From a virus, in IMG/VR virus record IMGVR_UViG_3300005832_000038, positions 1 to 63,847 of that record: 63,847 bases of DNA; one strand, given 5' to 3'. Of the stretch, positions 1 through 63,847 are shown piece by piece. Below the pieces are notes generated by a model. The model saw nothing but the letters and a program-made list of their open reading frames with translations. It was not told the origin of the DNA and did no database searches. Positions within the stretch are counted from its first letter, which is position 1. The number at the start of each line of letters is the position of its first letter. The translations under genes and the position numbers were made by a program.

Positions 1-2
1 AT

Positions 3-335
3 AAGCTGGATACGGACACGATGTCCAGCGCAGTCAATGACTTGGTAAGGAACAATTTTTTACCCGAGAAAGTGGAACAAAACATGGAGGTTATCCGGGC
101 AGCGGCGACAGCCGAAACTGACATCGCAAAAGTCTTTGCTTCATTACGAAAGACTAATAAGATGACTAAAGCAGAAATCAAAGAAGTGACGGAACTCTAT
201 AACAGCCCGGAAGTCGAGTTATTGCCTCCAGGGAATAATTTGTGGCGGGCGAGCAATGCTATTAGCTTGTTTGCGCAGAAACAAGATGATAAGCGAGAAT
301 ACGAGCTACAAACAATAGCAGGGGATTTGCTCTAA
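3..335 (+). CDS. DUF932-like phage protein, C-terminal fragment (5' end outside window)
   Basis: The frame is open to the left edge with no stop, so the ATG at 21 is probably internal and the gene probably begins before the window. The visible C-terminus has a motif (NNLWRASNAISLFAQ) that resembles the end of DUF932 / phage-plasmid-like proteins, where a Trp-x-x-x-Asn-Ala stretch precedes the end. The family's role is unknown; members lie in phage and plasmid early or accessory regions. The assignment rests on one short motif. It is followed by a 75 nt gap holding a strong hairpin. Confidence 0.5.
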   Translation, partial: KLDTDTMSSAVNDLVRNNFLPEKVEQNMEVIRAAATAETDIAKVFASLRKTNKMTKAEIKEVTELYNSPEVELLPPGNNLWRASNAISLFAQKQDDKREYELQTIAGDLL

Positions 336-350
336 TTCGTAATTTCGTTT

Positions 351-381
351 CAACGTACGCTCGGGGAAAGGGCGTACGTTG
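351..381 (+). promoter_or_regulatory. Perfect 10-bp stem-loop between genes
   Basis: CAACGTACGC (351-360) and GCGTACGTTG (372-381) are perfect inverted repeats around an 11 nt loop. No T-run follows, so it is not a standard rho-independent terminator. It sits between the DUF932-like fragment and the small HTH gene, and could be an RNA-processing or stability hairpin or an operator for the adjacent HTH protein (inference). Confidence 0.45.
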
Positions 382-410
382 GCGCGAGAATATGAAAGAA
401 GGGAAAAACG

Positions 411-629
411 ATGGACAAAGAAGCTTTTAAACTACTACAACAACTAGCAGGCCTCACGAACGGGGAAACAGCCGATACGCTGGGCGTGTCGGAGGTAACT
501 ATTGAAAAATGGAGATCGGGGGAAAGAACCGTGTCGCCGATGACGGTTCAACAGTTCCTCGATGTTGTAAGGGAAGACATTACGGAGAAAGTGGGGCAAT
601 TTCATGCTATTAATCGAAAGTACAGATAG
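411..629 (+). CDS. Small helix-turn-helix (XRE/Cro-like) protein
   Basis: 72 residues. Residues about 17-45 read as a helix-turn-helix (NGETADTLGVSEVTIEKW), the pattern of Cro/XRE-type DNA-binding proteins, followed by a helical tail. GAAGGG lies just upstream of the ATG. It overlaps the next gene by 26 nt. It is probably a phage transcriptional regulator; its operator is unknown, though the palindromic hairpin 30 nt upstream is a candidate. Confidence 0.6.
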   Translation: MDKEAFKLLQQLAGLTNGETADTLGVSEVTIEKWRSGERTVSPMTVQQFLDVVREDITEKVGQFHAINRKYR

Positions 630-945
630 GCTGTACTGGGATGGCGAAAGTTTTGGCCCGGTACAGAAGGCCGTTTCATTTCGAACGGTCGAAGATTTGC
701 CGTTAATGATCAAAAACAATCACGACGCAGTGTTGTGCGTCCAGGTAATAAATGAATACCTACCAATCGTTTGCTATCACAATTTTGGGGATGGCATAGG
801 CGCGTTGGCTGTGCCGGACAATAATGTAACCCTGGTTACTGCTAGCGCGGTTATGTGTCCAAACTGCGACGGTGATATGTTGTTGTATCAAATCGGGGAT
901 AGGGCCATGCGGTTCTGTTTGTGCGAATACTGCGAGGAGGTTTAG
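604..945 (+). CDS. Small protein with C-terminal zinc-ribbon cysteines
   Basis: 113 residues, family not recognised. The C-terminal quarter has CPNC and, about 17 residues later, a Cys-Leu-Cys-x-x-Cys cluster, the spacing of a treble-clef or zinc ribbon. The N-terminal part looks beta-rich. It overlaps the HTH gene upstream and is followed two bases later by the GTG of the cysteine-cluster gene, so the three are probably co-translated. Confidence 0.6.
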   Translation: MLLIESTDRLYWDGESFGPVQKAVSFRTVEDLPLMIKNNHDAVLCVQVINEYLPIVCYHNFGDGIGALAVPDNNVTLVTASAVMCPNCDGDMLLYQIGDRAMRFCLCEYCEEV

Positions 946-946
946 T

Positions 947-1570
947 GTGCGAAAAAGAATAGTGAGTGGGATGCAAAGTTTATATGCTCATATGGACAGG
1001 ACATTAACGCTTATTAGATCGTTTATGAGTGCTCCATGTAAGGCCGGATGCGATCATTGTTGTTACCAATACGTCTCGGTTTCCGCCCTCGAGGTTTTTG
1101 GGCTCGTGGACGTTATCAGAAAAGACGCCGCGTTAAAAAGGTATTTTGAATCTAAAATTGTTGTGCTCCAAGAACAGGTAGAGATACTGCGAGAGCCTGA
1201 TATGACCAATTACAAGTGGTTCGATAGGCGGGTTCCATGTGTATTTTTGGAGGATCATAAATGCATGGTATATGCCGATAGGCCCTTGGTGTGTCGGACG
1301 CATTTGGTTATAGAAGATTCGGCCGATGGTTGTAGGCATCAAAAGGATTTACCGAAAATAAAGATATTGGATAAATCCCTTTTCGTAAAAGCTATGGTGG
1401 ACAAATCCATGCGGCTAGGGGAAGAAGCCGGTATATCGTGGGGTTGGCGTCCTTTGCAATTAGCGCTACTAGACGCATGGGATATTTTAGAAAATGGAAA
1501 AGAGCCTGTGAAGCTTTCTAGGGATGAAGAGATCAAGGCAATGCTGGTTTGGTCGCAAATAGAGCAATGA
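947..1570 (+). CDS. YkgJ-family cysteine-cluster protein
   Basis: A GTG start at 947 is chosen because GAGGAGG lies 6 nt before it; longer readings run into the preceding gene. 207 residues. The N-terminal Cys cluster (C31-x3-C35-x2-CC) and the later pattern of Pro-Cys, Phe-Leu, Cys-x-x-Tyr, Arg-Pro and Cys-Arg match the UPF0153/YkgJ family, thought to bind zinc or an Fe-S cluster. The biochemical role is unknown; phage copies occur among small accessory genes as here. Confidence 0.75.
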   Translation: MRKRIVSGMQSLYAHMDRTLTLIRSFMSAPCKAGCDHCCYQYVSVSALEVFGLVDVIRKDAALKRYFESKIVVLQEQVEILREPDMTNYKWFDRRVPCVFLEDHKCMVYADRPLVCRTHLVIEDSADGCRHQKDLPKIKILDKSLFVKAMVDKSMRLGEEAGISWGWRPLQLALLDAWDILENGKEPVKLSRDEEIKAMLVWSQIEQ

Positions 1571-1585
1571 AGAGAGGGAAACAAA

Positions 1586-1816
1586 ATGAAAAAGATCACG
1601 GTACAAAGTAACTTCCATAATACAGAGGCGACGTTTTACGTGCCGGAATCGATTACCTACACGGGTGATGCGTTTCACTGGTTGTGGGATGAGGGCGAGA
1701 AGGAGCGTGACAAGAGCGGTCGTTACGGGCCAGCCCGTAAACGCTACTTGGAAACGCGCCGCAAGCTGTGCACAGATAGCGCTTGTACTTGCGGCGTGAA
1801 ATCGGAAAAGTGTTGA
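1586..1816 (+). CDS. Hypothetical small protein
   Basis: 76 residues, unrecognised. GAGAGGG lies about 8 nt before the ATG. The C-terminal half is basic and ends in a Cys-rich tail (C-x5-C-x-C-x5-C), perhaps metal-binding. Residues 18-45 are rich in Trp, Asp and Glu. It is the first of a short run of tightly packed genes. Confidence 0.55.
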   Translation: MKKITVQSNFHNTEATFYVPESITYTGDAFHWLWDEGEKERDKSGRYGPARKRYLETRRKLCTDSACTCGVKSEKC

Positions 1817-1851
1817 ATAAGGGTAATGGGGGAGAAAGCGGCGGGAGTAAT

Positions 1852-2028
1852 ATGAAAGTAATTTTGATTTTTGCTTTGTTGGCCCTCGGTTGCGCGGGGA
1901 AAGCTCGGGAATGCACTACGGAGGCGGAAGAATTACAGGAAACTATTGACGCTCTAGTGGAATGCGAGGAAGAGTTAGATCGAATGACAGAAAATTGTTT
2001 TCAGGGGAAGGTGAAAGGTGGGCGATGA
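1852..2028 (+). CDS. Small lipoprotein
   Basis: The ATG at 1852 is preferred over the upstream in-frame start at 1783 because GGGAG precedes it and the product then begins directly with a signal sequence. 58 residues: MK, a hydrophobic stretch and LALGC, a plausible lipobox, followed by a charged helical segment. It is likely to be lipid-anchored in the cell envelope. Outer-membrane spanins look like this, but superinfection-exclusion lipoproteins do too and no partner is clear. Confidence 0.55.
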   Translation: MKVILIFALLALGCAGKARECTTEAEELQETIDALVECEEELDRMTENCFQGKVKGGR

Positions 2029-2288
2029 ATCCCGAAGCAAATAAGTTTGAGAAACTATTCGACAAAGATGACCTAGAGCAATTAAAAAGACACAACACAG
2101 AACTTGAACAAGCGATTTTACAGCGTACGCTTGTTCGCCCAAACGGCGAACCGGTGCCCAGACATTGGATGATATTGACTGAGGGGGAACACGTTGCTGT
2201 CAAAGATTACACATTTAAAGTGGTGCATATTGGCGAGAGCTATCTAGTGCTCGAGCCGGTTGGTTTGGTAGAGATAGGGAAGAAATGA
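2025..2288 (+). CDS. Hypothetical protein
   Basis: 87 residues when started at the ATG that overlaps the lipoprotein stop (ATGA), with AAGGTG just upstream. The N-terminal half is helical and charged; the C-terminal half is beta-like. No family recognised. Its own stop overlaps the next start, also as ATGA, so it sits in a translationally coupled series. Confidence 0.55.
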   Translation: MNPEANKFEKLFDKDDLEQLKRHNTELEQAILQRTLVRPNGEPVPRHWMILTEGEHVAVKDYTFKVVHIGESYLVLEPVGLVEIGKK

Positions 2289-2770
2289 TCAAATGCCCTA
2301 GATGCAAAGGACGTGGATTTTCCACGGCAAAGAATGTGTGCGGTGTTTTGTTGGATAAGAAAGACTGTCGGCATTGCGATGGTGCAGGAACAGTAGGATA
2401 TGGTCAAATTTGGCGGTGTTGGATTTGGGAATCGTGGGGAGGGCACCAAGCGGTGTTATCGAGAGGGCGTGGGTGTTGGGTAATGGTAACTCGTGGTTTG
2501 AACGGATCAGAAGAGATCGAAGACGCGGTAGTAGAACCTATGGCCCGCATGAAGGAGATGAAAATTGAAAAATTATCCAAAGTCAGGAGAACAGCCATGA
2601 AACGGGATGAAGTGATAGATCGTTGGGCGAAAATAATCTATGAGTGGGCGTATCAATGCGCGGTGGATTTGTTGCGAGCTAAGAAAGAGGACATGGTACC
2701 CTGGCGAGTTTTCCCAGCCAAAGACGCCTACTTAAAGGTAGCCGAGAAATTGTGGGAGGAAATCGGTTAA
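2285..2770 (+). CDS. CxxCxGxG zinc-finger protein, possibly composite
   Basis: 161 residues. The N-terminus carries CPRCKGRG and CRHCDGAG, the pattern of the DnaJ-type zinc finger used for protein binding. The middle (about 45-100) is low in recognisable structure. From the ATG at 2597, which has its own AGGAGA site, the tail (DRWAKIIYEWAYQCAVDLL) looks like a separate helical protein. The entry may therefore be two genes sharing a frame or one gene with an internal start; a rival short frame (2400-2483) covers the doubtful middle. Confidence 0.5.
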   Translation: MIKCPRCKGRGFSTAKNVCGVLLDKKDCRHCDGAGTVGYGQIWRCWIWESWGGHQAVLSRGRGCWVMVTRGLNGSEEIEDAVVEPMARMKEMKIEKLSKVRRTAMKRDEVIDRWAKIIYEWAYQCAVDLLRAKKEDMVPWRVFPAKDAYLKVAEKLWEEIG

Positions 2771-2777
2771 TTTTGGC

Positions 2778-2804
2778 TTGACGTTTCTCGAGGTGTCGTA
2801 TACG
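2778..2804 (+). promoter_or_regulatory. Possible weak sigma70-like promoter
   Basis: TTGACG (2778-2783) and TATACG (2799-2804) are separated by 15 nt, shorter than ideal. They lie in the 62 nt gap before the next gene and overlap a small hairpin (TACGCC/GGCGTA, 2801-2817). Low-confidence motif reading only. Confidence 0.2.
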
Positions 2805-2832
2805 CCCTAAAGGCGTACAGAAAGGGGAAATC

Positions 2833-3114
2833 GTGTACCGAGTAAATATTATTTTTGGCCCCGAAACAATTGAGGTGGACACCCACGGGGTGGGTAATTC
2901 CGAAGCATTCTTGGATTTTATTGCCCTGCTAGGACCGATGATCCCACGATATATCGTGGATTTTTTCGAGGAACACGTAAAAGAAGAGCACTTGGACAAG
3001 TTTTTAACGAATTTCCTAATGACGTTTATTCGGGAATATTTGGACGTGACGGGCTTAGAGCTAAAGGATTTAGCTAAATGGGTGACTGGATCCCCGGAAG
3101 GGACGGTCCACTAA
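2833..3114 (+). CDS. Hypothetical protein
   Basis: 93 residues with a GTG start preceded by AAAGGGGAAA. The sequence is acidic and helical with a hydrophobic central stretch (FLDFIALLGPMIPRYIVDFF). No family recognised. The stop overlaps the next ATG (TAATG). Confidence 0.5.
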   Translation: MYRVNIIFGPETIEVDTHGVGNSEAFLDFIALLGPMIPRYIVDFFEEHVKEEHLDKFLTNFLMTFIREYLDVTGLELKDLAKWVTGSPEGTVH

Positions 3115-3326
3115 TGGCTTTTAAAATTGAAAATTGCCGTATTCTGCTACGACGAAAAAAGGGGCAAACTATCACTGCTTTGCTAGTGTCTGCTCCATTT
3201 TTTGGTGGTGAGGACGAGTGGATACCGTGGGCCTGTGTTCATGATAATTCGGAAATATATCGAGAAGGCGAGGTGGGTACGTTGTTGGTAACGGATAGTT
3301 GGGCGGAGAAAAAAGGCTGGGAGTAA
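3114..3326 (+). CDS. Hypothetical protein
   Basis: 70 residues from the ATG in TAATG; GGAAGGGA lies upstream. Beta-rich sequence, unrecognised. The earlier in-frame ATG at 3078 lies deep inside the preceding gene and is less likely. Confidence 0.5.
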   Translation: MAFKIENCRILLRRKKGQTITALLVSAPFFGGEDEWIPWACVHDNSEIYREGEVGTLLVTDSWAEKKGWE

Positions 3327-3625
3327 TGGGGAAAACGGTTAATATGCTGCGCGAGGCCTTGGCAATGCGCGCAAACGCGGAGCAGTTGCCTATTTTGATT
3401 TGCGGTGCCAATTATCGGCATTGCAATATTTTGGCCCAAGAGTTTGTGCGGTTAGCCGGGGAAGTTGCGATAATCACTTTTCCCAGGCAATGCATGGTAT
3501 TGCTTGATGGTACGGATCAATATGAGTTTCGGAGTTTTTCAGCCAATGCTGAACTATTGCAGGGGAAAGAGTATTCCCATGTTTTTATTGATCACTACGC
3601 GTTAGAACAAACATATTCGAGGTAA
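3326..3625 (+). CDS. Hypothetical protein, possible degenerate NTPase-like fold
   Basis: 99 residues from the ATG overlapping the previous stop (TAATG). Two hydrophobic beta-strand-like stretches (LPILICGAN and YSHVFIDHY) resemble strands of an alpha/beta fold, and the second looks like a Walker-B strand (hhhhD), but no P-loop is present. No function can be given. Confidence 0.5.
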   Translation: MGKTVNMLREALAMRANAEQLPILICGANYRHCNILAQEFVRLAGEVAIITFPRQCMVLLDGTDQYEFRSFSANAELLQGKEYSHVFIDHYALEQTYSR

Positions 3626-3629
3626 CTCA

Positions 3630-3962
3630 ATGCCGAAAACGTTGTACAATATTAGTCTTTCGGAAGCCAAGGCCAACATACCCGATTTGGTGACGTTCGG
3701 GGACGGGAATATGTGGAAACTGTTGTGTAAGGTTTCCTCGAAAAAAGAGGGTTGGATGAAATCCACTAAGGCCCTCCAGATAGACGGTGTTGGGTGTTTG
3801 GTCCAGGTGACTACCCAGCAGGGGGACAACGTGGCGGAGGCTGTGACGTTCATCCCAGGCGTGCGCGTGGTAGGGAAAGGCCCTCATAGGATACTACAAG
3901 CTACGGGTTCTTACGGTACGCGTTCGACGAGGGGGATTCCCCCTATTTACGGTGACGATTGA
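3630..3962 (+). CDS. Hypothetical protein, probably conserved in phages
   Basis: 110 residues. The core (MWKLLCKVSSKKEGWMKSTK, then VQVTTQQ and AEAVTFIPGV) reads like a small conserved phage protein often seen near structural modules, but I cannot name a function. It starts 5 nt after the previous stop, and the tRNA-like element begins 8 nt after its own stop. Confidence 0.55.
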   Translation: MPKTLYNISLSEAKANIPDLVTFGDGNMWKLLCKVSSKKEGWMKSTKALQIDGVGCLVQVTTQQGDNVAEAVTFIPGVRVVGKGPHRILQATGSYGTRSTRGIPPIYGDD

Positions 3963-3969
3963 GGGTTTT

Positions 3970-4106
3970 CCTCGGATGGCGGAATGGTAGACGCGAGGAA
4001 CTATGTTCCTTTTGCCAGGAAACGGAGCGTTCAAGTTTGGGTTGACGGTTTCCCCTTCTCTAAACGAAAGACGCGGCAAGTGTTAGTTCGAATCTAACTC
4101 CGGGGA
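3970..4106 (+). tRNA. tRNA-like gene, Leu-type D arm, oversized variable region
   Basis: Acceptor CCTCGGA (3970-3976) pairs with TCCGGGG (4099-4105) over 7 bp. T8 G9 follow, then a D arm GCG/CGC with GG in its loop, very like bacterial tRNA-Leu, and a T arm GTTAG/CTAAC with loop TTCGAAT. The anticodon hairpin is GAGGA-ACTATGT-TCCTT, so base 33 is C rather than T and the anticodon is uncertain (UAU if read literally). Between it and the T arm are 70 nt, against 10-24 in type II tRNAs. These fold as TTGCC/GGCAA (4012-4016/4075-4079) enclosing a GGAAAC/GTTTCC hairpin. CCA is not encoded. Confidence 0.5.
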
Positions 4107-4132
4107 CACGAGAATGTAATGGAGGGGTATGA

Positions 4133-4357
4133 ATGAGGGTATTTGTCCACGAAACCAAGCAGACACTTCATCTCACTAAAAAAGAAGTCATCGAGTTATT
4201 GCGTCAATATTCGGAAAGACATATCAAATTTTTAAAGAAAATCGTGGGATATTCGAACCATTTTGTGGTGACGGATGACAACGGAAAAGAGATTAAAGCC
4301 AATCCTGAAATAACGATTGATTGGAAAATAGATGGCTATTCGAAAAAAGACGATTGA
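4133..4357 (+). CDS. Hypothetical protein
   Basis: 74 residues preceded by GGAGGGG. The sequence has a helical Lys/Glu-rich centre and a beta-like end. No family recognised. It overlaps the next gene by 26 nt. Confidence 0.55.
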   Translation: MRVFVHETKQTLHLTKKEVIELLRQYSERHIKFLKKIVGYSNHFVVTDDNGKEIKANPEITIDWKIDGYSKKDD

Positions 4358-4706
4358 AGAGATCAAGAAATTGGCGTTCGCAACGGCCAAGGGCGAAGTG
4401 TTCACAAGTGAGATGATTTCTAAGGATGAGGTTGTAACGGTTCTACAAAAAATATTTGTACCGTTGTGGGTGTTGAGCGCGGGGCAGATAGCCGAGATAA
4501 AAGAGTACCAGCCGGTAATGTTCTATGAGTATTTATCGGAAGCGGCCCCACAACAAAGTGTAAATGGTTATCCGATATTTTATTCGATGCGCATGTTGAA
4601 TGCTTCGGAGTTTACCCAGTTTCGACGTTGGGTCAAAGCGTATGAACGGGCAGTGAAAGTAATGCACCAAGTCCTAGATGGCTTGGAAATGGATGAAGGA
4701 GAATGA
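4332..4706 (+). CDS. Hypothetical protein
   Basis: 124 residues, mostly predicted helix, no recognised motif. It begins inside the end of the preceding gene and is followed 3 nt later by another start, consistent with one operon of small genes. Confidence 0.5.
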   Translation: MAIRKKTIEEIKKLAFATAKGEVFTSEMISKDEVVTVLQKIFVPLWVLSAGQIAEIKEYQPVMFYEYLSEAAPQQSVNGYPIFYSMRMLNASEFTQFRRWVKAYERAVKVMHQVLDGLEMDEGE

Positions 4707-4709
4707 ATA

Positions 4710-5024
4710 ATGGCTAACGGTATGAGAATTTCAGTGAAGCAAATCAAACAGAGTTTAGAAACACAGGTAGCCTTGGATAAGGTAAATCTCGAGCAATATC
4801 AGCACGCATCGCCTAGTTTGGATAGTATGCGAGAGATGGAGCATTCCCGTGCTCGCTTGAAGTTATGCCGGGAATACTTGATGCATTTTTGGGGGGATGA
4901 GCCCGAAGTGGCACAGGCTACCGGTGAGGATGTGGGGGCGAAGAAAAAATATGAGGTAACGAGGTGCAAATCGAAAAAAGGGAAGTTGCTTTCAAAAACA
5001 AAGAGGGCGAATACATCACGATAA
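4710..5024 (+). CDS. Hypothetical coiled-coil-like protein
   Basis: 104 residues. The first 65 read as long charged helices. The last 25 are Lys/Arg-rich and coincide with the start of the next gene in another frame, so the tail may be poorly constrained. GAAGGAGAA precedes the ATG. Confidence 0.45.
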   Translation: MANGMRISVKQIKQSLETQVALDKVNLEQYQHASPSLDSMREMEHSRARLKLCREYLMHFWGDEPEVAQATGEDVGAKKKYEVTRCKSKKGKLLSKTKRANTSR

Positions 5025-5197
5025 ATAAAGAATCTTTACAAGTTGCTGTAAAATACTTTGCAAAGGATTTGGAAACGGGCGAAGTAGTGGAAGTTGACGA
5101 AACAACGTGGATACGTGGCAAGAATACGAGGTGGTGCCCAAGGGGGCACCTACCAAAGGATAAACGTTACGAATCATTCGGTTCCAGGGTGCAGTAA
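4964..5197 (+). CDS. Hypothetical protein
   Basis: 77 residues from a GTG start with a GAGG-type site. It overlaps the previous gene by 61 nt in another frame. The central part (YITINKESLQVAVKYFAKDL) looks like a real mixed alpha/beta protein. Function unknown. Confidence 0.45.
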   Translation: MQIEKREVAFKNKEGEYITINKESLQVAVKYFAKDLETGEVVEVDETTWIRGKNTRWCPRGHLPKDKRYESFGSRVQ

Positions 5198-5266
5198 GGG
5201 TTAATGTTGGTTTTAGCGTTTAAGTATTTCCCGAGCGATTGGTAGCTGGGCATGGAGGATAGGAAA

Positions 5267-5536
5267 ATGTACTGCGAGATTTGCGGCCAAAGGATAGAAA
5301 AGGGAGAAGCCTTTTCTATTTTATGCTCGGAATGCGAGAGCAAGTTAGAATTGTTTAAGGCGTATGAATTAGAAATCACGTTTTGTCGATATTGCATTTA
5401 CGGAACACTTTCGGATTATTCAGAAAAAGTAGAATGCCATCGGCACGCGCCGAGTGTAAATTCAAACATATTAAAAGGGAATAAATGGCCTGTGCTCGAA
5501 AAATCGGATTGGTGCGGGGAGGGCAAAAAGCGATGA
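5267..5536 (+). CDS. Small zinc-binding protein
   Basis: The ATG at 5267 is preferred to that at 5252 because GGAGG lies between them at correct spacing for the later start. 89 residues. CEICG with CSEC about 19 residues on forms a zinc ribbon, and a second set (CRYC, later Cys and His) may bind another metal. Function unknown; it is one of several zinc-ribbon microproteins in this block. Confidence 0.6.
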   Translation: MYCEICGQRIEKGEAFSILCSECESKLELFKAYELEITFCRYCIYGTLSDYSEKVECHRHAPSVNSNILKGNKWPVLEKSDWCGEGKKR

Positions 5537-5564
5537 TAAAACTGATTAAGGAGAAGAACTAAAA

Positions 5565-5807
5565 ATGCAATACTATTTCAGAAGTGATCAAACCGGGCCA
5601 GGATTATTCGAATTCGAATCGGGTGAAACAGATCATCATGCCCTCGCAGAAGAGATCGGTTTAGTAATTCATTCCGATTATACCGGTTTAGACGATGGGA
5701 TGACTTTTGAATTGGAGGTAGAAGATCAAGATCATAAACCTCTTTTCAAGGCCGAAGTTTATGTCGAATTTTCTGAACCTAATTTTTCCGCCGTAATCAA
5801 AGAATAA
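5565..5807 (+). CDS. Hypothetical acidic protein
   Basis: 80 residues, strongly acidic (Asp/Glu-rich), beta-like in its second half (MTFELEVEDQ, AEVYVEFSE). AAGGAGAAG precedes the ATG. No family recognised. Confidence 0.5.
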   Translation: MQYYFRSDQTGPGLFEFESGETDHHALAEEIGLVIHSDYTGLDDGMTFELEVEDQDHKPLFKAEVYVEFSEPNFSAVIKE

Positions 5808-5815
5808 GGTGGGCC

Positions 5816-6028
5816 ATGGGCCAATTAACGGAAGATTTGAGCAAAATTATTGAGTTATTCGTTGATCCTCACGTATACGCTACCGCGTTCGTGGAAATGG
5901 TTATGGAATTAGAGCAGTTGCGGGAACGGCGCAAAGCTGGTTTACTTTTGATTGAGCAGTATCGAGCGGAAAATGCAGCGTTGAGGAAAGAGTTAGACGA
6001 GGCAAGAAATGGTCAAGGAAAGTCATAG
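5816..6028 (+). CDS. Small coiled-coil protein
   Basis: 70 residues. Residues about 28-65 are a heptad-like charged helix (ELEQLRERRKAGLLLIEQYR), a coiled coil. AAGGTGG lies just before the ATG. It overlaps the following zinc-ribbon gene by 20 nt. Role unknown. Confidence 0.5.
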   Translation: MGQLTEDLSKIIELFVDPHVYATAFVEMVMELEQLRERRKAGLLLIEQYRAENAALRKELDEARNGQGKS

Positions 6029-6221
6029 GGCGACGTGGGCAATCCATTTGTTCACCCAGTGCCCGAATTGTGATGAGGACGTGGATTTACTGGATTTCGC
6101 GGATTTTTGGACGGATAATCCCAATTTAGGTATGGGGGAGCATGGCACGCCTACGTCTACCGACATAACGGCCGTGTGCCCGGAGTGTGAGGTGGAGTTT
6201 CTAGTCACCTTGGAGTATTGA
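6009..6221 (+). CDS. Zinc-ribbon microprotein
   Basis: 70 residues with CPNC near residue 18 and CPEC near residue 58, a classic two-knuckle zinc ribbon. AAGAAATGG surrounds the start, which overlaps the preceding coiled-coil gene. Function unknown. Confidence 0.6.
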   Translation: MVKESHRATWAIHLFTQCPNCDEDVDLLDFADFWTDNPNLGMGEHGTPTSTDITAVCPECEVEFLVTLEY

Positions 6222-6233
6222 CGGCGAGGAAGG

Positions 6234-6434
6234 ATGCGTATTCTAGGCATATTGATCCTGTTCATTTTGGTAGTACTGGCCTGCGTTTATTTGTCGGAAG
6301 TAAGTAAGCCTAAGCCCGTGAAGTGCTCGCCTTGCGCGGAATGTCGCTGCAAAGATTGCTCTAAAGAAGTCGAAGCTTACAAGGAATTAGCCGAGAGTTG
6401 TATTAACGATAAGCAGAAAGTGAAAAGCCGATGA
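6234..6434 (+). CDS. Small membrane-anchored cysteine-rich protein
   Basis: 66 residues. An N-terminal hydrophobic segment (ILGILILFILVVLACVYL) is a membrane anchor or uncleaved signal. It is followed by a Cys-rich linker (C-x2-C-x2-C-x-C-x2-C) and a charged helix. Alternatively the Cys in LVVLAC could be a weak lipobox. The stop overlaps the next start (ATGA). Possibly envelope-acting; no function assigned. Confidence 0.5.
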   Translation: MRILGILILFILVVLACVYLSEVSKPKPVKCSPCAECRCKDCSKEVEAYKELAESCINDKQKVKSR

Positions 6435-6628
6435 TAGAGATGATTCAGATGGACGAGGAGGATTTCCGGGAGGCGGCGGAAGATTTTATGGGGTGGTGCA
6501 CGTTGTGTAACGCGTTTACGCGGCCGCATACCGAACCCGACGCAGAGGATTACGATTGCCCCTGTTGCGGGCATGATACCGTAATGGGCGCTGAAAACGC
6601 TTTATTCGAGGGGTTGATTTGCTTTTAA
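6431..6628 (+). CDS. Zinc-ribbon microprotein
   Basis: 65 residues, very acidic, with CTLC near residue 23 and CPCC near residue 43, a zinc ribbon. It is translationally coupled to the membrane protein upstream. Function unknown. Confidence 0.55.
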   Translation: MIEMIQMDEEDFREAAEDFMGWCTLCNAFTRPHTEPDAEDYDCPCCGHDTVMGAENALFEGLICF

Positions 6629-6638
6629 GGTGAACGCG

Positions 6639-6944
6639 ATGGGCATGTATAGAAAAAAACCAGTCGTAATCGAGGCGGAGCTATGGTTAACTTTTGACGA
6701 TTCCAATAGTATTCTGAAAGAGGTGAAGCAAGTTAGAGATAGGGCAGCACATGAGGGAAGGTGTAACCAGTGCGGGAAACGTCATTCCGAGCACGGTTGG
6801 CTAGACATGACGGGTGAAAGAAGCAAGATAGCGGGGTACATCATTTGCCCAGGCGATTGGATAGTGCGCGGCGAAAAAGGGAATCTTTATCCAGTCAAGG
6901 CGACCGTGTTTGATGTTTTGTATGAAGAGGTTGGGTATGAGTAA
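6639..6944 (+). CDS. Conserved phage protein of the YRKKPVVIEA / PGDWIVRG type
   Basis: The ATG at 6639 has AAGGTG at good spacing; a GTG at 6630 is also possible. About 101 residues. The N-terminus (MYRKKPVVIEAELW) and C-terminus (PGDWIVRGEKGNLYPVKATVFDVLYE) match a widespread small phage protein family of unknown function whose members keep both ends and vary in the middle. Here the middle carries a CNQC and a His pair that may bind zinc. Confidence 0.7.
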   Translation: MGMYRKKPVVIEAELWLTFDDSNSILKEVKQVRDRAAHEGRCNQCGKRHSEHGWLDMTGERSKIAGYIICPGDWIVRGEKGNLYPVKATVFDVLYEEVGYE

Positions 6945-7173
6945 CGAACCCGCGTTCAGACATAAGTGCGTGTCTGACAGAATTGAAATTGAATTTAGAT
7001 GGGATATTGCGGACGAAAAAGTTACTAAAACTTTTATGCTGAAAGACGACGTTGTGTTGTACGGGGGAGGCCCCGAAGAGGTTTGCGCTATAGCGACCCG
7101 GTATGATTTGTCGTTTGTGGTTTATCCAGTCGAAGATTATGAGACATTAAAAGCGCGTTTAATGAATGAGTAG
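6937..7173 (+). CDS. Hypothetical protein
   Basis: 78 residues from the ATG overlapping the previous gene's end, with GAAGAGG upstream. The sequence is an alternating beta pattern (IEIEFRWDI, KTFMLKDDVVLY). No family recognised. Confidence 0.5.
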   Translation: MSNEPAFRHKCVSDRIEIEFRWDIADEKVTKTFMLKDDVVLYGGGPEEVCAIATRYDLSFVVYPVEDYETLKARLMNE

Positions 7174-7199
7174 GGTATAGCAATACGCAAAGGCAATTC

Positions 7200-7460
7200 A
7201 TGGTAGAAGTGCTTGAAAGTTTTAATACGGTTGAGTTTGCTTTTGTCGTGGGGTTGATAGCGGCGGTAATTGCTATCGCAATATTAAGTGTAGCAGTGAT
7301 AAGAAGAACGAAAGAATGCGATCAGGCGCAACAGGAAATAATAGAATTGCACGGGGAAATGGTAGCACTACGGGCAGAAGTATTTGCCTTGGAAACACTA
7401 ACGAGCACGCTTAAACGTGTGGTAAGGAGATTGGAGAATGCTAAAACACATCCGGGATGA
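7200..7460 (+). CDS. Single-pass membrane protein with coiled coil
   Basis: 86 residues. A transmembrane helix near residues 14-34 (FVVGLIAAVIAIAILSVAVI) is followed by RRTK and a long charged helix rich in Glu and Leu. This layout is seen in inner-membrane spanins and in other small phage membrane proteins. The lipoprotein at 1852 could in principle be an outer partner, but they are 5 kb apart. Confidence 0.5.
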   Translation: MVEVLESFNTVEFAFVVGLIAAVIAIAILSVAVIRRTKECDQAQQEIIELHGEMVALRAEVFALETLTSTLKRVVRRLENAKTHPG

Positions 7461-7866
7461 GTTACTTGGTATCGGGGCAGACTTTCACTTTCAGAAATAC
7501 GTAAGAATTTACGGAAATACTTTAGAGGTGAAACATCATTTAACCGCGACGTTTAGCGAAGATCCGAAAGAAGCAGAGTTTGAAGAGGTATTGAAGGCGT
7601 TGGAAGGGGGATTAATTGTGGAATCCCGTAGTGAGATATTAGATACGGCGTTAGAGATTCTCGTTGGGGGCATGGATCCACGGGTTAGGTTTACGCGGTA
7701 TGATGGAAACAGGCCGTTTATCTATTACGATAAATTGGATAATGAGCTAGTGATTAAGGCCTTGGATTACGAATCCGCGAACCGATATTTAAAGATGATA
7801 TTGCGAGAAGTGACAACGATTTCCGAAGAAGGTAATACCGTGGGTACGGAAATATTTACAGAATGA
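7438..7866 (+). CDS. Hypothetical protein upstream of terL
   Basis: 142 residues, alpha/beta mixture, no recognised domain. It overlaps the membrane gene by 23 nt and the terminase start by 4 nt (ATGA). Its place just before terL is where a small terminase often lies, but I see no helix-turn-helix and do not call it one. Confidence 0.5.
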   Translation: MLKHIRDELLGIGADFHFQKYVRIYGNTLEVKHHLTATFSEDPKEAEFEEVLKALEGGLIVESRSEILDTALEILVGGMDPRVRFTRYDGNRPFIYYDKLDNELVIKALDYESANRYLKMILREVTTISEEGNTVGTEIFTE

Positions 7867-10800
7867 CGCAGCGGGAGCAAATCCATGACGATAAACCTCT
7901 AAGGGTTCAGATTCCCCACGTTCGTATTCCGCCTAAAAAGCCAAAATTACTCGAAGAAAGTACTGAGCCTATCGAAACCCCGGTACAACCGACCGTCCCG
8001 AAAGTTGTCGGGGATATAATCGGGAAACAGCCTATAAATTGGGGTAAAACGACCGCTAAATTGACCAAAGTTAGTTGCGCGTTTACGGCCCAGGAATTGT
8101 TAATGGGGCCTTCCGAACCACCTTACAATGGGAAGTTTTTTATAGGGGATCACCATTTAGCGTGGGATGAACTAATAGCCAAGTACAATCGGTTATGCAT
8201 ACTCGCGCCCAGGGATCACGGGAAGTGCGTACGGGGAAACCATACGATAATAACCGGTAACGGCAGTCGGGTAAAAGCGCAAGACTGGCAAGGCGGCGAG
8301 TTATTGGCGTACGACGTTGAGCGAGCCCGGTACGTGGCCGTACATTGTCCGCCGGTAGTCGAAAACGGGGTAAAGCCTATCTTCGAAATTACGACGGCGA
8401 CGGGCCGCGTGTTGGGCGTCACCGAGGAACACCCATTACTTCAATACCACGGGTGGGTGCACGCAAAAGACATTAAGGTAGGGGATCGTGTCGCGGTAGT
8501 GAACGGTATCGGGGATTTGGGTAAAAGAAAATTAGAAAGCCCGTGGTTACTCGGATTACTCATAGGTGATGGTAGTTTTAGAGCTAAATCTACCGTATCG
8601 ATTACTACCACGTACGCATCGATATTAGAAAATCTAATAACAGAATGCGAAATTCGCGGTTGGCGTTTAACGGGTGAGGGGGTGCATTATCGGATACCAG
8701 TTAAAGGTGTGCCTCATGATAAAAGATGTGATGCGTGGTTAAAGGGGTTGGGTTTATGGGGTAAGCGATCTTCTGAAAAGTTTGTGCCAGAGCAAGTATT
8801 CGAGGCAAGGGATTCTGATATAGCCGAGTTTTTGGCGGGTTATTTTGATGCGGATGGCGGTATCGAAAGAGACGTTATTAAGGCGAGTAGTACGAGTCAC
8901 CAATTACTTAAAGACGTGCAAAGTCTCCTAGCTCGTTTAGGGATTATTTCAGTGGTACGCAAAAAGAAAAAATCCCAATACAAGGGGGAGCTTTACGCTT
9001 TTTTCGAATTAGCCATTAATAACGGGAGTACTGTCCAGTTTCACCGGTGTATTCCGTTGCGAAGTCATAAGGCGCTAGCGCTAATTGACTTGTTGCGGCG
9101 AAATGAGCAAAAAGATGTTTCCAGGGGGAAAAGTTTAAAGGGGCCTGTATTTTGGGATGAGGTGGTAAAGGTAGAAGTTAAACCATCGGAAATGACTTAC
9201 GCTATACAAGTACCGGAATACCATACGTATATATCCGAGGACGTTATAAATCATAATACGTTTTTCTTTGATTTCGCGTATCCGATTTGGAAAGCGATAA
9301 ACAATCCGGGGAAAGTCGGTTTTATATTCTCGGCGACGCAACCGATGGCCGAAAGAATTCTCGGGGATATAAAAGAGGAGTTGGAAAACAACCCGAAACT
9401 AAATTGGCTAGTACCGACTAAAAAGGAACATTGGAGGGTATCCAGTATTAAATGTAGTAACGGGCATAAGATTTACGCACGCGGACTGGGAACCAAAATT
9501 CGAGGGGCTCATCCAATTTGGATCGTAGTCGACGACGCTTTGTCAGACGATACGGCTTATAGCGAGTTAACGCGTAGGAAACAAATTGATTATTTCTATA
9601 CGGCTATAACCAATATGATTACGCCGGGTGGACAAATAATCGTGGTAGGCACCCCGTTCGCGAAAGAGGATTTATACGGGAAGTTAAAAAAGAATCGCGA
9701 GTATAAATTCGTTAAGTACCAGGCGCTAGACGAACGAGGTAAAGCGCTTTGGACTGAACGATATAGTAAGAAAGCGTTAGTGCAGCGTAAAAGGGAAATA
9801 GGTAGTATTCGATTTTCCCGTGAATTCCTTTGTTGTAAGGGAAATACATACGTGGAAACAATCGCCGGGCATGTACCGATTGAAAGCGTAAAAGTAGGTA
9901 CGTTGGTATTAACGCACAAAAATAGGTGGAAGAAAGTAACGCGTGTATTCGAAAGTGATTACTTCGGAAACTTAATACGGATAAAGGATGTTTTAGAAGT
10001 AACCCCGAATCATAACGTGCTCACCCAGGACGGTTGGATAGAGGCGGGTTATTTAACACCTACGGACTTTATAATGTATCCAACGGAACATGGCGAGGAT
10101 TGGATAGAGGTGGTGGATATACAAATAACGTTCCACGAGGGTAAAGTTTACAATTTGGAAGTAGAGGGGGATAATTCTTACATAGCGGATGGTATAGCCG
10201 TACATAATTGCAATCCGATAGATGATAGTTCTAGCTTCTTCCCGAAACGATTATTCCAGGGCGACCCCGTAGAACAATACGGGTTGACACTGGGAATGTC
10301 GAAAGAGTTTTGGGAGGATAAGGGTGTACAAATTTACATGGGCGTGGACTTCGCTATGAGCACGAGTATTCAGGCGGACTATTTAGTTGTTTGGGTAATG
10401 GGGAAAGATTCATTTGGAAATAGGTGGCTAATTGATATTCACAGGCATAAGGGTATGCCTTTTCAGGAGCAATTAAGCCTGATAAATGAGTTAGGGCGGA
10501 AGTACGATCCCGCGTTGATTTACCTCGAAAGTAATCAAATGCAGAGGATATTTGGAGATGAATTAATCAGGACAAGCGACTTGCCTATTACCAAATTTAC
10601 CACCGGAATACAGAAACACTCTTTAGAGAATGGTTTGCCAAGTTTGCGTATTCTCTTGGAAAACGGGAAATTCAGGATTCCGAGGGGGGATGCTAAGAGC
10701 GTGGAGGTGACAAACTTGTGGATCGAAGAGATGGCCAATTTTACCTTTGAAAACGGAAAGTTGTCGAGCGTTGGGGCGCATGATGACATGCCTATGGCCT

Positions 10801-11117
10801 GCTGGATCTGCAATGAGGCAATAAAGAAAGGGGGATTCGCGTTTTCGTTTGGCGACGCAGAAGGGGAACAAATGAGCAGCGAGGAAATCCTAGCCGAGCT
10901 TACGGAAGCCCGATCCGAGCTATTAGGGGGCAAGTTGAAACCGGAACCCGCCAAGGGGAACGGGAACGGGAAGGCGAAACCGGGGAACGGTTCGCAGACT
11001 GTGAAGACTCCGACCAACGGGAACGGGAAGGCGGCAATTAATAGTAATACGTCAGTCAATCTCGTAGACGACAATGATTTACTACATTCCTTGCCGAAAG
11101 TACTGCAATGGTATTAG
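7863..11117 (+). CDS. terL: Terminase large subunit with two inteins
   Basis: The precursor has 1084 residues and about 614 after removal of both inteins, which is normal for TerL. It pumps DNA into the prohead and cuts it. The ATPase P-loop is split: LAPRDHGK precedes intein 1 and TFFF follows it, giving RDHGKT. Walker B is IWIVVDDA. A C-terminal RNase H-like nuclease is shown by YMGVDFAMS (Asp), LIYLESNQ (Glu) and HDDMPMA (Asp). The tail is low-complexity Gly/Asn/Lys (GNGNGKAKPGNG). Intein 2 lies between the two enzymatic domains (SREFL | CNPIDD). Confidence 0.93.
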   Translation: MTQREQIHDDKPLRVQIPHVRIPPKKPKLLEESTEPIETPVQPTVPKVVGDIIGKQPINWGKTTAKLTKVSCAFTAQELLMGPSEPPYNGKFFIGDHHLAWDELIAKYNRLCILAPRDHGKCVRGNHTIITGNGSRVKAQDWQGGELLAYDVERARYVAVHCPPVVENGVKPIFEITTATGRVLGVTEEHPLLQYHGWVHAKDIKVGDRVAVVNGIGDLGKRKLESPWLLGLLIGDGSFRAKSTVSITTTYASILENLITECEIRGWRLTGEGVHYRIPVKGVPHDKRCDAWLKGLGLWGKRSSEKFVPEQVFEARDSDIAEFLAGYFDADGGIERDVIKASSTSHQLLKDVQSLLARLGIISVVRKKKKSQYKGELYAFFELAINNGSTVQFHRCIPLRSHKALALIDLLRRNEQKDVSRGKSLKGPVFWDEVVKVEVKPSEMTYAIQVPEYHTYISEDVINHNTFFFDFAYPIWKAINNPGKVGFIFSATQPMAERILGDIKEELENNPKLNWLVPTKKEHWRVSSIKCSNGHKIYARGLGTKIRGAHPIWIVVDDALSDDTAYSELTRRKQIDYFYTAITNMITPGGQIIVVGTPFAKEDLYGKLKKNREYKFVKYQALDERGKALWTERYSKKALVQRKREIGSIRFSREFLCCKGNTYVETIAGHVPIESVKVGTLVLTHKNRWKKVTRVFESDYFGNLIRIKDVLEVTPNHNVLTQDGWIEAGYLTPTDFIMYPTEHGEDWIEVVDIQITFHEGKVYNLEVEGDNSYIADGIAVHNCNPIDDSSSFFPKRLFQGDPVEQYGLTLGMSKEFWEDKGVQIYMGVDFAMSTSIQADYLVVWVMGKDSFGNRWLIDIHRHKGMPFQEQLSLINELGRKYDPALIYLESNQMQRIFGDELIRTSDLPITKFTTGIQKHSLENGLPSLRILLENGKFRIPRGDAKSVEVTNLWIEEMANFTFENGKLSSVGAHDDMPMACWICNEAIKKGGFAFSFGDAEGEQMSSEEILAELTEARSELLGGKLKPEPAKGNGNGKAKPGNGSQTVKTPTNGNGKAAINSNTSVNLVDDNDLLHSLPKVLQWY
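8226..9257 (+). mobile_element. Intein 1 in TerL with LAGLIDADG homing endonuclease
   Basis: 344 residues. It begins with Cys (CVRGNHTI, block A), has block B with T-x-x-H (VTEEHPLL), and ends VINHN before Thr as the +1 nucleophile. The central part carries two LAGLIDADG-type motifs (LLGLLIGDGSF and FLAGYFDADGGI), so it should encode a homing endonuclease. It splits the Walker A motif between Lys and Thr, so splicing is needed for a working packaging ATPase. Confidence 0.92.
9831..10208 (+). mobile_element. Intein 2 in TerL, mini-intein without endonuclease
   Basis: 126 residues. Blocks A (CCKGNTYVET), B (VTPNHNVLT) and F/G (ending IAVHN, then Cys +1) are all present with no room for an endonuclease. 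The first of the two Cys is taken as residue 1 because it gives the usual C-x-x-G-[DN]-T spacing and leaves the normal terminase extein SREFLCNPIDD. Confidence 0.88.
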
Positions 11118-11126
11118 GTTTCCCTT

Positions 11127-11178
11127 ATCGGTGGCCGTAGCAGTTAAGGGGTTCGCTCTCTCACTCTACGGCCCCGAT
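11127..11178 (+). promoter_or_regulatory. Inverted repeat after terL
   Basis: ATCGGTGGCCGTAG (11127-11140) pairs with CTACGGCCCCGAT (11166-11178) with one bulged T. The loop is 25 nt. No T-run follows, so it is more likely an RNA-processing or attenuating structure than a classic terminator. It fills most of the 84 nt gap between terL and the next gene. Confidence 0.4.
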
Positions 11179-11201
11179 ACCTTGAACAGGGAGCAAAATA
11201 A

Positions 11202-12260
11202 GTGCCATCGAACATAGTCAAACCAGGGCAAGAGGCGGCGTGGGAGCGGGCGAAAAAGAAAGCGGCCGAGCAGGGGCACGAAAAGGACTGGCCGTATATC
11301 GTCGCGATTTTCAAGAAAATGCGAAAGTCTTTTGCCAAGAGCGTGACATCCGGGAAAAAGAGGCCCGACGTGGGCGATGAATTCTTGTTGCGGCAAGCCA
11401 AGGCGGAAGCCAAGGCGCTAGGGCGCGGCGACGATTGGGCGTTTATCACGACGCTTTACCAGCGCATGAAAAAATCCCTGGTCAAGGGCTACGTGGTACC
11501 GGTACCGCACAACCAGGCGCGCACGCCGGGGCAAGTGCCTGGACGCGAGCGATTACCGCGGGAGTTGCGGCGATTGACGGACAAGCCTCCCGAGCTATCT
11601 CAGGCGCGGCTCGAGCGTTATGATGACATACCCGTGTTGCGGCCGGAAGCGGCGGTAAGGGGCCTAGGGTTCAACGCGCAAGAGGCGAGCAGGTGGGCGG
11701 GATTCATCGCTCAGACTGCGCGCACAGCGGCAAACGAATTGACTTTCCGACAAATAGCGCTCGACAAATTTCGAGAGGAAAAATTGCCCGTGGAGGTGAC
11801 CAAGGCGCTATTGCAACGAGGCCTCGCGTACTGGCGACAAATCCAAAAATCTTTCGTGTACGTGGAGGCTGTGACGGTTGACGAGTTGTCCAAGGCCGTG
11901 CCTCGAGGCGGGAAATACCATAGACGGGTTCCTAAGCCCGGAGGGGGTTACAATTACGTGTACGATGAGGCGAGTTACCAGAAACGCCAGGACGCCCATG
12001 TAGACGGCGAAGCGGCGAACGTAGCCTACGTTACGAACCAAGTTGTGAAGTGCGTACAGGCGGCGGGAGAGGGCGGATGTCGGCCGAGCGCGCTCAAACC
12101 CTTAGTCCAGAAATTTGGGGCGGATAAGGTGGCCAAAATTCTAGAAGACGGAGCGGGCGGGAAAATCAGTTTTAAGGGAGGAAAATTCAAGCTTAAGAAA
12201 GAGCCTGATAGCGATAAAGGGGGTAGCAGTGAAAAAATACAACGAGGACGAGGTAATTGA
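11202..12260 (+). CDS. Head-region protein with two N-terminal repeats and GGKY-type tag
   Basis: 352 residues from a GTG start with CAGGGAGC upstream. Residues about 13-44 and 62-93 are two copies of a helical motif (W/L-x-x-A-K..A...G....DW..I...F..M.KS). A tag-like segment near residues 225-258 (VDELSKAVPRGGKYHRRVP, then YNYVYDE) resembles segments in the neighbouring large proteins. The C-terminus is basic and looks helix-turn-helix-like. It may be an internal head or morphogenesis protein (inference from location between terL and portal). Confidence 0.6.
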   Translation: MPSNIVKPGQEAAWERAKKKAAEQGHEKDWPYIVAIFKKMRKSFAKSVTSGKKRPDVGDEFLLRQAKAEAKALGRGDDWAFITTLYQRMKKSLVKGYVVPVPHNQARTPGQVPGRERLPRELRRLTDKPPELSQARLERYDDIPVLRPEAAVRGLGFNAQEASRWAGFIAQTARTAANELTFRQIALDKFREEKLPVEVTKALLQRGLAYWRQIQKSFVYVEAVTVDELSKAVPRGGKYHRRVPKPGGGYNYVYDEASYQKRQDAHVDGEAANVAYVTNQVVKCVQAAGEGGCRPSALKPLVQKFGADKVAKILEDGAGGKISFKGGKFKLKKEPDSDKGGSSEKIQRGRGN

Positions 12261-12477
12261 TATTTCGGCGTGGGCTAATGCTGGGAGCAATCATTTATCG
12301 ATTGAAACGTCGGGCATGGATTATTTGTGCAGCAAAGCATTGGTAAGGGACGTGCAAAGAATGGCAAAAAAATATCCCGGAATACGCTTTCGGGTTGAGG
12401 CGTGGCGAGAAGGCTCTATGCGGGATATTCTTTCAAGACTGAGGGATCAAAAACCAGAGGCGGAAAATGATGATTAG
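12229..12477 (+). CDS. Hypothetical small protein
   Basis: 82 residues from a GTG with AAAGGGGG upstream. It overlaps the previous gene by 32 nt and the next by 11 nt. Mixed alpha/beta, no recognised domain. Confidence 0.5.
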   Translation: MKKYNEDEVIDISAWANAGSNHLSIETSGMDYLCSKALVRDVQRMAKKYPGIRFRVEAWREGSMRDILSRLRDQKPEAENDD

Positions 12478-13516
12478 AGAGCAATTCGTAATCCCAGTAA
12501 CGGCGTTGGATGAGTACCTCGAAAAAGCCGGGCCGCACAAGTACACTTCCAAGAAAATGGTTCAAGGAAAATGGGTTTACGAATATAAAGACGAGGCGGT
12601 AACACGCATCGCAAATTCTCTACTTGATTTTTTAGCCAATCCCAAACGTACCATAACCCTCGCGCAGGTATCGCGGTCATTTCGCCTCGATAAGGCGAAG
12701 GCGAAAGAGGTTATCGATACGTTGGCCAGGCAAGGCAATATTACTGGTTCTACTGAACCGGGCGGCGTGACCACGTATAAACGCAATCCCAGACAAAAGG
12801 CTGGTACCGAAAAGCCTAAGCTCGTGATCCCAGAAACACCAAAGCCCGAAGAGAAACCCGTTGAAAAGCCCCTAAAGACTGAATTGACTGAGAAGGAAAA
12901 GAAACAAGTCGATGAAAATAGATATAGGGGCAAGGCTGAATTACTTCGGTTATTCGAAAAGAAGGGGACGGTTTGGCTAGATCAACACCCTAATATTAAA
13001 CAATCTGATTTGACCGATATGGCAGTGAGCCATTACGTGGAAAGAGTAACCGATTTTGCGGGGGAAACAGCCGATGAAGGTTTTAGAGTTGGCTATCGGT
13101 TAACGGGTACAGGCGAACGAGCTATTAATAATATGAATAATGAGCAGCGCAAGGAACTACAAAAGCAGCAATACGAGCAAAAGAAAAAGAAAATTCCCCC
13201 TAAAAAAGATCAACCGAAATTAGCAAAAGAAGCGGTATTGAATTGGTTCCAACCACAAGGCCCGAATGTCGGTATAAACGCCGTGGGCATGACACAACAT
13301 TTTGCGTACAATCTCGGGTTGCATATACCCAGTGATACTATTTTATCGGCAATGAATAAGCTCGTGAAAGATGGGGTATTAACTCGGGAAGGTGAGGGGC
13401 ATACGGCGACGTTTAAAAAGGTAAAGCCGAAAACAAATAGCGATTATAAACCACAAAAGCAAGGCCAGTTGTCTTTCGAATTCAACAAGGCGCGATTCAT
13501 CGTAAAGGCGGGTTGA
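12467..13516 (+). CDS. Repeated winged-helix protein with N-terminal tag
   Basis: 349 residues. The N-terminus has the module seen in its neighbours (LDEYLEKAGPHKYTSKKMV, then GKWVYEYKDE). Winged-helix-like segments lie near 45-105, 150-215 and 255-325, each helix-rich and ending in a beta wing (for example TITLAQVSRSFRLDKAKAKE). They are separated by Lys/Pro/Glu-rich linkers. The C-terminus has QLSFEF, similar to a sliding-clamp-binding hexapeptide. Probably DNA-binding; location suggests packaging within the head, but this is inference. Confidence 0.6.
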   Translation: MMIREQFVIPVTALDEYLEKAGPHKYTSKKMVQGKWVYEYKDEAVTRIANSLLDFLANPKRTITLAQVSRSFRLDKAKAKEVIDTLARQGNITGSTEPGGVTTYKRNPRQKAGTEKPKLVIPETPKPEEKPVEKPLKTELTEKEKKQVDENRYRGKAELLRLFEKKGTVWLDQHPNIKQSDLTDMAVSHYVERVTDFAGETADEGFRVGYRLTGTGERAINNMNNEQRKELQKQQYEQKKKKIPPKKDQPKLAKEAVLNWFQPQGPNVGINAVGMTQHFAYNLGLHIPSDTILSAMNKLVKDGVLTREGEGHTATFKKVKPKTNSDYKPQKQGQLSFEFNKARFIVKAG

Positions 13517-13517
13517 G

Positions 13518-16500
13518 ATGACTATTGAAGCACTAGACGAGTTTGCGAAGGGCGGCCCGTACTACGGACCACGAGGCGGTAAATGGAAAGATCCACAACA
13601 CAAAATTCCATGGGATGACAAAGAGCCCAAAGGCGGGGGCAAAAAGGCCGCGGTAGATAAAAGCGTTAAGGCCTCTATTCTGGGCATGTTGTCGGAGCAT
13701 CGAGCTATTGATTTAACGAGGTTATCAGTATCCGACGCCGCGAAAAAGGCGATAAAAGAAGCGTTGCCAGCGTTGAAGGCCGAAGGACTAATAGAGGATG
13801 CTAAGATCCAAACGATGTCGGGTTCTATCCCAGGTTTTAAGTTAACTCCAAAGGGAGCTAAGGCGTCTCAAGGTCTGGACAAAGAAGTAAAAGAAGAGAA
13901 GAAACAGGCCGATCCCAGGCAGCTAGGCCTAGACTTTACCATACCGGCCAAGAAACCGGAGCCGAAACAAGAGCCCCAAACGAAAGCCGAAAAGGCTAAG
14001 GCGAATAAAGAAGCGAAGCTTCGCACAGCTATTTCGACGGAAGACGGGTTGAAAGAAGTGTTCGCCAAGTTTGCCTTGAAACGCGGCAATCAAAGTTTTT
14101 ACGCGGATGATCTCCCCAAATTGATAGGTGTGGCCAAAGAAGATAGCGCGGGATTGGTTCAAAAGTTGGAAGACAAGGGATTAATCACGAGCAAGAAATT
14201 TCAGATAGGCCCGAAAGGTAGCGCGCCCACGAAGCTTTACCAGGTAGCAGATAAAGGCCGGGAAGCGAGGGAGGATTATTTCACGGGAAAGACGTCGAAG
14301 CGAAAAGACAAAGAGGCCCCACAAAAGAGAACCAGCGTGCAAAACTATGCAATGGGGAGTTTGCTTGATCGGGACAATATGTCAGTTAATGCGTTGGTTA
14401 ACGCCTCGGGTAAATCCGAGGCGGAAATAAAAGAGGCCATGGGGGGATTGGTCAAGCAGGGTTTAGTAAAAGAGACGCAGGTTTCTACCGGTGGGAAGTA
14501 CAAAGATCCGGGATACGCGATAACAGATAAAGGGAAAAGTCAGTTAAAAGCCGAGCGCGAAAAAACTTATAAGAAAATGGAAACGGGACAAAAGCCCGCG
14601 GCGAAAAAACAAGAGGCCAGCGAGAAGCCAGTTTCGCCGGAACCGAAAGTGAGCACGCCTACTTATAGCGAGCTACGGGCGGGTAAATTGTTGGGGAAAG
14701 ATCCCGCTACCGGTAACGAATTTAAGCGTGTTGGGGATACGGTGTGGTCTGTTAGTAGTCATGGTATTACTAATAGGGGTTCCTATGCTGATTTTGAGAA
14801 ACAAGTGAAAGAGGGGAAGTATCATTCTCGGATTAAATTTACCGGTCTAGATGAGGGGGAAAAGAAAAAACAAGTACTCGAGAGTCCACAATACGACGTG
14901 GATTTCAGCGAGGGGTTTAAAGCGGGTAAGGCGGCCCACGATAAGGATCCGTATACCGATGCTTCGCACGCCAAGGCAGCCTATGAAAAGGTGAGCGGTA
15001 AACACGGTAGTTATTACGAAGACGGGTTCAAGGCGGCGATTGATCACAAAAGAGGCCTATACGCCGGGGATAATTTGAAGATTGCTCGACATTTGGGTTT
15101 GGTGCCTCCGCCTACTTTGGATTGGAAACCGGAAGACGAGCCCTTGAACATCCAAAAATCAATAGACACGCTCGATGACTTCGCGAAAGGTGGCCCTTAT
15201 TACGGGCCTCGAGGGGGGAAATGGGCAGATCCGCAGCACAAAATCCCGTGGCAAGAGTCAAAGAAGAAACCCAGTAAAAAGAAGCCTACGGAAAAGAAGC
15301 CCGAGAAAGAAACGTCATTGCGTCATTGGGTGTCCACAGTAGACGTGGGGTTGCCTGCCCAAACCATAAACAAGTACAAAGGCCCGAACGGATATACCCC
15401 AGAGCGTAAAAGGCTACATTCGGCGATTATCAGTAAATTTGTTGATCACGTTCCTAGCGTGCCTAGCGATCAAAGGCCTGTGGCTATCGTAATGATGGGA
15501 GGCGGGGGAGCTGGTAAAGGAACCATCGTGCGACACGTTATGGGCGATGAGCACGATTTCGTGAACGTCAATTCCGATGATTGCAAAGAGGAGTTGCCGG
15601 AATATCAGCAGGCCTTGGATCTCGGCAAGAAAGACGGGAAAACTATCAGCGCGAGGGACGCCGCATGGATGGCTCACGAAGAGAGTTCGGATATCGCCAA
15701 GGACATATTGCAAATAGCCATCGCAGATCGCAAAAATCTGATTATGGACGGCACGGGTTCAAATTCTGATAAGTATCAGGGCAAAATCCAAAAGCTCAAA
15801 GACGCCGGGTATCATGTGCGCGTAATGATGCCTCACATTTCGTTAGACGAGGCGAAGCGGCGCGCCGACATGCGGGCGGAGCGCTCAGGGCGCTATGTGC
15901 CCCACGAAATACTCGAACAGGCGCACCATTTAATCCCAGGCAATTTCGAAAAAATTGCGCGGACAGCCGATGAGTTTGCGTTGTTCGATAATTCGGGAAG
16001 GCCTCCAAGACCGGTTTGGTCGTTTAACGGGGAAAAGGAAACCGTGTTAGATCCTAAATTCGTAAACGATTTTAAGAAATTGGGGAAGGAAAGGCACGCC
16101 GTAGCACGCGCAAAAGGTTGGATGAAGTCATTACAGGAATGGCTTGAGATGAGAAAGGCGGAGGGGATGAAAGTGTCACTATCGATGGAAGACATGTTGA
16201 AACGAATGGAAACAAAGCGCGACGAGGTTTTAGATACCGCATCGATGCTCGACGATTTCGCGCCCGAAATGGAAAAGCATTTAGAGGACATGGCGAAAAA
16301 ATCAATGGGAGAAAACGAAATGAACGGAATAGACGCACTGGATGAGTTTGCGAAGGGTAACGGGGCCATGCCTTCGGGGGAGCCGAAACTAGGCGGTAAC
16401 GGGGAAGAACAAGGCGGCAAGCTCGCCGGGGTAGGAAAAACCGGGGGTTCGGGCGACTCGGCGAGCGGTCCGCCTATCGCCGCACCAAACCCCACGAAGG

Positions 16501-17012
16501 ACAAACTATCAGAAGACGATGCGGAAGACGAAAAAGCCATGAAGGAGCACAAGAAGCCAATCGAGAAGACGGCGAAGGCCTCGAAGAGTTTCCGCGACAC
16601 AACCCCGCAGGGGATTCGGGACGCGTACGCGCTCGAACACGCCCAGTACGTATCCAAGCTGAAAAAGGGTGAACCCGACGAGCGGGTGGGAATACCGGGG
16701 GTTCCTAGGCAGCAACCGGAGCCGGAGCCGATGGCAAAATCTCGAGAGTGGGGATATGATCGGGAATCTCGCGTGGTGTATTCCACGGGGACGGATGAAT
16801 TCACGGCGAAAATGGCCAAGTCGGATTCATTCTATCACGGGGTATCAGCTCCCAGATTGTCACCTCACATCGGGATAATGCACATCGTACGGTGCAAGGC
16901 GTGCGGGGACAAGATGTCCAAGGCGTTGACTGCGTGTCCACATTGTGGAGAGGGTACGGCCGAGCGTGGGGTGGTTTACGTGGACGAGGGCCGGTACGTA
17001 GACGATAAATAA
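13518..17012 (+). CDS. Multidomain protein: tag, winged helices, second tag, zeta-toxin-like kinase, zinc ribbon
   Basis: 1164 residues. In order: tag module at 6-34 (LDEFAKG, GPYYGPRGGKW, IPW); winged helices near 50-120, 170-250 and 270-350, with QLGLDF at 135-140; two unknown segments; a second tag near 551-580; a zeta-toxin-type P-loop kinase near 620-830 (GGGGAGKGT near 661-669, NVNSDDCKEELPEY, IMDGTGS, RSGRYVP); LDEFAKG again near 940; a final zinc ribbon (RCKACG, CPHCG) near 1125-1145. Zeta toxins phosphorylate UDP-GlcNAc-type sugars and block cell-wall synthesis, but the substrate here is unknown and no epsilon antitoxin is seen. It lies directly upstream of the portal gene. Confidence 0.75.
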   Translation: MTIEALDEFAKGGPYYGPRGGKWKDPQHKIPWDDKEPKGGGKKAAVDKSVKASILGMLSEHRAIDLTRLSVSDAAKKAIKEALPALKAEGLIEDAKIQTMSGSIPGFKLTPKGAKASQGLDKEVKEEKKQADPRQLGLDFTIPAKKPEPKQEPQTKAEKAKANKEAKLRTAISTEDGLKEVFAKFALKRGNQSFYADDLPKLIGVAKEDSAGLVQKLEDKGLITSKKFQIGPKGSAPTKLYQVADKGREAREDYFTGKTSKRKDKEAPQKRTSVQNYAMGSLLDRDNMSVNALVNASGKSEAEIKEAMGGLVKQGLVKETQVSTGGKYKDPGYAITDKGKSQLKAEREKTYKKMETGQKPAAKKQEASEKPVSPEPKVSTPTYSELRAGKLLGKDPATGNEFKRVGDTVWSVSSHGITNRGSYADFEKQVKEGKYHSRIKFTGLDEGEKKKQVLESPQYDVDFSEGFKAGKAAHDKDPYTDASHAKAAYEKVSGKHGSYYEDGFKAAIDHKRGLYAGDNLKIARHLGLVPPPTLDWKPEDEPLNIQKSIDTLDDFAKGGPYYGPRGGKWADPQHKIPWQESKKKPSKKKPTEKKPEKETSLRHWVSTVDVGLPAQTINKYKGPNGYTPERKRLHSAIISKFVDHVPSVPSDQRPVAIVMMGGGGAGKGTIVRHVMGDEHDFVNVNSDDCKEELPEYQQALDLGKKDGKTISARDAAWMAHEESSDIAKDILQIAIADRKNLIMDGTGSNSDKYQGKIQKLKDAGYHVRVMMPHISLDEAKRRADMRAERSGRYVPHEILEQAHHLIPGNFEKIARTADEFALFDNSGRPPRPVWSFNGEKETVLDPKFVNDFKKLGKERHAVARAKGWMKSLQEWLEMRKAEGMKVSLSMEDMLKRMETKRDEVLDTASMLDDFAPEMEKHLEDMAKKSMGENEMNGIDALDEFAKGNGAMPSGEPKLGGNGEEQGGKLAGVGKTGGSGDSASGPPIAAPNPTKDKLSEDDAEDEKAMKEHKKPIEKTAKASKSFRDTTPQGIRDAYALEHAQYVSKLKKGEPDERVGIPGVPRQQPEPEPMAKSREWGYDRESRVVYSTGTDEFTAKMAKSDSFYHGVSAPRLSPHIGIMHIVRCKACGDKMSKALTACPHCGEGTAERGVVYVDEGRYVDDK

Positions 17013-17028
17013 TGCAAGCGGATATAAT
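16999..17028 (+). promoter_or_regulatory. Possible sigma70-like promoter before portal
   Basis: TAGACG (16999-17004) and a perfect TATAAT (17023-17028) are spaced by 18 nt, in and just after the end of the zeta-like gene and 33 nt before the portal ATG. It could give the portal and downstream genes separate expression. Motif reading only. Confidence 0.4.
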
Positions 17029-17060
17029 GTAGGCCAGCATAACGCGGCGAGAGGTTACCA

Positions 17061-18731
17061 ATGGGCATTAGAGATAGTATCGGCCGACTAGGTAAAACGG
17101 CTTTGGGCGCGTTTGGGGAGGTACTCACAGAGTACGCGGGGGAGCCTCTAGCGAAGGCGAAGAGAGACGATAAGGACGAGGAAAAGGAGCCCAAAGCCGA
17201 CAAGGAATTAACCAGGGGCATGGTTCCTATCGAGAAAGCGACTGACGATCCCAAGTCGCTTTTTTGGGATCCCTACGCAATCATTGAACAGTTAGGATAC
17301 AAAGACCGGCCATCGATGGTTACGTACGGGACGTTGCGAGCTATGACTTGGAAAATGCCTATCGTCCAGGCCATAATCCAAACACGCCTAAATCAGTTAG
17401 CCGCGTTTTGTACTCCGCAGCATGATCGGTATCAGTTGGGATTTCGCCTTAGTTTACGGGACAGTGAGAAGGAGCCGACCAAGGCCGAGATGAAATGGAT
17501 TAGGGACATGGAATCCATTTTCATGCGGACGGGCGTTACGGATAATATCCGGGGCCGGGACGGATTAGAAGATTTCATGCGGAAAGTCATGTATGACTCG
17601 ATGGTTCTCGACCAAATGACTTTCGAGGTGGTTCCCAATCGCAAGGGGACGCCCGCAGAATGGTACGCGGTAGACGCCTCGACCATTCGGCTCGCCGATA
17701 CCGCCTCGACGCACAAAAACGAGGATTTGAAAAAAGAAATTCGGTATGTCCAAATTTACGACGGGATGATCATTTCCGAGTATACCCAAGACGAGCTTTG
17801 CTTTGGGGTACGGAATCCCCGTACTGATTTACGGCTTTACGGGTACGGCGTGAGCGAGTTGGAAATGTTAATTCCAATTATCACTAGTTTGCTCTTTTCG
17901 TTTCAGTACAATCAAAATTTCTTTACGCAGGGATCGGCGGCAAAGGGAATTATCAATTTCAAGGGAACGGTGCCAGAGCGTCAATTGCAGTCGTTCAGGC
18001 GGCAATGGTACCAGATGATTTCGGGCGTAGAGAATAGCTGGCGAACGCCGATTACTAACAGTGAGGATTTGCAATACATAAACTTGCAGCAGTCAGCCCG
18101 AGATATGGAATTTTCGGCTTGGATGGATTTCTTGATCAAAGTGACTTGCAGTTGTTTCAGCATTGATCCGGTGGAAGTCAATTTTCAGTATGGAAATTCA
18201 GGACAGAAAGCAAGTTTAGTAGAAGCGAGCAACAAAGAAAAAATTACGGAAAGTAAAGAACGCGGGTTGCGGCCGTTAATGAGTTTCTTTGCAAGGGCGA
18301 TGAACAAATACATCGTTTGGCCGATAAACGAAAATTTCGAATTCGAGTTTGTAGGCCTCGATTCCACGACGCACTCGGAAACGGCCGATTTGGCGACCAA
18401 GCAGGTAAAGAGCTACAAGACGGTAGACGAGATTAGAGCCGGGGAAGATTTACCGCCATTGCCGGAGGGCAAGGGGGAGATAATCCTCGATCCGGTCTGG
18501 ATGCAAAACCACATGGCCAGCCAGCAGGGCGAGGAGGGGATGCCCGAAGAAGGCGGGGAAGAAGGCGGCGCGGGATTCCCTCCCGGTGAAGAAGAGAACC
18601 AAGGCAAAGAAGGCGGCGAAGCAAAGAATAAGCCGGTAGACTTCCAAACGCTGTTATCCCAGTACGAAGAGGACGAGAACGAGGGCGAAACGGAAAAAAG
18701 CCTGACGCGTAGTTGGGTTGTAGAACTATGA
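17061..18731 (+). CDS. Portal protein
   Basis: 556 residues, a normal length for portal subunits, which form the dodecameric DNA channel at one head vertex. Typical features are YGTLRAMTWKMPIVQAIIQTR near 90-110, FEVVPNRKGTPAEWYAVDAS, and the helical segment followed by an acidic Glu/Gly-rich C-terminus. It lies just after the zeta-like gene and shortly before the MuF-like minor head gene, the usual portal/minor-head order. GAGAGG precedes the ATG. Confidence 0.85.
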   Translation: MGIRDSIGRLGKTALGAFGEVLTEYAGEPLAKAKRDDKDEEKEPKADKELTRGMVPIEKATDDPKSLFWDPYAIIEQLGYKDRPSMVTYGTLRAMTWKMPIVQAIIQTRLNQLAAFCTPQHDRYQLGFRLSLRDSEKEPTKAEMKWIRDMESIFMRTGVTDNIRGRDGLEDFMRKVMYDSMVLDQMTFEVVPNRKGTPAEWYAVDASTIRLADTASTHKNEDLKKEIRYVQIYDGMIISEYTQDELCFGVRNPRTDLRLYGYGVSELEMLIPIITSLLFSFQYNQNFFTQGSAAKGIINFKGTVPERQLQSFRRQWYQMISGVENSWRTPITNSEDLQYINLQQSARDMEFSAWMDFLIKVTCSCFSIDPVEVNFQYGNSGQKASLVEASNKEKITESKERGLRPLMSFFARAMNKYIVWPINENFEFEFVGLDSTTHSETADLATKQVKSYKTVDEIRAGEDLPPLPEGKGEIILDPVWMQNHMASQQGEEGMPEEGGEEGGAGFPPGEEENQGKEGGEAKNKPVDFQTLLSQYEEDENEGETEKSLTRSWVVEL

Positions 18732-18738
18732 GGGAAAA

Positions 18739-19128
18739 ATGAGAATTAAACACAAAGTGAATGTGCGAATAGCGGACGACGCGGATTTCAAAAATTTTCT
18801 TTTCGCGCCCGACGATGCGTTATCCGAGGTAGTGATTGATTCGTATTACAGGCAGACTTCCGGTAAATTCAAAATTTTGATGAATACCGATGAGGATTTG
18901 GCCCTAGGCGATATTTCCGCAGTGAAGGGTATTTTCATCAAAGTGAATAAAGACGCCGTGGTGACGTTGAACGGGGGAGCGGAAACAATCCAACTACGTC
19001 GATCCGGGGCCACGTCTAGCGATTACGCAAAGCTGTTTCTCGAGGCCGATATTACGGCTGTGAATATCGCCGCGCCAGTTACGGAAGACATGGAAGGTCT
19101 GTTTTGCGCGTGGGGAGATACGGCGTAG
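18739..19128 (+). CDS. Putative minor structural protein
   Basis: 129 residues, beta-rich (GIFIKVNKDAVVTLNGGAETIQL), like small phage virion-associated beta proteins. GAGGGAAAAA precedes the ATG 7 nt after the portal stop. Specific role unknown. Confidence 0.5.
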   Translation: MRIKHKVNVRIADDADFKNFLFAPDDALSEVVIDSYYRQTSGKFKILMNTDEDLALGDISAVKGIFIKVNKDAVVTLNGGAETIQLRRSGATSSDYAKLFLEADITAVNIAAPVTEDMEGLFCAWGDTA

Positions 19129-19138
19129 AGGGGGAAAC

Positions 19139-19393
19139 ATGCGTTTAGAATTGAAGGCAACCGAACGGGAGCTAGCCGAAAAGTCTACCGAACTTGTTTC
19201 CCAGTTGGAAGCGTTATTCCGAAACGTCGCGCCCGATACGGCCGAGCTATTGAGGAAAGCTTTGCCTGAAAAAGCAGTGACGTTGCGTCACCCAGCGCTT
19301 CATGATCTGCATAAACAAACAAGCGTTTTATACAAAGATCACATCGACAGAATGTTGGCGGCCATCGGTAGGGTTATGGATCGCAGTCTATGA
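19139..19393 (+). CDS. Hypothetical helical protein
   Basis: 84 residues, almost all helix with charged repeats, preceded by AGGGGGAAAC. It overlaps the next gene by 4 nt (ATGA). No family recognised. Confidence 0.5.
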   Translation: MRLELKATERELAEKSTELVSQLEALFRNVAPDTAELLRKALPEKAVTLRHPALHDLHKQTSVLYKDHIDRMLAAIGRVMDRSL

Positions 19394-19590
19394 CGCAAGA
19401 CACAATCAAGCCAGGGCAAATCTATTTTGACGTAATAGCCATGGACGGTTGGCGATACGTCAAGGTGGTTTCGGTGTCTAAAAACTTTGTCGAAGTAGAA
19501 TTCTTAGAACCAAAATCTTATTGGGGATTGGTCTATGGCACGCTCACTAAAGACGAGATATTAACACGGTACCGATTAGCCGAATGGTAG
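19390..19590 (+). CDS. Hypothetical small beta protein
   Basis: 66 residues, beta-strand-like (YFDVIAMDGWRYVKVVSVSK), reminiscent of SH3-like small folds. It is coupled to the gene before it and ends 10 nt before the MuF-like gene. Function unknown. Confidence 0.5.
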   Translation: MTQDTIKPGQIYFDVIAMDGWRYVKVVSVSKNFVEVEFLEPKSYWGLVYGTLTKDEILTRYRLAEW

Positions 19591-19600
19591 GGGTGATACA

Positions 19601-22600
19601 ATGTTGTTTACCGCAGCACAGCTACACGAAATAAAAGAAATCATAAAGGACTACCACGACGCGTTCATTATCAACGCGGTAGACGACAAAGCATTACCAG
19701 AAGAAATCATAAAACGGTTAAAGGAAAAGGGCCTAATCGATCCCCAAGTCAATTCGATAAAAGACGCCTATTTGTACGGGCAAGTATTGGCCATGCTCGA
19801 GACCAAGCAAATAGCCGATATGTCGTATCCAGAATTCAAGGCGTACGTGAAGAAAAACCCGATACCGCTAACAGCGGTCGAGCGCCAGGCGGCACAAATG
19901 GCGGCGTTGCACGCGGGCCAGTATTGCCAGGGTTTAGGGAACAAGATCGGGGCAACAGTAGGTAGTGATTTAATTGAGGCGGATTCAAAATTGCGTGCAC
20001 GATTAGAAACGGATATTCGCACGGCGACCGCCGAAAACATAGTGAAACGCGAAACCGTAAAACAGCTTAAAACTGATTTGGGTTGGAAAACAAAGGACTG
20101 GGCGCGGGACTGGGATAGAATCGCGGTAACAGAAAAACAAACGGCGATGCAAGAGGGCGTAGCCGACGGGATACGCAAAGAGCACGGGGGAGAGGCCTAC
20201 GTGTCCAAGATCCCGCAACCGGGCGCTTGTAACCATTGCCTACGCCTTCACGTTGGTCCAGACGGGAACCCAAGAATTTTCAAGCTCTCTACCCTGGAAA
20301 ATAACGGAACTAATTTTGGGAAGAAAGCGCAAGACTGGGATCCGGTAGTGGGGGCAGTTCATCCCAATTGTCAATGTACATTAGTGAGGGTTCCCAAGGG
20401 TTGGGGGTACGATGAAGAGGGAATTCTAGTACCAGGGGGAAAAGGCGGAGTCAAGTACGAAGACGAGCAAGCGATGTCCCGAGCAGTGAAGGCCGAAGAT
20501 GATCTACAGAAGTCGTTAGCGCAATTTGACATTCAATTTACGAAATCCGGCTCGAATGGCTTGGGGAGTAACATTGTACTTGGCGGCGATTTCTTGGAGC
20601 GTAACGCCTTGGTGGTAAAGGGTGATTGCTTTTTCTCTTGGCCAGAGGCGGCGCGAACGATTATTTCTAGTTGGGCGTGTGATCGGGAGACCATGATTAA
20701 GAAAGACTTTTCGGACGCCTGTTTGCGTCGCTCCCAATCTACGGGCAATTTCACCGATGCATTGACCTTCATTCCAGAGGAGAACAGCTTTATCCAGATC
20801 CCACATGCGAGGACCCCAATGTTCCCTACGGTGTTCCGTGGGTGTTTTGATCTCCAAGTTGGAGATCGCGTTATTAAGGCCGTTCCCGTCTTTGTGGTGG
20901 ACCAACTCGGAGGAAAGGAGTGGGCGGCGCAAATGGCGCTCCATAATAACCCTATGTTCAAGGCGTTGTCGGCCATTATCCCAGATAAGCCGGTATTGTG
21001 TTTTGGCATTAGGGAATTGTCTGATGTGTCCGCCTTTAAATCGCATGAAGCCCAAGATATACTTGGAGACAATAAAAGGCAAGGGATTGCTAATACTAAA
21101 CCAAAAACCGGGGAAATGGGCAAGTCGGGAATCAAGCTCGTACTCCCGGTGGAAGACACCTTATTGAAGGCGGGGAAAGTCGGCGGGAAGTACATCCGGC
21201 GGGTGCCGTATACCGACAAAAACGGCAAACAACGATACCGGTATTTTTACGCAGAGTCAGCGGTTGCGCGGGACGTGAAGGCGGGGGAATCAATCCGATT
21301 AGGCGAAGATTTGGTTCAAGTCGAGAAGGTGGAACCGAACGGCACGGTGCACTTGCGCTCGAAAAACCAAACGTTCGTTATAAAGGGCCACCAATGGTCT
21401 ACCTTTGTTTCAGAATTTTACGGCCAGGCTTATTTCAAGTGGGCCGAAAAACGAGCTATGCAATCCGTCAACGCGGTATTGCAGCACGTTCCACGGGAAT
21501 TGCTCGGGGAGCTAAAGGGATCTACTGATAAGGCTCGACTAGCCGATCTGAAAAAGCGCGTACCGGACGTTTACACGAAACTGCAAAAGTCTTTCTCCAG
21601 GGCCGGGGTGAACCCTTTCCGAGCAAAAGAGGTGATCGGGGCCGCGCTCGAGCGGAGGGGTTGGGAAGTGGAGGCCAGGGCGGCGGTAATCGGAGACGTG
21701 ATTACCAAGCGTAACAATGATTACCGCACAACAATTCGGGCAGCGGAAAACCTCGCGGGCGGGAAAGTCGTTAAGCTCGGCCATGTCGCAGCGGTAACCG
21801 AGATTAGACGGGAAATGCAAGCGGTCGAGCCGGAGCCCACGAAAGAGCCACCAAAGAAACGGGCGAAGGGTAAAAAGAGGGCAAAGGAAAAGCCCAAAGA
21901 AGAGCCTAAAGATCCTATCGCCGAGGTGGCCGAGAAGGCCGAAAAAGAAATCTCAAAGTTGAGCGCTTTGCTCGAACAAGCTCGTGGAGGGACGGCCGAG
22001 GACGCGGCGCAAACCCTGGCAACCGCTCTTTCATCGGAATCGATTCAAAAACTTTTGTTGATTGCGAAGGCTTTCCCAGGCCTCGCCGACAAGGCGATAG
22101 AACCGGCCCGCGAAGTCATGCTCCAAGTGCCCAGCGTAGCCACGGTCAGCGAGCCGAAAGCGGTAGGTAGCTCGACAACGGTATTTGTTGCCGGGGAAGC
22201 AGGCCAGGCTAAGGGCCTCACAGCGCGTTACAAATTAATGGAAGCCGACGACGTGATAGCGAGTCACGATCCACGGTCGTTTAACCAAAGGAAAGATTAT
22301 CCCGAGGGAATTCAGGAACGCGCCTATCATCGAGATAAAATGGAACAAGCAAAAGTCATGCGCAACGCGCAAAGACTATCGCCGGAATTCGTGGTCAATA
22401 CCAATCCCGACGCTGTGAATGGTCCGCCGATTATGAGCGCGGACGGGGTAGTGCTCGGGGGTAACAGCCGAACGATGTCTATGCAGTTGGCGTACGCGAA
22501 ACACCCCGAGAAAGCAGACCAGTTGCGGGCATACTTGGCCGAGCACGCGCACGAAACAGGATTCTCGCCGGAAGACGTGAAGGCTTTCAAAAACCCGATC

Positions 22601-24976
22601 CTGGTACGAGTAGTTGACGAGGGTGGGAATACCAAAACAGAAAAACAGCTCCTCGTACGGCAAATGAATGAATCGTTCACGCAGAGCATGGACCCCAGGA
22701 CAATGCAGGTTGCCATGGGTAGAAAATTAACCGATACGGCGGTAGAAGCACTGGGTGAGGCCATGGACGCCGACGAAACATTGGGCGCGTTTTTGGGGAA
22801 GAAAAAAGCAGATCCGTTTATTACCGAGCTTCGAAACGTGGGTTTGATAGACCAACGCAACGCTAATCAGTATTTCGATAAAGACGGCACGATGAACGCG
22901 GACGGGAAAACCTTGGTTTCCCGTGTCCTGGTAGGCCGGATGATTGGTGACGCTGATTTATTAAGCGCCACAAGACCGTCAATTATAGAAAATCTAGCGC
23001 AAAGCGTGCCGTACATGGCACAAGCCCAGAAAAACGGCAAAGGGTACGATTTAGGCGATGATATACGGGTATCCTTGGACGCCTACAATTACCTGCAAAA
23101 TCAAATTGATAGAGGAACGGCAAAGGCATTAAAGCCTGATATGTCTTCGCAGGACTTCAAAAACTTGTTTGCCCAGATGGGCCTTGGGGCCGTCGAAGAG
23201 GAACACCCCGTAACGAAAAATTCCCGAGCGATGAGTTTACTCGAAGTAATGATTAGGCGTCCGGGCAAAAATCAAATTTCAAAACTGTTTAGGGGCTATG
23301 CTGCGGTAGCGAAAGAAAATCCCGAAGGCCAGGCGGGTTTATTGGGTGCGGCGCGTACACCTATCGAAGTATTCAACGAGGTAGTTCAAAGGCACCTAAA
23401 AAGCACCGGACCAAAGAAAGCGAAACCGACGGAAACCCCGGAGCAAGAAGCGGCGGGGAGTTTGTTTATGAGTGTAGAGCCCAGTCGACCACTTAGGCAA
23501 CCGTCATTCGCAGTCGATAGCCTTAGAAAGGCCGGGCCTTTTATTGGTCCGCGTGGGGGTAAATGGGCGGACGCCAAAATGACGATCCCCTGGAAAGAGG
23601 AAAAGAAATCCCCGTTAATTGGGTTGAAATTAGAGATTAAACCCCACGAAAAAATGGGCATGTACGACGTTACGTTCCATGTAGTGGACGCGAAAGACGG
23701 CAAGGTTCGTCTTTCGAAGGATAAGGACGGGGAATTCGGGCCATGGGTTCCCGAGGAGTCTTTGTCTCATCTAAAAAATGACTTAGAGGGTAAAGTTGAT
23801 TTACCGGTAAGGTCGAAAAATGAAACCGTAAATGCAGTGCTCGACGGCAAAGCGGAATTTTTGGGGAAGGGTGACGACGGGTTAGCTTTTCGCGTAGGCG
23901 ATAAAGTTGTGAAGGTATCAACGCCCGTGCCGTATCATCCAGAAAATAATATGTATTTAACGCCGGAAAAAGCGGTGGATCGCTTAAGAAAGCAAGCAGA
24001 AGTAGGCAACGAATTGGCGGACATAAAAGGGGTACAACGATCCGAGTTCATTTCGGGCCACGGTAAGGGGTTTCAAATAAAAGATTGGGTAGAGATACCG
24101 AAGAAATTCACACGCGAACAATTAGACCAGATTCAAAAAACGGTTATCGAGATACACAAACGAGGGTACTCGATAAACGATACCATCCAGCCAGGGTTAG
24201 ATAAAAACGGTGAACCGGTTTTGTTCGATATTGGCAAGGCGGACAAAGCGCGTGGTACGGGAATGATGTCAGATAAAGAATCTGATATGAGCAATTTGTC
24301 ATTATTGTACCGAGATAGCGGGGAGCATTTTGTTAGGTTGGACGTAGACAAAACAAAGCAAGCTTGGCAACATTTCGAAGGTATGTTGAAGCATTATTTG
24401 GAAACAGAATCATTTGATTACGCACGAAAGAAATTAGATAAAGCCGTAGCAAAGAGGGAAAAAGATATTCGAGCAAAGTACAAAGGGAAAGAGCTAAAAG
24501 CAGAGCTGGATCTGCTAGACTTTGAAAAAGACGATTTGATGTTCGATATTGAGCACGCGGAAAAGAAGGCGGGGAAGCCCGAGCTTACCAAGGGACTGAA
24601 CGCGACGATAGCGACGGCGGGTACGTACTCCGGGGACAAGTCGCCGGGCCCAGGTTTGGGTGTGAACTACGCAATCAAAACGCCCTCGAAAAAGAAGCCC
24701 AAGAGAAAGCAGATTAAGGATGAGGACGATCCCACGGGGATGAAAAGGGCGCTGAAAAACCCGAATCCTAGAGCTACGCAAACCGTGACTATCGATAAAG
24801 CTACTTACACCGGTTTCAGGGGGGTAAATACCGTACACAAATACGTCCTACCGGAACAAGCCCGCCGGGATGGTATCGCCGATGAAATTTCGAGAAACCG
24901 GGGACACCTTGAACGGGAAATCGAGCGCCACCAAACGCCGGGAAACAGGGTGAATATTAAACGGGAGCAAGAGTAA
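19601..24976 (+). CDS. MuF-like minor head protein fused to polyvalent DdrB/ParB-like and kinase-fold domains
   Basis: 1791 residues. The N-terminal 280 are a Mu gpF-like head-morphogenesis domain (GACNHCLRLH near 210 and HPNCQC near 255 are diagnostic). Residues about 306-494 are the sense reading of an antisense HNH gene and have no recognised fold. Then come a GGKYIRRVP tag near 525, a long helical region, a DdrB/ParB-like polyvalent domain near 880-1180 (VVLGGNSRTMSMQLAYA), the GPFIGPRGGKW tag near 1320, and a kinase-fold domain near 1390-1590 (FLGKGDDGLAF, IHKRGYSIND, LFDIGKA). Polyvalent proteins are known to be carried into the host with incoming DNA. Probably located inside the head near the portal (inference). 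Confidence 0.8.
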   Translation: MLFTAAQLHEIKEIIKDYHDAFIINAVDDKALPEEIIKRLKEKGLIDPQVNSIKDAYLYGQVLAMLETKQIADMSYPEFKAYVKKNPIPLTAVERQAAQMAALHAGQYCQGLGNKIGATVGSDLIEADSKLRARLETDIRTATAENIVKRETVKQLKTDLGWKTKDWARDWDRIAVTEKQTAMQEGVADGIRKEHGGEAYVSKIPQPGACNHCLRLHVGPDGNPRIFKLSTLENNGTNFGKKAQDWDPVVGAVHPNCQCTLVRVPKGWGYDEEGILVPGGKGGVKYEDEQAMSRAVKAEDDLQKSLAQFDIQFTKSGSNGLGSNIVLGGDFLERNALVVKGDCFFSWPEAARTIISSWACDRETMIKKDFSDACLRRSQSTGNFTDALTFIPEENSFIQIPHARTPMFPTVFRGCFDLQVGDRVIKAVPVFVVDQLGGKEWAAQMALHNNPMFKALSAIIPDKPVLCFGIRELSDVSAFKSHEAQDILGDNKRQGIANTKPKTGEMGKSGIKLVLPVEDTLLKAGKVGGKYIRRVPYTDKNGKQRYRYFYAESAVARDVKAGESIRLGEDLVQVEKVEPNGTVHLRSKNQTFVIKGHQWSTFVSEFYGQAYFKWAEKRAMQSVNAVLQHVPRELLGELKGSTDKARLADLKKRVPDVYTKLQKSFSRAGVNPFRAKEVIGAALERRGWEVEARAAVIGDVITKRNNDYRTTIRAAENLAGGKVVKLGHVAAVTEIRREMQAVEPEPTKEPPKKRAKGKKRAKEKPKEEPKDPIAEVAEKAEKEISKLSALLEQARGGTAEDAAQTLATALSSESIQKLLLIAKAFPGLADKAIEPAREVMLQVPSVATVSEPKAVGSSTTVFVAGEAGQAKGLTARYKLMEADDVIASHDPRSFNQRKDYPEGIQERAYHRDKMEQAKVMRNAQRLSPEFVVNTNPDAVNGPPIMSADGVVLGGNSRTMSMQLAYAKHPEKADQLRAYLAEHAHETGFSPEDVKAFKNPILVRVVDEGGNTKTEKQLLVRQMNESFTQSMDPRTMQVAMGRKLTDTAVEALGEAMDADETLGAFLGKKKADPFITELRNVGLIDQRNANQYFDKDGTMNADGKTLVSRVLVGRMIGDADLLSATRPSIIENLAQSVPYMAQAQKNGKGYDLGDDIRVSLDAYNYLQNQIDRGTAKALKPDMSSQDFKNLFAQMGLGAVEEEHPVTKNSRAMSLLEVMIRRPGKNQISKLFRGYAAVAKENPEGQAGLLGAARTPIEVFNEVVQRHLKSTGPKKAKPTETPEQEAAGSLFMSVEPSRPLRQPSFAVDSLRKAGPFIGPRGGKWADAKMTIPWKEEKKSPLIGLKLEIKPHEKMGMYDVTFHVVDAKDGKVRLSKDKDGEFGPWVPEESLSHLKNDLEGKVDLPVRSKNETVNAVLDGKAEFLGKGDDGLAFRVGDKVVKVSTPVPYHPENNMYLTPEKAVDRLRKQAEVGNELADIKGVQRSEFISGHGKGFQIKDWVEIPKKFTREQLDQIQKTVIEIHKRGYSINDTIQPGLDKNGEPVLFDIGKADKARGTGMMSDKESDMSNLSLLYRDSGEHFVRLDVDKTKQAWQHFEGMLKHYLETESFDYARKKLDKAVAKREKDIRAKYKGKELKAELDLLDFEKDDLMFDIEHAEKKAGKPELTKGLNATIATAGTYSGDKSPGPGLGVNYAIKTPSKKKPKRKQIKDEDDPTGMKRALKNPNPRATQTVTIDKATYTGFRGVNTVHKYVLPEQARRDGIADEISRNRGHLEREIERHQTPGNRVNIKREQE
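20516..21046 (-). CDS. HNH homing-type endonuclease, antisense inside the MuF-like gene
   Basis: 176 residues from the ATG at 21046 (a TTG at 21082 would add 12). The motif LEHRVIMERHL, then ELVHHKDGNGLNNAISNLEI, is a clear HNH endonuclease signature of the phage homing type. Two C-terminal helix-turn-helix repeats (IGEIARRLGATQTGVRKVF and LQEIAAKYNVTPQAIRAGF) are the DNA-recognition part. It is the only convincing minus-strand gene here. Its codons are exactly aligned with those of the sense gene, whose frame stays open throughout. No strong ribosome site is visible before either start. Confidence 0.8.
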   Translation of the reverse strand: MRFKGGHIRQFPNAKTQYRLIWDNGRQRLEHRVIMERHLRRPLLSSELVHHKDGNGLNNAISNLEIKTPTEHRREHWGPRMWDLDKAVLLWNEGQCIGEIARRLGATQTGVRKVFLNHGLPITRPTRNNRSRRLWPREKAITLYHQGVTLQEIAAKYNVTPQAIRAGFRKLNVKLR

Positions 24977-24986
24977 AAGGGGTATC

Positions 24987-25184
24987 ATGCGTTGTCCCGA
25001 ATGCGGTAATCATTTACTCCAAAAGTCTGGGAAACGTACTCGATTGCGGGTTAAAGGCCCGCTGTTTTTCGAAGATGACAAGTGCCAGACACAGTGTTTT
25101 TGGTGTAAGGCGTGGGTTATTGTTCCCGTGCAATTAGACGGGGGAATACTCGTCCAAAATGAGCAGTTTTTGTTAAAGCGTTAG
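24987..25184 (+). CDS. Com-like zinc-ribbon protein
   Basis: 65 residues with CPECG at residue 3 and CFWC near residue 38, the layout of Mu Com-type zinc-ribbon translational regulators (RCxxCxxLL...RCxxC). In Mu, Com activates translation of the mom gene; no mom-like gene is seen here, so only the fold is claimed. AAAGGGG precedes the ATG. A 133 nt gap with a terminator follows. Confidence 0.6.
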   Translation: MRCPECGNHLLQKSGKRTRLRVKGPLFFEDDKCQTQCFWCKAWVIVPVQLDGGILVQNEQFLLKR

Positions 25185-25273
25185 AAAGCTTGACTAATCC
25201 CTAAATTCCTTTAGTTTCAGTTGTAGCACGGTAATACTACGGTAGGCTCGTTACAGGGATTTATCCCGCTTGG

Positions 25274-25305
25274 AGCGAACGTAAAAACAAGGCGTTCGCT
25301 TTTTT
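25274..25305 (+). terminator. Rho-independent terminator before prohead protease
   Basis: AGCGAACG (25274-25281) and CGTTCGCT (25293-25300) form a perfect 8-bp stem with an 11 nt loop, followed directly by TTTTTT. It probably ends or attenuates transcription from the cargo block just ahead of the capsid genes. Upstream of it, 25185-25273 has no gene and no clear promoter. Confidence 0.8.
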
Positions 25306-25317
25306 CGCGGGGTAAAC

Positions 25318-26130
25318 ATGAATTTTGATTTCGAAGTACCAGTAAGTTTTTTCCAAAAAGCAGAGGCGGACCAGGGTAGACAAAGACGTATCGGCGGGAT
25401 CATTTCGTGCGAAACGCGGGATAGACAAAAAGAGGTTATCCTAGCTAAAGGCCTAGAACTAAACGATTTTCTAAGCAACGGTTGGTTCAATGACAACCAT
25501 TCTAAGAAAACCGTTGATATTTTGGGTTATCCCGAATTGACGCGCTACGTGGAAAAGGGTTCGCAACTCCCAGACGGGCGTATGGCCAAGGCCAACGGGC
25601 ATTGGGTGGAAGGCTATCTTCTCGATACGCCGGAAGCCGACAAGGTGTGGGAGCTAGGCAAAGCACTGCAAAAGACGCATCGACGTTTAGGTTTTTCCGT
25701 CGAGGGAAAAATCCTAAGACGTGAAGGCGAAGACAAGCGGATCATAGCGAAAGCGATGGTACGTAACGTCGCCATTACGAACTGTCCAGTTAATACCGAC
25801 TCACGTATGGAAATACTCGCGAAGAGTTTAGCGGCCATGGAGCAGGCCGAACCAAACGGGCTCGAGAAAACGCTTGGTATGGGTGATTGCTCGAGCAATG
25901 AATCCCCGGTAGGCGTGAAAACTGGTATGGGCGCGGGTCAAGTCTTGGCCGAAGAGGATTTGGAACAAGACGTAAAGGACCAAAACGAGAAAAAGAAAAA
26001 GAAGACAAAGAAGTCTTTAACAGCAAATGAGGCATTCGGCTACGTAAAAGCCCGTTTACCGAATGCTACAGACGAGCAAATCGGGCGATTGTTAACCTTG
26101 ACCAGCCGTGCAAAACGGCGGGTTGATTAA
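25318..26130 (+). CDS. Prohead protease
   Basis: 270 residues. The pattern NDNHSKK near residue 60, LGFSVEGK near residue 125 (the serine), and VRNVAITNCPVNTDS near 150 matches caudoviral prohead serine proteases, which use a His/Ser pair. It should cleave scaffold and capsid precursors. The C-terminal 80 residues are charged, low complexity and then helical (NEAFGYVKARLPNATDEQIGR), perhaps scaffold-like. The ATG lies 13 nt after the terminator T-run, which overlaps its leader. Confidence 0.8.
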   Translation: MNFDFEVPVSFFQKAEADQGRQRRIGGIISCETRDRQKEVILAKGLELNDFLSNGWFNDNHSKKTVDILGYPELTRYVEKGSQLPDGRMAKANGHWVEGYLLDTPEADKVWELGKALQKTHRRLGFSVEGKILRREGEDKRIIAKAMVRNVAITNCPVNTDSRMEILAKSLAAMEQAEPNGLEKTLGMGDCSSNESPVGVKTGMGAGQVLAEEDLEQDVKDQNEKKKKKTKKSLTANEAFGYVKARLPNATDEQIGRLLTLTSRAKRRVD

Positions 26131-26146
26131 ACAAGGAGTAGACGAA

Positions 26147-26962
26147 ATGTCTCAGGCACAAAGGGACGAGCTTTTGAAAGCTAAATCGGCCCCGAAGGAC
26201 GAAGAGGACGCGGAAGATGAGGGACAAGACGGGGGCGAAGACGAGGGCGAGGATATGGAAGAGTCTTCCGATCTGACAGAAGACGATCTCGAAAAGTCTT
26301 TGGTGCGTTTGCAGAGTCTTGTTGACGCCGAGGATCCTGTTTCGAGAAAACAATTTTTGCTCGAAAAGGCTCAAAAAGAAACACTCGAGAAATCCGAGCA
26401 AAAGGAATTGTTCGAGCTGCTCGGCCAGGGCGAATCCGAGAAGGAAAGCTTTGTTGAAGAGGTGACCAAAGGCCTCGAAGAAAACGACACGCTGCAAAAA
26501 GCGCTCGACGTCAGCGATTTTCTTCAAGAGCAACACGCCGAACTGGTCAAGTCTCTGGGTATGCTCGCCGAGTACCAGGAAAGATCCGACTCGCGCCAGC
26601 ACGCATTCAACTTGATTCTGGCCAAGGCAGTCGCCGACGAGGGTCGGTTGATCAAGAGTATCGCCGAACGAATTTCGGTAATCGAGGAACAACCTGTACG
26701 CGGGCCGAAAAGCAAGGGCGTAGCCGCGCTCGAGAAATCTTTCGCCGGAACCCCTCCCCCATCAAACCAGCTTGGAAAATCGGATGCGCTTAACGGCCTC
26801 ATGGGATTGCTTGAAGAGAGCATGACCAAGGGCATGGAAGGCCGAACCGAGGAGGGGATCGACATCGCCAGCGCTATCACGAAATGCGAATTGTTCGGCA
26901 CAGTCGATCCCAGGCTAGCATCCAAAATTCGGGAAAAAAGAAACGGCGCGACAACTCACTAA
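26147..26962 (+). CDS. Capsid scaffold candidate (acidic coiled coil)
   Basis: The ATG at 26147 is chosen because AAGGAG lies 8 nt upstream; a longer in-frame reading from 26108 overlaps the protease. 271 residues. Residues about 10-60 are extremely acidic, followed by long Glu/Lys/Leu helices, the composition of scaffold proteins. The position between protease and major capsid supports this. No sequence motif proves it. Confidence 0.65.
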   Translation: MSQAQRDELLKAKSAPKDEEDAEDEGQDGGEDEGEDMEESSDLTEDDLEKSLVRLQSLVDAEDPVSRKQFLLEKAQKETLEKSEQKELFELLGQGESEKESFVEEVTKGLEENDTLQKALDVSDFLQEQHAELVKSLGMLAEYQERSDSRQHAFNLILAKAVADEGRLIKSIAERISVIEEQPVRGPKSKGVAALEKSFAGTPPPSNQLGKSDALNGLMGLLEESMTKGMEGRTEEGIDIASAITKCELFGTVDPRLASKIREKRNGATTH

Positions 26963-27022
26963 AGGGGCGCGCTTTGTTAATTAATTGCCCCACTTAAGGG
27001 GGGTAAAAAGGAGAAAAAGAAA

Positions 27023-28459
27023 ATGTCAGATCAAGTGAGTTGGAAAGATTATGAAGGGGTTGAGGGATTCGGCGCGGCAACCCAACAAGACGTCGACAAT
27101 CTGAACAAGGCCTTGACGGCCGGGGCGGATATAAATGCCCCCGGTTCAGTTGTGGCGGGTGACGGATTCAGTTTACGTGTGGAAAGTTTGGAATCCACTT
27201 TAAAAGTGACTACTTACAAGATGGACCACATACGCCTCTGGAAAGCCATTCCGAAGCTACCCGCATATAATACGGTAGAAGAGTACAATCAGCTACAAGA
27301 ATACGGCTCAAACTCTGATTCGGCGTTTATTGCGGAAGGAAATCTTCCAGAATCCGATGATAGTTCGTATCAGAGAAAATACGCGGTCGTAAAGTTCATG
27401 GGAACGACTCGATCCGTCACGCATCCAATGACCCTAGTTACAAGTGCGATCGGTCCCGTCATTGCGCAAGAAACGATCAACGGGACGATGCACCTTCTTA
27501 AGCAATTGGAAAGCGCATTGTTCTACGGTGATTCATCGCTCATCTCCGTTCAATTCGACGGTTACGAGAAGTTGATCACTGACAATTCACCCGCAACGAA
27601 CATTATCGATCAGCGGGGCCTTCCCCTTTCGGAAGACATTCTCACCGATGCGGCGTTGACTTTGCAGGACAGCCCGAACTATGCGCAACCAACTAACATG
27701 CATTTGAACCCCAAAGTCAAAGCCGATCTCGTGAAAACGTTTTTCCCGAAGGAGCGGCACGATACGTTCGCGGGAAACAAGAACGGGATGATCGGGACGG
27801 ATATTCGCGGTTTCACGTCGCCTGCGGGAGACATCGCCTTTGACGCCAATACGTTCATTACGGACGGTGGCGGGCCAAATGCAGCGGCAATTGGCGATTC
27901 CACGAAACGTCCGGGCACGCCCACGATTTCGACATCGGCGACGACTCCCGCCGATGCAGCGGCGATGTTCACAGCGGACGATGCCGGGGATTATTTCTAC
28001 AGCGTGGTTGCCGTCAACCGGTACGGACGCAGTATCAAGGTAGCAGTGGACGCGAGCGCGATTGCCGTTGCAGCGGGCGACCGTATGACTTTCGGCGTAA
28101 CGCCTGGCGGTACAACCGCAGTTGAGTACTATGCGCTTTATCGCTCCCAGAAAAACGGACTGGTTGGGAATCAGCGACTCATTAAGCGCGTAGCCAATGC
28201 GGCGGGCGCGGGAGCTTCGACGGTAATCGATCAAAACTTCAATCTTCCCTATTGTACATCCGCCTTTATTTTCCAGCAAAATTTGGAGTGCATGTCATTC
28301 AAACAACTGGCCCCATTGATCAAAATCCCACTTGCAACCATTGACACAAGTATCAGGTGGGCTCAATTGCTTTATGGGGTACCTTTGTTATATTGTCCAG
28401 GAAAAGTTTTGATGATCAAAAATATAGGGAGAGCTAGCGGCTACGTAGGTGCACCATAA
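27023..28459 (+). CDS. Major capsid protein with inserted Ig/FN3-like domain
   Basis: 478 residues. The N-terminal part and C-terminal part look like an HK97-fold capsid protein of the type with GTTRSVTHPMTLV and LLYGVPLLYCPGKVLMIKN. Residues about 292-402 look like an inserted Ig or FN3-like domain (GDYFYSVVAVNRYGRS, YYALYRSQKNG), common as surface display domains. The gene follows protease and scaffold, has AAGGAG before the ATG, and ends at a terminator. Its codon choice is more uniform than that of its neighbours, as expected of a highly expressed gene. Confidence 0.85.
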   Translation: MSDQVSWKDYEGVEGFGAATQQDVDNLNKALTAGADINAPGSVVAGDGFSLRVESLESTLKVTTYKMDHIRLWKAIPKLPAYNTVEEYNQLQEYGSNSDSAFIAEGNLPESDDSSYQRKYAVVKFMGTTRSVTHPMTLVTSAIGPVIAQETINGTMHLLKQLESALFYGDSSLISVQFDGYEKLITDNSPATNIIDQRGLPLSEDILTDAALTLQDSPNYAQPTNMHLNPKVKADLVKTFFPKERHDTFAGNKNGMIGTDIRGFTSPAGDIAFDANTFITDGGGPNAAAIGDSTKRPGTPTISTSATTPADAAAMFTADDAGDYFYSVVAVNRYGRSIKVAVDASAIAVAAGDRMTFGVTPGGTTAVEYYALYRSQKNGLVGNQRLIKRVANAAGAGASTVIDQNFNLPYCTSAFIFQQNLECMSFKQLAPLIKIPLATIDTSIRWAQLLYGVPLLYCPGKVLMIKNIGRASGYVGAP

Positions 28460-28476
28460 GCGATAATTCACGGATG

Positions 28477-28506
28477 TTCCCCCTGATTTTTATCGGGGGG
28501 AATTTT
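28477..28506 (+). terminator. Terminator after major capsid gene
   Basis: TTCCCCCTGA (28477-28486) pairs with TCGGGGGGAA (28493-28502) with one G-T wobble, followed by TTTTCTCGTTTT. It fits the usual partial stop after a capsid gene, letting capsid mRNA accumulate. Confidence 0.8.
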
Positions 28507-28532
28507 CTCGTTTTAAAATGGAGTAGGTTTTT

Positions 28533-29027
28533 ATGACGACATTACGAAACAAATTACCGCACATGGCCGGGCAGAGCGTGACGGTGAATGGCCAAAGGTA
28601 TCAAATTGATTCCACGGGTATCGCGGAAATAGATGATCCCTTGGCTGTGGACAAGCTGGTACAAAATAGGGAGGCGTGGTCTTTGGTAACTACCGAGACA
28701 CCAAAGAAGGCAGAAAAAACTCAAAAAAGCGAAGCCCCGAAGGCCGTAGAGATCCCAAAAAAAGTCGAAGCTCCTACGCCTGCTAAAACGATTGTGCGGG
28801 AACCGATTGTAGAAAAAGAGAAAACGGAATCTAAAGAAAAAACAGACGCAACAACCGAGGATGGTTGGGTGGATTGGCCAGATCCAGATCCAACCATGTC
28901 TATCGGTTACCTGCGACAAATGGCCGATGCGTACCCGTCAGTAAATTACACGATCAAAACTCCCAAGTCGGAATTGATTAAACGTATTTACGCGGCGATG
29001 TACGACACGGTAGACGAGGACGAATAA
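28533..29027 (+). CDS. Structural-region protein with Lys/Glu/Pro linker
   Basis: 164 residues. The N-terminal 50 look beta-like (VTVNGQRYQIDSTGIAEI). Residues 50-110 are a low-complexity Lys/Glu/Pro/Ala linker, and the C-terminal 45 form a helical domain (MSIGYLRQMADAYPS, KSELIKRIYAAM). GGAGTAGG precedes the ATG. It may be a head accessory or completion protein; unproven. Confidence 0.5.
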   Translation: MTTLRNKLPHMAGQSVTVNGQRYQIDSTGIAEIDDPLAVDKLVQNREAWSLVTTETPKKAEKTQKSEAPKAVEIPKKVEAPTPAKTIVREPIVEKEKTESKEKTDATTEDGWVDWPDPDPTMSIGYLRQMADAYPSVNYTIKTPKSELIKRIYAAMYDTVDEDE

Positions 29028-29344
29028 TGTCTGGTAAAGATATGAAAGATTACATGCCAATTTTGGCAGACCAGGGCATCCCCAATCTCGCGGGCGCGTA
29101 CGCTCGGGGGATTGCCATTCAGTACTTTCGGGCGGCGATGCCTTCCGATGGGGTGATTTCTTTCGCGAGCGTGGGGGCCTCGGATATGGCCAGCGCTTCT
29201 TACGGAATTTTCGTGCACAACCATACCGGAGCGGTCCAAGGAACGGTAGCAGGGACGGCAACGGGGATCACCGTAACCGGGCCGACGGAAGACGACGTAT
29301 TAGACGTTTTTATTGTTGGGCAATTGAAGGGCCAGCAAGTGTAA
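29027..29344 (+). CDS. Putative capsid accessory protein
   Basis: 105 residues, start overlapping the previous stop (TAATG). The Ala/Gly/Val-rich C-terminus (TGAVQGTVAGTATGITVTGP) suggests a beta-rich virion protein. Location right after the capsid gene supports a decoration role. No family named. Confidence 0.5.
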   Translation: MSGKDMKDYMPILADQGIPNLAGAYARGIAIQYFRAAMPSDGVISFASVGASDMASASYGIFVHNHTGAVQGTVAGTATGITVTGPTEDDVLDVFIVGQLKGQQV

Positions 29345-29372
29345 TTTCGTAGCGTCGGTAGAGAGGTGAAAC

Positions 29373-29681
29373 ATGAGTGTATTGGAAGGGCGGGGTGGTT
29401 ATCCACATGTATTTCGTGGAACAATAACTACGGCCGGTAGAGCGCACCAATTCCCGTTCGTTACGAAATTTCTAAAAGTGCGGGCGGCCACGAATGCATG
29501 TCAGTTGTATTTTACGGAAGCGGATTTTACGAATGGCGAGAACTACGTAGTAGTTCCCGTAGCAGCGGCCGAAACGCCTTATGGTGAGTGGGAAGGCCCG
29601 GTGGAAGTTTCCAAGGTGTGGCTAAAGGGGTTGGTAGGATCAAGCGAAGTAGAATTGGTGGCTTTCCAGCGAAGAGGTTAA
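29373..29681 (+). CDS. Putative capsid accessory protein
   Basis: 102 residues with AGAGGTG upstream. Beta-rich (YPHVFRGTITTAGRAHQFPF, FLKVRAATNACQLYF), similar in character to small head decoration proteins. Function inferred only from location. Confidence 0.5.
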   Translation: MSVLEGRGGYPHVFRGTITTAGRAHQFPFVTKFLKVRAATNACQLYFTEADFTNGENYVVVPVAAAETPYGEWEGPVEVSKVWLKGLVGSSEVELVAFQRRG

Positions 29682-29691
29682 GAGGTGTTGA

Positions 29692-30291
29692 GTGTCGCCC
29701 AGACAATTACTACGCCTATTCGAAACACGCCCGAGTGAGTCTTTTGATGATCAAAAGACTCCCGCTGAAATTCAAACATCCGAAATTGTATCCGAAAACC
29801 AACAACAGTTTTTAGATTACGTATTGTCGCAAATCAGGCAAATACTGGGTACTGATAATTGGCATGATGTTGTACCCACCAATCTAACAAACGTCGTTTC
29901 CACATTCGAATCTGAACATACGTTTTTGGCGGATTGTTTAGCAACGGATATGGTGGGGGATTGTATTTATAATACAGCCGATCCCATTGGTGGGATTTAC
30001 CAGGTAACGAAATGCAATCCGTATACGTTTGCAACATTGCCATCGATTGGTATTATTCGAAACAAAATTACGGATACGCGTTGTGAGGTGCAATACTCCG
30101 GTGAGATGGCCGGAGTATATGGGGGTTTAGATATATCTAAACCTTTGTTCGTAGGTTTTGACGGTGGATTAACGCAGGTTGTACCGGCCCCTAATGGAGG
30201 GCCGGTTTGGGTTCAACAAATGGGTAAACCGTTGGGGCAATCAATCGTATTGGTGCGCCCTAATGACTTGTTAACGAAAAGGGTTTCGTAA
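29692..30291 (+). CDS. Head decoration or fibre-like protein
   Basis: 199 residues from a GTG with AAGAGGTG upstream. The C-terminal 120 carry a pattern common to phage head-decoration and spike proteins (GGIYQVTKCNPYTFATLP, GIIRNK, GLDISKPLFVGFDGGLTQV). The N-terminal 60 are helical. Likely on the virion surface. Confidence 0.55.
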   Translation: MSPRQLLRLFETRPSESFDDQKTPAEIQTSEIVSENQQQFLDYVLSQIRQILGTDNWHDVVPTNLTNVVSTFESEHTFLADCLATDMVGDCIYNTADPIGGIYQVTKCNPYTFATLPSIGIIRNKITDTRCEVQYSGEMAGVYGGLDISKPLFVGFDGGLTQVVPAPNGGPVWVQQMGKPLGQSIVLVRPNDLLTKRVS

Positions 30292-30316
30292 CAAATAAAG
30301 TAGAGAGCGAGGAACA

Positions 30317-30877
30317 ATGACTGAAAATTTAAGAAAACCAACTGAGGGTGAAACTTCCCCTATTATCTCCCAGCCAAAAATGTCGATAGTACAAGAAGAG
30401 GGAGAAATAACGGAAGCGGTGGAACCGACAACGGAAGGCGGCGGGGAGCAACCAGCAGAGCAACCAGCAGAGCAACCAGCAGAGCAAGTGGGGGCAGTGG
30501 TAAAACCGAAACGTAAACGACGTGGTAGAAAACCAAAGCTTGTTATCCCGAATCAGCTATCGTTGACTCCCATGGAGCTTATGTCTTTGGATTTGAATCA
30601 AGCACGCGTTGATATGCAAGTAACTGTCCTTCAAAACCTGCAAATGAAGGAGCGTATTTTAAACGGGGAATACGCGCAACAACGTGACGTTTTGAAAGCA
30701 AAGCAACGGGATACAATCGCCAGCATGGAGCAATGCAAAGAGGCCTACAATCAAGAACGCGCAAAAATAGAGAAGAGGCTAGGCATTTCTTTGGATTCTT
30801 GCACTGTGCGACAAGACGGCGTTGTTATCCAAATAGATAAAGACGGTAATCCCGAATACGTCGGGGACGGCAGCTAA
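30317..30877 (+). CDS. Virion-region protein with Glu-Gln-Pro-Ala repeats, AT-hook-like motif and coiled coil
   Basis: 186 residues. Residues about 45-58 are a short EQPA repeat encoded by a 12-bp tandem repeat. Next comes KPKRKRRGRKPKL, with an RGRKP core as in AT-hooks that bind the DNA minor groove. Residues 85-155 are a long coiled coil and the C-terminus is beta-like. An AT-hook among virion genes suggests a DNA-contacting internal or tail protein, but function is unknown. Confidence 0.55.
   Translation: MTENLRKPTEGETSPIISQPKMSIVQEEGEITEAVEPTTEGGGEQPAEQPAEQPAEQVGAVVKPKRKRRGRKPKLVIPNQLSLTPMELMSLDLNQARVDMQVTVLQNLQMKERILNGEYAQQRDVLKAKQRDTIASMEQCKEAYNQERAKIEKRLGISLDSCTVRQDGVVIQIDKDGNPEYVGDGS
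30446..30487 (+). repeat. 12-bp tandem repeat, 3.5 copies
   Basis: GAGCAACCAGCA is repeated perfectly 3.5 times in frame within the preceding gene, encoding the EQPA peptide repeat. It is a likely site of length variation by slippage. Confidence 0.9.
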
Positions 30878-30913
30878 ACATCGCTGGGATAGGCCAGCAT
30901 ACGGAGGCAAGAA

Positions 30914-32605
30914 ATGACTGAAAGAAAAATACTCTACATGGATCCCACGTACGGATTTCACTCTGAGCAGGACACTGTTTCGGATACCTGGAATCTTTTT
31001 GGCGTGACCGTAGGTGCTGGCAATTTGGCGATGGGCAGTAACCGGATCACGGGAGTGCCCGATACACCTACGGCGGGAACCGACGCAGTTAACCAAAACT
31101 ACGTCGATTCTCGTTTGACTGGTCTCGGGTGGACAGATCCGGTCAATACCCCAATGTTGCTGGGTAACGTGGATTGCATGAGCCTCGTTGGCAACGCGGC
31201 GGCATCGGTAATCGAGGCCTTGTCGGTTGAGGGGGATGCCTACGTCGTGACGGCGGCGGACGGTGTTGGGGCCTTGGCGTCGGCCACGGTCGGCGATGTG
31301 TGGCAGTATGTGTCGTCAACCTGGGTAAAGCTCGCCACGGGTTCGGGTGGGTTTGTTCCTGCTGGATTCTATGCGCTACTGTCCACGACAACCGCCCTCA
31401 TCGCTCCCTACACGGATGCGACTGACGACGGTAAACGAGCCGATTTCGCGGGCTCGAGTTTGACGGGTTCCCTGGTTACTCCCGATTCGGGGCACGCCTA
31501 CGTTATCGATGGCTCGGGTGCGAAATACGAGGGCGATATTCGGGAATGGTCGGGTACCGCGTGGGTTCAGCTCGAGGCCGCTTCGGGTGGTTTTGTTGCG
31601 GCGGGTGTGCGAGCAATTCTCGCCTTGACTCCTTCGGAGACGTTGCTTGCTCCCTACACGGAAGCCTCGGACGACGGGAAGATTGTCGAATTCTCGGGTT
31701 CGAGCAACACGGGTGCTGATACCGGCGACGCAATCAATTCCGCCGCATGTCTGGTCCAGGATACCGCGAATGTGGGTTATTACGATAACCTGGGCTACAC
31801 GTTCTCGGGTTCCACGCCAACCGGTTCGTGGGTACTTTTTACCGGAGCAGGGCAAATTTTGGCCGGTGATGGGCTCACGAAAACATTCAACACAATCGAT
31901 GTGGGCGCGGGCGACGGTATCGCGGTTGCGGCGGATTCCGTAGCCGTGAGCCTTGCCGCTACGCCAGGTTTGGAGTTTTCCTCGGGCTCATTGCGCGCCA
32001 AGGTGGACGGGGCGCACGGTATCGTTCTCGGGGCAAGCGGCCTCGAATTGGAGCTTGACGAGACACCAGACACACTGGACGTTGACGCGGACGGTCTAAA
32101 GGTCGTTGGTCTCCCGAGCTTGTTCAAGATCAACGGTACGGCCGTGGGTGTGGGTGTTACCGCAGCAAACCTCGATGACTTGACGGATGGTAGCAATGCA
32201 GATTCGTTGCATACGCACGCGAGCGCAACGGCAACGGAAGCCCCGAAGGTTGAAGACACTCACCTAAACAACGTCGTTATCGCGGCGGGCGACGTGGTGT
32301 GTTGGAGCGCGACAGCGGACGAATTGGCGATTGCGGACAACAGCGGGACGGAAACATCTCGCGTAATCGGTATCGCCCGCACTGGCGGCGCGGCGAATCC
32401 GGGAACTTCCGAGGTGGTAAAGCACGGTGTATGCACGGGTTGTCTGTCCGGCGCAACAGTACGTACGCCGTATTTCTTGGGAGCAACGGGCGCACGCGTG
32501 GTGTTTGGATCGATTCCGACGCCGGGGCGCGTGATTAGGTTGGGATTCGCGAAGAATGCGACGGATCTCGACGTCCAAGTGATGGATTTGGGCTACAAGC
32601 GCTAG
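30914..32605 (+). CDS. Large fibre-like structural protein
   Basis: 563 residues. Residues about 105-260 hold two diverged copies of a domain (GDVWQYVSSTWVKL...GFVPAG and GDIREWSGTAWVQL...GFVAAG, each then IAPYTDATDDGK/LAPYTEASDDGK) typical of phage tail- or head-fibre repeats. DGLTKTFNTIDVGAGDGIAV and TDGSNADSLHTHA are fibre motifs. Position among head genes suggests a head fibre or large decoration protein. CGGAGG precedes the ATG. Confidence 0.6.
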   Translation: MTERKILYMDPTYGFHSEQDTVSDTWNLFGVTVGAGNLAMGSNRITGVPDTPTAGTDAVNQNYVDSRLTGLGWTDPVNTPMLLGNVDCMSLVGNAAASVIEALSVEGDAYVVTAADGVGALASATVGDVWQYVSSTWVKLATGSGGFVPAGFYALLSTTTALIAPYTDATDDGKRADFAGSSLTGSLVTPDSGHAYVIDGSGAKYEGDIREWSGTAWVQLEAASGGFVAAGVRAILALTPSETLLAPYTEASDDGKIVEFSGSSNTGADTGDAINSAACLVQDTANVGYYDNLGYTFSGSTPTGSWVLFTGAGQILAGDGLTKTFNTIDVGAGDGIAVAADSVAVSLAATPGLEFSSGSLRAKVDGAHGIVLGASGLELELDETPDTLDVDADGLKVVGLPSLFKINGTAVGVGVTAANLDDLTDGSNADSLHTHASATATEAPKVEDTHLNNVVIAAGDVVCWSATADELAIADNSGTETSRVIGIARTGGAANPGTSEVVKHGVCTGCLSGATVRTPYFLGATGARVVFGSIPTPGRVIRLGFAKNATDLDVQVMDLGYKR

Positions 32606-32619
32606 GGCTAGGGCTAGCG
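32599..32619 (+). repeat. Short CTAGGG tandem repeat
   Basis: A GCTAGGGCTAGGGCTAGC run lies at the stop codon of the fibre-like gene. It is palindromic at its ends and could fold weakly. No known function. Confidence 0.6.
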
Positions 32620-32629
32620 GTATGGTCGA

Positions 32630-32674
32630 GGCCCCAACAGTAACGCGTTAACGGATAGCGGTATTGTTGGGGCC
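32630..32674 (+). promoter_or_regulatory. 13-bp inverted repeat between structural genes
   Basis: GGCCCCAACAGTA (32630-32642) pairs with TATTGTTGGGGCC (32662-32674) with one G-T wobble over a 19 nt loop. No T-run follows. It sits alone in the 90 nt gap after the fibre-like gene, which suggests an RNA-stability or processing hairpin. Confidence 0.5.
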
Positions 32675-32695
32675 AAGGCCTTTAAAGGCGGGTAA

Positions 32696-33256
32696 ATGGC
32701 GGATCGTGTCCAAAGTATAAAATGGGAATCTCCTTCGGGGGGAGGTACCCAAACTGACACAGTGCCAACGGAAATCAATCCAAACGAAGACGGGTTGGAT
32801 GCCCGAAGTTTGTTTCTGCAAAATGATTCAAGCGCAGATAGCACGGTAGAAGTTTCTAGGGATGCTTCCGACAACATGACGTTTAAAGACGGTGTTGTCA
32901 CGGGAACAAAAACGCTCACGGAATTATTAGCCGGGGACGGCGGTCTTACCGCAGAATCGCATAAAGTGCTTCGACAATTAATTCATTTTATTGACGATGG
33001 GCCAGCGGATGGTTTTGCAAGTGGCGCGTATAGAGAAATAAGCGGAACAATTTTTCCAACAACAATTATTTGGTACATTGATTCTGGTAAAACAGACAAA
33101 ATTGTAGAAAAAGATATTACGTGGACAGGAATAAATCCAACAACAATAATTTGGAAAATTTATGATACCGACGGTTCAACGGTTCTTTTGACGGTTACGG
33201 ATACAGTTACGTATAGCGGAATTTATGAGACAAATAGGGTGAGGGCGATTGCATGA
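32696..33256 (+). CDS. Structural-region protein
   Basis: 186 residues. The N-terminus (IKWESPSGGGTQTDTVPTEI, then DG, LFLQNDSS) matches a pattern often seen in phage virion proteins after capsid or fibre genes. The C-terminal half is beta-rich with two TTIIW repeats. It overlaps the next gene by 4 nt (ATGA). Precise role unknown. Confidence 0.5.
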   Translation: MADRVQSIKWESPSGGGTQTDTVPTEINPNEDGLDARSLFLQNDSSADSTVEVSRDASDNMTFKDGVVTGTKTLTELLAGDGGLTAESHKVLRQLIHFIDDGPADGFASGAYREISGTIFPTTIIWYIDSGKTDKIVEKDITWTGINPTTIIWKIYDTDGSTVLLTVTDTVTYSGIYETNRVRAIA

Positions 33257-34242
33257 CTGAGACATTAGCTAGAGTTTTATTTGATTCTAATGGAAATGCG
33301 ATCAAAGTCACGCAAGATGGGAGTGACTATAAATATGAGTTTCTCGGCAAACTTCGAAATGCAGCAGGAACTATCGTCAATCCCGCAACCGAAGATACGC
33401 TAACATCGGCCGATACAAAATTAGGAACAATCGATGGTGTTCTTGATAGCATCAAAGACACTGACGGTATCAAGAAAATTACCGATGAATTGCCAGCGGG
33501 AACACAGGAGATAGGTTTAGTTGGGCAGGGAACGAAGGCGTCTGCGTCGGGAGCATGGCCTACGGTCTTGTACGATGCGAGTGGCAACCCAATCGGCGTC
33601 GTATTGGACGGATCAGTGTATCGACTTGAAACTAGGACACGGTTAAGCGATGGCACGAATTATCAAGATTTCATCCAAGACACAGACAACGGCAATGTAT
33701 GGAGGGCGCAAACAGAAGCTCTTATCGCCCCAGGGTCAACCGTAAATATCGGGACAGGCATTCCTTCAAATCCAGCAGACCTTGTTATCGGTTTTTGCTT
33801 AAATGGGTCTTCTAAAAATATGTTGGTAGATGGCAGCGGCACTGCGGTAAATTTTGATTTTGGGCCTTCTGGTTCTGACATCTATGCTATCCAGGAACTA
33901 CTATTGGTGTTTACAGCCGACGACTTTGAGTTTGATGGATTGTCGTTTGGCCCTAATGTTGCGTTAACTACTGGGATAAATGTGCAAACTGTTATTGATA
34001 GCAATGTGACTATCCTTTCCAACGTTAGCTCTAATGAGGATTTTTTGCGATTTCCAGGTCGTCCACCAATTGTGAATAATACCGGACCAAAAGATTTGCT
34101 GGCAGCGTCTTTGGGGTTTGGTGGGCTAGTGAAACTTTACGGGGCGGACGGCGACTCAATTCGGGTAACGATAAACGACGATTTGACCAGCGTGAAATTT
34201 AAGTATTTGACGGGAACCGTTTTCGCGACAAAGGGGGCTTGA
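33253..34242 (+). CDS. Putative virion fibre or accessory protein
   Basis: 329 residues, beta-rich. It carries VNPATEDTLTSADTKLGTID near residues 42-62, a helical-tether pattern common in phage appendage proteins. The C-terminal 150 residues look like a beta sandwich. Start overlaps the preceding stop. Confidence 0.5.
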   Translation: MTETLARVLFDSNGNAIKVTQDGSDYKYEFLGKLRNAAGTIVNPATEDTLTSADTKLGTIDGVLDSIKDTDGIKKITDELPAGTQEIGLVGQGTKASASGAWPTVLYDASGNPIGVVLDGSVYRLETRTRLSDGTNYQDFIQDTDNGNVWRAQTEALIAPGSTVNIGTGIPSNPADLVIGFCLNGSSKNMLVDGSGTAVNFDFGPSGSDIYAIQELLLVFTADDFEFDGLSFGPNVALTTGINVQTVIDSNVTILSNVSSNEDFLRFPGRPPIVNNTGPKDLLAASLGFGGLVKLYGADGDSIRVTINDDLTSVKFKYLTGTVFATKGA

Positions 34243-34243
34243 C

Positions 34244-35251
34244 GTGGGCTATACTACGGCGGCTGATGGAACCAGACTTTTCGCTGAACGTAATTTGATT
34301 TTAGGGCAAGACGCGTTCAAAAGAACTGACAATAACTCAGAGCAAATGGCTGTTGATGGCGTTGCTTCCGGGACTGCGGTTATTGTTTGGAATGGAACCG
34401 GCGCTAGTGATACTGGCGGGGATTGGTCGCGCTCGGGTGTGGGTTCAGAATCGGCGGGGGCAATGCACGCGGGAACGAACGGATTAGATACCGGTGTTAC
34501 CGCGAAAGATGATGAGTCAGTTTATGATAACGGTTCAACTGTGGACGTAAACGGAACGTACGCTACTATAAGCTTTTGGTTGCAACCAAAAGCATTCCCA
34601 AGCAAGTCAGAGCTTACTGTACAATTTAGGAATGCGGTAAATAGCAGAATAGGCGCATTGCTAAACGTAGCAAACTACGTGACTAATATGGATTTGGATG
34701 TTTGGCAAAAAGTAGAGATACCGATTACTGATTTTCTGCTAACTGCGGACGTCCAGAAGTTCGTATTTAAATGTGAAAAGAGTGCCGGACAGCAATTTTA
34801 TATTGACGATATTGAATTAGTTTCTTCTGGCGGAAGTGGGCCGTATATCTTTCAGGTGAAAGCACCGGACACGTCTGTCCAGTACCACGTGTCCATGTTG
34901 GTTTTAATGATTGCAGAAATAGAAACCGGTTGGGACGACAACAAGTTTGCGAATATAACCGCGTTGACGAGTGGATTGCTTCTTAGGCAAAGAGATTTGT
35001 CTCTTGGAGAGGACAGCGTTATTTGGAAATTTAACAGTAAAGATAATGTGGATTTATTTGGTCGGTATCACCCACAAGAAAGTTTTATATTTGCAAACGG
35101 CAAATTGCTTGTGGGATTCATGGTCAAACCGGGCGCGGCATCTATTGTAGTAACGGATCAAAGAGTTTTAGAATTTGTTGTGCGAGATGATTTGTCCACA
35201 ATAGACAATATCAGAGCGTTCGCACATTACGGGATTGAGGATGTTACCTGA
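34244..35251 (+). CDS. Putative virion protein with jelly-roll/carbohydrate-binding-like domain
   Basis: 335 residues from a GTG. Residues about 60-195 resemble a galactose-binding-like jelly roll (TYATISFWLQPKAFPSKSEL, WQKVEIPITDFLL, QFYIDDIELVSSGG), a fold used to bind sugars. It may attach to the host surface or decorate the capsid. It is followed by overlapping starts (TGATGG). Confidence 0.5.
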   Translation: MGYTTAADGTRLFAERNLILGQDAFKRTDNNSEQMAVDGVASGTAVIVWNGTGASDTGGDWSRSGVGSESAGAMHAGTNGLDTGVTAKDDESVYDNGSTVDVNGTYATISFWLQPKAFPSKSELTVQFRNAVNSRIGALLNVANYVTNMDLDVWQKVEIPITDFLLTADVQKFVFKCEKSAGQQFYIDDIELVSSGGSGPYIFQVKAPDTSVQYHVSMLVLMIAEIETGWDDNKFANITALTSGLLLRQRDLSLGEDSVIWKFNSKDNVDLFGRYHPQESFIFANGKLLVGFMVKPGAASIVVTDQRVLEFVVRDDLSTIDNIRAFAHYGIEDVT

Positions 35252-35724
35252 TGGTTGATTTTAGAACACAGAGAAAATCGCGTGATGGGAATACGGTTAT
35301 CGCGCCTACTTTTGAAGATACGATGGGTTTGTATCCTGAATGGTCTGGACATCTCTACACAGCGACAGCGGGCGCGACGAGTATTTTTGATGAATTGGTT
35401 ACTGTAGAAAAACAATTACGTGGTGGTTGGTATGAACTATTCGATGAAAACGCGGTTCAAGGGGATTATATCGAGTTTTCCGTTGTTGATAAAGATGACG
35501 TTCTTGGGTTGTTTGCAATGTTAGGATACACGGTTGGGGAAGACGTCCTTGAATTAAAAAAATATGTGAAGACTGACTACATAAACGTGTTGAAAAGAGA
35601 TCGTCAAATATTCATGGCAAACTCAACGTTTGTCGTGACGGCCGGTTTGTATATTCGCACAATTTATGTATCAGTTGGTGAAACCGACGTGACTTTCAAG
35701 GTGGTGGTGCATGTCTTCGAATAA
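35251..35724 (+). CDS. Hypothetical virion-region protein
   Basis: 157 residues, beta-rich in the second half, no recognised domain. It ends inside the start of the lysine-rich 40-residue gene. The only support is its place in a run of structural genes. Confidence 0.45.
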   Translation: MVDFRTQRKSRDGNTVIAPTFEDTMGLYPEWSGHLYTATAGATSIFDELVTVEKQLRGGWYELFDENAVQGDYIEFSVVDKDDVLGLFAMLGYTVGEDVLELKKYVKTDYINVLKRDRQIFMANSTFVVTAGLYIRTIYVSVGETDVTFKVVVHVFE

Positions 35725-35833
35725 AAAAATTTTCGTAAATGGAAAAGAAGAAAAGCCGATCAAGAAGAGGAAATTGCCAAGGGATATTGACTGGCAAAAG
35801 ATAATAAAAGAGAAAAACGAAAAAAATAAATGA
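35711..35833 (+). CDS. Lysine-rich 40-residue protein
   Basis: An ATG at 35711 with AGGTGG upstream opens a 40-codon frame that overlaps the preceding gene by 14 nt and the next start by ATGA. It fills an otherwise empty gap exactly. The product is about one-third Lys/Arg (for example KEEKPIKKRKLPRDIDW). Nothing else is known; it could be a nucleic-acid-binding peptide or a translational coupler. Confidence 0.5.
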   Translation: MSSNKKIFVNGKEEKPIKKRKLPRDIDWQKIIKEKNEKNK

Positions 35834-36372
35834 CGGAAGATCCAAAAGTCTTGGTAGTGCTAGCAACCTCGAATAGATTGTATGCCAGGTTTTTACGTTA
35901 TCTTATGGGCTCAAGATTCCATCATGCTTTTATCGTTGTGAATATATCTGAATTGGGTGGATGGCTAGCTATCGATGTTGATAGAAATGGCCCGCATATG
36001 ATTAGTACTCGAAAAGCGTTCGAAGAGATAACAGATTTCGAGTGTATCCGGGCCAAAGAAAACTTGTTCAAGGGGATCGCTGTTTGCCGCGATTACATGG
36101 GTTCGGGATATGATCATAAAGGAGCATGGTTCGGTGTGCTCATACTATGCCTAAAAAGATTGTTTGGTATTAAACCAAAAAATACGGCGCAAGATCCTTT
36201 TAAAATGTACTGCATTGAGTACGTCGCTTCAGTATTTCGTTATTCCGATGTGCGTTCCTTCAAAGATTTAAATGTTTCCAATTTATCAACTTTAGATTTT
36301 CACGATTTAGTTGAAAGTGATCCGACGTTGACCATATTCACTATTTCGAAAAAGGAGCTGTTAAATGGGTAA
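35830..36372 (+). CDS. Papain-fold (NlpC/P60-YiiX-like) cysteine peptidase candidate
   Basis: 180 residues. SRFHHAFIVVN near residues 28-38 gives a His and MYCIEYVASVFR near 128-140 gives a Cys, in the order His then Cys seen in the circularly permuted YiiX/NlpC-type papain-fold hydrolases. The Cys context resembles the usual fCSELV motif. Such enzymes cut peptide cross-links or lipids; here it could be a lysin. It is directly upstream of a membrane coiled-coil gene. Confidence 0.55.
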   Translation: MTEDPKVLVVLATSNRLYARFLRYLMGSRFHHAFIVVNISELGGWLAIDVDRNGPHMISTRKAFEEITDFECIRAKENLFKGIAVCRDYMGSGYDHKGAWFGVLILCLKRLFGIKPKNTAQDPFKMYCIEYVASVFRYSDVRSFKDLNVSNLSTLDFHDLVESDPTLTIFTISKKELLNG

Positions 36373-36424
36373 GTGTTTTTGGTTTGGCGGAATGCCTCGC
36401 ACGCGGGGAAGATGTGTCCACTAA
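36365..36424 (+). CDS. Short upstream frame with good ribosome site
   Basis: The ATG at 36365 has AAGGAG (36352-36357) 7 nt upstream, the best ribosome site in the area, but its frame is only 19 codons (MGKCFWFGGMPRTRGRCVH). The membrane protein gene lies in the +1 frame from 36384. It may be a leader peptide that couples translation, or the true N-terminus of the next gene separated by a frameshift. Confidence 0.35.
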   Translation: MGKCFWFGGMPRTRGRCVH

Positions 36425-36938
36425 AACATCTATTCCGCCGCCCTCAACGGGTTATTGGGCATGGGTTCGCGACGAGCTAAAGGTAAAGGCGGATGAGAAA
36501 TGGGTTATCTCGGAATTAAATTCTTTGAGACGTAGTTTTGACGATACAAAAATGACGGCTACGGACGCACGACGGGCAGCGGAAAAGCCTTACGTTTGCA
36601 CGCAGGAAAAGGAAATCGAAAAGATGAAAACGTGGCAAGAAAAAGTCACTAACTGGAAAATTCCGGTGATTATTTCGATTATCATTTTGATACTGAGCGC
36701 GGCCGGGCAGTATTTCAGTTTGAAAGATAGCGTGGAAGACGGCAACCAAGCTCGAGAAGAAATTCAAGAGACACTAAAAAAGATAGAACAAAAGCAGATA
36801 GAAGCTTCCAAAGTTGTTGAGGAAATAAAACAGCGCGACAAGCAAAACGAGGAAATACGCAAAAGAGAATTGAAGGCATTGCTAAAAGAAGTAGTTTCCG
36901 AGTCAAAAGGGGACACGTCGACACGGCGAAACCGATAA
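36384..36938 (+). CDS. Single-pass membrane coiled-coil protein, holin/spanin-like position
   Basis: Up to 184 residues. The start is uncertain: TTG at 36384, or more simply GTG at 36414. A transmembrane helix (WKIPVIISIIILILSAAGQY) lies near 94-113, with charged helices on both sides; the C-terminal side is a long coiled coil of Glu/Lys/Arg. The neighbouring peptidase makes a lysis role conceivable. No holin family is recognised. Confidence 0.5.
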   Translation: MAECLARGEDVSTKTSIPPPSTGYWAWVRDELKVKADEKWVISELNSLRRSFDDTKMTATDARRAAEKPYVCTQEKEIEKMKTWQEKVTNWKIPVIISIIILILSAAGQYFSLKDSVEDGNQAREEIQETLKKIEQKQIEASKVVEEIKQRDKQNEEIRKRELKALLKEVVSESKGDTSTRRNR

Positions 36939-36939
36939 C

Positions 36940-37182
36940 ATGGGGGTAAAAGTGGTCAAAAACGCAATAAAGGAAACACTCACGCCGGAGCCCGATAGCG
37001 TTAACGTCGATTTTGAAACCTCAGTCGCCTACAAATATAATACGGTTTCGGTTTGGCAAAATGGTATTCGGTTAATCCAGGATTGGGATGACGGGTTTAT
37101 GGAATTGGGCGGAACCGCAATTCGTTTCAGCGAGGCACCGTTAATCGGGGATACGCTACAGGCGGAATACGAGCCTATATGA
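36940..37182 (+). CDS. Small beta-sandwich protein (first of a tandem pair)
   Basis: 80 residues. It has the pattern VSVWQNGIRLIQ-DWDDGF, then IRFSEAPLIGDTLQAEYE, a small beta domain found in phage fibres and appendages. The next gene holds a second copy. It overlaps that gene by 4 nt. Confidence 0.6.
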   Translation: MGVKVVKNAIKETLTPEPDSVNVDFETSVAYKYNTVSVWQNGIRLIQDWDDGFMELGGTAIRFSEAPLIGDTLQAEYEPI

Positions 37183-37613
37183 TTCGATTGAAAGAAACGG
37201 CGGGGGATACCCTAATAGGCGCGGTAAACGGCGTCAATACGGTGTATACCACGTCGTTTGCTTTTGATCCGGGGACGGTGAACGTATACGTTAACGGTAG
37301 GTTGAAAGTACGTGATCTCGACGACGGGTTCACCCCACAAGCTCCCCGGACTGTGATTCTTAAAGAGGCCTTGCTAATCGGCGACTCGTTGGAGGTGGAA
37401 TACAAATCCGATGTTGCCACGGGAGGGGGAGCCGACGGCGGGTGTCCTCCTCCCCCGCAGGTAGTGATTTCTAAACCGAGGACGGAAAGCGAGGAGTATC
37501 GTCCGGGGATAGCAACGGATGATCTAGATCCGGCCCTTGTTTCAGACGAATTGCGTTTATCCGTAATAACAGATAAATTACAGCCAGTAATTATAACGCC
37601 AGAAGAGGGGTAA
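37179..37613 (+). CDS. Beta-sandwich protein (second of a tandem pair)
   Basis: 144 residues. Residues about 17-72 repeat the domain of the preceding gene (VNVYVNGRLKVRDLDDGF, VILKEALLIGDSLEVEY). The remaining C-terminal part is a Pro/Cys-containing linker (GGCPPPP) and a Leu-Asp repeat (DDLDPALVSDELRLSVITDKL). It is probably a product of gene duplication. Confidence 0.6.
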   Translation: MIRLKETAGDTLIGAVNGVNTVYTTSFAFDPGTVNVYVNGRLKVRDLDDGFTPQAPRTVILKEALLIGDSLEVEYKSDVATGGGADGGCPPPPQVVISKPRTESEEYRPGIATDDLDPALVSDELRLSVITDKLQPVIITPEEG

Positions 37614-37615
37614 CA

Positions 37616-38638
37616 ATGAGCGTAATCACATTAAAACTGGTAGTGAATAATTTAGACGCAGTGCGCGCATCGTTTACCCATATTAAGGTGTATCGAAGCA
37701 TTACCGGACTTACCGGGGTGTACTCTGAAATTACCGATGTAGCAACGCGTATCCCGTTGGAGGCTGGCCACATTGTTTACGATTTCACCGATGAGGCGGG
37801 CGATCCTGATTATTATTACAAGTCGAGTTACTATCACACGGTTTCCGGGCTCGAGTCTTCGAAGTCTGACGCGCAGCAGGGGGAGGGGGACGCGGCTCTA
37901 GACATCATTTCTGTGAGCGAGTTGAAAATAAATTATCTGTTCGGTTTGGATTTAACGGACGACACGGGGACGGAATATCCTGATACGTTGTACCAATGGT
38001 TTATCAAGTCGGCTGTGAGTTGGCTAGAAGTGAAACTGGATTTAGCGATTCGAACAAGATCGATAACGGATGAACGACACGATTTTTTCAAAGAAGATTA
38101 CGAAAAGTACATATGGTTGAAATTGAAACATCACCCAGTGGTTGACGTGGAATCGGTTTCAATGGTTCTGCCTGGCGAACAGGTAGTCCAGGAATTCGAT
38201 AGGGATTGGTTGCATGTCCAAAAGGATTCGGGGCAGGTAAACATAGTGCCGGGAACAGCCGGAGCGGGAACAATTCTCATGGGATCGGGCGGCGCGTGGT
38301 TACCCTTTGTTTACGGGAGGCACAGGCATATCCCAGACGTATTCCGCGTGAATTATACGGCGGGGTTTGCAACGGGAGAAGTACCGGACATTATCAGGGA
38401 CGCTGTAGGAAAGGTTGCGTCGTTCGGCCCATTGAATATAGCCGGTGACCTACTTGGTGGCGCCGGTATTGCCAGCGCCTCGATTGGGATTGACGGATTG
38501 TCACAAACGTACTCCACAACTTCAAGCGCCACCAATTCGGGATTTGGTTCACGTTTGTTACAATACAGAATGGAATTGAAGGACGTTTTAGGAACCATAC
38601 GTCGTTACTATACTGGCGTTGGTTTTGTAATAGGCTAA
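37616..38638 (+). CDS. Head-tail connector / neck protein with FN3-like N-terminus
   Basis: 340 residues. Residues about 15-80 look like an FN3 domain (HIKVYRSITGLTGVYSEI, then FTD and YYYKSSYYHTVSGLES). The rest (WFIKSAVSWLEVKLDLAI, RVNYTAGF, GIASASIGIDGLSQ, TNSGFGSRLLQYRMEL) fits the DNA-packaging/connector family that plugs below the portal. The order of genes after it is a classic neck series. Confidence 0.65.
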   Translation: MSVITLKLVVNNLDAVRASFTHIKVYRSITGLTGVYSEITDVATRIPLEAGHIVYDFTDEAGDPDYYYKSSYYHTVSGLESSKSDAQQGEGDAALDIISVSELKINYLFGLDLTDDTGTEYPDTLYQWFIKSAVSWLEVKLDLAIRTRSITDERHDFFKEDYEKYIWLKLKHHPVVDVESVSMVLPGEQVVQEFDRDWLHVQKDSGQVNIVPGTAGAGTILMGSGGAWLPFVYGRHRHIPDVFRVNYTAGFATGEVPDIIRDAVGKVASFGPLNIAGDLLGGAGIASASIGIDGLSQTYSTTSSATNSGFGSRLLQYRMELKDVLGTIRRYYTGVGFVIG

Positions 38639-38647
38639 GGGGTAATA

Positions 38648-39469
38648 ATGGCGGGAACGATTACAATGCCCGAGTTTCCAGTGTTGGGGATCCCAGCCGG
38701 AATGAAACAGACTGGACAACGGGTGGACTTTAAACCCGATCAATTTGACTTGGCCATAGAAACCAAGGGGTACTTACTTTCGTGGGAACGTGCCGCGCTT
38801 TGTCCTTGCGCGCCGATAGTCGCACAAACTGAACAGCCGGATCCAAATTGCGAATTGTGCAAGGGTTCGGGTTGGCTGTATTTCGGAGCGCCGGAAACGC
38901 AGGATGTAAGTGATTACGAATTGGATTCTATCCAACAAGCAATCGTAAGCGATAATAACGGTATGCTTATTCGCGGAATCGTGACGGGCGCGCAAACACA
39001 GCCGGATCCATACGACGTGGTTATGCGTCGTACTCCCGGTTTAATGAACGTCACGGTGCGACGGCAAAATAAACTAGGGTACTATGATAAGATAACGGCG
39101 TTGGACGCGGAAATTGTTTTTTCCGAAATAGTAGAGGCCACGGGGACGGAATTTTTAGAAGCTCGTTACAAAATTACGGGTGTTAATTACGTACGTTCAA
39201 GGGCTTTAACGTATAAGGCGGATGTACATTTCGAATTGTACCAAGGCAAAATAAAATGGTTTCCAGCCAGTATACCGGCCTCGGGTACGCGATTAGCGAT
39301 TCATTATCTTTGTCACCCAACATGGCTGGTCGTGGAACATCCGCACGCGGCACGGGTGACACTGAATCTATTCAAAAATCCTAATCCAAAATCGCCTACG
39401 GGGGATCCACGGTTTTTGCCCGTGCAAGCGGTGGTACGTTATGAGTTTTTACCGGAGGCGACCTTATGA
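38648..39469 (+). CDS. Neck/head-closure-like protein with zinc cysteines
   Basis: 273 residues. A CPC...CELCKGSGW cluster near residues 53-78 would bind zinc, a known feature of a phage neck protein type (LSW..A..CPC). The remainder is beta-rich (IRGIVTGAQTQPDPYDVVM). The end overlaps the next start (ATGA). Assigned by motif and position. Confidence 0.6.
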   Translation: MAGTITMPEFPVLGIPAGMKQTGQRVDFKPDQFDLAIETKGYLLSWERAALCPCAPIVAQTEQPDPNCELCKGSGWLYFGAPETQDVSDYELDSIQQAIVSDNNGMLIRGIVTGAQTQPDPYDVVMRRTPGLMNVTVRRQNKLGYYDKITALDAEIVFSEIVEATGTEFLEARYKITGVNYVRSRALTYKADVHFELYQGKIKWFPASIPASGTRLAIHYLCHPTWLVVEHPHAARVTLNLFKNPNPKSPTGDPRFLPVQAVVRYEFLPEATL

Positions 39470-40305
39470 TCGTCATCCGAGACATAGGCGTGCTAATCCC
39501 TCCAGAAGTTTTCGCCAAATTGAAACCCGATATGATTAGGGCGGTAGTGCGTGACATAGCGGACGGGGCCAGAAAAAAATGGTTGGATTTAGCGGCAAAG
39601 GACAAATCGGTTTTTAAAAAAGCTTATATCGATGGAATTCAAGAGGTTAAGTTTACAAAAAACCTGGCAATAATTTCCTTGGTGGGAGAAGTGCCTCACA
39701 TGTTGGAAGACGGCGCGCCGTCGGTAGACATGCGCAAATTTTTATTGGGGCCGGGGGTGCCCGTAGTACCCCTAGGGGAGCGGGGGAAGCACAAAAACTC
39801 GAGCGGGGGTTACTATCGAGCAATTCCTTTCAGACATTCCACCCCTGGTACTGGGCAAGTTGTGGGGCAAGCTATGGGCTCGGCGTATGCGGGCCATGAC
39901 GCGGTGCGCTCGGCTCGAAATTTGGGGGATTTGATTTACAAGGCGGCAAAGAAGTTGTCGGCGACAACAAGTAATCCCTACGGCAAGTCAACGTGGGGCG
40001 GGCGGTTGGACACTAATAAACTGAGAACCTATGGTACGGTAATCGGGCCGGGCCCAATGATTCCACTATTAAAGCCCCATCACAAAACCGATATTTATCA
40101 GGGGATGATTCGCCAGGAAAAAGTTTACGAGAAAGCAAAGCAGGGACAATACACGACGTTTAGAACGATTTCCACGACGGGGGGAGATCCCGACAGTTGG
40201 ATAAGAAAACCGATTGAGGCGAGGCATTACGCTAGCCAGGTGGACGCCTACATACAAAAAGTTGCGCCAATGGCGTTAATGGCTTTTTTAGAGGGACAGA
40301 AATGA
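39466..40305 (+). CDS. Tail-completion / HK97 gp10-like neck protein
   Basis: 279 residues. The opening (VFAKLKPDMIRAVVRDIADGARKKW) is like the helix of gp10-type tail-completion proteins, and MLEDGAPSVDMRKFLL fits the GxxP loop of that group. Overlaps its neighbours at both ends by 4 nt. Assigned by pattern and position. Confidence 0.6.
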   Translation: MIVIRDIGVLIPPEVFAKLKPDMIRAVVRDIADGARKKWLDLAAKDKSVFKKAYIDGIQEVKFTKNLAIISLVGEVPHMLEDGAPSVDMRKFLLGPGVPVVPLGERGKHKNSSGGYYRAIPFRHSTPGTGQVVGQAMGSAYAGHDAVRSARNLGDLIYKAAKKLSATTSNPYGKSTWGGRLDTNKLRTYGTVIGPGPMIPLLKPHHKTDIYQGMIRQEKVYEKAKQGQYTTFRTISTTGGDPDSWIRKPIEARHYASQVDAYIQKVAPMALMAFLEGQK

Positions 40306-40973
40306 TTCATCGATTATTGCATTCAATTTTAACGTCCGGCCTCAATATCATAAACGACGACATTACGTTGTTGGATGATCTGTTCGATAGAAATTTTGCA
40401 CTGGAAGAGGCGGAGGTTTCCGCGATTAAGGAATATTTTTTAGCGCATACCCCGGAGGTAGTTAACGGTTATGCTCGCAAAGATTCTAATTTTCCCTTGA
40501 TAGCGATTGTGTTAGCAACCGAGGGGGAATCCGAAACATTTTTAGGGGATGACGCGGGCCAAATTATGGACGAGGACGATCCATATTTACACTCGGATAT
40601 TTCAAGTTCCATTTGGACGCATACGTTCAATTTTCTGATTTATACCGATCACCCCGATATTACTATTTACTATTACGAGATCGTGAAATTGATTCTTATA
40701 GGCGGGCTTCCCGTTTTAGTGGACGATGGTTGTTTCGAGTTTTCGCTTTCGGGTGGGGATCTTGCGCCGGATCCGAAGTATTTACCAGAGCATTTATTTG
40801 GTAGGCAGTTAACTTTTACTACCCAGCGCGAAATGCAAATTATTGATCGAGAATCAAGATTATCGAAGGCGTTTAGGGTTGGGGGCATATACGTTGACAG
40901 TAGTGGGAGTAACAGCGATGTTGGGGAAGTTAGGACAAACGTAATACCGTACGGAGTGGGGAACGATGAGTAA
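40302..40973 (+). CDS. Tail terminator-like protein
   Basis: 223 residues. The order connector, closure, gp10-like, then this gene, ahead of the sheath, is the usual place of the tail terminator. The body is alpha/beta (FPLIAIVLATEGESETF, WTHTFNFLIYTDHPDITIYYYEIVKLIL), consistent with gpU/gp15-like folds. No diagnostic motif. Confidence 0.5.
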   Translation: MIHRLLHSILTSGLNIINDDITLLDDLFDRNFALEEAEVSAIKEYFLAHTPEVVNGYARKDSNFPLIAIVLATEGESETFLGDDAGQIMDEDDPYLHSDISSSIWTHTFNFLIYTDHPDITIYYYEIVKLILIGGLPVLVDDGCFEFSLSGGDLAPDPKYLPEHLFGRQLTFTTQREMQIIDRESRLSKAFRVGGIYVDSSGSNSDVGEVRTNVIPYGVGNDE

Positions 40974-41274
40974 ATCAAAAGTAATCGGCGACTCGTTGAA
41001 CGAACAAGAAATCGACGTGATAACGGAAACCGTTAAACCAGTTGCCATAAAAAAAGAAAATATCGAAATAACGGAAACTGCTAAACCGGTTATCGTAAAC
41101 ACTGAACCGGGGAAACCAGTTGTACCGTTAAAGGTGTTTTTACAAATTTTTGGGAAGAAGTGGGATCAACTGGCGGGTTTTAAACACTACGCGACTATAA
41201 ACCATTTGGGGCCGTTGACGGTGCCGGAATGGCGCAAGGCGTTTACCGATTTTATGAATCGTCCTACTGTTTAG
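40966..41274 (+). CDS. Hypothetical protein before tail sheath
   Basis: 102 residues. The first 55 contain an ITET-x-KPV repeat (three copies), and the second half is a compact helical domain (LKVFLQIFGKKWDQLAGF, VPEWRKAFTDFMNRP). It could be a small tail-associated or HTH-like protein; function unknown. Confidence 0.5.
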   Translation: MSKSKVIGDSLNEQEIDVITETVKPVAIKKENIEITETAKPVIVNTEPGKPVVPLKVFLQIFGKKWDQLAGFKHYATINHLGPLTVPEWRKAFTDFMNRPTV

Positions 41275-41286
41275 GAGGAAAAATCA

Positions 41287-43599
41287 ATGGCAAGCAGCAC
41301 AATTTTCTTTAACGGCAGAACTATCTCAAGGCCTGGATCCTATTCCGAATTAGATGCATCCAGCCTTGAATCGGTAGGACTGGGGGCAACCGGTATCGTC
41401 GGCGTCTTGGGCACTTCCGAAGGGGGTACGCCGGTTACCGCAATGACTGAACCCGCAGATTTCATGCGTATCACCAAACCGGAGCAGGCGAGGACTTTGT
41501 TTCGAAGTGGTGATTTGCGCGAGGTGGCCGATCTGCTTTTCGCGCCGGGAAAAGATCCCGATATTCTCGGGGGAGCGGTCCAAGTCATACCAATGAAAGT
41601 TAATCCCGCGCTGCAAAGCGCGGCCACGTTGGCCAATGCGTACGGGGATTCGATTGTCTTTACCTCGAAAGACTATGGTGCGTTTACCTCGCAAATCAAC
41701 GTGTCACTGGCGGACGGTACAACGCAGGGCAAATTGCTTTCGATTACTTTTGAGGACACCGTGGAATCGGTAGACGATCTCGGCGGTGACATCATGTTCA
41801 ACCTCAAGTACGAAAAACCTACGGGTGGGTGGGATGCGATTACTTCGGAGGTGGAATCCGGGGGGCATGTCGTAACCAATGCTACGCGGGCGTTGGCGGG
41901 ATTGGACAGCGACATTACCCTACAAATGGCGGGTAACTCCCTGGTAACCGTGGCTAGCGCGGATGTGGCGGACACAACGCAGCAAGTGGTCATTTACGGG
42001 TTGGACGCATCCGGGGCCGCGCAAAAAGAGACAATCAATCTGAACGGGACGACCACGGTTTCGGGACTGCTCACATTCTCAAAAGTCTACGGGGCACGCG
42101 TCATCGGCACAGTCGCCGGGGCGATTACCGTAGCCGATACCGTACCGGCAACCATTCTCACAATCGCGGCGGGTGCAAATACGACAAAGGGTTTAGCGGT
42201 CGGCGTGGCGATGTATCTGAGCAATTCGGCTTTGTCCGTCGTTGCCGATGGCGCAACAACGAAAATCCTCGTTGTTGCTGGATACAGCGCTACGGGAGCC
42301 GCGCAGCTAGAAAAATTCATCCTTACCGGGGCCACAACTGTTGTCGGTACCGGCAATTTTTCCGAGATTACTTTCGTCGCCCTCGGGGATGTTGAGGCGG
42401 CGCGCACGCTCACGTTTTCGGCGGAATCAAGCAGGGCAAACGCAGCGGTCCAAAACACGCTGCAAAAAGTCGCAGACTACTACAATGCGCGTTACGTGGC
42501 CTCTACGGGCGGGTTCGTTTTCACCCTAGTAACAGGGTTGACGTCTTTCAATCCGGCGAATCTCGACGTGACCACGGGAGCGGGCGGGGCTGTGAGCTGT
42601 TTATCCCCAGCCAATCCCGCGTATTACGCGGATTTGTGGGCGATAATTGACTGGGTGAACAACAATTCGCAATACACGACGGCGGCGAAGGCGACGGGCG
42701 CGATTGGCGGAGCCCCGTCGAACACTACCGCACCCGCATTTTTGGCGGGTGGGAGCGAGGGCACTACGCTATTCGCCAATTGGCAAGCGGGCCTAAACTT
42801 GTTGAAAAAAGTGCGGGTGAATACCATTGTCGCCTTGTCTTCCGATCCCGCAGTACACGCGGCGGTAGAAGCCCATTGCGCGTATATGTGCGGTGTGGGG
42901 CGAAACGAGCGTGACGGATTTGTCGGCCTACAGAATACGGGTATGACGGACGTTCCAACGAAAACGGAAGCAAAAACGCAGATAATCGCGCTCAATTCCC
43001 GTCATGTTCGAGCTATCGCCCAGGCGTGCGAGCGGTACAATACCGCAGGGGAGCGCCAAGAGTTTCCACCTTATTTCACAGCGGCGATTTTGGCGGGTAT
43101 GCAAGCGGGTTCGGTAGTGGGTACACCCCTGACGAACAAGTATGCAAACATCCTCGCGTTGAGGCAATCGAGCACTTGGAATCCAACTGACGACGCAGAA
43201 GAAATGATTCAAGCTGGCCTATGTTTTCTCGAAAATGTCGACGGCGTAGGTCGCCGAATTGTGCGAAATGTCACGACACATCTAAGCACCTCAAACCTGG
43301 CCTTTACAGAGGGAAGCGTTAACGAGGCTGTGAACACAGTATGTTGGAACTTCCGAACCAACATGGAAATCGCTGTAGGTAAGCGTGGGTTCGCGGGGAC
43401 TGTAAACGCGACAAAAGGCGTTGCCGTAGGTACCCTAGGCCTACTCAAAGACGCGGGGATCATTACCGCGTCCAGAAGTTTGGACGTGGAATTGATTGTC
43501 GATATTCTCGAGGTATCGGTAGAGGTTGCCCCGATCCTTCCCATTAACTTTGTCAAAAATGTAATCCATCTCGTAACAATTCAACAGAGCGCGGAATAG
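41287..43599 (+). CDS. Tail sheath protein with two inserted Ig-like domains
   Basis: 770 residues, longer than the usual 380-500. The C-terminal half has sheath features (FVGLQNTGMTDVPTKTEA, PPYFTAAILAGMQAGS, GVGRRIVRNVTTHL, VEVAPILPINFVKNVIHLVT). Residues about 200-295 and 298-378 are two similar beta repeats (VIYGLDASGAAQKETINL and VAGYSATGAAQLEKFIL) that look like inserted surface domains. AGGAGG precedes the ATG. Sheath contraction drives DNA delivery; the Ig-like domains may decorate it. Confidence 0.85.
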   Translation: MASSTIFFNGRTISRPGSYSELDASSLESVGLGATGIVGVLGTSEGGTPVTAMTEPADFMRITKPEQARTLFRSGDLREVADLLFAPGKDPDILGGAVQVIPMKVNPALQSAATLANAYGDSIVFTSKDYGAFTSQINVSLADGTTQGKLLSITFEDTVESVDDLGGDIMFNLKYEKPTGGWDAITSEVESGGHVVTNATRALAGLDSDITLQMAGNSLVTVASADVADTTQQVVIYGLDASGAAQKETINLNGTTTVSGLLTFSKVYGARVIGTVAGAITVADTVPATILTIAAGANTTKGLAVGVAMYLSNSALSVVADGATTKILVVAGYSATGAAQLEKFILTGATTVVGTGNFSEITFVALGDVEAARTLTFSAESSRANAAVQNTLQKVADYYNARYVASTGGFVFTLVTGLTSFNPANLDVTTGAGGAVSCLSPANPAYYADLWAIIDWVNNNSQYTTAAKATGAIGGAPSNTTAPAFLAGGSEGTTLFANWQAGLNLLKKVRVNTIVALSSDPAVHAAVEAHCAYMCGVGRNERDGFVGLQNTGMTDVPTKTEAKTQIIALNSRHVRAIAQACERYNTAGERQEFPPYFTAAILAGMQAGSVVGTPLTNKYANILALRQSSTWNPTDDAEEMIQAGLCFLENVDGVGRRIVRNVTTHLSTSNLAFTEGSVNEAVNTVCWNFRTNMEIAVGKRGFAGTVNATKGVAVGTLGLLKDAGIITASRSLDVELIVDILEVSVEVAPILPINFVKNVIHLVTIQQSAE

Positions 43600-43611
43600 T
43601 GAGGTAAGACC

Positions 43612-44058
43612 ATGGCAGAAAAAGGCAGACTATTTACCGGAGCGCGGGCGCGCTTTTCCATAAACGGTGTAAAGGTGGGATATGCCCGAAACGTGGCCGT
43701 TACTGAACAGGTGGAATATTTCCCGGCCGAATGTTTAGACAACATCGAAGTTGAAGAGCACGTACCCATCGCATATCGTGTTCAATTCACGGCTTCGATG
43801 TTTCGGATCATCGGGGAAACCATAAAGACGCTGGGATTCTTTCCCGAAGTCGGGGGGAATACCGAGGAGCATCTAGCAAATATTCTCGTGAGCGGGGATT
43901 TGGTGGCCACAATCGAGGACACGAAAACCAGTAAGATTTTCGCGACGTTAGAGCAAGTGAAAATCGCTTCGCACTCGTGGGCAATCGACGCGAGGGGGAT
44001 CGTCGGGGAGGATTTGGAATTTGTAGCCACGAGAATTCGTGACGAAAGCGAAATTTAG
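43612..44058 (+). CDS. Tail tube protein
   Basis: 148 residues directly after the sheath gene. The pattern (RFSINGVKVGYARNVAVTEQ, MFRIIGETIKTLGF, YRVQFTAS) fits tail-tube proteins that form the inner channel. A strong terminator follows, as expected for a highly expressed gene. Confidence 0.75.
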   Translation: MAEKGRLFTGARARFSINGVKVGYARNVAVTEQVEYFPAECLDNIEVEEHVPIAYRVQFTASMFRIIGETIKTLGFFPEVGGNTEEHLANILVSGDLVATIEDTKTSKIFATLEQVKIASHSWAIDARGIVGEDLEFVATRIRDESEI

Positions 44059-44124
44059 CGGTATGTTTTTCTAGTCTGGTCTCCTACTCCATTTTGGCAG
44101 AAAATCCCGTTTCGCACGCGGGTG

Positions 44125-44163
44125 TCCCTTGGGTTGCTCCTTCCCGAACCCAGGGGATTTTTT
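44125..44163 (+). terminator. Terminator after tail tube gene
   Basis: TCCCTTGGGTT (44125-44135) pairs with AACCCAGGGGA (44147-44157) with one wobble, followed by TTTTTT. A clear rho-independent terminator in the 278 nt gap between tube and chaperone genes. Confidence 0.8.
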
Positions 44164-44194
44164 ATCTCATACAATTTCTGGCGGATATAGAAAA

Positions 44195-44233
44195 GGGTGC
44201 GGCCGTTACTTAGGGATCGGAACGGCCGCACCC
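44195..44233 (+). promoter_or_regulatory. Perfect 13-bp GC-rich inverted repeat
   Basis: GGGTGCGGCCGTT (44195-44207) and AACGGCCGCACCC (44221-44233) are perfectly complementary around a 13 nt loop, about 30 nt after the tube terminator. On the + strand it is followed by AAGGAAAA, not T. On the minus strand it is followed by TTTTC, a weak T-run. It may be a second, reverse terminator, or an RNA-processing hairpin. The rest of the gap (to 44336) holds no convincing gene. Confidence 0.6.
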
Positions 44234-44336
44234 AAGGAAAACACTAACCGCTATTTAGGCTACCAATTTTTGAAACGTTGTCAACGAATCGCATTTAGGG
44301 CACGTTGGTTGCATAACAGCAAAGGAGAGCGAACCA

Positions 44337-44834
44337 ATGACTAGTAGCGGTAAAGAAATTTTGGACAGGTTAACCCCGAAACATTTGCAGGAGGAAATCG
44401 AGGACGATACTCGAGCGTTAAAACGGACAATCGAAATGGAAGTAGGGGAAAAAGAGGCCTTGCAAAAACAAATCCAAAAAAATGATCCAAAAATGCAGCC
44501 AAAATACACATTTTCGATCAATTGGACGGACGGCCAAGGTCGGGTTTGGAAAGGCGAGTTTGTTAATAAAATATTGTCTATTCGAGATAGGCAAATGGTG
44601 GGTGTAATGCGCGCCAGACTGGGTAACGCTTTACCCGCAGAATCCCTTGATTTACTAACTCAAGAAATCAATCTGATGATCGCCCATTTGATGTTTTCTT
44701 TGGAAGTGAAGCCAGACTGGGCAGAAGATTTGAGGGATTTGCAGCACGTTGAGCTTCTACAGAATATTTATATGGAGGTAATGGCCCACGAGGCCATGTT
44801 TTTCAGAAGAGAATCACTTACTACAGAAGGCTAG
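44337..44834 (+). CDS. Tail assembly chaperone (short form)
   Basis: 165 residues. It lies between tail tube and tape measure, the place of lambda G / P2 E-type chaperones. Helical N-terminus, then KYTFSINWTDGQGRVWKGEF and a helical tail. A second frame opens before its stop and continues in the same direction, the usual arrangement for a programmed frameshift product. Confidence 0.7.
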   Translation: MTSSGKEILDRLTPKHLQEEIEDDTRALKRTIEMEVGEKEALQKQIQKNDPKMQPKYTFSINWTDGQGRVWKGEFVNKILSIRDRQMVGVMRARLGNALPAESLDLLTQEINLMIAHLMFSLEVKPDWAEDLRDLQHVELLQNIYMEVMAHEAMFFRRESLTTEG

Positions 44835-45153
44835 GGAAACTGTAGAGACGGGATTTAGTCAGGTAAAACGGTGGTGGACGAAAAAATACAAATTGCCAGC
44901 AAATCACGAATTGTTTGTAACGCAAAGCATAGCAGAGCTAACGTTAGAAATGTTCGAGGACATGTTGTTACGAAAACAGGAAATTTTGGATCAATTAAAA
45001 GACTTGGATACAAAGCAATCCAATGAATTGTATGAACAATTAAACGCGATAAACGCAGTGTTGGGAGAAGAAGTCTTGGTGCAGGATGACTTGGTGGATC
45101 GCTGGGAAAGAGAGCTAGAGCAAGGGATTATTCCCGATTTGAACGAAAGGTGA
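44782..45153 (+). CDS. Tail assembly chaperone frameshift extension
   Basis: This frame opens after a stop at 44779-44781 and runs with no good start of its own, so it is most simply reached by a ribosomal frameshift (+1, or -2) from the preceding gene somewhere within 44782-44834. The extension (LLQKARETVETGFSQVKRWW, then ANHELFVTQSIAELTLEMFE) looks like the long-form tail chaperone. The exact slip site is not certain; the T-run in ATGTTTTTC at 44796-44804 is a candidate. Confidence 0.65.
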   Translation, partial: WPTRPCFSEENHLLQKARETVETGFSQVKRWWTKKYKLPANHELFVTQSIAELTLEMFEDMLLRKQEILDQLKDLDTKQSNELYEQLNAINAVLGEEVLVQDDLVDRWERELEQGIIPDLNER

Positions 45154-45157
45154 GGCC

Positions 45158-47338
45158 GTGCCCAAGGACATAAAAACCAATATCGTATTAGGTGTTCAGA
45201 CGAAAGGTATAGACGAGGCCAGCCAAAAAACCACGAAATTCAATAAATCCCTTACAGAAGCGGTAAAAGCCCAGGTAAAAGGATTTGCCGAGGCCGAAAA
45301 GCACATACAAAAATTGTGTCGGGAAACCGAGCGCGCCGGGGAAAAAACGGTACGGGTGACCAAGCGTGTTACCGAGGCCATCAAAAAGAAAACAGCGGCG
45401 GAAAAGGACGCGGAGCGTGCGGCGCGCCGCGCCATACGAGAGGCCGAACGCGAGGCCTCGAAGGTCGGCAGGCAAGCCGAGCGGGACGAGCAAAAGCGTA
45501 GGGGTGCTTTTAAGCAAGGCCTTATTCAGGGCGGGTTTCCCATGCCAGCGGCGTTTATACAACGCGGGCCCGGCATGGGTAGACAAATGGCCGGTATGGC
45601 CGTCGGCGGAGCGGTTGGCGGTACTTTTCGCCGGGGCCTAGGGATAGGGGGAGGCCTCGCGAGTGCCGCGTTTACGGGAATCGGAGGAGTGCAACAAGCG
45701 CTTTCTGGAATACCAATTGTAGGCGGCGCAGCGGCGGGAATGTTGGGCGCAGCAGCGGGGTACGCCCAACAACACATCCAATTTCAACGACAACGTATTG
45801 GCATGGCCCCGATGCTCACGAGCCCCATGGAGAGGCAACGGGTAGCGCAGCGAAACGAGGCCGTGCGAAAATGGCAGAGGGAGCAAGACAAGCTAAGCTC
45901 GCTAGAAGATAAACTCCGGTTCAGTCAGTACAGCCGAGAAGTCGATTTGGGCGGCGGGATGCGTATTGCGCCACCTACGGAAGAAATGTTGAAAAACCCC
46001 TTGTTCGCGGGTGCGGAGTTTAACGAGGATAGGCGGGCTCTACCAGTCGAAAAGGGTCTTAGAAAGCAAATTAAGAAGCAACAAGTGGCTGTTTCGAAAA
46101 TGCAGAAGGGGGCACGGGCAGCGCTTCGCACTGGTTTGGAAAATGTGGGCGGATTGGGATTGCGTTTGATGGGAGTTGGCCGGGAAGAGGCCGAGCAGGC
46201 AGCAGCGGGCATTGTTCAGGCGGGCGGCGGGCGTATGGGGGAAGCACAGCGCCAGGGGATGATAGAGACGGGGTTCGCGGCGAAAACAATGTATGGTGTT
46301 CAAGAGGGGGTTTCGGGCGCGTTTCTTCGGGGTGGACGTCGCGGGGGATTAGAGGGGGCCCGTGGCCAAGCGGGCCGGGCAATGACGGAAGCCATCCAAG
46401 ACGGGTTAAAATTGGGCCTCGAAGGGTCGGAGTTAAACGATTACCTGCAAAGTATTGCATCGGGGATACAGCAGTTCGAAATGACGGGGATTCCGGTAGC
46501 CAAAGAATCCATCGCCGGAATGAGTCAAGCGTTTGCCATTTCTGGGATTGCGGGAACGCGTGCGGCGAGGTTAGGCCAAGGGTTGACGAGTTACGCCCAG
46601 GGCATGGGGACACGCGGGGTTAAAAGCAGTATGGATTTGCTAATGCTCCAAAGACTTGGTGGGTATAAGGGAGGCGGCGCGGAAGAACTACAAGACGCTT
46701 TTATTCGTATGGAGGCCATGAAAGGCCAGGAAACCGGAAAAAGCGTTGGTCAATGGGGAATGCAGAGCGCGACGTCGAATCTTTTACGGGAAGTAATCCA
46801 ACTTAGTGGCGGGGGTAAAGGCGGACAAATGGGTTTGCGCAATGCGTTAGAACGCATGGGAATTAACATGACGCAAACCGAAGTGAGGTTATTGGGAAAA
46901 CGTTTGGTGGGTGGAAAGCTAAGCGAGGCCGAGCAAGCGCAGGCCGATGAAGAGTTAGAGAGGCGTTTAAGCGGGGAAGGCGAAGCAGGGTATATCGGGA
47001 AAAAGGATAAAACTGGGAGAATGATTGGGCTCACGCGTGGGGCCGCGCAGGCGGTAGGGCAATTAGGTCCATCCGCTCGAGCCCAGGCAGCAATCCAAAA
47101 TAGACAATTAGCGATGGGCGGGAAGATGGTAGGCGCGGTCCAATCGCTCGAGCGGTCGGCCATAAACACAAACGAGGCTTTTACAAAATTGGTGGACGGG
47201 CCTTTGAAAAACTTTGGGGGATGGTTGGAGAAAATCACGGGTTCGCTAAAAACCTTGGTTGATAAGGGACAAAAAGGCTCGTTAACGGCCGGGGATGTAA
47301 TAGGGGCCGTGCTGCGCAACCCCGTGGGGACTAATTAA
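45158..47338 (+). CDS. Tape measure protein
   Basis: 726 residues from a GTG with AAGGTGAGG upstream. Long helices at the N-terminus, two Gly/Ala-rich hydrophobic stretches (near 140-215) and many Gln/Arg-rich helices. It follows the frameshifted chaperone genes, which bind it. It sets tail length and may help form the DNA channel. No hydrolase motif is seen. Confidence 0.8.
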   Translation: MPKDIKTNIVLGVQTKGIDEASQKTTKFNKSLTEAVKAQVKGFAEAEKHIQKLCRETERAGEKTVRVTKRVTEAIKKKTAAEKDAERAARRAIREAEREASKVGRQAERDEQKRRGAFKQGLIQGGFPMPAAFIQRGPGMGRQMAGMAVGGAVGGTFRRGLGIGGGLASAAFTGIGGVQQALSGIPIVGGAAAGMLGAAAGYAQQHIQFQRQRIGMAPMLTSPMERQRVAQRNEAVRKWQREQDKLSSLEDKLRFSQYSREVDLGGGMRIAPPTEEMLKNPLFAGAEFNEDRRALPVEKGLRKQIKKQQVAVSKMQKGARAALRTGLENVGGLGLRLMGVGREEAEQAAAGIVQAGGGRMGEAQRQGMIETGFAAKTMYGVQEGVSGAFLRGGRRGGLEGARGQAGRAMTEAIQDGLKLGLEGSELNDYLQSIASGIQQFEMTGIPVAKESIAGMSQAFAISGIAGTRAARLGQGLTSYAQGMGTRGVKSSMDLLMLQRLGGYKGGGAEELQDAFIRMEAMKGQETGKSVGQWGMQSATSNLLREVIQLSGGGKGGQMGLRNALERMGINMTQTEVRLLGKRLVGGKLSEAEQAQADEELERRLSGEGEAGYIGKKDKTGRMIGLTRGAAQAVGQLGPSARAQAAIQNRQLAMGGKMVGAVQSLERSAINTNEAFTKLVDGPLKNFGGWLEKITGSLKTLVDKGQKGSLTAGDVIGAVLRNPVGTN

Positions 47339-48859
47339 ATGCCGACAGTAGGAAAAGTAGAGGCTCGCCCAGGGTTCCAGGGATCGGAAACCACGACGGC
47401 GATTTGCACGATTTATCAACATGGCGACGATCCGATAATATTGACGGGAGAGGGGGAAGGTTCCACGAAATTTTCGGGGAAAAAGTCTACCGATCCCGTG
47501 CCTAGTATCATGTCTGTTCAGACGCAAAAAGCGATGGGTGTTGCTTCGGGCAATTTCGTAATCACATTGAAACCATCAAAAGCAGCGGAATCGCTTTTTG
47601 ATTCTATTGTTGACGATGATTGGGTGGACATTTCATTCGGTAGACATGGCAATTCTTGGCATGTACTTCGCGGCTTAATCGACGAAATTCGAGTGTCGAA
47701 AGCAGTTGGGGGAACGGGCGCGACTACAGAAGTGTTTACCATTACCGGTCGGGATTTTGGCCGGATTTGGGAGGGTACGCCGGTTTGGTATAACCCGTAT
47801 GCTTCGCATGAATTCGTTGAAGAAAAAACAATGCGGAATACGTTTAATGGGCTACTGCAAATAGCGAAAGATCCCGGTACGGTAGCGATGGCTTTCTTAA
47901 AGGATTTTCTAGAAGCTATCCAGGACGAAAAGGGCGCAAATTGGAATCCACCGAACGGGATGCCGGGTATCAGCGGCGAAAGTATTAGAGAAAGTATCGA
48001 ATATTCCAAACAATATTATCAAGACTTGCCTCATAGAATAAATTTCAATTTGAATTCGGCTTTGCCCCAAGGGATGTTATGGGATCTGGCTAAGCAGTAT
48101 TCGGATCCGATGTACACTGAATTATACGTGGATGTGCTCCCAGGGGGAGATCCATTTTCGCCTAGAATCGCGGCGGGGGATCCTCTTGATCCGAGTGAAA
48201 CGAAAATGACCGCCGTTATTCGGGATAAACCTTTTCCGATTGTCTACACTGAATTGGATGGTTATTACGCGACGTGGGATAAATTGCCGCTTATCGAAGT
48301 GCAAAGACAAGAAATTTCTACAGCAAATCTAGGGCGCTCAGGCCTCGAAAGATTCAATATATTTTTTGTCGCAGGCCTTCTCACGCAAGAAGAGTTTCCC
48401 GAACACGCGATTACCATGTTGCAACCGTTGTACGATGGCGACAGCATTAGACGCCACGGGATGCGGCGCATGGACATTCAACTCGGCGTGCGGACGAATC
48501 CCGCGTATAGTTTGGACTATACGACTATGGTTAAACACATGAGGTATCTTTTGCGAGATTGGTATTGCTTGAATCCCTATTTGTATTCGGGCACAATCGA
48601 ATTAGCGCACGGGAGGCCAGACATAAAAATCGGATGTCGTGTTCGTATCCCAGGCGCGGCTTTAGCGAATAATCAAGAACAACCTTCGGAAACGTATTAC
48701 GTGGAAACTGTAGACAATATTTGGCAGTTTGGATCCGGGGCTCGCACGATATTAGGTGTAACGCGGGGTTGGCTGGGGACAGATAATTCCTACTTGGATG
48801 CGTTGTCTACAGTAGCCGGTAGGTATCAGTTGGCAGACATAACCGGGGGGATGACCTAA
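47339..48859 (+). CDS. Baseplate hub-like protein
   Basis: 506 residues immediately after the tape measure. Features include FGRHGNSWHVLRGLIDEIRV near residues 100-120, ITGRDFGRIWEGTP, and a C-terminal beta region (GRPDIKIGCRVRIPG, YYVETVDNIWQFGSG) as in phage baseplate hub proteins (Mu gp44 / P2 gpD type). Its end overlaps the next gene by one base. Assigned by motif and position. Confidence 0.65.
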   Translation: MPTVGKVEARPGFQGSETTTAICTIYQHGDDPIILTGEGEGSTKFSGKKSTDPVPSIMSVQTQKAMGVASGNFVITLKPSKAAESLFDSIVDDDWVDISFGRHGNSWHVLRGLIDEIRVSKAVGGTGATTEVFTITGRDFGRIWEGTPVWYNPYASHEFVEEKTMRNTFNGLLQIAKDPGTVAMAFLKDFLEAIQDEKGANWNPPNGMPGISGESIRESIEYSKQYYQDLPHRINFNLNSALPQGMLWDLAKQYSDPMYTELYVDVLPGGDPFSPRIAAGDPLDPSETKMTAVIRDKPFPIVYTELDGYYATWDKLPLIEVQRQEISTANLGRSGLERFNIFFVAGLLTQEEFPEHAITMLQPLYDGDSIRRHGMRRMDIQLGVRTNPAYSLDYTTMVKHMRYLLRDWYCLNPYLYSGTIELAHGRPDIKIGCRVRIPGAALANNQEQPSETYYVETVDNIWQFGSGARTILGVTRGWLGTDNSYLDALSTVAGRYQLADITGGMT

Positions 48860-49845
48860 TGTGGGAGAGTTTACGAGTGGGCGCGGGTACGCGTATCCAA
48901 TCGGGTGTACCCGTAAAAAAAGTATCTAGCGATGGAATTCACGCCCGCGGGTTACTTCTTCGGGGTGTCGTGATGGCCACCTACGTAACCGACGATACTA
49001 CGCACCCACAAGCCGATGATTCATTCGGGGTGCCGTCGGCGGTGTATTGCGATGTGCTGGTTTATGCGAGTATCCCAGGCCAGCGGTGGTTTACCCTGGG
49101 AAAGGTTTTGGTTACTCAGAATCGTGGGGGTCTGCATCGAGGGGATTTATGGAAGCCCAGGGCAACGACGGCCAATATCCTAGGAGATTGGAATGAATAC
49201 GAAGGGAGTAACCCAGCATATTTCGACGGTGACCATGTTTTGGTTGGATTCTTGAACGACAGTCTACAACAACCGATCATTTTACGAGGCCTCCCTCACC
49301 CTTCCCGCGACGTGGGGAACGGGGATTACGATATTGGTAAGCGCATGAAATTAAAACTTGTGGACGGGGATCCCGAGTTTTCCAAACACCACGGGGTTTA
49401 TTGGGGCGTTGACGACGGGGGTAATTTCATCGTTGATACGACGTTCGGGAATGACGGAAGCATCGATGGGGACGGTAAAGAGCCGGGGCCCCCAACGAAC
49501 GGTACCCAAGGAAACCAGGTACGCAAAATCCCGGTAGACTCCTCACATGAATTGATTGTGCTCGATATGGCTGATCCTACTTCTCCCGTGGAGGTGGGGA
49601 AGCTCGTTTTCCGGGCAAACGGGGGGAAAGACGACGTGACTTTAAAATTGGGAACGGGCGCGGTATCAGTCGCGATAGCCGATCATTTGGAAACGCTCTA
49701 CACCACGACGTTAACGGGAATTAAGGCGATTTTTGAAACCCATAAACATCCAACGGGAACCGGGCCTAGCGGCGTCTCGGATTTGCAATTACCGGATTGG
49801 GATTCGGCGATCAATTCTGCAAAATTGACAATATCGGATAACTGA
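48859..49845 (+). CDS. Baseplate spike-like protein (OB fold and beta-helix)
   Basis: 328 residues. The centre (FGVPSAVYCDVLVYASIPGQ, FDGDHVLVGFLNDSLQQPIIL) looks like the OB-fold of gpV/gp45-type tail spikes, followed by a Gly/Asp-rich beta region and a C-terminal IKAIFETHKHPTGTGPSG, a His-rich tip typical of spikes that bind a metal. It is probably the membrane-piercing tip. Confidence 0.65.
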   Translation: MWESLRVGAGTRIQSGVPVKKVSSDGIHARGLLLRGVVMATYVTDDTTHPQADDSFGVPSAVYCDVLVYASIPGQRWFTLGKVLVTQNRGGLHRGDLWKPRATTANILGDWNEYEGSNPAYFDGDHVLVGFLNDSLQQPIILRGLPHPSRDVGNGDYDIGKRMKLKLVDGDPEFSKHHGVYWGVDDGGNFIVDTTFGNDGSIDGDGKEPGPPTNGTQGNQVRKIPVDSSHELIVLDMADPTSPVEVGKLVFRANGGKDDVTLKLGTGAVSVAIADHLETLYTTTLTGIKAIFETHKHPTGTGPSGVSDLQLPDWDSAINSAKLTISDN

Positions 49846-49859
49846 CGGAGTTTCACGGT

Positions 49860-50330
49860 ATGACATTATCATCGAGTACACTCGCAACGGAATTAAAGAA
49901 TTTACCGTTATACGATGATGAGGGGGAAGCAGTCACGGGTTTTACAAACGCTTTTGGCACCTATTTCGCGGGCGCGATATCGAACGGTATACCGATTAAC
50001 GCAGCGGCTTTGCTCGCAGCAAAGGAGGCGATGAAGGTGGCAATGTTAGCCTTGTTATCGTCGAACGCGGCTAGTGCCTTGCGCTTAGGGATTCTCGCTT
50101 TCTGGGGTGCGCTCGTACCGGTTACGGCGTGGGCGACGGTGACGGTGATCACGCCTCCCGTATTACTGGCCAACCTCGAAACGGATTTGTTGGTCACGTT
50201 CAATAACAACAAAACGGGGAAATTGAGCAAAGACGTAGCAATGACGGCAATTGCCGCAAAAATCCATACGGATAACGTTGGGGGATTGGCAACCTGGCCT
50301 AGCCCAGTCGGCGCAGTGTTGATCACGTAG
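49860..50330 (+). CDS. Baseplate-region accessory protein
   Basis: 156 residues, Ala/Val/Thr-rich helices and strands, no recognised motif. It sits between the spike and the LysM baseplate genes, so may be a small baseplate part. Confidence 0.45.
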   Translation: MTLSSSTLATELKNLPLYDDEGEAVTGFTNAFGTYFAGAISNGIPINAAALLAAKEAMKVAMLALLSSNAASALRLGILAFWGALVPVTAWATVTVITPPVLLANLETDLLVTFNNNKTGKLSKDVAMTAIAAKIHTDNVGGLATWPSPVGAVLIT

Positions 50331-50339
50331 AGGGAAAGA

Positions 50340-52322
50340 ATGCCTAGCAGTACGATAGAATACATTAGGGAAAAAGCGAGGCAACGCGCCCAACAAGACG
50401 ACAAATTTTTACGGCGCATGTTGTACTTTTTCGAGTTACGTTTGCCTTATTCCCTATTGCAGATAAAAACACAAAGCTTTTTGTTTCCGTTGGTTATCCC
50501 TCCTGAATCCTACTCCATGGACGAGCCGTTTTCGGCGGAAGTAACCCCTACTCAAGGCGGCGGGGTGTACGTCGAGGAAAACGGAATCGTGCAACGGTCT
50601 ATACATTTGCGAGGACACACGGGTTTTAAGCCCAGACCGCTCAAGTCGTATGACTCATTGCCAGCCGGTAATATCCCGGTACCAGCTATTCTGAATCCAA
50701 AGCAAAAATCGTTTTCGCGGGTATTGCCTACGTCGCCAGTACGCCAGGCGATTTCAGGACAGAGGCATTTCCAGTATTTACAGGATTCCGTTTTTCGAAC
50801 GTACGCGGACTTGAAAAGAGATCCCGCTACTTCGGAAGAAACGGTTATGATTTTTCATAACCCGAAAGACGATGAACATTGGATAGTGATTCCCCAAAAA
50901 TTCACGCTCGAGCGCGAAAGTGGGCAACCGTTTCTGTATCGATACAATATCGAACTACTGGCCGTAGACACGGCGGAGGCAAAGGACGCGGATTTTTCGG
51001 AAGATAAAAATATCTTCGACAAAATGAAGGACACTTTGCGCTCGATGAAACGCGGCGTGGATCTAGCCACGGGCGCGTTACATGATTTAACGGCGATACA
51101 GGCGGAGGCAAAGGCCTACATAAACAACGTTTCTCAAATTATTGATTCAGTCACCACGGTATTAAGCGCGGCGTCGGATTTTATCAATGGTGTTACTGAT
51201 TTGATACAAACGCCTCTTTCACATTTAACAGCAACCGTGGCGCTAATCGATGAGGCGGCGGAGTTGGTTAGCACGCACAAAGAATTAGGGGATACCTATT
51301 CCAATTTTCCAGAAGACTATCTTCAAAAATTACGACAAATGGCGGACGGTTTAGAGCAACTAGGGACAATTCCGTCAAGCTGGGAAACTCCTACGGAAGC
51401 GACTCTAAGAAAGATTCGAGATCAACAGGATCTACGTCGGATGATTAGCTCTACCAGAAAATCGGCTTCCCTTTCCCGGAGTATCACAACGTTATCGGAA
51501 GCTCGAGCGCTGGGAACCAATTTGACGGCCGGGGATGTGATGTCCGCCGATGGCACGGTGTCGGCGGGTGACCGTATCCGACGGTATAAAAGTGGGCGGC
51601 AAGTGACGATAAACGAGGGTGATACCCTGGTTTCGTTGGCTTCGCGTTATTTGGGCGATGCGCGATTATGGCAGTATATCGCGATAGCCAATGGATTAAA
51701 GCCACCATTCATAGATAATCAGGCGAATATGCCTCTTGTGTCCAGTATGAGCGATGGGAGCCAAACTTCGGGTTCGGCCACGGGCGCGGACGAGGCCGCG
51801 TTTGATCGCGTCCTGGGCGTAGGTAGCAAAATCGTTATCCCATCGAATACTGTTTCGTCTTTGGATTTGCCTATTCTCCCGGTATTGGGTGCCCGATTGG
51901 AAGAAACAACGGAAGAACAATTCCTGGGTACCGATACAGAATTGGTCGGCGAAAGAAACCTATCGGGTTCGGATCGTGTTTTGTACGATGTGCCGATTGA
52001 CACTGAATTAGGCAGCGTAGACGTTAAACTGGTTTCGGGTATGCAAAACTTGGGGCAAGTTATTCTGACGCGGCTACGCGTCGAGCAGGGTACGGATTTG
52101 CTTTACCAGAGATTCGGTACACAACGAATAGTAGGTTTGGGTATGACGGCCGTTAATTTAGAAAATGCGAGGTTTCGTGTTTTGGAATCGTTGGCAAGTG
52201 ATCCACGGTTAGCCGGTATCACAGACATTAATTTCGATTACGAGAACGATGTTTTTCAGGTAGAAATGTTTGTACAGGTTAGGGGATTTTCTGACGTACG
52301 CCCGTTAAGGGTTTTGTTGTAG
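50340..52322 (+). CDS. Baseplate protein with LysM and gp25-like domains
   Basis: 660 residues. The N-terminal 200 look like a beta-rich baseplate domain (FLFPLVIPPESYSMDEPFSA). Residues 225-400 are helical. A LysM peptidoglycan-binding motif lies near 420-460 (INEGDTLVSLASRYLGDARL, then IANGL). The C-terminal 130 (DTELGSVDVKLVSGMQNLGQ, then LRVEQGTDLLYQRFGT) look like gp25/gpW baseplate wedge protein. This combines wall binding and wedge assembly in one chain. Confidence 0.7.
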   Translation: MPSSTIEYIREKARQRAQQDDKFLRRMLYFFELRLPYSLLQIKTQSFLFPLVIPPESYSMDEPFSAEVTPTQGGGVYVEENGIVQRSIHLRGHTGFKPRPLKSYDSLPAGNIPVPAILNPKQKSFSRVLPTSPVRQAISGQRHFQYLQDSVFRTYADLKRDPATSEETVMIFHNPKDDEHWIVIPQKFTLERESGQPFLYRYNIELLAVDTAEAKDADFSEDKNIFDKMKDTLRSMKRGVDLATGALHDLTAIQAEAKAYINNVSQIIDSVTTVLSAASDFINGVTDLIQTPLSHLTATVALIDEAAELVSTHKELGDTYSNFPEDYLQKLRQMADGLEQLGTIPSSWETPTEATLRKIRDQQDLRRMISSTRKSASLSRSITTLSEARALGTNLTAGDVMSADGTVSAGDRIRRYKSGRQVTINEGDTLVSLASRYLGDARLWQYIAIANGLKPPFIDNQANMPLVSSMSDGSQTSGSATGADEAAFDRVLGVGSKIVIPSNTVSSLDLPILPVLGARLEETTEEQFLGTDTELVGERNLSGSDRVLYDVPIDTELGSVDVKLVSGMQNLGQVILTRLRVEQGTDLLYQRFGTQRIVGLGMTAVNLENARFRVLESLASDPRLAGITDINFDYENDVFQVEMFVQVRGFSDVRPLRVLL

Positions 52323-52330
52323 AGGTTAAG

Positions 52331-53743
52331 ATGCCACGATTTACGATAAAACGTTATGAGCAGATTCTAACTCAAATGATCGCTAAAGTCGTGACTCGAA
52401 CACGACTAAGCGACATTTCAGACGCGTCAACCTGGAAACACGTACTCGCAGCAGCGGCACGGCAAGACGATGAATTGTATTATCAGATGTCGTTGCTTCT
52501 AAAGCTGTTCTCAATCGATACCGCCAAAGGCGATGATTTGGTGGAACGTGCCAAAGAAATTCAACCGGGACTAGTCACCAAAGACGATCCGGTAAAAGCG
52601 GCCGGTAACGTGGTTTTCTCCAGGGCGGGAACAGTGGGAACGTTGGCGATTCCGATTGGTACGAAAATCAAAACAGCCGGTAATATCATATTCACTACCA
52701 CGGCAGCGGGGAGCATAACGGCCACGAGCCCCGAGCAAATAGCCGGGCATGGTGTTGGTAGGGATTCGGGACTAATCCCAGCGGTGGCAGACATTGCGGG
52801 GGTAACTGGGAACGTAGAAGCGAACACTATTATCAAATTTATATCTAAACCGACCGGAATAGACGAGGTGACGAACCCGTCTAGATTCGCGTATGGGGCA
52901 GACGAGGAAAGCGATGATTCATTTCTAAACAAAATAAAAACCTACGTATCGACGTTAGCGCGTGGCACGGTGGAAGCTTTGGAGTACGCCGTGCTGGGAG
53001 CAGAAGACACTACCACAGGCGCAAAGATTTTGTTCTCGAAAGCAGTAGAAGATTTAGTCAACTTGGGGAACGTCACGGTGTACATTGACGATGGTACCGG
53101 TTCGGCGGAAACGTATGAAGCAGTCGTAGCCGAAAACGTGACGGCCGGTTTGGCCGGGCCTCCCGCCGATTCGGCGGTTGGCGGTGAAACGTACTTGTTC
53201 CTTGATTATAAACCCGTGCGAGTGACGTCACCTTTCACGTTGACTAGCTCAACTCGAGGCGTGCTTGTCCAAGATACCGATTACTATCTGAACGAGGCTT
53301 CGGGGCAAATAAATTTTGCGCCAGCATTGGCAGCGGCGGAGGTGATTACCGCTGATTATACGCGATTTACGGGATTGATAGCAGAGGCACAAAAAATACT
53401 AGACGGGGATCTAAACGACAGAACGAATTACCCAGGAATACGTGCGGGAGGTATAAAGGTTCTCGCGTTAACTCCGCAAATTTTGATACAAAACATTTCA
53501 CTGGGGATCTCGATACTCGAAGGCTATGATCGCGATGAAGTTAAAGCGGCGGTTAAAACCGCCATTAGAGATTACGTGAATACGTTAAATGTTTCCGGGG
53601 ATGTGATTTTGAGCAAATTAATTCAAATAGCCATGACGGTCGCCGGGGTTTATAAAGCAACCATTATATTGCCCGCAAATGATACAATTCTATTAGATGA
53701 CCAATTAGCGAGGACAACGGACGCTAATATTTCCGTAGCGTGA
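52331..53743 (+). CDS. Baseplate J-like protein
   Basis: 470 residues. Typical gpJ/gp47 features: ATGIDEVTNPSRFAYGADE-like SDDSFLNKIKTYVSTLARGT near residues 195-215, a beta body and a C-terminal DYVNTLNVSGDVILSKLI, IAMTVAGVYKATI. J-like proteins form the baseplate wedge next to the gp25-like protein, which is exactly upstream. AGAGGTTAAG precedes the ATG. Confidence 0.8.
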   Translation: MPRFTIKRYEQILTQMIAKVVTRTRLSDISDASTWKHVLAAAARQDDELYYQMSLLLKLFSIDTAKGDDLVERAKEIQPGLVTKDDPVKAAGNVVFSRAGTVGTLAIPIGTKIKTAGNIIFTTTAAGSITATSPEQIAGHGVGRDSGLIPAVADIAGVTGNVEANTIIKFISKPTGIDEVTNPSRFAYGADEESDDSFLNKIKTYVSTLARGTVEALEYAVLGAEDTTTGAKILFSKAVEDLVNLGNVTVYIDDGTGSAETYEAVVAENVTAGLAGPPADSAVGGETYLFLDYKPVRVTSPFTLTSSTRGVLVQDTDYYLNEASGQINFAPALAAAEVITADYTRFTGLIAEAQKILDGDLNDRTNYPGIRAGGIKVLALTPQILIQNISLGISILEGYDRDEVKAAVKTAIRDYVNTLNVSGDVILSKLIQIAMTVAGVYKATIILPANDTILLDDQLARTTDANISVA

Positions 53744-53751
53744 GGTAAATT

Positions 53752-54159
53752 ATGGCTTTTTCATTGACGTCAATTTCCCCACAAAAAGTGTTTTGCGACG
53801 GTGGGCGTTTGCTTACTGTTACGGGGGTATTCGAATTAAGGCACCGTTACCGCGTGCACGTAGGCAATTCGGAAACAACTTCCGATCCGATTTGTTATTC
53901 TGGGATACCGGGGCAAGGTAATGTCGTGTACCCAACAAATGCAACTACGTTAGTAGCGCGCACACCGTTACTTGTTCCCAGCGTAACCCCGTATTCTGTT
54001 TTAGTCGTAGACTTGGATACAGCGGTAGTACATTCATTGCTAAACGTGCTAACAGCGTTGAATAAGCAATTTTACTCTTTGGTTTATGGTTACAGAAAAG
54101 TTATGCACGGGGATTATAAAGTGGGCCCAAGAAATATCGAATTAGAAGCGCCAGTGTAA
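53752..54159 (+). CDS. IPT/TIG-like tail protein
   Basis: 135 residues. The opening (SLTSISPQKVFCDGGRLLTV, then TGVF) is the start of an IPT/TIG Ig-like domain (I.P..G....G...V.G). The C-terminus is helical and basic. It is likely a small tail-tip or fibre-network component. Confidence 0.6.
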   Translation: MAFSLTSISPQKVFCDGGRLLTVTGVFELRHRYRVHVGNSETTSDPICYSGIPGQGNVVYPTNATTLVARTPLLVPSVTPYSVLVVDLDTAVVHSLLNVLTALNKQFYSLVYGYRKVMHGDYKVGPRNIELEAPV

Positions 54160-54171
54160 AGGGTAAAACAA

Positions 54172-55986
54172 ATGATAGAAATAGTAATCGATGTAGCAGG
54201 GGAAGCGGCGGGATCGCCGGGGGTAGCAAGAGAATTCGCGTACGGAAAAATTGACCCTACCCCGCCTTTAGTGACGTGCTCGCTCGACGATGATACGGGG
54301 ATTACCTCCTATTTTTGGGAATTTATTAGCCAGCCCATAGGGGCCTCGGCGTCGTTTTCAAGTAGCAGTGCAGCGGCCCCAACATTTACCCCTACGGTAT
54401 CGGTTTCAGGCACGTATTTGATTCGATGTACGGTAAACGGCGGGGCAGATTTCAACACGAACGCCCTCGCGTTTACAACCGAGAATCGCGCTATTCGAAA
54501 GCCCGCGCCAGGGGAAACAACGCAATTCAGTGACGGTCGCGGCTGGGAAATCGCCATGGCTACCATGATTGACATGGTGGACGCTATATCCTCGGCTACG
54601 CCGGAGTTCGTTAACCAGGTTTGGATTGACGCGGACAACGGAAGTGACATAACCGGGGACGGCACCAAGGCGCTACCGTTCGCAACGTTGGCAGCGGCGG
54701 CAACTTCTATATCCCCGCCAGCCGATTTTGCGGAGTATTCGACGCCGGTTGTGTTTCATGTTGGTCCGGGCACATACGCGGGAGCGGTAGCCTTACCGTA
54801 TCGGATGGACCTAACGGTTATTGGTTATGGTGCTACCATTTCGGGGGCGGTAGCCTGGGATTACAAAATTGAGTATATCTCGCCGCAAAGTAAATACTCT
54901 GTATTTCCCGCGTTGCGTTTGGTGGGGGCGTACACTAATGGTTTAATACTCGGAAATATTACCACAAAGAATGCTGATACCTTGCAAGAGGCTATGTATC
55001 TTCGGATGCTATTTGCCAAAAATTGCGTGCTTGACGGTAATATTTTGAATTTACAATCGGGGGCATCGACGCCAGCAAATATCACGGGAAACTTAACAGT
55101 TTACATTAAAGATTGCCAAAATGCGTATGCGACGCCGGGGACAGTGCGAATTGGTGGGGAACGTGAAACCTCAGACGGTGCGGATACTGCTAATACGCTC
55201 TTTTTGGTGGTGACTAATTCGACGTTAGCGCAAAAAGTTTGCGGGTGTACGGCAATCCGGGAATGCTTTTTTACCGCGTTTATTGGTGGGATTGACTATG
55301 CCATTAATCCTGTTTCGGGCGCGGGATCTTATGCCGGGAATGTGGGTGGATCTGCGGGATCGACGTGCTCTTTCAGAATGTGCTCTTTCGCCAGCCCAAA
55401 AGTATTTGGGTGGGATGGTGTTACTGGTGGGGCAGCTACCGCGTTTAATTTAGACGTGCATTCGTTTACTGCGCTTTCGACGCATACTCTCGATAATGTC
55501 ACTGAGTCCTTATTCGATCAAGCGGTAGGGCTCGCTGTAGATAATTCGGGGTGGGGTGGAAACCTTGGTTCGGAAGAGACTGTCCAAGCGGCGTTGGATA
55601 CGATTGACGGTTTATCTATCCCGACGCTTCCTTCGATTTACGATGATACTACGGTGTTTACCGATGTTGCGGCCACGGGCGGCACGTCTACTGTTCAATT
55701 GGACGTGGGTTCCATAGACGACGGGGTAGTTGAGGCGGTGAAACTAGCCATTACGGCGGGGACATCCGCTGATACAACAATTCAATTGTACGACGGAGAT
55801 CCTACCCTTACGGGGGTTCTCATTTACGAAGCCCCAAGTTTGGATTTGGTAACACAAGCTTTGGATGATCGAAATTGCTGGTATGCTGAGTTTGTTACCA
55901 CGGGGGATCTTTGGGCGAAGATAACCAATGATGGCGCGTCTATTTCTTCTTACAGTTTGCGATTAAGAATCAAAGGCGATGCGTAA
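54172..55986 (+). CDS. Tail spike or fibre with beta-helix
   Basis: 604 residues. The N-terminal 100 look like an Ig/PKD-like domain (TSYFWEFISQPIGASASFSS, then SVSGTYLIRCTVNG). Residues about 145-420 look like a right-handed parallel beta-helix with a pectate-lyase-like opening (VWIDADNGSDITGDGTKALP). The C-terminal part is a jelly-roll-like domain. Typical of host-sugar-degrading or binding tail spikes. Confidence 0.6.
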   Translation: MIEIVIDVAGEAAGSPGVAREFAYGKIDPTPPLVTCSLDDDTGITSYFWEFISQPIGASASFSSSSAAAPTFTPTVSVSGTYLIRCTVNGGADFNTNALAFTTENRAIRKPAPGETTQFSDGRGWEIAMATMIDMVDAISSATPEFVNQVWIDADNGSDITGDGTKALPFATLAAAATSISPPADFAEYSTPVVFHVGPGTYAGAVALPYRMDLTVIGYGATISGAVAWDYKIEYISPQSKYSVFPALRLVGAYTNGLILGNITTKNADTLQEAMYLRMLFAKNCVLDGNILNLQSGASTPANITGNLTVYIKDCQNAYATPGTVRIGGERETSDGADTANTLFLVVTNSTLAQKVCGCTAIRECFFTAFIGGIDYAINPVSGAGSYAGNVGGSAGSTCSFRMCSFASPKVFGWDGVTGGAATAFNLDVHSFTALSTHTLDNVTESLFDQAVGLAVDNSGWGGNLGSEETVQAALDTIDGLSIPTLPSIYDDTTVFTDVAATGGTSTVQLDVGSIDDGVVEAVKLAITAGTSADTTIQLYDGDPTLTGVLIYEAPSLDLVTQALDDRNCWYAEFVTTGDLWAKITNDGASISSYSLRLRIKGDA

Positions 55987-55997
55987 GGAGAGGCATT

Positions 55998-57038
55998 ATG
56001 ACACTTGTCTTGGAAAATGGCCCATATATTTTTAACGTTAACAACGCGTTTGCGGAAGGCAGCACTGATAACAAATTTAAGCGTATGTTGCTGGAATTAA
56101 AAAATTGCTTAGTTGATCTTGGTGGCACGGGCGTTATTTGGACGGTAGTTGCGTCAAGCGATAGCGTTTCTGTCAAAAATATCGGGGACGCTGATCCTGA
56201 TTTGTGGCTAGATATAGGGGATATTATAGGGAATCCAGCGGGTACTCAGTCTTGGTGTATCCTAGAAAACTCAACTACGGGCGGACAGTTATTGATAAAT
56301 GCTTACTATATTGCTAGTAATTTTTATCACTACGCCAATATTTTATATTCACCGGCCGGTCTTTTTACGGATGACGGCACAACTACGGTCAAACCTACAG
56401 CAACGGATTCGACGTATGTTGTACCAAACAATGCGGATTTCACTCTGAATAGTAGTGTTTATCTCAATTTCGTATTGCACGTAATGACTTCCGCAGATCA
56501 CAAAACGACTAGATTTTATTTTATGGAACGTGGTTTGGGGTTGCCTGGTATCGGCGGAAAAATGGGTTTGATTGAAGAGGTCGTTAATACTCCTTCTGAA
56601 TGGATTTCGACTAATAAAGTTTGTGTTTTGAATAATAACATTACGCCCGTTTGCAACAGCGAGCCTTATTACGAATATCCTATGATTTATAATTTAGATG
56701 ATATGGATTGGAATGTGTATTTAGAAACGGCGACGCCTTACGCTGGATGGATTGCGACACGAGTGACGGCGGAATGTTATGGTTCGATAGGCTATGCTGG
56801 CGGTGGTCAGGGCAGACCGATTATTCACGTTGGGGGAAATGTAAGTAAAATTGGCTTGTTTCGACCGAACGCAGGAACGTACGGTGGATCGTACGGCCGA
56901 TTACGCGATATATATTGGGGTCCCTATTACAATTATTCAATGACCACTTACCCGGATGATGGTTCTGGGGATTGGATACAGTTAGCCGCTTTTATAATGC
57001 CTTGGAATGGTAGTAAACCGATACCGGTTGAGTACTGA
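55998..57038 (+). CDS. Tail fibre-family paralogue 1
   Basis: 346 residues, first of six related proteins. Shared N-terminus: ENGPYIFNVNNAFAEGST, then LLELKNCLV-LGG and IWTVVASS. Shared centre: HVMTSADHKTTRFYF. Shared C-terminus: GRLRDIYWGP, then TYPDDGSGDW and MPWNGSKPI. AAGGAGAGG precedes the ATG. The middle between these blocks differs from copy to copy. Function inferred as virion surface or receptor binding from location; no known fold was recognised. Confidence 0.6.
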   Translation: MTLVLENGPYIFNVNNAFAEGSTDNKFKRMLLELKNCLVDLGGTGVIWTVVASSDSVSVKNIGDADPDLWLDIGDIIGNPAGTQSWCILENSTTGGQLLINAYYIASNFYHYANILYSPAGLFTDDGTTTVKPTATDSTYVVPNNADFTLNSSVYLNFVLHVMTSADHKTTRFYFMERGLGLPGIGGKMGLIEEVVNTPSEWISTNKVCVLNNNITPVCNSEPYYEYPMIYNLDDMDWNVYLETATPYAGWIATRVTAECYGSIGYAGGGQGRPIIHVGGNVSKIGLFRPNAGTYGGSYGRLRDIYWGPYYNYSMTTYPDDGSGDWIQLAAFIMPWNGSKPIPVEY

Positions 57039-57049
57039 TAGGAGTTATT

Positions 57050-57265
57050 ATGAGTTTTGAAAATATACCGTATGCGATTGGCGATGTTGTTTTGATTCCA
57101 GGATACACGCAAGGTGAGGGAACGATTACTCGTATTGAGTTTAGGGGGGAAGAAGAACCGCAATGTATCATCGAGGTGACCATGATTAACCCTCTAAACA
57201 TTATGGAATATTGTTTCGGCGAAGACGATGAAATGACAATGCACTTTACCAAGAAAGAAGTTTAG
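57050..57265 (+). CDS. Small acidic protein between fibre paralogues
   Basis: 71 residues, not related to the paralogues. Beta-like (VVLIPGYTQGEGTITRIEF, QCIIEVTMINPL), resembling a small SH3-like fold. AGGAG precedes the ATG. Function unknown. Confidence 0.5.
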   Translation: MSFENIPYAIGDVVLIPGYTQGEGTITRIEFRGEEEPQCIIEVTMINPLNIMEYCFGEDDEMTMHFTKKEV

Positions 57266-57267
57266 TC

Positions 57268-58323
57268 ATGCCCGTTCCTGTATTAGAAAAAGGGCCTTGG
57301 ATATTTAACGTCAACAATTTGTTTACAGAATCCAGTAATATAAACATGGGTAAACGTCACCTATTAGAATTAAAGAATGCTTTGGTTAATTTAGGTGGTG
57401 CGGGTGTTATTTGGACAGTAGTTGCTTCAAGTAATGGCGTTTCCGTTAAGAACATCGGTGACGCTAGTCCCGATTTATGGGTGAATACCGGTGACATACT
57501 TTACGCAACGTCAGTCAACCCTCGTTCATGGTGCATTTTAGAAAATTCAACAACGGGATCTCAGTTGTTGATAAATTATGAAACGCAATCGGGGCTATGG
57601 TATGACGCGAACATGGCGTTTTCGCCGGGAGGGACCTTCGCGGCGGATGGCACAACGTCTTCGCCGCCTACTGGTACTGATTTGCGTACTATGTGGCATC
57701 CCTATTGGCACGTTATGCCGAGTAGTGGTGCCTATTATAAAGTTGTGATTAATGTAATGACTTCCGCAGATCACAAAATAACGCGGTTTTATAATCACAT
57801 TCATTATGAATCAAATGTTTATGTCGGGGGAGTGATAGGACTTATCGAAGAGGTACAAGACACGCCCGCAGAATGGAATTCTGCCATTAAGTATGCGGTT
57901 TCATATAATGGTTGGAACATGAATACTAGCGCTACTGGTTATGACCAATCACCGAGGGGGAGTGATGTTGATAATGGTTCCTCTTTAGTAGCTCGATATG
58001 AAACGGCCGAACCATATGCGGGATGGTTAAACTGTTATCCTACGGTCGAGTGTTACGGCGGCATGGAAGGTGCCTATTCGTCCGCGTTGTCCAGGGTAAA
58101 CGCTAGTCTGGGCATGAGTGGTGGCTACCCAGTATGTCCTATAGGATTATTTCGTGAAACCGGATCATACGGGGGAATGTTGGGGAGATTAGCTGATATT
58201 TATTGGGCTCCTTTAAACCACGCATCGCTTGATAATTATCCAGGGGACGCATCTTACCAATGGGTGAAGTGGGGTTGTTACGTAGTGCCTTGGAACGGCA
58301 CGGAACCACTAGACGCGGTGTAA
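57268..58323 (+). CDS. Tail fibre-family paralogue 2
   Basis: 351 residues. It carries the family N-terminal block (EKGPWIFNVNNLFTESSN), the core NVMTSADHKITRFYNH and the C-terminal GRLADIYWAP plus VPWNGTEPLD. Between them it has IEEVQDTPAEWNSAIKYAV, also found in copy 4, which makes copies 2 and 4 a subgroup. The start is 2 nt after the preceding stop with AAGAAAG upstream. Confidence 0.6.
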   Translation: MPVPVLEKGPWIFNVNNLFTESSNINMGKRHLLELKNALVNLGGAGVIWTVVASSNGVSVKNIGDASPDLWVNTGDILYATSVNPRSWCILENSTTGSQLLINYETQSGLWYDANMAFSPGGTFAADGTTSSPPTGTDLRTMWHPYWHVMPSSGAYYKVVINVMTSADHKITRFYNHIHYESNVYVGGVIGLIEEVQDTPAEWNSAIKYAVSYNGWNMNTSATGYDQSPRGSDVDNGSSLVARYETAEPYAGWLNCYPTVECYGGMEGAYSSALSRVNASLGMSGGYPVCPIGLFRETGSYGGMLGRLADIYWAPLNHASLDNYPGDASYQWVKWGCYVVPWNGTEPLDAV

Positions 58324-58333
58324 TGGAGCAAAA

Positions 58334-59380
58334 ATGTCTTTCCCAGCACTAGAAAACGGGCCTTACATTTTCAATGTGAATATTGATTGCGTAGAAGGCA
58401 ACATAACGAATAAGGCAAAACGAATGCTACTAGAGCTGAAAAATGCCCTAGTTGGTTTGGGCGGCGCGAATACTATTTGGACAGTAGTTGCTTCTAGCGA
58501 TGCGACTGATTTTGTGAATAAAGGTGGGAGCGAGCCTTTAGATTTATGGGATAGCATAGCCGATGTTTCTTATGGTACGGGTGCGCATTCATGGTGTATT
58601 CTAGAAAATCTAACAACACATGGCGAGCTTTTAATAGATTGGTACACTAGTGCGTATTATCGGGGAGAAGTTTGCAAGTATTCCCCAGGGGGTCTTTTTA
58701 CAGATACAGGAACGGCTAGCGTTGCGCCCACGGCAACAGATAGTCGCAGTTTAATAGCTGGTAGTGCGGCTTTCGTACCGTACGCAGAGGCTTACAATAG
58801 TTTTGTGTTGCACGTAATGACTTCCGCAGATCACAAAACAACGCGATTTTTTTTAAATGACAGGGCGCAGGGTACAGCACACGTAGGCGTTTGGTGTGGG
58901 TTAATTGAAGAAGTAGTAAACGCGCCTTCGCAATGGACATCGACTAACAAAGTTATGGTTTTGACCCATTATTTAGGCGTGGCGCAAAGCGCCGAACCAA
59001 AAAATCAATGGCCAAAACTTAGTCAAATGTATGATGCACATTGGAACATATATTTAGAAACAGCGGAGCCGTATGCGGGATGGATTAGAACGTATTGTAC
59101 TGCGTTCTGTTACGATGCGGTTGGTTCTGCTAGTTTTCAAGGTAGGCCCGTTATGCTCGCCGACTCTACGGGGGAACTTCCGGCTAGTCCTATCGGTTTG
59201 TACTCGACTAGCGCGGGGATACACGGCGGATCGTTTGGAAGGTTACGCGATATTTATTTCGGGCATGATTTACACAAAACGTTAACAACATACCCAGGGG
59301 ACGGATCGGGCGATTGGATCAAATTTGGTTGCCTAGTTGTTCCTTGGGACGGAAGCGTACCAGTACCAGTACATTATTGA
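58334..59380 (+). CDS. Tail fibre-family paralogue 3
   Basis: 348 residues. Family blocks present (ENGPYIFNVNIDCVEGN, HVMTSADHKTTRFFLN, GRLRDIYFGH, VPWDGSVPVP). IEEVVNAPSQWTSTNKVMVL is closest to copy 1, so copies 1 and 3 are a subgroup. GGAGC precedes the ATG. Confidence 0.6.
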   Translation: MSFPALENGPYIFNVNIDCVEGNITNKAKRMLLELKNALVGLGGANTIWTVVASSDATDFVNKGGSEPLDLWDSIADVSYGTGAHSWCILENLTTHGELLIDWYTSAYYRGEVCKYSPGGLFTDTGTASVAPTATDSRSLIAGSAAFVPYAEAYNSFVLHVMTSADHKTTRFFLNDRAQGTAHVGVWCGLIEEVVNAPSQWTSTNKVMVLTHYLGVAQSAEPKNQWPKLSQMYDAHWNIYLETAEPYAGWIRTYCTAFCYDAVGSASFQGRPVMLADSTGELPASPIGLYSTSAGIHGGSFGRLRDIYFGHDLHKTLTTYPGDGSGDWIKFGCLVVPWDGSVPVPVHY

Positions 59381-59396
59381 CAGAAAGGTTTGATTT

Positions 59397-60470
59397 ATGG
59401 GAGCGCCGACACTAGAAAAGGGACCGTATATTTTTAACGTCAATAATGCTTTTTCCGAAGTAGACGGGCCCAATAGGTGTAAACGTGAATTGTTAGAATT
59501 GAAAAACGCTTTAGTGGCTTTAGGCGGCGCGGAAACTATTTGGAAGGTGATTGCTTCTTGTGATGGCACGACTGTTTGGAACATTGATCCTGAAGAACCA
59601 AATCGAGATTTATGGGTGGATCTTACCGATATGGTGCACAACTTAAACGGTAACCCGCATTCGTGGTGTATTCTAAAAAACCTAACAACAAATGGCCAAC
59701 TAATAATTGATTATGTCAGAAACACGGCGACAACTTATCCGCACTACGCGGCAATTAGATACTCACCGGGAGGTACTTTTACCGATACGGGAACAACTAG
59801 CGAGGCACCTACGGCCAGTGATGTGGGGACAATATGGAATCAAGCTTATACGTTTACGGATAGTGCCTATTATGCTAATTGTACTGACGTAGTAATAAAC
59901 GTAATGACTTCCGCAGATCACAAAACAACGCGTTGGTATAACCATACTGAATACGGGAACGGGTGGCGTGGTGGCACTATTGGATTTATCGAGGACGTAC
60001 AAGACACCCCCGCAGAATGGAATTCTGCCATAAAAACAGCGGTTACTTCTACTAGTTGGAATTGTGTTATTCAAGCATTCTCCCCGGAAGGCCAATCACC
60101 TCAGTTAACCGAGATCGACGATGGCAACGTATTTTATCCACGGTACGAAACGGCGGAACCGTACGCAGCATGGTTATCGACTTATTTAGGTGTTGAGTGT
60201 TGGGGAAATATTAGCACAAACGCCGGTCGTGGAACGTATTTTAACAACGTACGGCAAGGACCGACAAATGGCTATGCAATAGCCCCTATAAAACTGTTTC
60301 GTGCGTCAACTACTAAAGGCGGCTATTTGGGGAGGTTGGCGGATATTTATATTGCCCAAAGTCCGCATCATACTTTTGATACTTACCCATCGGATGATTC
60401 TAGGTTGTGGGTGAAATGGGGTTGTTTCATCGTACCATGGAACGGCACTGCGCCGATAGCGAGGTTATAA
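59397..60470 (+). CDS. Tail fibre-family paralogue 4
   Basis: 357 residues. Family blocks present (EKGPYIFNVNNAFSEVDG, NVMTSADHKTTRWYNH, GRLADIYIAQ, VPWNGTAPI). IEDVQDTPAEWNSAIKTAVT matches copy 2. AGAAAGG precedes the ATG. Confidence 0.6.
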   Translation: MGAPTLEKGPYIFNVNNAFSEVDGPNRCKRELLELKNALVALGGAETIWKVIASCDGTTVWNIDPEEPNRDLWVDLTDMVHNLNGNPHSWCILKNLTTNGQLIIDYVRNTATTYPHYAAIRYSPGGTFTDTGTTSEAPTASDVGTIWNQAYTFTDSAYYANCTDVVINVMTSADHKTTRWYNHTEYGNGWRGGTIGFIEDVQDTPAEWNSAIKTAVTSTSWNCVIQAFSPEGQSPQLTEIDDGNVFYPRYETAEPYAAWLSTYLGVECWGNISTNAGRGTYFNNVRQGPTNGYAIAPIKLFRASTTKGGYLGRLADIYIAQSPHHTFDTYPSDDSRLWVKWGCFIVPWNGTAPIARL

Positions 60471-60728
60471 ATGGCATCGTATGACGTAGGTGTATCTGGC
60501 GGCATTGACGTCGAAAGTCGCAAAATGGAAACTTTCCTTTTTGCTCCTAGTTGGGATGTGGTTGCGATAGATGGCTTAGGCACTACGCCTATAAGTGGGG
60601 ATGCTGGCGTAACCGAACAATCTTTTGACGCGAAACCTAGTTGGTCTTTCAGCGCCGAACAAGGAGAAGGGGGCGGTGCGGGTGCAGCAGTGCGCAGCGT
60701 TCCTTTCCTGGTAAGAACAGTAGGGTAA
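60471..60728 (+). CDS. Small protein with VR[ST]VP-x-LVR tail
   Basis: 85 residues starting at the base after the previous stop. Beta-like N-terminal half, Gly/Ala-rich linker (EQGEGGGAGAAVRSV), then RSVPFLVRTVG. The C-terminal 12 residues recur in the 35-residue gene at 62858. No known family. It may be a small structural peptide associated with the fibre array. Confidence 0.5.
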   Translation: MASYDVGVSGGIDVESRKMETFLFAPSWDVVAIDGLGTTPISGDAGVTEQSFDAKPSWSFSAEQGEGGGAGAAVRSVPFLVRTVG

Positions 60729-60731
60729 AAA

Positions 60732-61784
60732 ATGGCATTACCGACACTAGAAAACGGCCCGTACATTTTTAATGTGAATAACGTTTTTTCAGAGGGGTCT
60801 ACGGCAAACGCATCTAAGCGTATGATGCTAGAATTGAAAAACGCTCTAGTTTCTTTGGGTGGCACAGATGTTATTTGGCACGTTGTGGCGTCCAGTAATG
60901 GTTCTGCGGTAATCAACATTTTAGATTTAGACGAGGTACACGATTTATGGGTTAGCATATCAAATGTAATTTACAGCACGGGTGCGCATTCATGGTGTGT
61001 TTTAGCCAATAAAACAACGGGCGCTCAAATGTTGATCGACTACAATACAAACGTCCATTATTACGTCGATATGAAATATTCACCGGCTGGTACGTATGCT
61101 AGTGACGGCACAACGTCAAGTGCGCCAACCGCAACCGATGCGGCAACAATGCAATTGAACAATCAAGCATTTACCATAGATAATGCTGCATATCTTTCCT
61201 TTGTCCTAAGTGTTATGACTTCGGCCGATCATAAAACTACAAGATTTTATTTTCACAAAAAACAGAGTGGCGGTACGTCGGCGGGCGGGTGGATAGGACT
61301 TATTGAGGAGGTAGCTAATGCTCCATCGTTTTGGACGTCAGCAAATAAAACAGCGAAGTTGTATCTTAATACAGCTTTTGGGGTATCCACTACGCCCTCG
61401 TCAAAATCGCCTACATTGGCAAATATGGACAGTAATATTTGGTATATCCGTTTAGAAACGGATGCACCTTACGCTGGCTGGGTTGCTTGTTATCCAACTA
61501 TGGAAAGTTATGGGGCACTTGGCACTGGTCAAGCAGCCGCATTAATACACGTCGATGTTGATTTGGAATTACAAGAGGGTTATCCGATATGTCCTATTGG
61601 TCTGTATAGTGCCTACTCATCCAGTGTGTACGGTGGGCCTATGGGGCGATTACGCGATATTTACTGGGCACCTAATGCGCACGACTCATTAGACACATAC
61701 CCATCGGGGGGCGGAAAAGAGTGGATTAAGTGGGGATGCTTTTTTGTGCCTTGGAATGGTTCTACGCCGGTAGAGGAGCCATAG
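60732..61784 (+). CDS. Tail fibre-family paralogue 5
   Basis: 350 residues. Family blocks present (ENGPYIFNVNNVFSEGST, SVMTSADHKTTRFYFH, GRLRDIYWAP, VPWNGSTPV). The centre is as divergent as in the other copies, and its DNA core differs from the one shared by copies 1-4. IEEVANAPSFWTSANKTAKL places it nearer copies 1 and 3. Confidence 0.6.
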   Translation: MALPTLENGPYIFNVNNVFSEGSTANASKRMMLELKNALVSLGGTDVIWHVVASSNGSAVINILDLDEVHDLWVSISNVIYSTGAHSWCVLANKTTGAQMLIDYNTNVHYYVDMKYSPAGTYASDGTTSSAPTATDAATMQLNNQAFTIDNAAYLSFVLSVMTSADHKTTRFYFHKKQSGGTSAGGWIGLIEEVANAPSFWTSANKTAKLYLNTAFGVSTTPSSKSPTLANMDSNIWYIRLETDAPYAGWVACYPTMESYGALGTGQAAALIHVDVDLELQEGYPICPIGLYSAYSSSVYGGPMGRLRDIYWAPNAHDSLDTYPSGGGKEWIKWGCFFVPWNGSTPVEEP

Positions 61785-61794
61785 GAGTATAATT

Positions 61795-62844
61795 ATGGGT
61801 TACCCAGCATTGGAAAAAGGACCGTACATTTTTAATGTGAACAACTTGTTTTACGAATCGAACACAACCAATAAGGCAAAGCGCATATTGTTGGAACTGA
61901 AAAACTGCTTAGTGAATTTAGGCGGTGCTAATACGATTTGGACGGTAGTAGCCTCAAGTAATGGTGTTGACTTTGTGAATATAGGTGGCGTGGAACCGTT
62001 AGATTTGTGGAATGATATTTCTGATATTGTAGCTGCGCCAAATGGTACTGCGCATTCTTGGTGTGTTCTACAGAATGTGTTTACCGGGCAACAATTGATT
62101 ATTGCCGCCGATGGCGCAACTGTTGACAAATGTGAATTTTATGTATCCCCAGATGCCACCATTGCGGCGGATGGTACGGTAACAACTAATCCTACGGCTA
62201 CTGATTATGGTGGAATATGGTATTCGGGCACAACATACACGACATTAACTTCGGCATACACAAAATTTGTGATCAATGTGATGACTTCCGCAGATTACAC
62301 AATAACCCGTATCTATGTCCATGAACGCAATAGTACGACGGGTGAAACAGGGGGTAAAACGGCTTTCCTAGAAAACATGCAGCAAACGCCTTCTGCGTGG
62401 AATTCGACAATTAAATTTGTTAGATTAGCAAATAATTATAGTGTTACGTTTGCTTTTGAACCTGTGGACAAAACACCGAAATTAGTAGACTTTGATGGAT
62501 CTAGTATAGCCGTCAAATACCAAACAGCGGAACCGTATGATGAGTGGTTAAGCGCGTACCCTACTTGTGAATGCTACGACAATTTTGTGGGTACAAACGC
62601 AAATCCGTTAATGCAAAATGACGCTATACAAGGTTCGATAGACGGGCACCCAGTAAATCCCATAGGTGTGTTTAAATCGACCAATCCCAAAGGTGGGGCT
62701 CTTGGACGATTGGCCGATATTTATTTAGCGCAGCAAACGCATGACACTTTAGACACGTACCCAGCGGACGGCTCTAGGCTATGGGTAAAATGGGGCTGTT
62801 TCATGGTGCCTTGGAACGGCTCGGTACCGCAGGACGCGGTATAG
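61795..62844 (+). CDS. Tail fibre-family paralogue 6
   Basis: 349 residues. Family blocks present (EKGPYIFNVNNLFYESNT, NVMTSADYTITRIYVH, GRLADIYLAQ, VPWNGSVPQ). LENMQQTPSAWNSTIKFVRL is the most diverged of the second-block variants and is nearest copies 2 and 4. AGGAG precedes the ATG. Confidence 0.6.
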   Translation: MGYPALEKGPYIFNVNNLFYESNTTNKAKRILLELKNCLVNLGGANTIWTVVASSNGVDFVNIGGVEPLDLWNDISDIVAAPNGTAHSWCVLQNVFTGQQLIIAADGATVDKCEFYVSPDATIAADGTVTTNPTATDYGGIWYSGTTYTTLTSAYTKFVINVMTSADYTITRIYVHERNSTTGETGGKTAFLENMQQTPSAWNSTIKFVRLANNYSVTFAFEPVDKTPKLVDFDGSSIAVKYQTAEPYDEWLSAYPTCECYDNFVGTNANPLMQNDAIQGSIDGHPVNPIGVFKSTNPKGGALGRLADIYLAQQTHDTLDTYPADGSRLWVKWGCFMVPWNGSVPQDAV

Positions 62845-62857
62845 AAAGGATACGCAA

Positions 62858-62965
62858 ATGACAGATCGTGATGCTGGTGTATTAAATCCGTTGGCAGAAA
62901 CGCAACCAAGCGGGGGAGTGACGCCAATAAGGACAGTCCCACCATTGGTTCGATCCGTCCCATAG
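62858..62965 (+). CDS. 35-residue protein related to the tail of the 85-residue gene
   Basis: ATG with AAAGGA upstream, 35 codons. Its end (IRTVPPLVRSVP) matches the end of the gene at 60471 (VRSVPFLVRTVG) almost residue for residue. That similarity makes a chance frame unlikely. No function is known. Confidence 0.55.
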   Translation: MTDRDAGVLNPLAETQPSGGVTPIRTVPPLVRSVP

Positions 62966-62974
62966 GGGGTTTTA

Positions 62975-63847
62975 ATGACTGTGCTTGGCTATGGATTAGG
63001 CGGTTATGGAATTTTAGAACCGTGGGGATCTTCGGAATCGGGGGATGCTACCCCGGAAGCGGTAATCGCGGCGGGGGATTTCCTTGGTATTCTGGAAGCA
63101 ACATCTAGCGCGCTAGGCGAAGAAGACAACGCGATAGGTGGATTGTGCCTCACGAGATCGACATCGGTAATTGACGCAGGCGCGACGACGTTCCCAGTCG
63201 AAACTACGGAAGATTGGGGAGATACCGGGAAAATCTCGATAGACGGTGTGGTGTATTATTATACAGGGAAAACCGACACAACATTTACGGGAATCACGTA
63301 TCGCGCCGGGGGAGTTTTTGTAAACGGTGCGGCGATTCGACATAGGATAGGCAGCACGGTTGTTGACATAAGCCGTACGCGTAGCGCGCTCGAGCGCCTA
63401 CGCAGGGCGATGCTCGTGGAGTATGCGGAAGGCGAGGATCTAAGTGTTATTGGCCGCAATCTGAAAGTCAATAGATTGCCTGTACTTTCCGGGGATGACC
63501 AATTTCGGGAATTAATTAAGGCCATGGCTTATAACCCGAAAGGTACCGTACTAGGAATAACTTTGGTGCTAGAAGCACTTTTGGGTGCGGGGAACGCGGA
63601 GGTTTACGAGGATTTAATCGCCTTCCCCAATATTGTTTTTATTAAAATGGCTAGTGCCGGTTTGTTAAAAACCGTGGCGATTGGATCAGCTTATGTAACC
63701 GGGCATGAATACGACGCTTTGACTGGTTCTGGCGAAACATTGACCCTGGCAACCGAACCCTTGGCCATTGGTGGGGCAAAACTCCTCAGTTTAGGGGAGC
63801 TATTTGAATTTACCGCAGAAAAGCCCAGTGCTTCCCTGTACGCGTAT
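62975..63847 (+). CDS. Tail/baseplate-like protein, cut by window end
   Basis: 291 codons visible, no stop before the edge. ATG with AGGGGGT upstream. The N-terminus is a Gly/Leu-rich flexible stretch (YGLGGYGILEPWG). The centre (YAEGEDLSVIGRNLKVNRLP, then FRELIKAMAYNPKGT, ALLGAGNAEVYEDL, FPNIVFIKM) is a pattern found in phage tail or baseplate-tip proteins. It probably continues for an unknown distance past the window. Confidence 0.6.
   Translation, partial: MTVLGYGLGGYGILEPWGSSESGDATPEAVIAAGDFLGILEATSSALGEEDNAIGGLCLTRSTSVIDAGATTFPVETTEDWGDTGKISIDGVVYYYTGKTDTTFTGITYRAGGVFVNGAAIRHRIGSTVVDISRTRSALERLRRAMLVEYAEGEDLSVIGRNLKVNRLPVLSGDDQFRELIKAMAYNPKGTVLGITLVLEALLGAGNAEVYEDLIAFPNIVFIKMASAGLLKTVAIGSAYVTGHEYDALTGSGETLTLATEPLAIGGAKLLSLGELFEFTAEKPSASLYAY

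Follow-up and report, generated by a model that had tools for sequence, protein, structure and literature searches.

Why should several proteins of different kinds, encoded around the portal gene of one phage, carry the same short peptide? The question is raised by the virus record IMGVR_UViG_3300005832_000038, which was analysed over its whole stretch of 63,847 bases (the window) and encodes the head-and-tail gene set of a contractile-tailed phage. An earlier note on this DNA suggested that the peptide may be a head-targeting signal, a prohead-protease processing site or a duplicated linker, and saw in it a possible modular system for loading multidomain proteins into the head. The reading that fits best, and that is probably correct as judged from the sequences, is that a head-protease site is combined here with a portable peptide marking virion cargo.

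In the window, the gene for an intein-bearing terminase is followed by the portal gene with four tagged genes around it, and then by the genes for protease, scaffold, major capsid protein and tail; the tagged, portal, protease, scaffold and capsid protein genes are all on the plus strand. The portal protein is encoded at 17061..18731. Two of the tagged genes are 11202-12260 and 12467-13516. The third (13518..17012) encodes a cargo-like protein with winged-helix segments, a zeta-type kinase and a zinc ribbon (Zeta_toxin, 2e-27; PadR, 1e-7), and the fourth (19601..24976) a MuF-like polyvalent protein with a ddrB-ParB domain (ddrB-ParB, 3e-19; minor head protein, 1e-4). They are followed by genes for an S78-like head maturation protease (25318..26130; phrog_1028, 2e-38), a scaffold protein (26108..26962) and the major capsid protein (gene start 27023). 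Some other features of the window were observed as well. The terminase large subunit (7863-11117) is encoded in a single reading frame that contains two intein-like insertions (Intein_splicing/LAGLIDADG at residues ~143-465, HINT domain at residues ~657-782). The N-terminal part of the product of gene 11202-12260 contains the segment W..AK..A...G...DW.[FY][IV]...[FY].[KR]MKKS twice, and DUF5661 was found in some tagged proteins other than this one. Towards the end of the window (55998-62844), there are five tandem paralogous genes, whose products of ~350 amino acids each all begin with LExGPYIFNVNN.

Re-reading the window recovered all motif copies claimed earlier, each in its place. In the following, Phi stands for a large hydrophobic residue and the sign | for the predicted cut. 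Three tags have the form GP[FY][IY]GPRGGKWxDxx(H)xIPW. Copy 1 forms the N-terminus of the gene 13518 product (MTIEALDEFAK|GGPYYGPRGGKWKDPQHKIPW, 13518..13613), copy 2 lies in the same protein between the winged-helix segments and the zeta kinase domain (IDTLDDFAK|GGPYYGPRGGKWADPQHKIPW, 15162..15251), and copy 3 belongs to the MuF-like gene (FAVDSLRK|AGPFIGPRGGKWADAKMTIPW, 23507..23593). Three further tags are hairpin-like K[YW] forms, i.e., a GGKY-type tag in gene 11202-12260 (VDELSK|AVPRGGKYHRRVPKPGGGYNYVYDE, 11877..11969; the same tag is found in a related record, L120), an HKY...GKW-type tag at the N-terminus of the gene 12467-13516 product (TALDEYLEK|AGPHKYTSKKMVQGKWVYEYKDE, 12500..12595; predicted by AlphaFold2 to be a beta-hairpin) and a GGKY-type tag inside the MuF-like gene (VEDTLLK|AGKVGGKYIRRVPYTDKNGKQRYRYFY, 21149..21250). 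All tags are on the plus strand, and all six start directly after Phi-x-K|[AG], the junctions being DEFAK|GGP, DDFAK|GGP and DSLRK|AGP for the GPRGGKW copies and EYLEK|AGP, DELSK|AVP and DTLLK|AGK for the other forms. Gene 13518 also contains an orphan site, IDALDEFAK|GNG (16329..16364, plus strand). As this third IDALDEFAKG carries no tag behind it, site and tag are separable.

The peptide is by no means restricted to this phage. A degenerate DNA pattern for GPxxGPRGGKW matched 89 stretches in IMG/VR, and its use on 84,980 genomes of bacteria and archaea added three genuine tags; a tblastn search of GenBank phages found no GPRGGKW tag. In total, 101 distinct GPRGGKW-type tags were collected, mostly from IMG/VR phages, with up to five copies per record. 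Positions that the search pattern left free are 93-100% conserved in these tags (A in 95, D in 99, H in 94, T or K in 100, I or V in 96, W or Y in all 101), and the tag is therefore not a product of chance. When sets of 39 and 30 tagged proteins were aligned over their full length, column identity averaged 8-9%, and the columns that were conserved lay in the tag. In the tagged proteins checked, the tags lie outside Pfam domains, in line with the earlier observation that they stand before or between domains. For example, one protein (L005) consists of an InPase domain at 310-430, a tag from 456, a SAM lyase domain at 552-646 and a second tag from 844, and another one (L036) of RadC at 391-501, a tag from 647 and a phosphoribosyltransferase at 771-851. 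The GPRGGKW tag itself had no match in Pfam, PHROGs or PDB, and the possibility that it is a known domain was rejected on these grounds. Tags of one genome resemble each other slightly more than those of different genomes (0.667 vs 0.621, permutation p 0.016), but this homogenization is weak and we place no weight on it.

The stretch before the tag is well supported as an S78-type prohead-protease site, at which a cut is predicted. Counts of Phi-x-K[ASG] in the window exceed those expected from shuffled sequences in the scaffold protein (12 vs 1.4), the protease (7 vs 1.3) and the MuF-like protein (17 vs 9.7); the tail genes are at background, and gene 13518 as a whole is not enriched (10 vs 7.5). 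Across the tagged phages, the ORF following the protease gene (scaffold) has 194 such sites vs ~24 expected, and the proteases have 155 vs ~34, the shuffle z-scores overstating independence as scaffolds and proteases are homologous among themselves. Control motifs (other spacings, orders or neighbours) were far weaker, and Phi-x-K[DE] was depleted. Furthermore, all 30 capsid protein N-termini inspected possess a conserved site region, mostly LxKALxAG (LNKALTAG, LRKALVAG or similar); in the window it is located at 27089..27124 (plus strand) and has the form LxKALxAG. The same motif is thus present in the capsid protein, the scaffold and the protease of one phage, as would be expected for substrates of an S78 protease. 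In fact, the mapped cut of the HK97 capsid protein, K103/S104 (PMC10275583), reads F-N-K|S and is of the form Phi-x-K|S; phage D3 was left out as a benchmark, its exact cut not being stated. As to the tags, 82 of 101 GPRGGKW tags stand directly behind Phi-x-K[AGS], compared with 4.4% of positions drawn at random from these proteins, and among the 19 tags with no adjacent site ~7 have one a few residues off and ~12 have none. The prohead-protease site proposed in the earlier note is therefore upheld, although the cut is predicted after K, 1-4 residues before GP, and not at GGKW.

The capsid N-terminal site segment recurs at the C-terminus of the protease, and the PHROG profiles of the two proteins cross-match over this common segment; a copy of the capsid N-arm may thus sit in the protease. 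The duplicated segment, LxK[AS]LxAG ... LRxESLE, is found in the window at 25804-25884 and at 27089-27124, and likewise in the loci L159-L218. For detection of the proteases, phrog_1028 (36 of 50 found) was the better probe, whereas PF04586 missed most of the K-type enzymes. In one tagged phage (L185), the head-protease gene is interrupted by an intein-like insertion directly after CPVNTDC.

If the site is read by the phage's own protease, its sequence should change with the protease, and this was observed. The pattern HKYx7GKWxY was found in 44 stretches, where some tags are located behind LxKA and others, in firmicute-like phages, behind LxHS or LxHA. A second tag type, HHG[IV]KG[QM]xWGV, was found with the pattern HHGxKGxxWGV in at least 120 stretches. 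Among the matches listed, all 158 copies of this tag are behind Phi-x-H, the residue two before the first H being L, I, F, M or V in 158/158, a hydrophobic residue at P3 that the search pattern did not specify. Among the same listed matches, the HHG phages encode S78 proteases, fused to the capsid protein in 28 of 40 records, and in these protease-capsid proteins Phi-x-H[ASG] (190 vs 23) and not the K form is enriched. Record by record, K exceeds H in 25/25 GPRGGKW phages, and H exceeds K in 28/28 HHG phages among the matches listed; the HKY phages have seven H-rich and four K-rich proteases, and the P1 residue of the tag agrees wherever the site is legible. The site residue thus changes together with the protease family in every record tested, and the predicted hairpin of the HKY tag is kept while the site residue follows the protease. 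Neither this switch nor the conservation outside the search pattern depends on the shuffle z-scores, and both are unaffected by their inflation. The HHG tag is identical with Pfam PF23847 (DUF7211), which matched 34 of 34 members scanned, while the GPRGGKW and HKY tags have no match to this family. In a profile comparison (hhalign), the GPRGGKW and HHG tags showed no homology to each other, so we claim a common architecture and not common descent; the reason may be convergence or a length too small for alignment.

The context of the tagged genes is equally strict. In 30 records, tag and protease were found together. Each of their 58 tags lies on the same strand as the protease gene; 57 are upstream of it, and so is the remaining one if the contig is circular. 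The distance between tag and protease is 8.3 kb in the median and does not exceed 28 kb, which holds for contigs of 60-113 kb as well. A phrog_1028 protease is present in 16 of the 17 GPRGGKW records longer than 50 kb; the remaining one (G032) was rejected as a protease-less record after inspection revealed an S78-like gene with Phi-x-K sites. The tagged proteins are large and multidomain, belong to the polyvalent type (anti-restriction, zeta, helicase), combine effector and polyvalent-specific domains and are encoded beside portal and terminase. Their domains include InPase, ddrB-ParB, DarA_C, LPD1, ART-PolyVal, zeta kinase, SNF2 and other helicases, topoisomerase I, RadC, GGDEF and SAM lyase, as in polyvalent and Dar proteins; the families are named for polyvalent proteins, which are also common on conjugative elements and plasmids (PMC5512222). 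Among 72,556 plasmids there was no match to either tag, and this absence from replicons where polyvalent proteins abound indicates a role in the head. Recurrence on unrelated proteins, gene context and cargo domains together support the modular cargo system proposed earlier.

The HHG/HYG tag is also present in 240 GenBank phage records, mainly phages of Arthrobacter, Gordonia, Streptomyces and Lactococcus. Gordonia phage Mossy has six tagged genes (one called RNA ligase, one an acetyltransferase with two copies), located upstream of the portal gene and of a 'major capsid and protease fusion' in which Phi-x-H occurs seven times. The genes between terminase and portal number four in Streptomyces phage GirlPower, and all of them are tagged; Rhodococcus phage ReqiPepy6 has seven tagged genes in this interval and another one ahead of the terminase gene. 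The gp07 protein of Lactococcus phage 1706, deposited as a 'structural protein' (a virion assignment that is the annotation of the record), possesses three tags, two KGMxWG and one HGFKY...KGKWIYNY hairpin; both tag kinds therefore serve in one protein annotated as a virion part. No tagged gene was identified in Thermobifida phage P318, whose proteomics was considered as a virion test.

How could such an element work? Its first part would be the S78-type prohead-protease site, a short and often helical stretch ending in Phi-x-K and cut before A, G or S, and its second part the portable peptide behind it, either the linear motif GPRGGKW...IPW or a K[YW]...GKW/Y hairpin. Tagged polyvalent cargo would be loaded into the prohead alongside scaffold and protease and cut there at Phi-x-K/H, so that each released piece starts with the tag, and the pieces would be ejected with the DNA. 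What the sequences support is the presence of the site and its link to the protease repertoire of the same phage, as well as the genomic context of the tagged genes and the portability of the peptide. Entry into the prohead, cutting and exit with the DNA we infer by analogy with the internal proteins of T4, which are brought into the core by a short N-terminal peptide that the prohead protease then removes (PMC9026906), and with DarB of P1, where a reporter is taken into the head by the N-terminal 30 residues (PMC9024508). The peptide appears not to be needed for cutting, as the scaffold, protease and capsid proteins have many sites with no peptide behind them, and it should therefore have a job of its own. 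Our leading guess is loading or retention in the head, and it is plausible that the peptide itself is a head-targeting address. More tentatively, with somewhat less than even confidence, we propose a common plug-in scheme in phages of proteobacteria-like, firmicute and actinobacterial hosts, in which any protein is loaded, cut free and delivered once it stands behind the site and a tag of one of at least three interchangeable types, and in which the tags, including GPRGGKW, are true addresses recognized by scaffold, portal or protease.

It is also conceivable, though unlikely, that the address is the short helical leader ending in Phi-x-K/H, as in the T4 capsid targeting sequence, and that the peptide behind it caps or protects the new N-terminus or docks the cargo to the DNA or to a host partner after ejection. 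The targeting peptides of T4 are N-terminal, have ~10 residues and are removed by the prohead protease (PMC9026906), and this form fits copy 1 of the window and most of the HHG copies listed; indeed, 121 of 158 HHG tags among the matches listed are within 60 residues of an upstream stop. Furthermore, AlphaFold2 predicts a helix before the GPRGGKW and the HKY tag, ending near the predicted cut. The peptide itself is modelled as a beta-hairpin of two strands in the HKY tag (block pLDDT 75-84) and has no predicted fold in the GPRGGKW tag (mean pLDDT 64), so the function of the latter is not readable from structure. However, 88 of 101 GPRGGKW tags are internal to their proteins, and the leader varies in sequence whereas the peptide behind it is nearly invariant across unrelated proteins. 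It is even less probable that the peptide is merely an extended protease recognition site that keeps the cut exposed. Its position, nearly always directly behind the site and between domains, would fit this function, but it is dispensable at the sites of scaffold, protease and capsid proteins, and one site type precedes different peptides. The "duplicated linker" of the earlier note, i.e., a recombination-friendly or selfish coding repeat for domain shuffling with no role in assembly, would account for several copies per gene in otherwise unrelated proteins, but is very improbable in view of the covariation of the P1 residue with the protease family, the strict gene context, the absence from plasmids, where polyvalent proteins abound (PMC5512222), and the conservation of amino acids over more than 20 positions.

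The best-supported element, a portable peptide directly behind a head-protease site, thus looks like a widespread loading-and-trimming signal on probable head cargo of many unrelated phages, new to the searchable literature except for the DUF7211 entry. Searches of this literature found nothing relevant on the tag motifs and no mention of DUF7211. The earlier statement that no description of such a tag is known therefore holds for GPRGGKW in the literature and databases searched, but not for the HHG form, which has its Pfam entry. Head-borne proteins are the first to reach the host and usually remain unidentified, and a mark that can be read from sequence would let genomes predict this cargo. 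The prediction would extend to hundreds of cultured actinobacterial phages, where the tagged genes are mostly called hypothetical. Furthermore, it becomes possible to read from sequence where many S78-type head proteases cut (Phi-x-K or Phi-x-H), and the tag could serve as a portable delivery tag.

Several known systems resemble this one in part. Maturation of HK97 gp4/gp5 involves a head-protease cut of the form Phi-x-K|S, but this cut is known for the scaffold domain of the capsid protein and not for cargo (PMC10275583). Polyvalent proteins share the cargo domains and the portal-terminase context, whereas they occur on plasmids too and the tag does not; a term search of that article revealed no processing tag (PMC5512222). 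DUF7211 is identical with the HHGxKGxxWG tag type and is listed in Pfam with function unknown, but does not cover the GPRGGKW and HKY tags. The capsid targeting sequence of T4, cut by gp21, is also a short peptide on unrelated cargo beside a prohead-protease cut, with anti-restriction and host-takeover roles (PMC9026906). However, the T4 peptides are N-terminal and removed, whereas the present tag is a long conserved peptide located after the predicted cut and also internally, the site residue is K or H, the protease is S78-like, and the targeting role is a putative one. Finally, the DarB targeting sequence of P1 is a packaging signal on a large anti-restriction protein in a phage with a prohead protease, and the related ddrB-ParB and DarA_C domains are found there, too; while its authors found no consensus among the N-termini of the Dar proteins (PMC9024508), the present tag is one consensus across many cargo proteins.
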